From: Baffinella frigidus
Lineage: Eukaryota > Cryptophyceae > Cryptomonadales > Baffinellaceae
Assembly: GCA_026770585.1 (NCBI GenBank)
Contig: MU646310.1
Location: forward strand, 620,613-641,535
Length of the DNA stretch: 20,923 bases
Direction: 5' to 3'
Below the pieces are notes generated by a model, which was not told the origin of the DNA, ran no database searches, and worked only from the letters and a program-made list of their open reading frames with translations. Of the stretch, positions 1-20,923 are shown one piece after another. The translations under genes were made by a program, and so were the position numbers. The stretch's first letter is position 1; each line of letters starts with the position of its first letter.

Positions 1-28
1 CGAAAGCCAGCCGCGCCTCGTCGCGCAG
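1..28 (+). CDS. Possible 3' edge of an upstream exon of the DCN1-like gene
   Basis: The first 28 bases end in CGCGCAG followed by GTGCCT, the same GTGC-type donor used by the three recognised introns downstream. Read so that the exon ends in phase 0, the codons give ESQPRLVAQ, which would join in frame to the exon at 4885 that starts ATKKT. In DCN1 proteins a helix of similar character sits just before the FR..Y.F segment, so placement is plausible but sequence support is weak. Loose copies of this GC-rich edge (CCGCGCCT-like) recur just after elements at about 892-915 and 2006-2030. Joining it implies a 4856-bp intron. It could equally be non-coding. Confidence 0.28.
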
Positions 29-205
29 GTGCCTCGCCAGATTGGAGGCGGGGGTGTGTGAATTTTGTAAAGCAACGCAGGAAGGGGCTGTTGACTTTTG
101 AAAACCACTGCCTCCAGGAGGAATTGACTTTTGGCGACCCCTTCCAAGACTCTGGCGTGGTGCGTCCCATTGTGGTATGCGTGTGCTGCTCATTTGTCTT
201 ACCAG
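29..205. repeat. Dispersed repeat N, copy 1 (partner at 1497-1678)
   Basis: Bases 36-162 are an inverted, diverged copy of 1556-1678; CGCCAGATTGGAGGCGGG pairs with CCCGCCTCCAATCTGGCG. Bases 162-205 (GCGTCCCATTGTGGTATGCG) instead match 1497-1543 in direct orientation. The two parts of the element have therefore been rearranged relative to each other. Both copies keep an open frame containing LTFEN and LTFG, but I recognise no protein in it and do not call a gene. Confidence 0.7.
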
Positions 206-219
206 GGGTTTAGTCGTAA

Positions 220-387
220 AACTTCGAACTTTGAGGTGGGTTTAGCTACGGAATTTCCTACCGTAGGAAGTAGACAATTCCGTAGGGCCATAGGACTAAA
301 AACCAAATTAGTCCTATGGCCCTACGGAATTGTCTACTTCCTACGGTAGGAAATTCCGTAGCTAAACCCACCTCAAAGTTCGAAGTT
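220..387. repeat. Perfect 80-bp-arm hairpin (family E MITE)
   Basis: The arms 220-299 and 308-387 are exact reverse complements over all 80 bp, separated by an 8-nt loop (AAACCAAA). The arms carry CCTACCGTAGG/CCTACGGTAGG, a motif shared with families A, B, C and F. Zero mismatches suggest very recent insertion or active homogenisation. A transcript would fold into a long dsRNA hairpin. There is no ORF. Confidence 0.9.
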
Positions 388-419
388 TCTCTACGAGGTT
401 GTTGGCAGGCCAACTGATC

Positions 420-578
420 CACACAGCGGACTTCCAAGGGATTTTGAAAAACCCTTACGCGATAAGACCTAGGACCCTACGGTAGGCAATCCGTGAGGAC
501 ATAGGGGGGGTTCCTTCGGATAAGGTAACAGAAAGGTGGCCCGGTTTGGGCCGAAAATCCCTTCGAAGCCCGCTGTGT
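420..578. mobile_element. Family C foldback element, copy 1
   Basis: The terminal inverted repeats are ACACAGCGG-ACTTCCAAGGGATTTT on the left and AAAATCCCTTCGAAGCCCGCTGTGT on the right. The core contains AGACCTAGGACCCTACGGTAGGC and GGGGGGTTCCTTCGGATAAGGTAAC. A nearly identical element lies at 9653-9812; partial copies lie at 2391-2460 and about 7505-7615. It has no coding capacity, so it is non-autonomous. Confidence 0.85.
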
Positions 579-682
579 ATGCTCGACGCCCAGGTGCATC
601 CACTCGGGAACCCGTTTTTCTCGGGGAATGTCGTTTTTTTCTTTTCAGCCCGGAAATGCGCTGGCTCCATCTCGCCCCTGCC

Positions 683-891
683 CCACTCGAGAATGCTAGA
701 GGGGCCTATTTAAAACCGAACATATAAAGTCTTTACTACACCAATGCTCAAATTTGTACCAGGATAAGATAAAAGTGACCTCGCGCCTGGCATAAATTAT
801 GCCAGGCACGAGGTTACTTTACCTTATCCTGGTACAAACATTTACACCTTTTTGCCACATGTAAATAGGCCCCTCTAGCGTTCTCGTGTGG
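683..891. mobile_element. Family H foldback element, copy 1
   Basis: It starts CCACTCGAGAATGCTAGAGG and ends in the complementary CTCTAGCGTTCTCGTGTGG. A second nested inverted repeat lies inside, pairing TTTGTACCAGGATAAGATAAA with TTACCTTATCCTGGTACAAA, with a GCCTGGCATAAATTATGCCAGGC palindrome at the centre. The second copy is at 1815-2005. The CCAC(A/T)CGAG terminus is shared with families I and K. Confidence 0.85.
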
Positions 892-915
892 CCCCCCGCG
901 CCTTGTTCGCACCCG

Positions 916-970
916 CCCGTGACTGGTACACATTGTAACAACCCCGCATTTAAAATACTCCCCCTTCCTG
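916..970. repeat. Partial inverted copy of family I arm
   Basis: CCCGTGACTGGTACACATTG and the following AACAACCCCGCATTTAAAATACTCCC are the reverse complement of the sequence at about 1035-1087. The result is a 172-bp imperfect foldback spanning 916-1087. Between the arms (971-1022) lies GC-rich sequence containing CTGCGATGCCCC, which recurs at about 1257. Confidence 0.75.
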
Positions 971-1022
971 ACGTGGCGCCCTCATCTGCGATGCCCCGCT
1001 CACCCTCTGCCTCTCAGGACCA

Positions 1023-1234
1023 CCACTCGAGGCTGGAAGGGGGAGTATTTTAAATGCGGGGTTGTTAAACTTAGTACCAGTCACGGGCTGGTTTGGTCAC
1101 GTAGCTGGGGGAATTCTCCCCCAGCTACGTGACCAAACGCCCCTGTTTCTGTGAAAATTCCTACATAGTTCTTTTTTTTCTTCACTTGTTAACGAACCCC
1201 TGTTTTAAAATAGTCCCATGTCTAGCCTCAAGTG
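1023..1234. mobile_element. Family I foldback element, copy 1
   Basis: It begins CCACTCGAGGCTGGAAG and ends TCTAGCCTCAAGTG. The central 48-nt near-palindrome at 1091-1138 contains GGTCACGTAGCTGGGGGA and its complement. The whole element is the reverse complement of 3507-3714, including the T-rich CTTCACTTGTTAACGAA segment. The internal CACGTAGC palindrome is a shared module. Confidence 0.85.
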
Positions 1235-1282
1235 CCACTCTGACATGGCGCCCTCCTCTGCGATGCCCCACGAGATTTTCAT

Positions 1283-1345
1283 AAACAACCCAATAAATTA
1301 CAATTAACCCAATAAATCATAATAAATAACCCAATAAATTATGAT
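1283..1345. repeat. AT-rich AACCCAATAAAT direct repeats
   Basis: AACCCAATAAATTA/CA occurs three times in about 60 bp. It is an AT-rich short tandem stretch with no sign of coding. Confidence 0.7.
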
Positions 1346-1377
1346 TCGTCTCCAACGCCTCCATCCATTATAATCGC

Positions 1378-1468
1378 GGAGGGTGGAGGGTGGAGGGTGC
1401 AGGGTGCAGGGTGCAGGGTGGAGGGTGGAGGGTGGAGGGTGGAGGGTGGAGGGTGGAGGGTGGAGGGT
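1378..1468. repeat. (GGAGGGT)n heptamer minisatellite
   Basis: About 13 tandem 7-mers of GGAGGGT are present, with a block of GCAGGGT variants near the 5' side. The + strand is G-rich, with regularly spaced GGG runs that could form G-quadruplexes. The period (7) equals that of the TTTAGGG telomere-like repeat seen elsewhere in the window, but the unit differs. Confidence 0.9.
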
Positions 1469-1496
1469 GAGTGCCCCCTGCCTCGCAGGCCCTGGC

Positions 1497-1678
1497 TGCG
1501 TCCCATTGTGGGATGCGTGCGGTGGGCATGTTTTTCTTGCACCGGTGGTTGCTGGCCACGCCAGACTCTTGGAGGGGGTTGCCAAAAGTCAATTTCCCCT
1601 CAAGGCAGTGATTTTCAAAAGTCAAAGAGCACATCCTGTGGTGTTTTAACAAATTCAACCCCCGCCTCCAATCTGGCG
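1497..1678. repeat. Dispersed repeat N, copy 2
   Basis: This is the partner of 29-205: one part (1556-1678) is inverted and one part (1497-1543) is direct relative to copy 1. Bases 1679-1814 that follow contain two copies of a CTGATG(C/T)TGCGTCGCGTGCTGCCC unit, at about 1706 and 1769. Confidence 0.65.
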
Positions 1679-1814
1679 TGGGGTGAGTTGCGTGATGCTG
1701 GAAACTGATGCTGCGTCGCGTGCTGCCCTGTTGAGTTGCGTGCGGTGGGTCGCGTGATGCTGATAACTGATGTTGCGTCGCGTGCTGCCCCGGGTGGCCC
1801 GCCCTTTCGAGGTG

Positions 1815-2005
1815 CCACACGAGGATGCTAGAGGGGCCTATTTAAAACCGACGTTCTTTTGAAAGAGGGCATTTGTGTAGTAACTTTCGTTGAATGGTCA
1901 CGTGGCTCTGCTCAAATTGCACAGTCAGGAGGTTACTTTACCTTATCCTGGTACAAATATTTACAACCCCACATGTAAATAGGCCCCTCTAGCATTCTCG
2001 AGTGG
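1815..2005. mobile_element. Family H foldback element, copy 2
   Basis: The termini are CCACACGAGGATGCTAGAGG and CTCTAGCATTCTCGAGTGG. Compared with copy 1, the centre has been replaced by TTGTGTAGTAACTTTCGTTG and AATGGTCACGTGGCT. Those modules are found in families I and K, so this copy is a mosaic. Confidence 0.85.
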
Positions 2006-2190
2006 TGTGCCGCGCGCCTGCTGTCCAGCTTTGCCTCACGCGGGTCCACCGACTATTCTCACGTTAACATGCTGGGTGTGCGGCACACATCCGTCAACTT
2101 TGGCGCGGGAAAGTGCCCGGGCTCACCAAATCGGTGAGCCCAAATCGGTGGGCCCGAATAGACGGGAGGCAGAGCTAGGATTTCATCCGG
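2006..2190. repeat. Dispersed repeat L, copy 1
   Basis: It shares ACATGCTGGGTGTGCGG(C/T)AC, TCACGCGGGT, GTCAAC(T/C)TTGG and GAGGCAGAGCTAG with 8465-8760. It contains the small hairpin CTCACCAAATCGGTGAG. I see no convincing coding frame. Confidence 0.65.
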
Positions 2191-2192
2191 AA

Positions 2193-2331
2193 GAGTATTC
2201 ATAATGAATACGATTTCGGGGATCTCCAATCCGATTTCGGTGTATCTTAAGGCTCTAAATGAAGTCTAGATAGACGACTGTCTTATCTCCACCCTCAAGA
2301 TACACCAAAATCGTATTCATTATGAATACTC
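2193..2331. repeat. Imperfect foldback with GAGTATTCAT termini
   Basis: The arms GAGTATTCATAATGAATACG and CGTATTCATTATGAATACTC are complementary and each is itself palindromic. The inner arms GGTGTATCTTAAGG and CTCAAGATACACC also pair. The left arm carries an extra duplicated CCGATTTCGG segment. It resembles 8030-8150 in design (GAGTATTTAT termini). Confidence 0.75.
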
Positions 2332-2344
2332 GGCGGGATTAGAT

Positions 2345-2390
2345 TTGCTCCTCGCAGCGCGCTGACAGCCCTTGTGCTTTCAGGCAACCC
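2345..2390 (+). repeat. Copy of a splice-acceptor edge (GCTGAC...CAG|GCAAC)
   Basis: GCGCGCTGACAGCCCTTGTGCTTTCAG followed by GCAACC looks like a branch point, pyrimidine tract, acceptor AG and the first bases of the DCN1-like exon at 4885. Similar modules occur at about 4745-4775 and 4806-4884. It is read here as a duplicated exon edge rather than a functional exon. Confidence 0.55.
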
Positions 2391-2460
2391 AAGACCTAGG
2401 ACCCTACGGTAGGAAACTCGTAGGGTCATAGGGGGGTTCCTACGGATAAGGTAACGGAAA
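2391..2460. mobile_element. Family C core, truncated copy
   Basis: AGACCTAGGACCCTACGGTAGG through TTCCTACGGATAAGGTAACG matches the core of 420-578 and 9653-9812. The ACACAGCGG outer termini are missing. Confidence 0.7.
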
Positions 2461-2490
2461 CTGGGCCGCGACGATGCCTCTGCAGCAGAC

Positions 2491-2633
2491 TGCACTGCCA
2501 GGGCGGAGTTTTTGTATCAGTCAACTCACCTGCGAATGTGTAGTAAAGAAGCACCCATTACGGGTACCTCGTTTCTAAGTTGACAGATTTTGTGGGTGAA
2601 TAGACTTTACCAAATATCCGGCCTGGCAGTGCA
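2491..2633. mobile_element. Family D element, copy 1 (inverted relative to copy 2)
   Basis: The terminal repeats are TGCACTGCCAGGGCGGA on the left and TCCGGCCTGGCAGTGCA on the right. Over its full length it is the close reverse complement of 3030-3173, including AGTTGACAGATTTTGTGGGTGAA. The flanks (GCGACGATGCCTCTGC left, CCGGTGCCGTTCACATG right) resemble duplicated DCN1-exon edge sequence. Confidence 0.85.
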
Positions 2634-2672
2634 GTTACCCCGGTGCCGTTCACATGTCGGCGCGCTGACAGG

Positions 2673-2807
2673 CTAAACCCTGAACCCTGAACCATAAACC
2701 CTAGACCCTAAACCCTAAACCCTAAACCCTGAAGCCTAAACCCTAAACCCTAAACCCTAAACCCTAAACTCTAAACCCTAAACCCTAAACCCTAAACCCT
2801 AAACCCC
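2673..2807. repeat. Interstitial telomere-like array (CCCTAAA)n
   Basis: This is a near-perfect run of CCCTAAA with occasional CCCTGAA and CTCTAAA variants, about 19 units. It is C-rich on the + strand, which is the sense strand of the DCN1-like gene. It is internal, not terminal, because complex sequence continues on both sides. Confidence 0.95.
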
Positions 2808-2858
2808 GTGTCCCCGGTTATACTACGAGTAGTGTTCCCGCATCACTACTAAAAAAAA

Positions 2859-2994
2859 CACCAACCCTCACAACTTGGGCAAATCGAAAAAGTTAAAAAC
2901 TCCAAACCCCCTTCGAGGCCGTCGGAATCCGACGGCCTTCCAGGGGATTTTTGGAGCCATTTTCCCCGATTTGCCCAAGCTGTGAGGGTTGGTG
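2859..2994. repeat. Imperfect foldback (CACCAACCCTCACA termini)
   Basis: The left arm CACCAACCCTCACAACTTGG and following GCAAATCG pair with CGATTTGCCCAAGCTGTGAG and GGTTGGTG. The centre holds a strong hairpin, GGCCGTCGGAATCCGACGGCC. It has the size and symmetry of a MITE. Confidence 0.8.
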
Positions 2995-3029
2995 GAAGCA
3001 ACTCGTCAACCAGGCACCAAAGAAGATAG

Positions 3030-3173
3030 TGCACTGCCAGGCCGGATATTTCGTAAAAGTCAATTCACCCACAAAATCTGTCAACTTAGAAACGAGATAC
3101 CCAGATTGGGTACTTCTTTACTACCCATTCGCAGGTGAGTTGACTCATACAAAAACTGCGCCTTGGCAGTGCA
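3030..3173. mobile_element. Family D element, copy 2
   Basis: It starts TGCACTGCCAGGCCGGATAT, ends CGCCTTGGCAGTGCA, and is inverted relative to 2491-2633. It is preceded directly by CCAGGCACCAAAGAAGATA, a copy of the exon edge CAG|GCAACAAAGAAGACA found at 4882. The insertion therefore sits inside or beside duplicated exonic sequence. Confidence 0.85.
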
Positions 3174-3267
3174 CGTGCGGATCCTCGTAAATGTTCAACG
3201 GCATTTCTGTAGAACCTGCAATCGCGCGCAGTGAAACATTCAATGTTGTTTCGATCACTCGCCGAAG

Positions 3268-3483
3268 GGGGTAGAGCCAGTCTGGTAGGACTTGGCCAAA
3301 GCGAACTTCGAAGTTGCAAGATTGCGAACTTCTAGATGGACCCGTTTGGACATGTAGTGTTTTAAATTCAAATTTTGCAGTACAAATATGGTGTTTATTA
3401 ATACTTACGGTCCATCTAGAAGTTCGCAATCTTGTAACTTCGAAGTTCGCGCTGGCCAAGTCCTACCAGATTGGCTCTACCCC
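3268..3483. mobile_element. Family G foldback with about 75-bp arms
   Basis: GGGGTAGAGCCAGTCTGGTA, continuing through CTTCTAGATGGACC, pairs with GGTCCATCTAGAAG onward to TACCAGATTGGCTCTACCCC with few mismatches. The AT-rich loop is about 65 bp (3347-3408). This is the only copy seen in the window, and it has no credible ORF. Confidence 0.85.
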
Positions 3484-3506
3484 GCGGCAAGCTGTCAGCC
3501 TGTGTC

Positions 3507-3714
3507 CCACTCGAGGCTAGACATGGGGCTATTTTAAAACAGGGATTTGTTTACAAGTGAAGAAAAAAAATACGTGTAGTAAATTTCACACCAATAGGGG
3601 AATTGGTCACGTAGCTAGGGGGATTTCCACAGCTACGTGACCAGGCCTGCCCGTGACTGGTACCAACTTTAACAACCCCACATTTAAAATACTCCCACTT
3701 CCAGCCTCGAGTGG
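3507..3714. mobile_element. Family I foldback element, copy 2
   Basis: It runs from CCACTCGAGGCTAGACATGG to CCAGCCTCGAGTGG and is inverted relative to 1023-1234. It contains GTGTAGTAAATTT, the GGTCACGTAGCT/AGCTACGTGACC hairpin and CCCGTGACTGGTACC. Confidence 0.85.
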
Positions 3715-3915
3715 TCTCCTTGGGTCCAGGATCGCAGTGATCGCATCCTTCATTTGGTTCTCTTCCGCCAAGAATTATCCCACCACAGTCAAGGGGGTGG
3801 CAGCACTTTGTCTTCGTATACGTTGTATACTTGGTGATATACGACTCTGGGTAGGTGACCTTTCGGCATCTTCTTGTCTCGTGTCGCCTCCCCCGAAGCC
3901 CGTTTCAGCCAACCG
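3715..3915. other. Unassigned unique sequence
   Basis: About 200 bp between family I and a hairpin. Open frames exist on both strands, but neither has splice or family support. I see nothing identifiable. Confidence 0.4.
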
Positions 3916-3997
3916 GGACTGGGAGGTCGAGCCTCATAACCTGTCACGTCTTCTGAAGAGAGCATGTGACAGGTTAGGAGGCTCAACCTCTCAGTCC
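3916..3997. repeat. Hairpin with about 32-bp arms
   Basis: GGACTGGGAGGTCGAGCCTC and following ATAACCTGTCAC pair with GTGACAGGTTAGGAGGCTCA and following ACCTCTCAGTCC. The half-arm GTTGAGCCTCATAACCT recurs alone at about 6250. Confidence 0.8.
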
Positions 3998-4064
3998 TGC
4001 GTCTATCATGCGGTGCCTCTCCGGTACGGGTCAGCGCGCTGACAGCCCGTGTTATGTCAACAAG

Positions 4065-4172
4065 TATCCTTGAAGTGGCGAGGGGGGTTCTTAAAAAGAC
4101 TCACGCCAGGTCCTAGGCAGGTCCTATGGCCCTATGGTAGGGCGTATGAGCCTACTGGCCACTTGAGGGATA
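4065..4172. mobile_element. Family A MITE, copy 1 (decayed left end)
   Basis: The left end is TATCCTTGAAGTGGC and the right end GCCACTTGAGGGATA. The conserved core GGTCCTAGGCAGGTCCTA, then CTATGGTAGGGCGTATGAGC, defines the family. Nine copies lie in this window. Confidence 0.85.
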
Positions 4173-4238
4173 GAAACACTTAGTTCCCTCTTTGGAAGAG
4201 TGAAGGGGATGGTCCGACGTCATAACAAAGGTCTCTTC

Positions 4239-4884
4239 CTTTCCAGGCAACAAAGAAGACAGTGGTACCCTTGCACCTCGCGGCTCCTTTTCAGGCTACA
4301 AAGAATGGCAGCTTGTGGACCGGCGTGTTTTCAGGCTGCAAAGCCACCCTGGAGGCAGGGTGGGGGTATTTTGAGCATTCTTAAGTCAACTCCCCTTGAA
4401 AAGGACTGAGCCCTCAGTCCCCCGTGATGAATGGATCTGGTACAAAACGGTCTTGTAAGTATTTTAGGGCTACAAATCCTGTCAACCTTGGCGATAAAGG
4501 GTTATTCGGGATTGGCCGCAAGTCCCCTCCAGGGAGAGTTGACCGATTCACTCGGATTCAGGGGTTGACTACGTCGGGCGGCGGGGTTCGTACAGCACAC
4601 AGCACGTCCCCTCCAGGGTGGAGCTGACACCCCGTGTGTTTCCAGGCTACAAAGAAGACAGCGATGCCTCTCCCGTACGGACGCGCAACGGAGGGCCTAA
4701 ATAGACAGAGACACAGTACGGATTGCGCATCGTGACATCGTGGGGCGCTGATAGCCCTTGTCTTCAACCAGGCAACACAGAAGACAGTTGTTCCGGTGCC
4801 GTACAAATGTCGGCGCGCTGACAGCCCGTGTCCCCGGTTATAGTGTTCCCGTTTCACTACTCACACACGCAATTCTTCAAGCAG
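4239..4884 (+). repeat. Tandemly duplicated 5' edge of the DCN1-like exon
   Basis: Acceptor-like CAG plus GC(A/T)ACAAAGAAGACA occurs with the AG at 4246, 4294 (short), 4334 (short), 4645, 4771 and finally 4884, the presumed real exon. Translated in the exon frame, the copies read ATKKTVVPLHLA (4247), ATKKTAMPLPYGRA (4646) and ATQKTVVPVPYK (4772), against ATKKTSVPLPYGRA in the real exon. The copies are coding-like for 9-17 codons and then diverge. I read them as duplicated exon edges inside the intron; some could serve as cryptic acceptors. Confidence 0.7.
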
Positions 4885-5034
4885 GCAACAAAGAAGACAT
4901 CGGTACCCTTGCCGTACGGGCGGGCGGCGGAAGAGACCGACGCGTTCCGCACGCTCTACGCGTTTGTCTTCGAGCTCCTCAAGCCCGAGGGCAAGAAGTA
5001 CGTCGAAAAGGATATGGCGTGCCTCGCCCTGCAG
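4885..5034 (+). CDS. DCN1: DCN1-like exon a (50 codons)
   Basis: It encodes ATKKTSVPLPYGRAAEE, then TDAFRTLYAFVFELLKPEGK, then KYVEKDMACLALQ. The F(R/K)..Y.F.F...K..G.K......A pattern is the hallmark of the first helix pair of the DCN1 cullin-binding domain. The acceptor is CAAGCAG|GCA at 4884 and the donor CTGCAG|GTGCCG at 5035; both ends are in phase 0. Third positions are strongly G/C, unlike the flanks. The 5' edge is duplicated several times upstream, and the 3' edge once downstream at 5382-5430. The exact 5' boundary is inferred from the repeated CAG|GCAACAAAG edge. Confidence 0.8.
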
Positions 5035-5057
5035 GTGCCGACCGCGGGAACCAGCTC

Positions 5058-5190
5058 TAGAGAGAGATTGATAATTTATTGCCAAACAACCAGCGTCAGC
5101 GCCGCACATGCTACGCATTGTGCCACTTACTGTACCCCGTGTCGGCCGCTCATACGAGCATTTTCCGGATGGATTCTAACTCCACCTCCT
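5058..5190 (+). repeat. Family J dispersed repeat, copy 1
   Basis: It begins AGAGAGATTGATAATTTATT and runs to GGATTCTAACTCCACCTCCT. Close copies are at 11970-12100 (same strand) and 10958-11088 (opposite strand). There are no terminal inverted repeats. All three copies preserve an open frame with AAHATH and FSGWIL, but the element sits in an intron here, 24 bp after the donor, and I recognise no protein. It may be SINE- or introner-like. Confidence 0.8.
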
Positions 5191-5530
5191 CTAAACTCTG
5201 AACCAACCCTGAACGACCGTGGGACGCAGCCCGGAGGCCCTCCAGGTATGCAGTTTTGTGTAGTCAAGCCCCCACACATCGGACACGGCTAGTACCAATT
5301 TTTGGATTCGTTCCCGGATTGAAAAGACCCGTCTGCCCCCTCGCTCTCCGACCACGGGCCCTACACCCTAAATCGACTCCGATATGGCGTGCCTCGCCCT
5401 CCAAGTGCCGACTGGGGAACCAGCTCTAAACTCCGAACTAACCCTTAACGACCGTGGGACGCAGCTCTAAACTCTGAATCAACCCTGAACGACCGTGCGA
5501 CGCAGCCCTGAACTCTGAACCAACCCTTAA
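5190..5530 (+). repeat. Tandem CTCTGAACCAACCCTGAACGACCGTG repeats with exon-edge copy
   Basis: The unit (C)TCTAAACTCTGAACCAACCC followed by TGAACGACCGTGGGACGCAGC appears about four times, the last truncated. Inside it, 5382-5430 repeats the last codons of exon a and its donor side (ATATGGCGTGCCTCGCCCT, then CCAAGTGCCGACTGGGGAAC, then CAGCTCT). In this copy the donor GT is intact but the preceding CTGCAG is changed to CTCCAA. It is an intronic duplicate of the exon 3' edge. Confidence 0.75.
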
Positions 5531-5566
5531 ACACTCTGGCGTGGCTGGTGTGTGGGTCTGTTTCCC

Positions 5567-5630
5567 AGTTTTTCGACAAACAAACTGGCCCAAACTGCCA
5601 AACTGGCAGTTTGTTGGTTGAGAAAACTGA
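5567..5630. repeat. Short foldback (CAGTTTTTC / GAGAAAACTG)
   Basis: CAGTTTTTCGACAAACAAACTG and CAGTTTGTTGGTTGAGAAAACTG are imperfectly complementary, with CCAAACTGCCAAACTGG between them. It is an isolated small hairpin. Confidence 0.55.
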
Positions 5631-5691
5631 TTGACAGCCTTGGCTGGTGATCACAAACTGATTGGTAGCCTTCGGTGGTCGGTCACACACA

Positions 5692-5942
5692 CCTAGACCC
5701 CTAAACCTGAACCTGAACCCTAACCCCTAAACCTAAACCCTAAACCCTGAACCTGAACCCTAAACCCTGAACCCTTATCCCTTATCCCTAATCCCTAATT
5801 CCTAATCCCTAATCTCTCATCCCTAATCCCTAATCCCTCATCCCTAAACCCAAAGCCCTGAGCCCCAAGACCTCAACCCTAAACCCTAAACCCTAATCTC
5901 TGAACCCTAAACCCCAAACCCTGAACCCTGAACCCTAACTCC
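5692..5942. repeat. Degenerate telomere-like array, C-rich on +
   Basis: It mixes CCCTAAA, CCCTGAA, CCCTAAT and CCCTTAT heptamers over about 250 bp. It lies in the intron between exons a and b, with the C-rich strand in sense orientation. Confidence 0.9.
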
Positions 5943-6014
5943 GGGTTCTGCCTTTCTCCAAACTTGACATATTTGTCCCGAACTCCCAGCATACGTGATA
6001 ACAGTCGGTCCTTA

Positions 6015-6128
6015 TCCGGGGAAACCTATTTTTCTTTCATTTGATGGCAATCAAAATTACTACACAGATTCTTTTATGTGTAGTAATTTTGATTGCCATC
6101 AAATGAAAGAAAAATAGGTTTCCCCGGA
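6015..6128. repeat. Perfect hairpin with 52-bp arms
   Basis: The arms 6015-6066 and 6077-6128 are exact reverse complements, separated by GATTCTTTTA. The outer ends are TCCGGGGAAACC/GGTTTCCCCGGA and the inner ends TTACTACACA/TGTGTAGTAA, a motif shared with several other foldbacks. It has MITE or hairpin-RNA potential and sits within the intron. Confidence 0.9.
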
Positions 6129-6228
6129 GAAGTCCGCCCGAACGAGGCGAGCCAGGCCGTGGCTGAGCAGACGCGCGATGTGCCTGTCAAAGCCCCTCAC
6201 CCCCAACCCTAACCATACCTACCTATCA

Positions 6229-6255
6229 GGCGTTCTTCCAGGAAGAACGCCTGTT
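6229..6255 (+). repeat. Palindromised copy of microexon 5' edge
   Basis: CAGGCGTTCTTCCAG, the acceptor AG plus first codons of the microexon at 6606, is followed by its own reverse complement, GAAGAACGCCTG. This makes a perfect 27-nt palindrome. It is an exon-edge duplicate that has been inverted on itself. Confidence 0.75.
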
Positions 6256-6448
6256 GAGCCTCATAACCTTTCCGCCCGGGCGGACGTCGCGGCACATGCG
6301 TCTAGCTCTGTCTCAAGGTTTAGTTGTAATGACTTAAGGACGTCCATTGCCTCGTGCGTCTAGCTCTGTCTCAGTATATGTGGGCTCACCCATTTGGCAG
6401 GCTTTTTTCCGCCCCAAAATTGACAGATACCGGTTTCCCTTTCGTGCA

Positions 6449-6496
6449 GGCGTTCTTCCAGGGGGGGGCCGGGCGGACGTCGCCGCACGTGCGTCT
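6449..6496 (+). repeat. Alternative copy of the DCN1-like microexon
   Basis: After the acceptor GTGCAG (AG at 6448-6449), the frame reads AFFQGGAGRTSPHV. It is nearly identical to the 6606 copy (AFFQGVPGRTSPHVE) and is followed by a GTGCGT that could be a donor. If that donor were used after CAC it would yield a 39-nt exon, also in phase 0. It could be a mutually exclusive alternative exon or a dead duplicate. Confidence 0.6.
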
Positions 6497-6605
6497 AGCT
6501 ATCTCTCTCTCAGTCTGTTGCCTTAGAAACCGTAGAGTCTATTCGCGCTCGCCAATTTCGCGAGACGCGGTTCCGATCGAGAGTTGACAGCGCGATCCCA
6601 TCCAG

Positions 6606-6650
6606 GCGTTCTTCCAGGGGGTGCCCGGACGGACGTCGCCTCACGTCGAG
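6606..6650 (+). CDS. DCN1: DCN1-like exon b, 45-nt microexon
   Basis: Fifteen codons, AFFQGVPGRTSPHVE, lie between TCCAG|GCG and GAG|GTGCGA. Both ends are in phase 0, so the reading frame is kept with exons a and c. In DCN1 homologues about 20 residues separate the ....A....L helix from W..FL; without this exon the join would be about nine residues too short. A very similar copy lies 157 bp upstream (6450-6488), and a 3' fragment (GGACGTCCCCGCACGTCGAG) lies at 6760-6779. The exon is inferred from frame, splice sites and spacing, so it is less certain than exons a, c and d. Confidence 0.6.
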
Positions 6651-6654
6651 GTGC

Positions 6655-7018
6655 GACCCTCAACCCTAAACCCTAAACCCTACACCCTAAACCCTAGACC
6701 CTAAACCCTCAACCCTAGACCCTGAACCCTACACCCTAAACCCTAAACCCTAAACCCTCGGGACGTCCCCGCACGTCGAGGTCCCGCCTCTCTCTCTGCC
6801 GCTTGCGACTAACTAGCTAGCCTCAACCCTAAACCCTAAACCCTAAACCCTAAACCCTAAACCCTACACCCTAAACCTTAAACCCTAAACCCTAAACCCT
6901 GAACCCTAAACCCCAAACCCTAAACCCTAAACCCTAAACCCCAAACCCCAAAACCCAAAACCCCCAAACCCCAAACCCCTAAACCCTAAACCCTAAACCC
7001 TGGACCCTCAACCCTCGG
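6655..7018 (+). repeat. Telomere-like intron body (CCCTAAA)n
   Basis: Starting six bases into the intron and ending three bases before its acceptor AG, the sequence is largely CCCTAAA with variants CCCTAGA, CCCTACA, CCCTGAA and CCCCAAA. A duplicated microexon edge plus CTCTCTCTGCCGCTTGCGACT interrupts it at 6757-6820. The 371-bp intron 6651-7021 is therefore built mostly of telomere-type repeat, with ACCCTCGGCAG as its 3' end. Confidence 0.92.
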
Positions 7019-7021
7019 CAG

Positions 7022-7104
7022 GGGTTTCTGGAGTTTCTCCAGAGCAGCGACGCGATCCTCTCCCTCAACCTCGACCAGTGGAAGAGCTTCATGCAGTTTT
7101 CTCG
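7022..7104 (+). CDS. DCN1: DCN1-like exon c
   Basis: It encodes GFLEFLQSSDAILSLN followed by LDQWKSFMQFS and two bases of an Arg codon. The FL.FL......I..D.W..F..FS pattern matches the second helical block of the DCN1 PONY domain, where the conserved D.W supports cullin contact. The acceptor is CTCGGCAG|GGG (phase 0) and the donor TCTCG|GTGCCC at 7105 (phase 2); the next exon supplies G to complete CGG (Arg). Degenerate copies of its 3' half follow at about 7238, 7664 and 8165. Confidence 0.83.
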
Positions 7105-7237
7105 GTGCCCGCCCCCCTCCATATCCACACTCTAGGCGAGCCCGACTTCACTGCAGAGCCCCCCTCCATAACCGCACTCTAGGCGAGAGCCCGGGATTCT
7201 CGCGAGCACAGAGGTGGAGTTTAGGGTTCGGTTTTTT

Positions 7238-7318
7238 GGGTTGCCGCGATCCTCTCGCTCAACCTCGAGCAGTGGAAGAGCTTCATGCAGTTTTCGAAGT
7301 GCCCGCCCCGCCACACAC
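7238..7318 (+). repeat. Duplicate of exon c 3' half
   Basis: CGCGATCCTCTCGCTCAACC and following TCGAGCAGTGGAAGAGCTTC through CAGTTTTCGAAGTGCCCGCC repeat exon c codons AILSLN(L)EQWKSFMQFS and its donor region. The base before the donor has changed (TCTCG|GTGCCC to TTCGAA|GTGCCC). A family K element begins directly afterwards at 7319. It is an intronic exon-edge copy and probably not used. Confidence 0.75.
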
Positions 7319-7499
7319 CCACACGAGGCTATCCATGCGAACAGATTCATAAGTTAATTATTGGATTATTGCCCAGGAAACACGCCAAAAGCCAGCATTT
7401 GATCACGTTTCCGTACGGACATCCGTACGGAAACGTGATCATTTCCCCACAAATTTTAAAATGTCCTTTTATTCTGTTCGCATGAATAGCCTCGTGTGG
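7319..7499. mobile_element. Family K foldback element, copy 1
   Basis: The ends are CCACACGAGGCTATCCATGC and GCATGAATAGCCTCGTGTGG, with CGAACAGA / TCTGTTCG extending the arms. The centre has a 40-nt hairpin (7401-7440) with 18-bp arms, GATCACGTTTCCGTACGG and its complement. It is inserted at the exon c donor-edge duplicate. Confidence 0.85.
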
Positions 7500-7504
7500 A
7501 CAGC

Positions 7505-7615
7505 TGCGTCCAAAAGGGTTTTCTGAATAACCCACACCGGGATGATCCATAGCCCCTACGGTAGGCAATACCGTAGGGGCATAGGGGGGTTCCTACGGAC
7601 ACGGCAACGAAAAAT
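7505..7615. mobile_element. Family C-like element, divergent
   Basis: AAAAGGGTTTTCTGAATAAC, CCCCTACGGTAGGCAATACC and GGGGCATAGGGGGGTTCCTA correspond to the 9653-9812 element. The ACACAGCGG termini are replaced, leaving a weak AAAAATCCGCCCGAATCGGG right flank. Confidence 0.65.
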
Positions 7616-7659
7616 CCGCCCGAATCGGGCCTCTCTCAGGGCTTTAGTGTTATTAGGGT

Positions 7660-7761
7660 TTCCAGCATCCTGCCCCCCAACCTTGATCAGTGGAAGAGCT
7701 GCCTGCTGTTTTCTAGGCCCGCGCCCCTCCCTATCCCCACTCTGGGCGAGACCCCCTCCCT
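7660..7761 (+). repeat. Second degenerate duplicate of exon c 3' half
   Basis: CCAACCTTGATCAGTGGAAG and AGCTGCCTGCTGTTTTCTAG, followed by GCCCGCGCCCCTCCCTATCC, repeat the LDQWKS(C)..FS region. The donor GT is lost (CTAG|GC). CCCCACTCTGGGCGAGA recurs here, at 7942-7960 and at about 7973-7990. Family K copy 2 follows directly. Confidence 0.7.
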
Positions 7762-7940
7762 CCACACGAGGCCAACCAGGCGAACAGAATAAAAGGGACT
7801 TTTAAAGTTTTGTACTGAAATGGTCACGTGTCGCGGCGCTGAGCGCTGCGACTTGTGTAAAGTCGCTGCTTTTCATCTCAAAATTACTACACACGTTTAC
7901 AATCGACTTTTATTATGTTCGCATAGGTAGCCTCGTGTGG
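7762..7940. mobile_element. Family K foldback element, copy 2
   Basis: It runs from CCACACGAGGCCAACCAGGC to GCATAGGTAGCCTCGTGTGG, with AACAGAATAAAAG / CTTTTATTATGTT inner arms. The interior differs from copy 1 and carries AATGGTCACGTG and ATTACTACACACG, modules also seen in families H and I. Confidence 0.83.
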
Positions 7941-8029
7941 CTATCCCCACTCTGGGCGAGATCCCCTCCCTATCCCCACTCTGGGCGAGACCCCCTCCCT
8001 GTCCCCACGCCGCAGGATCTCATCGCGGC

Positions 8030-8150
8030 GAGTATTTATGATAAATACGCACATGCAACGAAATTTACCACACACATCGATCGTACTAGTAGTTATTAAA
8101 ACATGTGTGTGGTAAATTTCGTTGCCATGGCGTATTTATCATAAATACTC
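8030..8150. repeat. Foldback with GAGTATTTAT termini
   Basis: GAGTATTTATGATAAATACG and CAACGAAATTTACCACACAC pair with GTGTGTGGTAAATTTCGTTG and CGTATTTATCATAAATACTC. It is flanked by GGATCTCATC and GATGAGATC, which are themselves complementary. Immediately downstream, 8165-8180 (ATGCAGTTTTCCAG) is one more copy of the exon c 3' edge. Confidence 0.85.
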
Positions 8151-8342
8151 GTCCGGATGAGATCATGCAGTTTTCCAGGCGAGCGCCCCGCCCCCCACCT
8201 GGTGGACCACGAACCTTTCATCAAAAGTGAACTTGCCTTGATGCAATTAACTTTAGAGATTTTCTGGCCCTGTTCCCCCTCGAGGTGAGGCACCCCCCTC
8301 GGCAGTCTGGTAGGTTGAGGCACCGCGGAAGTTGTCCGTGAC

Positions 8343-8447
8343 TATCCCTTAAGTGGCCATGCCGTCAAATTTGACGGCCAAGCGGTCATAGGCAGGTCCT
8401 AGGGCCCTACGGTAGGGCGTATGAGCCTACTGGCCACTTGAGGAATA
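8343..8447. mobile_element. Family A MITE, copy 2
   Basis: It has TATCCCTTAAGTGGCCATGC and GGCCACTTGAGGAATA ends and the standard GGTCCTAGGGCCCTACGGTA core. It lies in the long intron between exons c and d. Confidence 0.88.
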
Positions 8448-8464
8448 ATACGATCACCTGTTTG

Positions 8465-8760
8465 GCATGTGGCGTGTCCCGCGTGTCGTAGCGCTCACGC
8501 GGGTTGGCTCGCGGACTATTGTAAAGTTGACATGCTGGGTGTGCGGTACAAATCAGTCAACCTTGGAGCGTGGAAGAGCACGGACACGTCACCTCGTAGC
8601 GTTAGTCCAAGCTCTGCCAGAGTTAATCTGGTCTCCTCAAAATGAGGAGACCGGACGTAGATTTCTCCGTTTTCTGGTACACATCCGCCCACGTTTGGTG
8701 AGAACCCGATCAGTCAACCCGACTGAGGCAGAGCTAGAGCTCGCTGGCGGGGGGTGTTAT
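8465..8760. repeat. Dispersed repeat L, copy 2
   Basis: It shares several blocks with 2006-2190 (ACATGCTGGGTGTGCGGTAC, TCACGCGGG, GAGGCAGAGCTAG). Inside is the hairpin GGTCTCCTCAAAATGAGGAGACC (8629-8651). No supported coding content. Confidence 0.6.
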
Positions 8761-9009
8761 GTCGGCGCCTAACTTCTTCCCTGTCTACGCACACGGGTTA
8801 CTCGAAAGCCAGAACACACACCGTCCCAGGATCTGCCTAGGACCGCAGGGGGTCTATGTGGACCCCCTCGAAACTGAACATCGCCGCCGAGTGGCTCCAG
8901 GACCCTGAACCTTCAAACCCTCAACCTGAGCTCCAAACCCCTAGACCCTCGACCCTACATCCTGGACCGTGCACACGAGTGAGGAACCCCAGTGCATGTG
9001 TGGGTGGAT
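8761..9009. other. Unassigned intronic sequence with sparse CCCTGAACC
   Basis: The first part is unique. From about 8900, scattered CCCTGAAC, CCCTCAAC and CCCTAGAC heptamers look like eroded telomeric repeat. No gene seen. Confidence 0.5.
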
Positions 9010-9105
9010 GCGCACCCTAAAGTGGACGCTCACTCTAAAGTGGACGCGCACCCTCAAGTGGACGCTCACCCTAAAGTGGACGCGCACCATAAACCCTGAA
9101 CCCTC
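9010..9105. repeat. 18-bp tandem repeat CGCACCCTAAAGTGGACG
   Basis: Four to five head-to-tail copies of (C/G)C(A/T)CACCCTAAAGTGGACG lie here, followed by CCATAAACCCTGAACCC. The unit embeds a CCCTAAA heptamer, so it may derive from telomere-like sequence. Confidence 0.8.
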
Positions 9106-9127
9106 ACCGGGTGGAACAGGGACGTGA

Positions 9128-9131
<4 letters not shown>

Positions 9132-9182
<51 letters not shown>
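9132..9182. repeat. (CT)n microsatellite
   Basis: About 25 uninterrupted CT dinucleotides follow GGGACGTGACATT. The pyrimidine-rich strand is the sense strand of the DCN1-like gene, upstream of its last exon. Confidence 0.95.
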
Positions 9183-9521
9183 ACACACTCACCCTCCCTC
9201 TCACTCACACTCTCTCCCTACCCAAACCTCGTGGGAACCGCAGGGACGTGGACGCAACGTGACATTCTCTCCCACTCTCTCTCCCTCACACACACACACA
9301 CTCTCTCTCTCTCTCTCACTCACTCTCCCACTCTCTCACTCACTCTCCCACTCTCTCACACACTCTCCCTACCCTAACCTTGTGGGAACCGCAGGGACGT
9401 GGACGCAACGTGACATTCTCTCCCACTCTCTCTCACACACACACTCTCTCTCTCTCTCTCTCTCACTCACTCTCCCACTCTCTCACACACTCTCCCTACC
9501 CTAACCTTGTGGGAACCGCAG
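9183..9521 (+). repeat. Minisatellite repeating the last-exon splice acceptor
   Basis: Large units contain CT/CA-rich sequence, then CTACCC(T/A)AACCT(T/C)GTGGGAACCGCAG and GGACGTGGACGC. Acceptor-like CCGCAG ends at about 9243, 9394 and 9521. Only the last is followed by the open coding sequence; the earlier ones continue AACGTGACATTCTCTCCCAC. An abbreviated CAGGGACGTGACATTCTC lies before the (CT)n at about 9118. This tandem array iterates the pyrimidine tract, acceptor AG and first 12 exon bases. Confidence 0.85.
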
Positions 9522-9651
9522 GGACGTGGACGCGGGGTTCTCAGGGTTCAGCGACGAAGACCCCTGGCCGAGCCTCTTCGACGAGTTCGTAACCTGGTCG
9601 AAGAACCAGCAGTCCTGGAAGGATAAGTTCCCCGAGAACAAGGACGCGTAG
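9522..9651 (+). CDS. DCN1: DCN1-like last exon d
   Basis: After CCGCAG, one G completes an Arg codon begun in exon c. The frame then reads DVDAGFSGFSDEDPWPSLFD, EFVTWSKNQQSWKDKFPENK, DA and stop TAG (9649-9651). The SDED.WP.L.DEFV.W motif is the signature C-terminal block of DCN1/PONY domains, where acidic residues and W contact the cullin. The extension of about 18 residues after the motif is lysine- and asparagine-rich. Codons are G/C-ending. A family C element starts two bases after the stop. Confidence 0.88.
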
Positions 9652-9652
9652 C

Positions 9653-9812
9653 CACACAGCGGACTTTGAAGGGATTTCTGAATAACCCCTACGCGATAAG
9701 ACCTAGGACCCTACGGTAGGCAACCCGTAGGGGCATAGAGGGGTTCCTACGGATAAGGTAACGGAAACTCGGACACTGAGCGCCCGAAAATCCCTTCGTA
9801 GCCCGCTGTGTG
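9653..9812. mobile_element. Family C foldback element, best copy
   Basis: Termini CACACAGCGG-ACTTTGAAGGGATTT and AAATCCCTTCGTAGCCCGCTGTGTG enclose the CCTAGGACCCTACGGTAGG core. It begins two bases downstream of the DCN1-like TAG, so the 3' UTR or polyadenylation region of that gene must lie within or beyond this element. Confidence 0.88.
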
Positions 9813-9814
9813 GG

Positions 9815-10012
9815 TGGTGGGACCTGTCGGGTTGACCCGCAACCGTCTAGCCGGTAGGACCGTAAGGATGAGCCGCAACCGTCTGTAGGGCCTTTGGGGT
9901 TGAGCCGCAACCATTTGTGGGAACTTGAGGGTTGAGCCGCAGGACCTTTGGGTCTGAGCCGCAGGACCGAGGGACCTTTGGGTGTAGGACCTTTGGGGTT
10001 GAGCCGTGCGCT
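9815..10012. repeat. Degenerate tandem repeat (GGGTTGAGCCGCA.. / GGACCTTTGGG)
   Basis: Variable-length units combine TTGAGCCGCAACCGTCTGTA, with variants, and GTAGGACCTTTGGGG; about six units are seen. Open frames here (PKGP-like on the minus strand) are by-products of the repeat. Confidence 0.75.
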
Positions 10013-10043
10013 CGGTTTCATGCACCGCAAGCGCGCGCGCTGC

Positions 10044-10163
10044 TACAGAGGTACCTCGCTCATAAGAAACCGCGCCCCCCTAGGACCACCATGGGCCCGA
10101 GGCATAGGCCTACTGTAGGGTCCTAGAGGAGGGGCGATTTCTTATGAGCGAGGTACCCCTGTA
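10044..10163. mobile_element. Family B MITE, copy 1, with 19-bp flanking duplication
   Basis: The ends are TACAGAGGTACCTCGCTCAT and ATGAGCGAGGTACCCCTGTA. The inner arms AAGAAACCGC(G) and TTTCTTA pair around GGGCCCGAGGCATAGGCCTA. It is flanked by identical 19-bp direct repeats, CCGCAAGCGCGCGCGCTGC, at 10025-10043 and 10164-10182. Confidence 0.9.
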
Positions 10164-10182
10164 CCGCAAGCGCGCGCGCTGC

Positions 10183-10315
10183 GACAGCCTGCTGTAGCCC
10201 GTCTAGCTGTAGTTACCTGGTGTGTCACATGTACCCCAAGGAGGGTTGCTCTGCCTGTCACTGGATATAACTGCCTTACCTGGTGTGGCGCCGCAGCGGC
10301 ACCACACGCTCAGAG
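10183..10315. other. Unassigned spacer
   Basis: About 130 bp with a small GTGGCGCCGCAGCGGCACCAC hairpin; otherwise nothing identifiable. Confidence 0.5.
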
Positions 10316-10419
10316 TATCCCTTAAGTGACCGTAGGGTGAATATTCACCCTAACTCGCCCTAGGCAGGTCCTAGGACCCTACCGTAGGGTGTATGAGCCT
10401 ACTGGTCACTTAAGGGATA
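10316..10419. mobile_element. Family A MITE, copy 3
   Basis: TATCCCTTAAGTGACC and GGTCACTTAAGGGATA are perfect inverted termini. The inner GGGTGAATATTCACCC palindrome replaces the usual AAATTTG centre, as also in the reverse copy at 20475-20578. Confidence 0.92.
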
Positions 10420-10469
10420 GGTAGAGTGGGGAACTCCAACGCTGTTGCGCCACACTCGCAGAGTGCAGG

Positions 10470-10590
10470 TGCAGGGGTATCTCGCTCATAAGAAACTGCC
10501 CCCCCCCTAGGACCAAACTAGGGCCCCAGGCACAGGGCTACTGTAGGGTCCTAGGGGGAAGCGCTTTCTGATGAGCGAGGTACCCCTGTA
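10470..10590. mobile_element. Family B MITE, copy 2
   Basis: The ends are TGCAGGGGTATCTCGCTCAT and ATGAGCGAGGTACCCCTGTA. A 21-bp direct repeat, GTAGAGTGGGGAACTCCAACG (one mismatch), occurs at 10421-10441 and 10588-10608. It brackets the element plus 28 bp of additional sequence. Confidence 0.88.
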
Positions 10591-10660
10591 GAGTGGGGAA
10601 CTCCGACGTGGCCTCCCAGGCAGGGTAGATGGTGGCCTGTCTGCGTTTCGGTGTGTACTG

Positions 10661-10765
10661 TATCCCTTAAGTGCCCATGCCGCCAAATTTGAGGGCCAAG
10701 AGGTCCTAGGCAGGTCCTAGGGCCCTACCGTAGGGCGTATGAGCCTACTGGGCACTTGAGGGATA
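10661..10765. mobile_element. Family A MITE, copy 4
   Basis: TATCCCTTAAGTGCCCATGC to GGGCACTTGAGGGATA with the GGTCCTAGGCAGGTCCTAGG core. Confidence 0.9.
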
Positions 10766-10817
10766 TCTAACACATGCGCTACAACAACCCGGGAATCCTG
10801 CACGGCGCCGTGCACCT

Positions 10818-10942
10818 TACAAGAGTACCTCGCTCATAAGAAACGCCCACCCCCCTAGGACCACCATAGGGCCCTAGCTAGGCATGGTCCCTACTGTATG
10901 GTCCTATGGGGGGCGGTTTCTTATGAACGAGATAGCCCTGTA
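10818..10942. mobile_element. Family B MITE, copy 3
   Basis: TACAAGAGTACCTCGCTCAT to ATGAACGAGATAGCCCTGTA, with mutated termini. The inner arms AAGAAACGCCCACCCCCCTA and GGGGGGCGGTTTCTT are kept. It is flanked by related GTGCACC/ATGCACC sequence. Confidence 0.87.
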
Positions 10943-10957
10943 CATGCACCGGCGTGT

Positions 10958-11088
10958 AGGAGGTCTAGTTAAAATCCATCCGGAAAATGCTCGTATGAGC
11001 GGCCGACACGGGGTACAGTCGGTGGCGTAATGCGTAGCATGTGCGGCGCTGACGCTGGTTGTTTGGCAATAAATTATCAATCTCTCTG
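10958..11088 (-). repeat. Family J dispersed repeat, copy 2 (inverted)
   Basis: The reverse complement matches 5058-5190 and 11970-12100 over about 130 bp (AGAGAGATTGATAATTTATT to CCTCCTA). The flanks contain CACCGGCGTG on both sides (10948-10957 and 11089-11098), a possible 10-bp target duplication. Confidence 0.8.
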
Positions 11089-11261
11089 CACCGGCGTGCA
11101 CCGCCGCGCCTCTCACTCCACCCTGTACATGTGTTGTGGATATCTAGGCTCTAGGGGCACCTGAGGATGCAAGGTTATGAGGACTTCAAAGTAGATTCAC
11201 CGTCGGCGTCTGCTAAGTGGTGCAAAGCCAGGCTTTGGGATTGAACCAAAGGTTTCAGTCC

Positions 11262-11560
11262 TGTAAGTCCTTTAGGTTTTCATTTCGCCCAACATATGCC
11301 AACGACACACCCTTCCGTAGGATTTCTAGAAAGGGTCTGCAGAGAAAGCATTTTTGCTTTCGGATCGCGTTTTCCCTTCAGGTCCTTCAGGTTTTGATTT
11401 CTCCCAACATAGCCCAACGACACGCCCTTCCGTAGAAAGGATGTGCAGAAACAACATTTTTGCTTTCGGATCGCATTGCGCTCCCCAGTGCAGAAACTTG
11501 CGAGGAGGGGATAGAGGGAGGTTCTCTTGGGGTGCTTGAGTTACCCCAAAGGACCGTGCT
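11262..11560. repeat. Family P repeat, two tandem copies
   Basis: TCCTT(T/C)AGGTTTT(C/G)ATTTC(G/T)CCCAACATA, then CCAACGACAC(A/G)CCCTTCCGTAG and GCATTTTTGCTTTCGGATCG, occurs twice about 115 bp apart. It is followed by CAGTGCAGAAACTTGCGAGG and AGGTTCTCTTGGGG. Copies of the same order lie at 18145-18345 and, truncated, at 16133-16205. No terminal inverted repeats or coding frame. Confidence 0.8.
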
Positions 11561-11760
11561 CGCCCACACACCAAACCCCAGTCAGCCTTTATGAGGCGCA
11601 TGGTATCCCATGGTTAAAATGTAGGAGCTCCAACCACGGATACCCCACAAGATTGCAAAAGGTGAGAGGGATTGTGTGGGGGGGGGGGGTGAGATCAACC
11701 AGACATCAAAGATGAAAGGGGAGAGCAGGGGTTTCCCCCAATGCACGGACGTTCATAGGC
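11561..11760. other. Unassigned spacer
   Basis: About 200 bp with short repeats of GGTATCC/GGATACC around 11601-11645 (GGTATCCCATGGTTA and AACCACGGATACC are complementary) and a poly-G run at 11680. No gene seen. Confidence 0.5.
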
Positions 11761-11910
11761 TAACGGCCTGAAAATGGGGTAGTTAGGCATACGGCATTGC
11801 CTAGGACCTGCTACCGTAGGCCGAGGGATCCTAGGACTAAAAAGTCTCGGCCTACGGTAGGAGGTCCTAGGCAATGCCGTAGGCCTAACTACCCCATCTT
11901 TAGGCCGTTA
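11761..11910. repeat. Near-perfect 65-bp-arm hairpin (family F)
   Basis: TAACGGCCTGAAAATGGGGT onward to ACCGTAGGCCGAG (11761-11825) pairs with CTCGGCCTACGGTAGG onward to CATCTTTAGGCCGTTA (11846-11910) with few mismatches. The loop is 20 nt. It carries the CCTACGGTAGG motif and CTAGGACTAAAAAG, resembling the family E loop region. Confidence 0.9.
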
Positions 11911-11969
11911 CCCTATTAACGTCAGCAAGGTTCGAGGGAGATCCAAGCGTCAGAAAGCAACAATAGCAA

Positions 11970-12100
11970 GAGAGAGATTGATAATTTATTGCCACACAAC
12001 CAGCGTCGGCGCCGCACATGCTACGCATTGTGCCACTTACTGTGCCCCGTGTCTGCCGCTCATACGGGCATTTTCCGGATGGATTCTCATTCCACCTCCT
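11970..12100 (+). repeat. Family J dispersed repeat, copy 3
   Basis: It matches 5058-5190 closely from AGAGAGATTGATAATTTATT to TTCCACCTCCT and is preceded by extra GA dinucleotides. Confidence 0.82.
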
Positions 12101-12174
12101 ACAACAACAGCAAGACATCAACACAAAGGTGGCTGTACAGAATGTGCAAGACACATGGAGACCGACCCCATAAG

Positions 12175-12450
12175 GGTTTGCGTTTTACGGTGTACGGTGT
12201 ACGGTGTACGGTTTATGGTTTATGGTTTATGGTTTATGGTTTATGGTTTAGTGTTTAGGGTTGAGGGTTGAGGGTTGAGGGTTTGGGTTTTCAGATTTAG
12301 GGTTGAGGGTTTGGTATTTAGTGTTTAGGATAGGGTTGAGGGTTTAGGGTTTAGGGCTTTGGTTTTAGGGTTGAGGGTTTAGGGCTTCGTGTTTAGGGTT
12401 TTCTGGGGTTTAGGGTTTAGGGGTAGGGTTTAGGGCATAGGGTTCAAGAA
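12175..12450. repeat. Telomere-like array, G-rich on +
   Basis: It opens with (GGTTTAT)n and GGTGTAC variants and passes into GGTTGAG and TTTAGGG heptamers. Its orientation is opposite to all arrays before 9.1 kb. On the minus strand it is CCCTAAA, i.e. pyrimidine/C-rich in the sense of the putative minus-strand gene at 13.3 kb. Confidence 0.9.
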
Positions 12451-12472
12451 AGCGCCCCCCCCCCAGGATCCT

Positions 12473-12530
12473 ACAGGGACACCTTGCTCATAAGGAAGCG
12501 CCACCCCCTAGTACCCTACGGTAGGTACTA
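12473..12530. mobile_element. Family B half element
   Basis: TACAGGGACACCTTGCTCAT to CCCTACGGTAGG matches only the left half of family B. It is embedded in the telomere-like tract. Confidence 0.65.
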
Positions 12531-12554
12531 AACCCTACACCACTAAACCCTGAA

Positions 12555-12970
12555 CCCCAAAAGGGTTCACGGTTTACGGTGTGCGGTGTACAGTTGAGGG
12601 TTTATGGTTTAGGGTTACGGTTTGAGGTTTAGGGTTAGGGTTTAGGGTTTGGGGTTTAAGGTTGAAGGTTTAAAGTTGAGGGTTGAGGGTTGAGGGTTTT
12701 GTGTTGGTTTTGTATTGTTTATTGTTTAATATTTAGTGTCTTGGGTTTAGGGTTTAGGGTTAAGGGTTTAGGGTTAGGGTCTAGGGTTTAGGGTTCAGGG
12801 TTTATGGTTTATGGTTTATGGTTTTGGGTTTAGGGTTTAGGGTTCAGGGCTTCGGTTTTATGGTCGAGGGTGCACGGCTTCGTATTGAGGGTTTCGGGCT
12901 TAGGGTCTGTGTTTTCGGTTCTCGGGTGTAAGGTGTAGGGTGTAGGGTGTAGGGTTGAGGGTTGAGGGTT
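12555..12970. repeat. Telomere-like array, G-rich on +, degenerate
   Basis: About 400 bp of TTTAGGG, GTTGAGG, GTTTATG and GTGTAGG heptamers with clear 7-bp periodicity. It is continuous in character with 12175-12450 apart from a family B half element. Confidence 0.9.
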
Positions 12971-12997
12971 CCATGAGGCGCCCCCCCCCTAGAACCC

Positions 12998-13055
12998 TAC
13001 AGGGGTACACCTCGCTCATAAGAAAGGGCCACCCCCTAGTACCCTACGGTAGGTC
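12998..13055. mobile_element. Family B half element
   Basis: TACAGGGGTACACCTCGCTC to CCCTACGGTAGGTCC, the same truncated form and breakpoint as 12473-12530. The pair of half elements bounds the telomere-like tract. Confidence 0.65.
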
Positions 13056-13168
13056 CTCTTTCTCTTTCTCTCCTCTCTCGCTCTCGCTCTCTCCTTCTCT
13101 CTCTGTCTCCCTCCCTCCCTCCCTCTATCTCTATCTCTTTCTCTCTCGCTCTCTCTCTCCCCCTCCCT
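13056..13168. repeat. CT-rich low-complexity tract
   Basis: CTCTCT, CCCTCCCT and CTATCT motifs over about 110 bp, pyrimidine-only on the + strand. Hence purine-rich on the minus strand. Confidence 0.9.
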
Positions 13169-13296
13169 CCATGTCATGTTACTCCTGAGGCGTGCGCCGA
13201 TATTTATTAACGCCAACACGGCCGCCTTGTTCACACCCCGCCGATACACTACACGCTGCTCCTCCTTTGCACCAAATGCGCCGACCTGCCCCTCAC

Positions 13297-13811
13297 CCAA
13301 CCAAGTCCAACCCGGACGCGATCTCTGCGTGCCGCGCAGCCACCAGCTCGACGGCCTTCACATCCGAGAACTGGGGAGAGAGCGATCGAGAGAGCCGCCG
13401 CGACAGGGCTCTCCTCTCGCTTCTCAGACGCCACGATGTGCCTTGGTTCTGCGGCTGGTCCGCGCAGGCGACCGCGCGCCGCAGCGCCAGGATTGCTGCC
13501 TGGACTGGGATCTTGCCCGAGTCCCCCTCGGTCGGTCCGTGGCTGCGTGGCGCTGGGCGGGAAAGGGGGAAGAAGTGGCGCTTGGTGTCGTTGGTGAGCT
13601 GGTCCCGGGACGTGCGAGACATAGGTGTGTGGAGGTTGCTTGTGTTGTTGCGGTCGTTCTTGGTGGAGAGGAGCGCGATTTTCGGCGCGCGGACCACGAA
13701 GCAGTCGTAGGTGCTCATGGCATGCGACGCGAGCCAGTCCCAGCCAGAGGGACTCGGCGTCTTTTCGAACGTGCAGACCATCAGGTGTTGGTCGGACACG
13801 TGTCTTGACTC
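13297..13811 (-). CDS. Probable minus-strand exon, unknown protein
   Basis: The minus frame is open for about 171 codons from GAGTCAAGACACG (after a candidate acceptor GGCCAG) to TTGG|GTGAGG, a good donor whose GT overlaps the first in-frame stop. It includes LMVCTFEKTPSPSGWDWLAS, then CFVVRAPKIALLSTKNDRNN, and ends VELVAARHAEIASGLDLVG. Codon third positions are strongly G/C in this frame. I recognise no domain; the Trp/Phe-rich start and Arg-rich middle (RLRSERRALSRRLSRSLS) may belong to different modules. The + strand frame over the same DNA is a weaker alternative. The 5' boundary is uncertain. Confidence 0.42.
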
Positions 13812-13853
13812 CTGGCCTTGGTGCTGACTTCTCTCGTGGAAGGTTCGCTGTCG

Positions 13854-13938
13854 TTGTTGATTTTCTGTCCTTGATTTTCTGTCCTTGATTTTGTCTTGAT
13901 TTTCTTGTCCTCGATTTTCTGTCGTTGATTTTGATGAC
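13854..13938. repeat. Tandem TTGATTTTCTGTCC repeat
   Basis: Five to six units of (C/G)TTGATTTT(C/G)T(G)TC, 11-15 bp each, lie directly beside the putative minus-strand exon. The repeat is pyrimidine-rich on +, so it would not be a pyrimidine tract for a minus-strand acceptor. Confidence 0.8.
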
Positions 13939-13974
13939 CCAATCTCAGATTGGCAATCACAGCCGTCTTGTGAT

Positions 13975-14115
13975 TTACTACACACAGGCGTGTAGTAAAG
14001 TGCCACCCCATCTTTTTGACAGACAATGACGGCGGAACATGCTGTTGATCATGCTGTTCCGGTGTTGTTAAACGAGGGGTCGCGCCTGCCTTATAGGCAG
14101 ACATGCACATACACG
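13975..14115. repeat. Direct repeat Q, copy 1
   Basis: TGTGTAGTAAAGTGCCAC(C/G), then GGAACATG, TGTTCCG(G/A)TGTTG, GAGGGGTCGCG(C/T)CTGCCTTATA and GGCAG are shared in order with 14330-14455. The left end holds the hairpin TTTACTACACACAGGCGTGT followed by AGTAAA. Confidence 0.75.
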
Positions 14116-14249
14116 GGCTCTGGTTTTGCTCGAACCGCCGCGTTTAAGCGGGACACGTCTAATTTCATTAATGACCATGCTGACCGATGATGACTTGCTG
14201 ACGGCTGACACTGCAACGCGGAACAAACAACATGAAACAACCCCACACT

Positions 14250-14292
14250 GTTCCCCCGCGGCCGCGCCCCGCGGGCGACAGTGGGGCCACTG
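14250..14292. repeat. GC-rich hairpin
   Basis: CCCCACACTGTTCCCCCGCGG and CCGCGGGCGACAGTGGGG... pair imperfectly around CGCGCC. It is an isolated stem between the two Q repeats. Confidence 0.6.
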
Positions 14293-14329
14293 TTGCGTGA
14301 CTGTTCCGCTCTGGTTTTAGTGTTACTAG

Positions 14330-14455
14330 GGTTGTACACACCCATGTGTAGTAAAGTGCCACGTCATTTTTCACACAAAATGCCGGAACATGTGGTGTTC
14401 CGATGTTGAGGGGTCGCGTCTGCCTTATAAGGCAGTCAAGCACGTACACGGTTCG
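14330..14455. repeat. Direct repeat Q, copy 2
   Basis: Copy of 13975-14115, about 350 bp downstream, with the terminal hairpin reduced. Both contain TGTGTAGTAAAG, the motif shared with several foldback families. Confidence 0.75.
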
Positions 14456-14464
14456 GAAAGACTT

Positions 14465-14650
14465 TTGGATAATCAACCGACTCAATTATCCACAATGTTC
14501 AGCCGTCCTTCTATTTGCCTACAATAGGACATGCCTAGGCAAGGTGGGACCTTCCTATCAACCGATTTAATTATCCACTGTTGGTAATTTGAGTCCATCT
14601 ATTAAATTCGGAGCGATTCTATCAACCGATTTAATTATCCACTCTTGAAT
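14465..14650. repeat. Direct repeats ATCAACCGA(T/C)TTAATTATCCAC
   Basis: ATCAACCGACTCAATTATCCAC (about 14470), CTATCAACCGATTTAATTAT (about 14556) and the same again (about 14617). The intervening GGAGCGATTCTATC...GAATCGCTCC (14611-14656) forms a hairpin. Confidence 0.75.
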
Positions 14651-14689
14651 CGCTCCGTTCGACCGGTCAACTGGTCACGCTGCGTCTCC

Positions 14690-15310
14690 CCGCTGCCAGC
14701 ATCGCTCTTGAACCGACCTGCTCCGGGGTCCCTGACATTCTGCCCTCTGCGACCAAGCACCTGCACCGTCTCTGCCGAGGACCCGCCGCCCCAGGTCGCC
14801 CATCTCTCAACACCACCGCGATCTCTGTCTCTCTGCGTCGCCGCGAGAATCCCGCGCGCTTGGCCAGCATCTCAACTCAGAGACTGAAGAGGATCCGTGA
14901 CACGCTCCGAGAAAACATTAATCGTGGCCCCTAGCGCCGCCGCAGCAGCCTCCGCGGGACGCCACAGGTCCTCGCTCCTCTCTCCATGGGCCACAGACCC
15001 CGCGCTGCGATTCCCCGCCGCCAGCATCGCTCTTGAACCAACCTGCTCCGGGGTCCCTGACATTCTGCACTCTTGGCAGGTCCTTCCCTCTGCGACCAAG
15101 CACCTGGAACGTGCCTGCTGAGGACCCGCCGCCCCAGGTCGCTCCTCTCTCCACACCACTCCGATCTCTGCCTCTCTGGGTCGCCGCGCGAATCCCGCGC
15201 GATGGATCGCTGCTGCCTGCCAGCATCTCTCCTCTGGCTTGACCTGCTCCAGGCCGATCCCTGACATCCATGCCTTCTGCGCAGGCAATTCCTCCTTCCC
15301 GCCACCGCTG
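14690..15310. repeat. Long-unit degenerate tandem repeat (about 2.5 units)
   Basis: CCGC(T/C)GCCAGCATCGCTCTTG, ACCTGCTCCGGGGTCCCTGA, CTCTGCGACCAAGCACCTG and AGGACCCGCCGCCCCAGGTC recur in the same order starting at about 14689, 15017 and, degraded, 15215. Unit 2 contains an extra CACTCTTGGCAGGTCCTTC. Both strands have long open frames because the unit is GC-rich, but frames differ between units, so I do not call a gene. Confidence 0.75.
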
Positions 15311-15741
15311 GAATGACGGGCGCCGCCGCCGCCTTCACGCCAGAGCTGCACATCGACGCACGCCGGGAGGCAGCGTCCGGGTGGAGTAGAGACATGGGTG
15401 CGAGTTGGGTCGTAGGTGATTGATTGGCAGGGCCGAAATTTTGAGATTTCGGCGACCTTCGAGTTTAAAGCTGTGGAGTACCTCGTTAGAGAGAGGGAAA
15501 ATAGGCGCATAATTGGGTGGTGGTGGTATTGCGATTCAATAAAAACCTTTCGAGTTACAGATTTTACGAAGGTGGCGAGTGGTTAAGCATTTAAGCATAA
15601 GCATCACAGAAACCATTTCCGCTTTTGTTGAATGCGATTGCACGTGTTCCTCAGTTTTGTTTGGTCGTTGAATTGTCGTTGGGGGTCAACCTTGCTCGGA
15701 TAGCGAGGAGGTAAACCGACGATTTAAGGGGCTGTGAAAAA
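15311..15741. other. Unassigned sequence
   Basis: No repeat family and no supported gene. CAATAAAAACC at about 15537 resembles a polyadenylation hexamer, but no upstream + strand gene is established. Confidence 0.4.
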
Positions 15742-16132
15742 ATGGGCGCAAGGAGGGGGGTGCCAAAAGTTGCACTGCAGATGTGGGCTCGAGACCCCTC
15801 CCCACCGTTCGACCGCAAAATTAGGCAGCCAGGAGTTCGGCCGCCGCCTCCAGTGAGCACCAAGCGCGAGCTGTCAGGGCAGCATTCGCCTGCTGCCCCG
15901 TCACTGTACCAGCAGCGCGCGCAGGAGCAAGCATGGCGCCCATGCAAAGATGCGTTACACTCACCACGCGTTGTGAACTGTTTGTACCGAGAGAAAACAG
16001 CCGAGGCCTCCGCCCGACCGTCCCGAGAGGCGGAGTTGCGACTCTGGCGAGTCGCAAATCCAGTTTGCACCGGCGACGCGGCGTGATTGCCCGCACCGTT
16101 TGGCACTTGCGGCGCTCCTGCCGTCGACCTTG
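15742..16132. other. Open on both strands, no supported gene
   Basis: Frames of 114 codons (+) and up to 151 codons (-) overlap here. Neither shows a recognised domain, biased composition or splice signals that would favour it. Confidence 0.35.
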
Positions 16133-16205
16133 AGTCCTTTAGGTCCTTTAGGTTTTAATTTCCCCCAACATATGCCAACGACATGCCGTTCCGTAGAAGG
16201 GATCT
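16133..16205. repeat. Family P repeat, truncated copy
   Basis: TCCTTTAGGTCCTTTAGGTT, then TTAATTTCCCCCAACATATG, CCAACGACATGCC and GTTCCGTAGAAGG match the 5' part of 18145-18345 and the tandem copies at 11262-11560. It lacks the GCATTTTTGCTTTCGG half. Confidence 0.8.
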
Positions 16206-16440
16206 GGCATGTCCGGTCGCGCCCCGCATGCCACACCACCTGCGCCCCGCTCCGGGTCTGTTGGATGAAGGCGAGCGTCAGGGGCGCACGGGGCGCTCGC
16301 AACGCATTTCCCCCAATTTCCGCGGTCACGGTGGGCGCGCGGGCGCGGTACCTGGACTGCCGTGCGGAGCGCGCCCGCACCGTCTCCCTGAGCAACCGTC
16401 GCCCGTCGCACAGCCCCGCCCGCGCCCTAGAAGCCGCGGC
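16206..16440. other. GC-rich island, possible exon on either strand
   Basis: This compositionally distinct, GC-rich segment has codon-like G/C third positions both in a + frame (containing VTVGARARYLDC, TVSLSNRRP) and in a minus frame (containing LTLAFIQQTRSGAQVVWHAG). The two frames conflict. No family recognised; the coding strand is undecided. Confidence 0.3.
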
Positions 16441-16443
16441 ATG

Positions 16444-16493
16444 GCTCGCGACGGAGAAGTGTCGAAGTTCTTCGACACTTCTCCGTCGCGAGC
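16444..16493. repeat. Perfect 23-bp-arm palindrome
   Basis: GCTCGCGACGGAGAAGTGTC-GAA and its exact complement flank a 4-nt GTTC centre. It is a short, perfect hairpin with no other copy in the window. Confidence 0.9.
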
Positions 16494-16637
16494 TATATTT
16501 GCCCCCTCGCTATCCGAGCAAGGGGGTGGAATTATCAGGACAAGAGCCATTCTGCTGGGCAAAATGGCCGAATCCCCCATGGGTCTAATTACATGAACAT
16601 TTCCTCTTGAATCCCCGAGAGATGGCTTGGGGAGGGG

Positions 16638-16732
16638 CGGGAAAAAGGATTGGGGGGAAAAGGATTGGGGGGGCGCGGGAAAAAGAATTGGGGGGGCACG
16701 TCGCGGGAAAAAGGATTGGGGGGGCGCGTCGT
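16638..16732. repeat. G-rich tandem repeat GGGAAAAAGGATTGGGGGG
   Basis: Four units of GG(G)AAAA(A)G(G/A)ATTGGGGGG, with GCGCG or CACGTCGC spacers. Dense G runs on + give G-quadruplex potential. Confidence 0.9.
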
Positions 16733-16784
16733 TTTACGGAGCGAGGAACTCGGAGGGCCCAAAGCTTCGTATCACACAAAGATG

Positions 16785-16860
16785 GCAAGACCTTTGCCGT
16801 GCACTTGAGAACCGGCTCCCAGACAAGGCTCCACTCCGCCTTGGCTGGGAGCTAAAATCC
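16785..16860. repeat. Inverted repeat pair S, copy 1
   Basis: CCTTTGCCGTGCACTTGAGA, ACCGGCTCCCAGACAAGGCT and CCACTCCGCCTTGGCTGGGA match the reverse complement of 17515-17592 at about 80 percent by eye. Translated in register, both give RTGSQ(T/A)RLH. It could be a dispersed exon fragment or a repeat. Confidence 0.65.
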
Positions 16861-16954
16861 TAGGGGGGGGGTCTGATTGATTACTGAATCTATTACAGAG
16901 GGTTCGCGGTTGTTGCCTAACCCGTGCCCTTACCAGACTATAATCGGTCCATAT

Positions 16955-17058
16955 TATCCCTTAAGTGACCAGGCCTCCAAATTTGGGGGCCTGAGGTCCT
17001 GGGCAGGTCCTAGGGCCCTACGGTAGGGCGTATGAGCCTACTGGGCACTTAAGGGATA
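16955..17058. mobile_element. Family A MITE, copy 5
   Basis: TATCCCTTAAGTGACCAGGC to GGGCACTTAAGGGATA with the complete core GGTCCTAGGGCCCTACGGTA. Confidence 0.92.
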
Positions 17059-17230
17059 CCCGTCTGTTGCAACCTTGTGATCGCCAATAAGTAGACCGGG
17101 TTGACTTAGATAAGCTCCAATGGCTCCAAGGGCCTAGGGCCTAGACCCCTGCTACATCTGTGAAAACGTGTGGACGAGGCGCTTCGGCGCCAGCCTCTTG
17201 GACCATCCTCTTGGACCATCGCGCCGAACT

Positions 17231-17312
17231 CTGGGGATATCCAGGGATATCCCCCATGTAGGCCCAAGCGGAGTGACTTTACACCATGGGGGATATCCCT
17301 GGATATCCCCAG
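17231..17312. repeat. Perfect 28-bp-arm hairpin
   Basis: CTGGGGATATCCAGGGATAT-CCCCCATG and CATGGGGG-ATATCCCTGGATATCCCCAG flank TAGGCCCAAGCGGAGTGACTTTACAC. A single arm plus the GGAGTGACTTTACAC loop recurs at 20406-20450. Confidence 0.88.
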
Positions 17313-17323
17313 ACGAACGGCGC

Positions 17324-17439
17324 TACAGGGGTACCTCACTCATACGCTCACCCCCCTAGGAACACTTCAAGGCCCCAGGCATAGGCCCACTCTAGGGCCC
17401 TAGGGGGGGGGGGGTTATTATGGGCGAGGAAACCCTGTA
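17324..17439. mobile_element. Family B MITE, copy 4 (degraded right arm)
   Basis: TACAGGGGTACCTCACTCAT to GGGCGAGGAAACCCTGTA. Inner AAGAAA/TTTCTT is lost, but the CCCCCCTAGGA and CCTAGGGGG arms remain. Confidence 0.82.
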
Positions 17440-17514
17440 GGCACTGGGCGCGCGGGGTGCGACTGTAGACACGGGGCTCTCGAGTACAAGCGTTTTACTC
17501 CACTCGTTTTCACC

Positions 17515-17592
17515 TGGGATTTGGGCTCCCAGACCAGGTGGGTGGAGCCTTGCTTGGGAGCCGGTTCGTGAGGGCCCTGCAAAGGCTACTGG
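17515..17592. repeat. Inverted repeat pair S, copy 2
   Basis: Reverse-complement partner of 16785-16860, positioned between two family B elements. Confidence 0.65.
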
Positions 17593-17611
17593 CACAGGGG
17601 TTTCCTTGCTC

Positions 17612-17731
17612 TACAGGGTACCTCGCTCATAAGAAACCGCCGCCCCCTATGACCCTACAGTAGGCCTATGCCTAGGGCCCTATGGTGGTCCTGGGGGGGG
17701 GGCGCTTTCTTATAAGCGAGGTACCCCTGTA
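17612..17731. mobile_element. Family B MITE, copy 5
   Basis: TACAGGGTACCTCGCTCATA to TATAAGCGAGGTACCCCTGTA, with AAGAAACCGCCGCCCCC / GGGGGCGCTTTCTT arms. Confidence 0.92.
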
Positions 17732-18033
17732 CCCCAGTTGATATGGGCCCTTCATTGAGTACATTTAGATGCTTTTGGTACTGAAGCGTTTGTACGGAAA
17801 CGTGATTGCAATGTGTTGAAAGAGGGGGCCAGATGAACTGAAGACAGCACTAGGTCACAAAGAGTGCAGGTTTCCCATCCAGAGTTGTGGTGTTTAGGGA
17901 TTAGGTTTCAGGGTCCACGGTTCAGGATTTAGGAATCCTGTCTCGGGTGGCCCTTCTTCTCTCCGTTCCAAACATCGACGAACTGCTGATGAAAGCGGCC
18001 CATTTTCAGGTCCTTTAGGTTCATTGAGCTCCC
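17732..18033. other. Unassigned spacer with a trace of telomere-like repeat
   Basis: GTGTTTAGGGATTAGGTTTC and following AGGGTCCACGGTTCAGGATT at 17889-17932 is an eroded G-rich telomere-like tract (G-rich on +, as at 12 kb). GTACGGAAACGTGAT at 17793 repeats half of the family K central hairpin. No gene seen. Confidence 0.5.
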
Positions 18034-18138
18034 AATCCCTTAAGTGGCCAGGCCCCCAAATTTGCGGGCCAAGAGGTCCTAGGCAGGTCCTAGGGCCCTA
18101 CGGTAGGGCGTATGCGCCTACTGGCCACTTAAGGGATA
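18034..18138. mobile_element. Family A MITE, copy 6
   Basis: ATCCCTTAAGTGGCCAGGCC to TGGCCACTTAAGGGATA; nearly intact, with the first T changed to A. Confidence 0.9.
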
Positions 18139-18144
18139 GGCGGA

Positions 18145-18345
18145 CATGGGAATTGGTCCTTTAGGTCCTTTAGGTTTTAATTTCTCCCAACATTTGCCAA
18201 CGACACGCCCTTCCGTAGAAAGGACTGCAGGGAAAGCATTTTTGCTTTCGGATCGCGTTTAGCTCTCCAGTGCAGAGGCTCGTGAAAAGGGGATAGTGGG
18301 TGGTTCTCTTGGGGGGGTTGAGTTAGGCCAAAGAGGCATAGGCTC
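18145..18345. repeat. Family P repeat, longest single copy
   Basis: GGTCCTTTAGGTCCTTTAGG, TTTTAATTTCTCCCAACATT, CCAACGACACGCCCTTCCGT, GCATTTTTGCTTTCGGATCG, CAGTGCAGAGGCTCG and GGTTCTCTTGGGG appear in the same order as at 11262-11560. It starts seven bases after a family A element. Confidence 0.8.
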
Positions 18346-18538
18346 GGACGTGTAAGCCTCGGTCGGACAGTTGATGGGCCTCCCACTGAGGCTCAATAAG
18401 TAGAGGCTAGGTTTCAGCAGGACCTAGAGCTAGAGGGAGATCATGCACACTCTACACGTTAAAACGGGGGATCATGTTAAACTTGGATCATCAGCTTCTT
18501 ACTCAAGTGTGCGATGTGACAGACCCATCGATAGTTAC
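18346..18538. other. Unassigned spacer
   Basis: AT-richer, apparently unique sequence. No gene or repeat recognised. Confidence 0.4.
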
Positions 18539-18682
18539 TCTCAGAAAACGAGTTCTAAAACTCGTTTTCTTAAGTCAATCACCCTACAAATTTGTCGACT
18601 TATGCGGAGTGTAAAGAATAAGTTGACGAATTTGTAGGGGAATTAACTTAAGAAAACGAGTTCTAAAACTCGTTTTCTGAGA
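18539..18682. repeat. Foldback with palindromic termini (cruciform-like)
   Basis: The outer arms start TCTCAGAAAACGAGTTCTAA and end in the complement CTCGTTTTCTGAGA. Each end is itself a palindrome (AGAAAACGAGTTCTAAAACTCGTTTTCT) at 18542-18569 and 18652-18679. Inner arms CTACAAATTTGTCGACTTAT and ATAAGTTGACGAATTTGTAG also pair. The DNA can fold as one long hairpin or as two small terminal hairpins. Confidence 0.88.
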
Positions 18683-18779
18683 TAATAGTACACTGATGCA
18701 TTCCCATATGAGAAGACTGCTCTGCATTGCCACCGTCTTCATTCTGCTTGTATCATTTTCTGTACCCACAAGCGGTAGT

Positions 18780-18905
18780 GTATGGTGGGATTTATTCTCG
18801 TGCAGCCATCTCCGGACAGACGGGGCGCCTGCCCTACAACCTGGGAGACACGCCGTTCGCGCACGCGCCGCCGGCCCCGTTGCGTGCAGCTGTCCAAATC
18901 ACCAA
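18780..18905 (+). CDS. Weak candidate exon, unknown protein
   Basis: Within AT-rich surroundings, the frame GGIYSRAAISGQTGRLPYNL then GDTPFAHAPPAPLRA has G/C-ending codons from about 18805 to 18890, after a TGCAG that could be an acceptor. No clear GT donor follows, and other + frames are open too. No domain recognised. Confidence 0.25.
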
Positions 18906-18924
18906 TTCTGTGTGTATTCAGTGT

Positions 18925-19180
18925 CTAGCAGCTAGGCTGGGCGTATCGCGTAGTCTGGGTGTATCTACCGTCCAGACCACTTATAAGCCATCGATCCTTT
19001 CCCTCCCGGATTTCCCGGAGGGTTGGGTCACGTTACTGGCGAAGGGGTTTGCCGTTTGCACGGGAATCGTTGACACGGAGCGATTTTCGAAGACACCGGT
19101 GGCTGCTGATTGGAGCCAGGCTGGGAGTATCGCGTATTCAGGGTGGATCCGAAGGATAGGAGCTAGGCTGGAAGAATCTT
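18925..19180. repeat. Short direct repeats (CTAGGCTGG..GTATCGCGTA)
   Basis: AGCTAGGCTGGGCGTATCGC (about 18931), CCAGGCTGGGAGTATCGCGT (about 19117) and AGCTAGGCTGGAAG (about 19160) repeat with TAGTCTGGGTGTATC / TATTCAGGGTGGATC. An eroded tandem or duplicated segment. Confidence 0.6.
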
Positions 19181-19220
19181 ATCCGAGACAATCATTTAAT
19201 TAAAAGAATTTGGGTTACTC

Positions 19221-19354
19221 CCACCAGCCCTCAGATTGGGAGCACATCGCCTTTTTCAGTTCCCTTGATATGTACAGGATTTCGTTGGATTCCGACGACC
19301 TGCGGTACAAATCAGGGGTCTCGACAAAGAGGATTTGCTCCCACCCTGCGGGCT
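19221..19354. repeat. Foldback with CCACCAGCCC termini
   Basis: CCACCAGCCCTCAGATTGGG-AGCACATC pairs with GATTTGCTCCCACCCTGCGG-GCTGGTGG (28-bp arms, several mismatches). GGTACAAATC in the interior is also found at 8546. A single copy. Confidence 0.7.
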
Positions 19355-19467
19355 GGTGGTCGCGAACAAGGACACGCACCGCCCCTAGGGAGGTCCTATA
19401 AAAAAGAAGCATGGCCTTTCTGCAGAACAAGTTCCGGTGTCCTCCTATGTTGGGAGCTCGAAGAACC

Positions 19468-19580
19468 TATCCCTTAAGTGCCCATGCCGACAAATTGGGC
19501 CAAGAGGGCCAAGAGGTCCTAGGCAGGTCCTAGGGCCCTACCGTAGGGCGTATGAGCCTACTGGGCACTTAAGGGCTATA
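19468..19580. mobile_element. Family A MITE, copy 7
   Basis: TATCCCTTAAGTGCCCATGC to GGGCACTTAAGGGCTATA. An internal duplication of GGGCCAAGA makes it slightly longer than the 105-bp norm. Confidence 0.9.
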
Positions 19581-19685
19581 TAGGACCTCAAGGGCCCAAT
19601 CCCCAGCTTCCTCGCCGGGCATCACGGCGCGCACAGAAAGCTTGAGCACATTACTTTACATCCGAGATCATCCTTCTCCTAGCCC

Positions 19686-19806
19686 TACAGGGCTACCTCG
19701 CTCATAAGAAACACCCACCCCCCGAGGATCACCATAGGGCCCCAGGCATAGCCTTACGGTAGGGTCCTAGGGGGGGGCGGTTTCTTATGAGCGAGGTACC
19801 CCTGTA
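19686..19806. mobile_element. Family B MITE, copy 6
   Basis: TACAGGGCTACCTCGCTCAT to ATGAGCGAGGTACCCCTGTA, with AAGAAACACCCACCCCCC / GGGGGGGCGGTTTCTT arms. Confidence 0.92.
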
Positions 19807-20001
19807 CGCGGGCCCTTGGTACGACTCCATCCTCACCGAAGGCCCTCCCGCTCGCCTCATCAGCCGAGGCGGGCCCCTCCGTCGACCCCGTCCTCACAGA
19901 AAGCCCCCCCTCTCGCTTCAACCGCCGTCGGCGGTTGGTTTTTCTTCAGAGGACAGGCAAAATCTGGTCTTCAGCCGTCGGGTCTCAGGTACCTGTAGGT
20001 C
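19807..20001. other. GC-rich segment with internal duplication
   Basis: ATCCTCACCGAAGGCCCTCC-CGCTCGCCTCA (about 19830) and GTCCTCACAGAAAGCCCCCC-CTCTCGCTTCA (about 19889) are diverged direct copies. A CCGCCGTCGGCGG palindrome follows. Open frames exist, but none is supported as coding. Confidence 0.45.
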
Positions 20002-20124
20002 TACAGGGGTACCTCGCTCATAAGAAACCGCCTCCCCCAAGGACCCTACAGTAGGCCTATGCCTAGGGCCCTACGGTGGTCCTAGGGGGGGGGGGGTATT
20101 TCTTATGAGCGAGGCACCTCTGCA
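20002..20124. mobile_element. Family B MITE, copy 7
   Basis: TACAGGGGTACCTCGCTCAT to ATGAGCGAGGCACCTCTGCA. GTAGGTCT on the left and GCAGGTCT on the right suggest a short flanking duplication. Confidence 0.9.
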
Positions 20125-20127
20125 GGT

Positions 20128-20275
20128 CTAAAGGGGTACATGTACCTCGCTCACAAGAAAGCGCTCCTGCCCCCCCCCCGCGAGGGATGACCATAGGGCC
20201 CTAAGCATAGGCCTACTGTAGGTTCATACGAGGTAACAGTTTCTTATGAGCTAGGGTCCTACGAGGAGGCAGTCT
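20128..20275. mobile_element. Family B MITE, copy 8 (decayed, duplicated right arm)
   Basis: AAAGGGGTACATGTACCTCG then CTCACAAGAAAGCGC form the left half. The right half shows two copies of a TTCTTATGAGC-like arm (20241-20251 and 20272-20281) around AGGGTCCTACGAGGAGGCAG. Confidence 0.7.
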
Positions 20276-20290
20276 CTCATGAGCCCCATG

Positions 20291-20395
20291 TGTCCCTCAA
20301 GTGGCCAGGGGGTCCTTTTACACCCTCCACATGTCCTAGGCAGGTCCTAGGGCCCTACGGTAGCGCGTATGAGCCCACTGGTCAGTTAAGGGACA
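20291..20395. mobile_element. Family A MITE, copy 8
   Basis: TGTCCCTCAAGTGGCCAGGG to CACTGGTCAGTTAAGGGACA, with terminal TATCCC mutated to TGTCCC at both ends. The core CCTACGGTAGCGCGTATGAG is kept. Confidence 0.85.
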
Positions 20396-20402
20396 GCTGT
20401 GG

Positions 20403-20450
20403 GATCTGGGGATACTACCCCATGTAGGATGACCGGAGTGACTTTACACA
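20403..20450. repeat. Half of the 17231-17312 hairpin
   Basis: ATCTGGGGATACTACCCCAT-GTAGG and GGAGTGACTTTACAC match the left arm and loop of 17231-17312; the right arm is absent. Confidence 0.7.
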
Positions 20451-20474
20451 GGCCACGTCCACTTTGAGGAGATA

Positions 20475-20578
20475 TATCCCTTAAGTGACCAGTAGGCTCA
20501 TACGCCCTACCGTAGGGCCCTAGCACCTGCCTAGGGTTTCCACGGGCGATTATTCACCCGTTGGTCACTTAAGGGATA
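20475..20578. mobile_element. Family A MITE, copy 9 (reverse orientation)
   Basis: TATCCCTTAAGTGACCAGTA to GGTCACTTAAGGGATA. The core runs reversed (CATACGCCCTACCGTAGGGC) relative to the other eight copies. The centre GGGCGATTATTCACCC resembles copy 3. It ends 29 bp downstream of the stop codon of the minus-strand gene, in its 3' flank. Confidence 0.92.
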
Positions 20579-20607
20579 ATGAGATATATAAGGCCGCATC
20601 CCGGGGA

Positions 20608-20721
20608 TCAGTTGTAGGCGAGGAGTAGGCCGGCGAGGATGAGGGAGCGCGTGAGGGCGAACCACAGGAACGCCATGATCGGCCCCGGGTTGCGGAAGAC
20701 GATGTATGCCGCTGCCAATCC
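20608..20721 (-). CDS. Last exon of an unidentified membrane protein
   Basis: On the minus strand, CCCCTTTGACAG| is followed by 37 codons and TGA: GLAAAYIVFRNPGPIMAFLW then FALTRSLILAGLLLAYN. It contains one clear membrane-spanning stretch (IMAFLWFALTRSLILAGLLLAY) ending two residues before the stop. Codons are strongly G/C-ending. The acceptor has a good pyrimidine tract and a CTCAACCCTAATC branch-point-like sequence upstream. The family is not recognised; a small multi-pass ER or vesicle membrane protein is possible but only inferred. Confidence 0.72.
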   Translation of the reverse strand, partial: GLAAAYIVFRNPGPIMAFLWFALTRSLILAGLLLAYN

Positions 20722-20840
20722 CTGTCAAAGGGGTGAGGGTGTGTGAGATTAGGGTTGAGGGGTGAGCGAGTGTTTTTCAGCGTGTGGCGTTGAGCGGTGA
20801 GCGCTTGGCGTTGAGCCTGTGGCGTCTTCGCTGCATGCAC
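20722..20840 (-). other. Intron of the minus-strand membrane-protein gene
   Basis: It runs from GAG|GTGCATG (donor at 20840-20839) to CCTTTGACAG| at 20722. It is 119 bp, with two to three CTCAACGCCAAGCGCTCACCG-like degenerate repeats and a CTCACCCCTCAACCCTAATC stretch near the 3' end. The donor is again of GTGC type. Confidence 0.65.
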
Positions 20841-20885
20841 CTCGAACAGCCCCGCCGGCAGGCTCGTGAACGCCCGCGTGACCGG
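20841..20885 (-). CDS. Probable penultimate exon edge of the membrane-protein gene
   Basis: Upstream of the donor GAG|GTGCAT the phase-0 frame reads PVTRAFTSLPAGLFE, which joins in frame to GLAAAY of the last exon. An in-frame TGA precedes it (20886-20888 on +), inside the palindrome 20874-20893, and no acceptor AG lies between the stop and this stretch. Either the exon boundary or phase differs from this model, or this copy is broken. The true upstream exon may lie beyond the window. Confidence 0.4.
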
Positions 20886-20893
20886 TCACGCGG
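20874..20893. repeat. 20-nt perfect palindrome
   Basis: CCGCGTGACCGGTCACGCGG has no loop. It overlaps the in-frame TGA that interrupts the minus-strand frame upstream of the membrane-protein exons, and may be an insertion footprint. Confidence 0.85.
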
Positions 20894-20923
20894 ACGCCGA
20901 AGCCAACTGTCCGAAGTGACTGT

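Follow-up and report, generated by a model that had tools for sequence, protein, structure and literature searches.

Exon ends of a DCN1-like gene of Baffinella frigidus are copied in direct orientation into the introns beside them, and a small sample of other genes from this genome has such copies in many introns, which points to an unusual route of intron growth. The copy of an edge lies next to the exon to which that edge belongs, within the intron and with its own splice-site sequence; the copies commonly take in the splice site together with 25-90 nt of exon sequence, and often reach just a few nucleotides into the intron. We suggest, with a probability of roughly 0.45, that recurrent local repair-like duplication of exon ends lengthens these introns and is tolerated because splicing continues at the outer sites. 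Chance was rejected as an origin: copies both in the window (the whole stretch of 20,923 nt analysed here) and in the survey score above shuffled sequence.

The DCN1-like gene and copies of its exon ends

A profile search and comparison with relatives identify the gene product as a DCN1-like protein (PF03556) of cryptophyte-like character. In an alignment to the gene, LALQAFFQGVPGRTSPHVEGFLAFL is an unbroken stretch in the relative P0006, and this continuity allowed us to place exons a, b, c and d, all with predicted GT-AG junctions:

1..29, + strand: 3' end of the preceding exon (ESQPRLVAQ), donor CAG/GTG; tblastn with P0006, a short homology of 14 residues at 43%
4885..5034, + strand: exon a, donor CAG/GTGCCG; PF03556 and relatives
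6606..6650, + strand: exon b, 45 nt, AFFQGVPGRTSPHVE, donor GAG/GTGCGA; P0006 alignment and PF03556 score
7022..7104, + strand: exon c, donor CTCG/GTGCCC; alignment with P0006 and relatives
9522..9650, + strand: exon d including the stop codon; P0006 alignment and PF03556

The sequence-only reading had placed a microexon at exon b. We dropped that model, 12 nt long and with a donor that is non-canonical, in favour of the 45-nt GT-AG exon given by the P0006 alignment; leaving exon b out gives a PF03556 score of 59.8 bits, a trial of the microexon plus three residues 67.8 and the 45-nt exon 79.6, against a curated cut-off of 27.9. A further protein search with P0006 as query returned P0006 itself only.

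We called copies in the window in two ways, by scoring local alignments against shuffled sequence and by running self-BLAST after masking simple repeats. By self-BLAST, splice-site-spanning direct copies lie in the adjacent introns for five of the seven intron-facing edges, and the exon a 5' edge, exon b and the exon c 3' edge each have several:

1480..1529, + strand: probable copy of the preceding exon's donor edge, intron side strong and exon side weak; score 50 against a shuffle maximum of 38, MITE left out
2626..2674, resuming at 2804-2852 and 2997-3031, + strand: piece of the recurring exon-a acceptor unit; nhmmer E 9e-6, 6e-4 and 0.035
2998..3026, + strand: exon a 5' edge copy; local alignment against shuffles
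4244..4274, + strand: exon a 5' edge copy, 94%; local alignment, self-BLAST
4643..4692, + strand: exon a 5' edge copy, 78%; local alignment, self-BLAST
4761..4804, + strand: exon a 5' edge copy, 82%; local alignment, self-BLAST
5381..5428, + strand: exon a 3' edge copy including the donor, 92%, its intron portion continuing to 5511; local alignment, self-BLAST
6222..6314, + strand: exon b copy, split in two (6222-6242, 6276-6314); local alignment against shuffles
6447..6490, + strand: exon b copy, 91%; self-BLAST
6763..6780, + strand: weak copy of the exon b 3' end (TSPHVE); tblastn, not detected by shuffle-scored local alignment
7245..7324, + strand: exon c 3' edge copy including the donor, 87.5%; local alignment, self-BLAST
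7667..7753, + strand: exon c 3' edge copy, 82%; local alignment, self-BLAST
8163..8199, + strand: exon c 3' edge copy, short; local alignment against shuffles
9220..9262, + strand: exon d acceptor copy, 94%, within a tandem array of 151-bp units (9150-9496); self-BLAST
9371..9413, + strand: exon d acceptor copy, 36/36 nt identical, in the same array; self-BLAST

What had been read from the letters alone was borne out in part: the single copy of the exon a 3' edge at 5382, the exon c recurrences at 7238, 7664 and 8165, and those of the exon d acceptor at about 9243 and 9394, which belong to a true tandem array with a 151-bp unit. The claim that every exon edge is duplicated was too strong, since the exon b 3' edge has a weak copy only and the exon c 5' edge none, giving telomere-like matches alone in local alignment of the window against shuffles. 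Similarly, four copies of the exon a 5' edge stand, and the proposed total of at least five requires weaker fragments of the acceptor unit (2626-2674 and 4028-4054); of the supposed microexon copies at 6229, 6449 and 6760, the first two are copies of the 45-nt exon and the third is the weak one.

When the seven edges were shifted rigidly around the window, at least five were spanned in 0.05% of 20,922 circular shifts, which are correlated with one another; with only the local repeat coverage within 1-9521 as background, five of seven gives a binomial P of 0.016. Among the matches listed in a genome-wide search, exon c DNA found only exon c and its nearest copy. We judge that search insensitive because it missed the 82% copy that starts at 7667 of this very window; dispersed or retro-copied exons were set aside on this result, with that reservation.

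Repeat elements lie among the copies:

32..160, strand not assigned: MITE-like element 2 nt into the intron after the preceding exon, with an inverted copy at 1556-1681
5059..5190, + strand: MITE splitting the original exon-a donor unit and absent from the copied unit; second copy at 11969-12100 (95%)
6656..6758, strand not assigned: telomere-like array immediately 3' of exon b
6821..7015, strand not assigned: telomere-like array reaching the exon c acceptor

A telomere-like array and a MITE also separate the pieces of the exon-a acceptor unit at 2626-3031. Since the MITE at 5059-5190 and the telomere-like array at 2673-2806 both interrupt copied units, they look younger than the duplication, and the causal link to MITEs put forward in the sequence-only reading is unsupported. 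A search of viral contigs with MITE patterns found none; 21 places in genome contigs, all in bacterial records, were regarded as chance.

Exon-end copies in other genes of the genome

Out of 108 kinase and 10 chaperonin matches we took 20 stretches and one stretch, respectively, in which neighbouring matches are nearly consecutive. Of these loci 20 were testable, 19 of them kinase and 1 chaperonin, with 24 introns and 46 edges out of 25 and 50; L059 was lost to telomere-like masking, and one edge each of L057 and L068 also dropped out. Outside the count stand the kinesin loci L074 and L075, selected on overlapping profile matches, and L076, whose one intron holds no direct repeat and with which the count would be 18 of 48 edges. 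The 18 DEAD-family matches gave no usable exon pairs, and Pfam searches with 10 ORFs from readable random stretches gave no match.

We detected a direct copy in the intron at 18 of the 46 edges, weak in L061 (23 nt) and L072 (z 6.6), and a reverse-strand copy at none of the 46; in the survey, mid-exon sequence had no copies (0 of 11). Young copies (at least 85% over at least 35 nt) were found at 12 of 46 edges against 1 of 146 interior windows once the 15 of 161 windows traceable to an edge were set aside (Fisher 1e-7), or against 8 of 161 unpurged (Fisher 1e-4), with about 31% of the claim of an edge excess depending on thresholds picked post hoc. At any identity the excess is weaker, with 35 of 161 interior windows against the 18 edges (P = 0.016). 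An earlier split of L066 that missed one exon gave young counts of 11 of 44 edges and 6 of 151 interior windows; after re-splitting, its joined exons score 104.3 bits as Pkinase. The young copies occur in already long introns, with intron gaps of up to 1.9 kb, and about six introns' worth of kinase loci (e.g. L055, L060, L069, L071, L073) have no copy at all. As far as this small sample reaches, exon-edge copies are thus in excess in introns, and the objection that no such excess exists fails because the copies concentrate at exon ends. The earlier suggestion of intron growth by splice-site-spanning duplication therefore holds in so far as the copies extend across splice sites, lie close by in direct orientation and cluster at exon ends in the sample.

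Arrangement and possible origin of the copies

In our preferred account, a staggered break or gap at or near an exon-intron border would be repaired by fill-in or templated synthesis that copies the border and traps filler, placing a direct-orientation copy in the adjacent intron, tens to a few hundred nt away, with other DNA between. The duplication would be tolerated, since splicing from the original outer sites leaves the joined coding sequence unchanged and copy and filler become part of the intron; repeated rounds would yield several copies per edge and long introns. Exon-overlapping pairs are separated by at least 28 nt in 40 of 42 cases, the exceptions being the tandem copies at the exon d 5' edge and L077 (10 nt); under laxer scoring the gap in L064 is 16 nt. 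The spacers, which we compared with each other by eye, range from 10 to several hundred nt and consist of hairpin-like, telomere-like or nondescript DNA. A spacer is not peculiar to edges, since non-exon repeat pairs are mostly spaced too. In L070, exon 2 matches its copy at 57 of 58 nt, with unrelated flanks on both sides and a 100-nt spacer. Repair alone does not explain the sparing of intron interiors, and the exon d 5' copies and an 88-bp array in L066 are true tandem arrays, which count against it.

Ordinary tandem duplication occurring everywhere, through slippage or unequal exchange, is a somewhat unlikely source. Exon-disrupting events would be purged, intronic or single-edge ones would survive and later insertions would separate the copies; the apparent preference for edges would stem from formerly short introns and from conservation of the exon partner. 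The tandem arrays at the exon d 5' edge and in L066 fit it, as do interior minisatellites in the survey introns, local direct repeats that the window's intergenic half also contains (7 families, making up 12.6% of unmasked bases versus 29.3% in 1-9521) and a simulation in which, for introns starting at 100 nt, an edge is spanned by about 5.5 of 9 events. However, the figure is 1.6 of 9 when they start at 700 nt, and the young copies, lying in long introns, favour edges more strongly than the gain in detection from a conserved partner, roughly twofold, would account for. Adjacent copies with the whole unit repeated were found only at the exon d 5' edge, and in L070, L065 and L067 the remainder of a tandem unit is absent at 94-98% identity. 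Uniform neutral duplication from short introns, which fitted the window and the simulation, was rejected because the edge excess in the survey does not fit it.

A splicing- or transcription-coupled process, such as exon-limited R-loops or RNA-templated repair, would break or copy DNA at splice sites, so that copies start or end nearby. Consistent with this, copies at 17 of 22 edges extend further on the exon side (median 40.5 nt) than on the intron side (median 8 nt; P = 0.008, splice sites assigned by eye), and at 14 of the 22 the intron side is at most 11 nt, homology often ending a few nucleotides into the intron. Yet among pairs of at least 90% identity the exon side is longer in 8 of 12 only (P about 0.05); intron sequence decays on both partners, which shortens the intron side of older copies; and the copies of the exon d 5' edge, the exon a 3' edge and L077 reach well into the intron. 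We consider such coupling distinctly unlikely, and as unlikely the broader claim that it copies exon ends, bounded near the splice site, genome-wide, so that splice sites, and not random duplication or transposons, would seed intron growth.

Mobile elements that inserted across exon borders and left unusually long target-site duplications would produce the same copy-spacer-copy form, and there are spacers with a hairpin-like form or with shared MITE sequence (L067, L065), but the spacers vary in length and kind, recognisable MITEs of the window have very short target duplications only (where inspected by eye), and the interrupting MITE and array entered copied units; we regard this as very unlikely. 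Mis-joined haplotypes or polishing duplicates are scarcely credible, even though some pairs are almost identical (L070 exon 2, the exon d 5' edge): mis-joining is hard to square with the 0-25% divergence seen across many genes, most pairs differing by 5-25%, the genes being unlinked and some copied units carrying their own separate insertions.

Relation to known systems

Intron lengthening is usually ascribed to transposons and neutral drift. Gene-specific, datable copies of a gene's own exon ends in many introns would show another route, and such a genome would make the rate and breakpoints of intron growth measurable; it would also raise the question of how so many decoy sites that look intact escape the spliceosome. 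We found no report of this pattern in the open-access literature, surveyed mostly at listing level.

Introner elements are mobile DNA forming families of similar introns at many loci. As with introners in algae and relatives, mobile DNA is mixed with introns here; unlike theirs, the copied DNA seems gene-specific (exon c at 2 places among the matches listed, by an insensitive search). Gao and Lynch, in 2009, reportedly found within-gene duplications to be common in eukaryotes, and those described here likewise lie inside genes; we know of no exon-end preference reported there.

Internal gene duplication can include splice signals, as in a potato case that copies an intron-exon border (PMC3443670). 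Splice signals are included in the copied DNA here too, but where that duplication made a new intron, existing introns grow here, each exon's own edge being copied alongside. In Daphnia, new introns have direct exon/intron repeats around inserted DNA, read as repeated staggered breaks, with a passive trend to longer introns (PMC4202315). Direct repeats flanking inserted DNA recall the copy-spacer-copy form described here. The Daphnia repeats common to intron and adjacent exon are 4-12 bp in that account, however, whereas our copies are mostly 25-90 nt (exon-side median 40.5 nt, 22 edges), carry the splice site and occur several to one old intron.

The DCN1-like gene and its exon edges

By Pfam profile, the coding blocks at 4885-9650 encode the C-terminal portion of a DCN1-like protein (Cullin_binding, PF03556). 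Protein matches are cryptophyte-like, with the related protein P0002 coming from a EukProt set labelled Tamp, which we take to be Teleaulax amphioxeia; a MITE-borne peptide weakly matches (E = 5.1) an entry annotated in the cryptophyte Baffinella frigidus. Alignment with a second relative, P0006, is continuous through the junctions and makes exon b 45 nt long (6606-6650). The 12-nt microexon of the sequence-only reading is in fact the start of this exon, which replaces it: the Pfam score was 79.6 bits with exon b, compared with 67.8 when the microexon and three residues were tried instead and 59.8 when exon b was left out. In the corrected map of exons a-d, the four acceptors and three donors are all predicted to be GT-AG. 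Position 29 is probably the end of the preceding exon, and a MITE-like element begins 2 nt inside the intron that follows it.

MITE-like elements with terminal inverted repeats TATCCCTTAAGTG... are present in many copies in the window; relatives are frequent genome-wide, with a nearby repeat at 40 places among the matches listed. Degenerate telomere-like arrays lie in introns and between genes, and are common in the introns surveyed in other genes, too. A direct duplication of ~190 bp (82%) with a 144-nt gap occupies seemingly non-coding or unannotated DNA. By eye, another gene ends on the minus strand with a terminal exon (...AAAYIVFRNPGPIMAFLWFALTRSLILAGLLLAYN, stop) and has a short intron with a 35-bp tandem repeat.

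Features of the window
4885-5034, exon a (predicted)
6606-6650, exon b (predicted)
7022-7104, exon c (predicted)
9522-9650, exon d (predicted)
1480-1529, likely copy of the preceding exon's end (an eighth edge); intron side strong, exon side weak
4061-4173, 8342-8447, 10315-10433, 10659-10769, MITE-like family (TATCCCTTAAGTG...)
16955-17058, 18035-18139, 19467-19583, 20270-20580, MITE-like family (TATCCCTTAAGTG...)
2673-2806, 5699-5938, 6656-7015, 12173-12970, telomere-like arrays (CCCTAAA type)
14678-14858 and 15003-15201, direct duplication
20601-20720, minus strand, putative terminal exon of a further gene (by eye)

Self-alignment of the window, with shuffles, confirmed copies of the 5' edges of exons a, b and d and the 3' edges of exons a and c (a5, b5, d5, a3, c3, splice sites included). 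The 3' edge of exon b has a weak copy, and for the 5' edge of exon c we found none in the window. Copies span five of seven intron-facing edges, a score matched in 0.05% of 20,922 positions under rigid circular shifts (P = 0.016 against repeat-rich surroundings alone). The observation that every exon edge is duplicated is real, though overstated. Since the copies carry both intron and exon sequence, they are DNA-level duplications of junctions; the a5 unit, intron part included, is repeated across about 2.3 kb. Positions 1-9521 hold nine local-repeat families, of which five span an edge, one is an a3 satellite and three are neither; 9651-20923 holds seven.

It had also been suggested that the duplication is perhaps linked to element insertion. 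A telomere-like array and a MITE lie within one a5 copy and break it up, and a repeat element at 5059-5190 splits the a3 original, the a3 copy being without it. These insertions therefore look later than the duplications, and so not their cause.

Exon-edge copies in other genes

Kinase-domain matches mark 108 exon places in the genome. We sampled 20 kinase stretches whose neighbouring matches lie close together and follow almost directly in the profile, and added one chaperonin stretch. Of the 21 stretches 20 were testable, as were 24 of the 25 introns and 46 of the 50 intron-facing edges; the remainder were masked as telomere-like. A direct copy lies in the intron for 18 of 46 edges, and 15 of 24 introns have at least one; reverse-strand copies were found in the intron for 0 of 46 edges, and copies of mid-exon windows for 0 of 11. 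Interior windows have direct matches in 35/161 cases (25/146 once 15 edge-traced windows are set aside) and reverse-strand matches in 23/161, so many of the direct ones may be dispersed repeats. Young copies (direct, at least 85% identity over at least 35 nt) were found for 12 of 46 edges, with thresholds chosen after looking, kinases dominating and splice sites predicted. Interior windows gave such copies in 1 case of 146 when purged and in 8 of 161 when left unpurged, which in Fisher tests corresponds to P of about 1e-7 and about 1e-4, respectively. If copies of any identity are admitted, the excess at edges shrinks (P = 0.002 against purged windows, 0.016 against unpurged ones). By our estimate, having one conserved partner should give edges about a twofold advantage, which the young-copy ratio exceeds. 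Other genes of this genome lend some support to the broad idea of intron growth by splice-site-spanning duplication, though not to its element-driven part.

The stretches likely contain unrecognised exons. One such kinase exon came to light in stretch L066 (883-953); its donor edge (VYTYIQSRFYR, then GT) has several copies downstream to 1573, partly as an 88-bp tandem array.

Elsewhere, kinesin exons in L074 (C506:56010-57300) and L075 (C112:293880-294480) give profile matches that overlap the neighbouring match, and pieces of these exons are duplicated in direct orientation, at 88% over 106 nt and at 84% over 223 nt. A further stretch, L050 (C407:350001-360000), is a fully readable 10 kb with open frames of 1312, 626 and 536 aa and few repeats, in contrast to other parts of the genome examined.

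Form and divergence of the copies

We collected direct pairs of at least 80% identity over at least 30 nt, at most 700 nt apart, from the window and L054-L077. Of the 42 pairs that overlap an exon, 40 are separated by 28 nt or more, which leaves only the d5 tandem array and a pair in L077 with a 10-nt gap; spacing is not special to edges, since pairs without an exon are also mostly spaced. In L070, a copy of the exon 2 acceptor matches at 57/58 nt, both flanks then differ, and the spacer is 100 nt of unrelated DNA. Copies in L065 and L067 (each 94%) are similar in form, the latter retaining 19 nt of intron. A plain tandem duplication of such age should have left the remainder of the unit in all three. 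The spacers of 16 pairs vary in kind, some being hairpin-like, some partly telomere-like and others nondescript. At 17 of 22 edges the copy extends further on the exon side than on the intron side (median 40.5 nt for the exon side, 8 nt for the intron side; P = 0.008), as it does in 8 of 12 pairs of at least 90% identity (P about 0.05); this asymmetry is suggestive only.

Of 127 differences between exon and copy, 63 are synonymous, where random placement of the same changes predicts about 34 whether or not CpG is matched; with one copy per edge, 46 of 90 are synonymous. Continued selection on the exon should by itself produce some excess. In the youngest pairs the count is 27 of 40, higher than a rough expectation of 0.4; source alleles already differing synonymously could explain this. 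Among the matches listed from 382 Mb, exon c DNA found only itself and its nearest copy, in a search that missed an 82% window copy; for this one exon query, the result fits a local process.

Proposed mechanism and known processes

We favour a mechanism in which an exon end would be duplicated locally, again and again, by a repair-like process that traps filler DNA, while the outer splice sites would keep the message intact and so make the duplication harmless. That repair causes the copies, and that the outer splice sites are those in use, we infer. Breaks or insertions that favour edges, or a coupling to splicing, could each account for the preference for edges.

Among published processes, the closest that we found, staggered-break repair in Daphnia introns, works alike; it is described as leaving exon-shared direct repeats (PMC4202315) of 4-12 bp, with a passive trend toward greater intron length. 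Tandem genomic duplication (PMC4974935, PMC3443670) generates new introns, unlike the copies here. Because our copies are long and bear splice sites, and so differ in size from the Daphnia repeats as described there, we class the pattern as a variant of the Daphnia type rather than a member of it.
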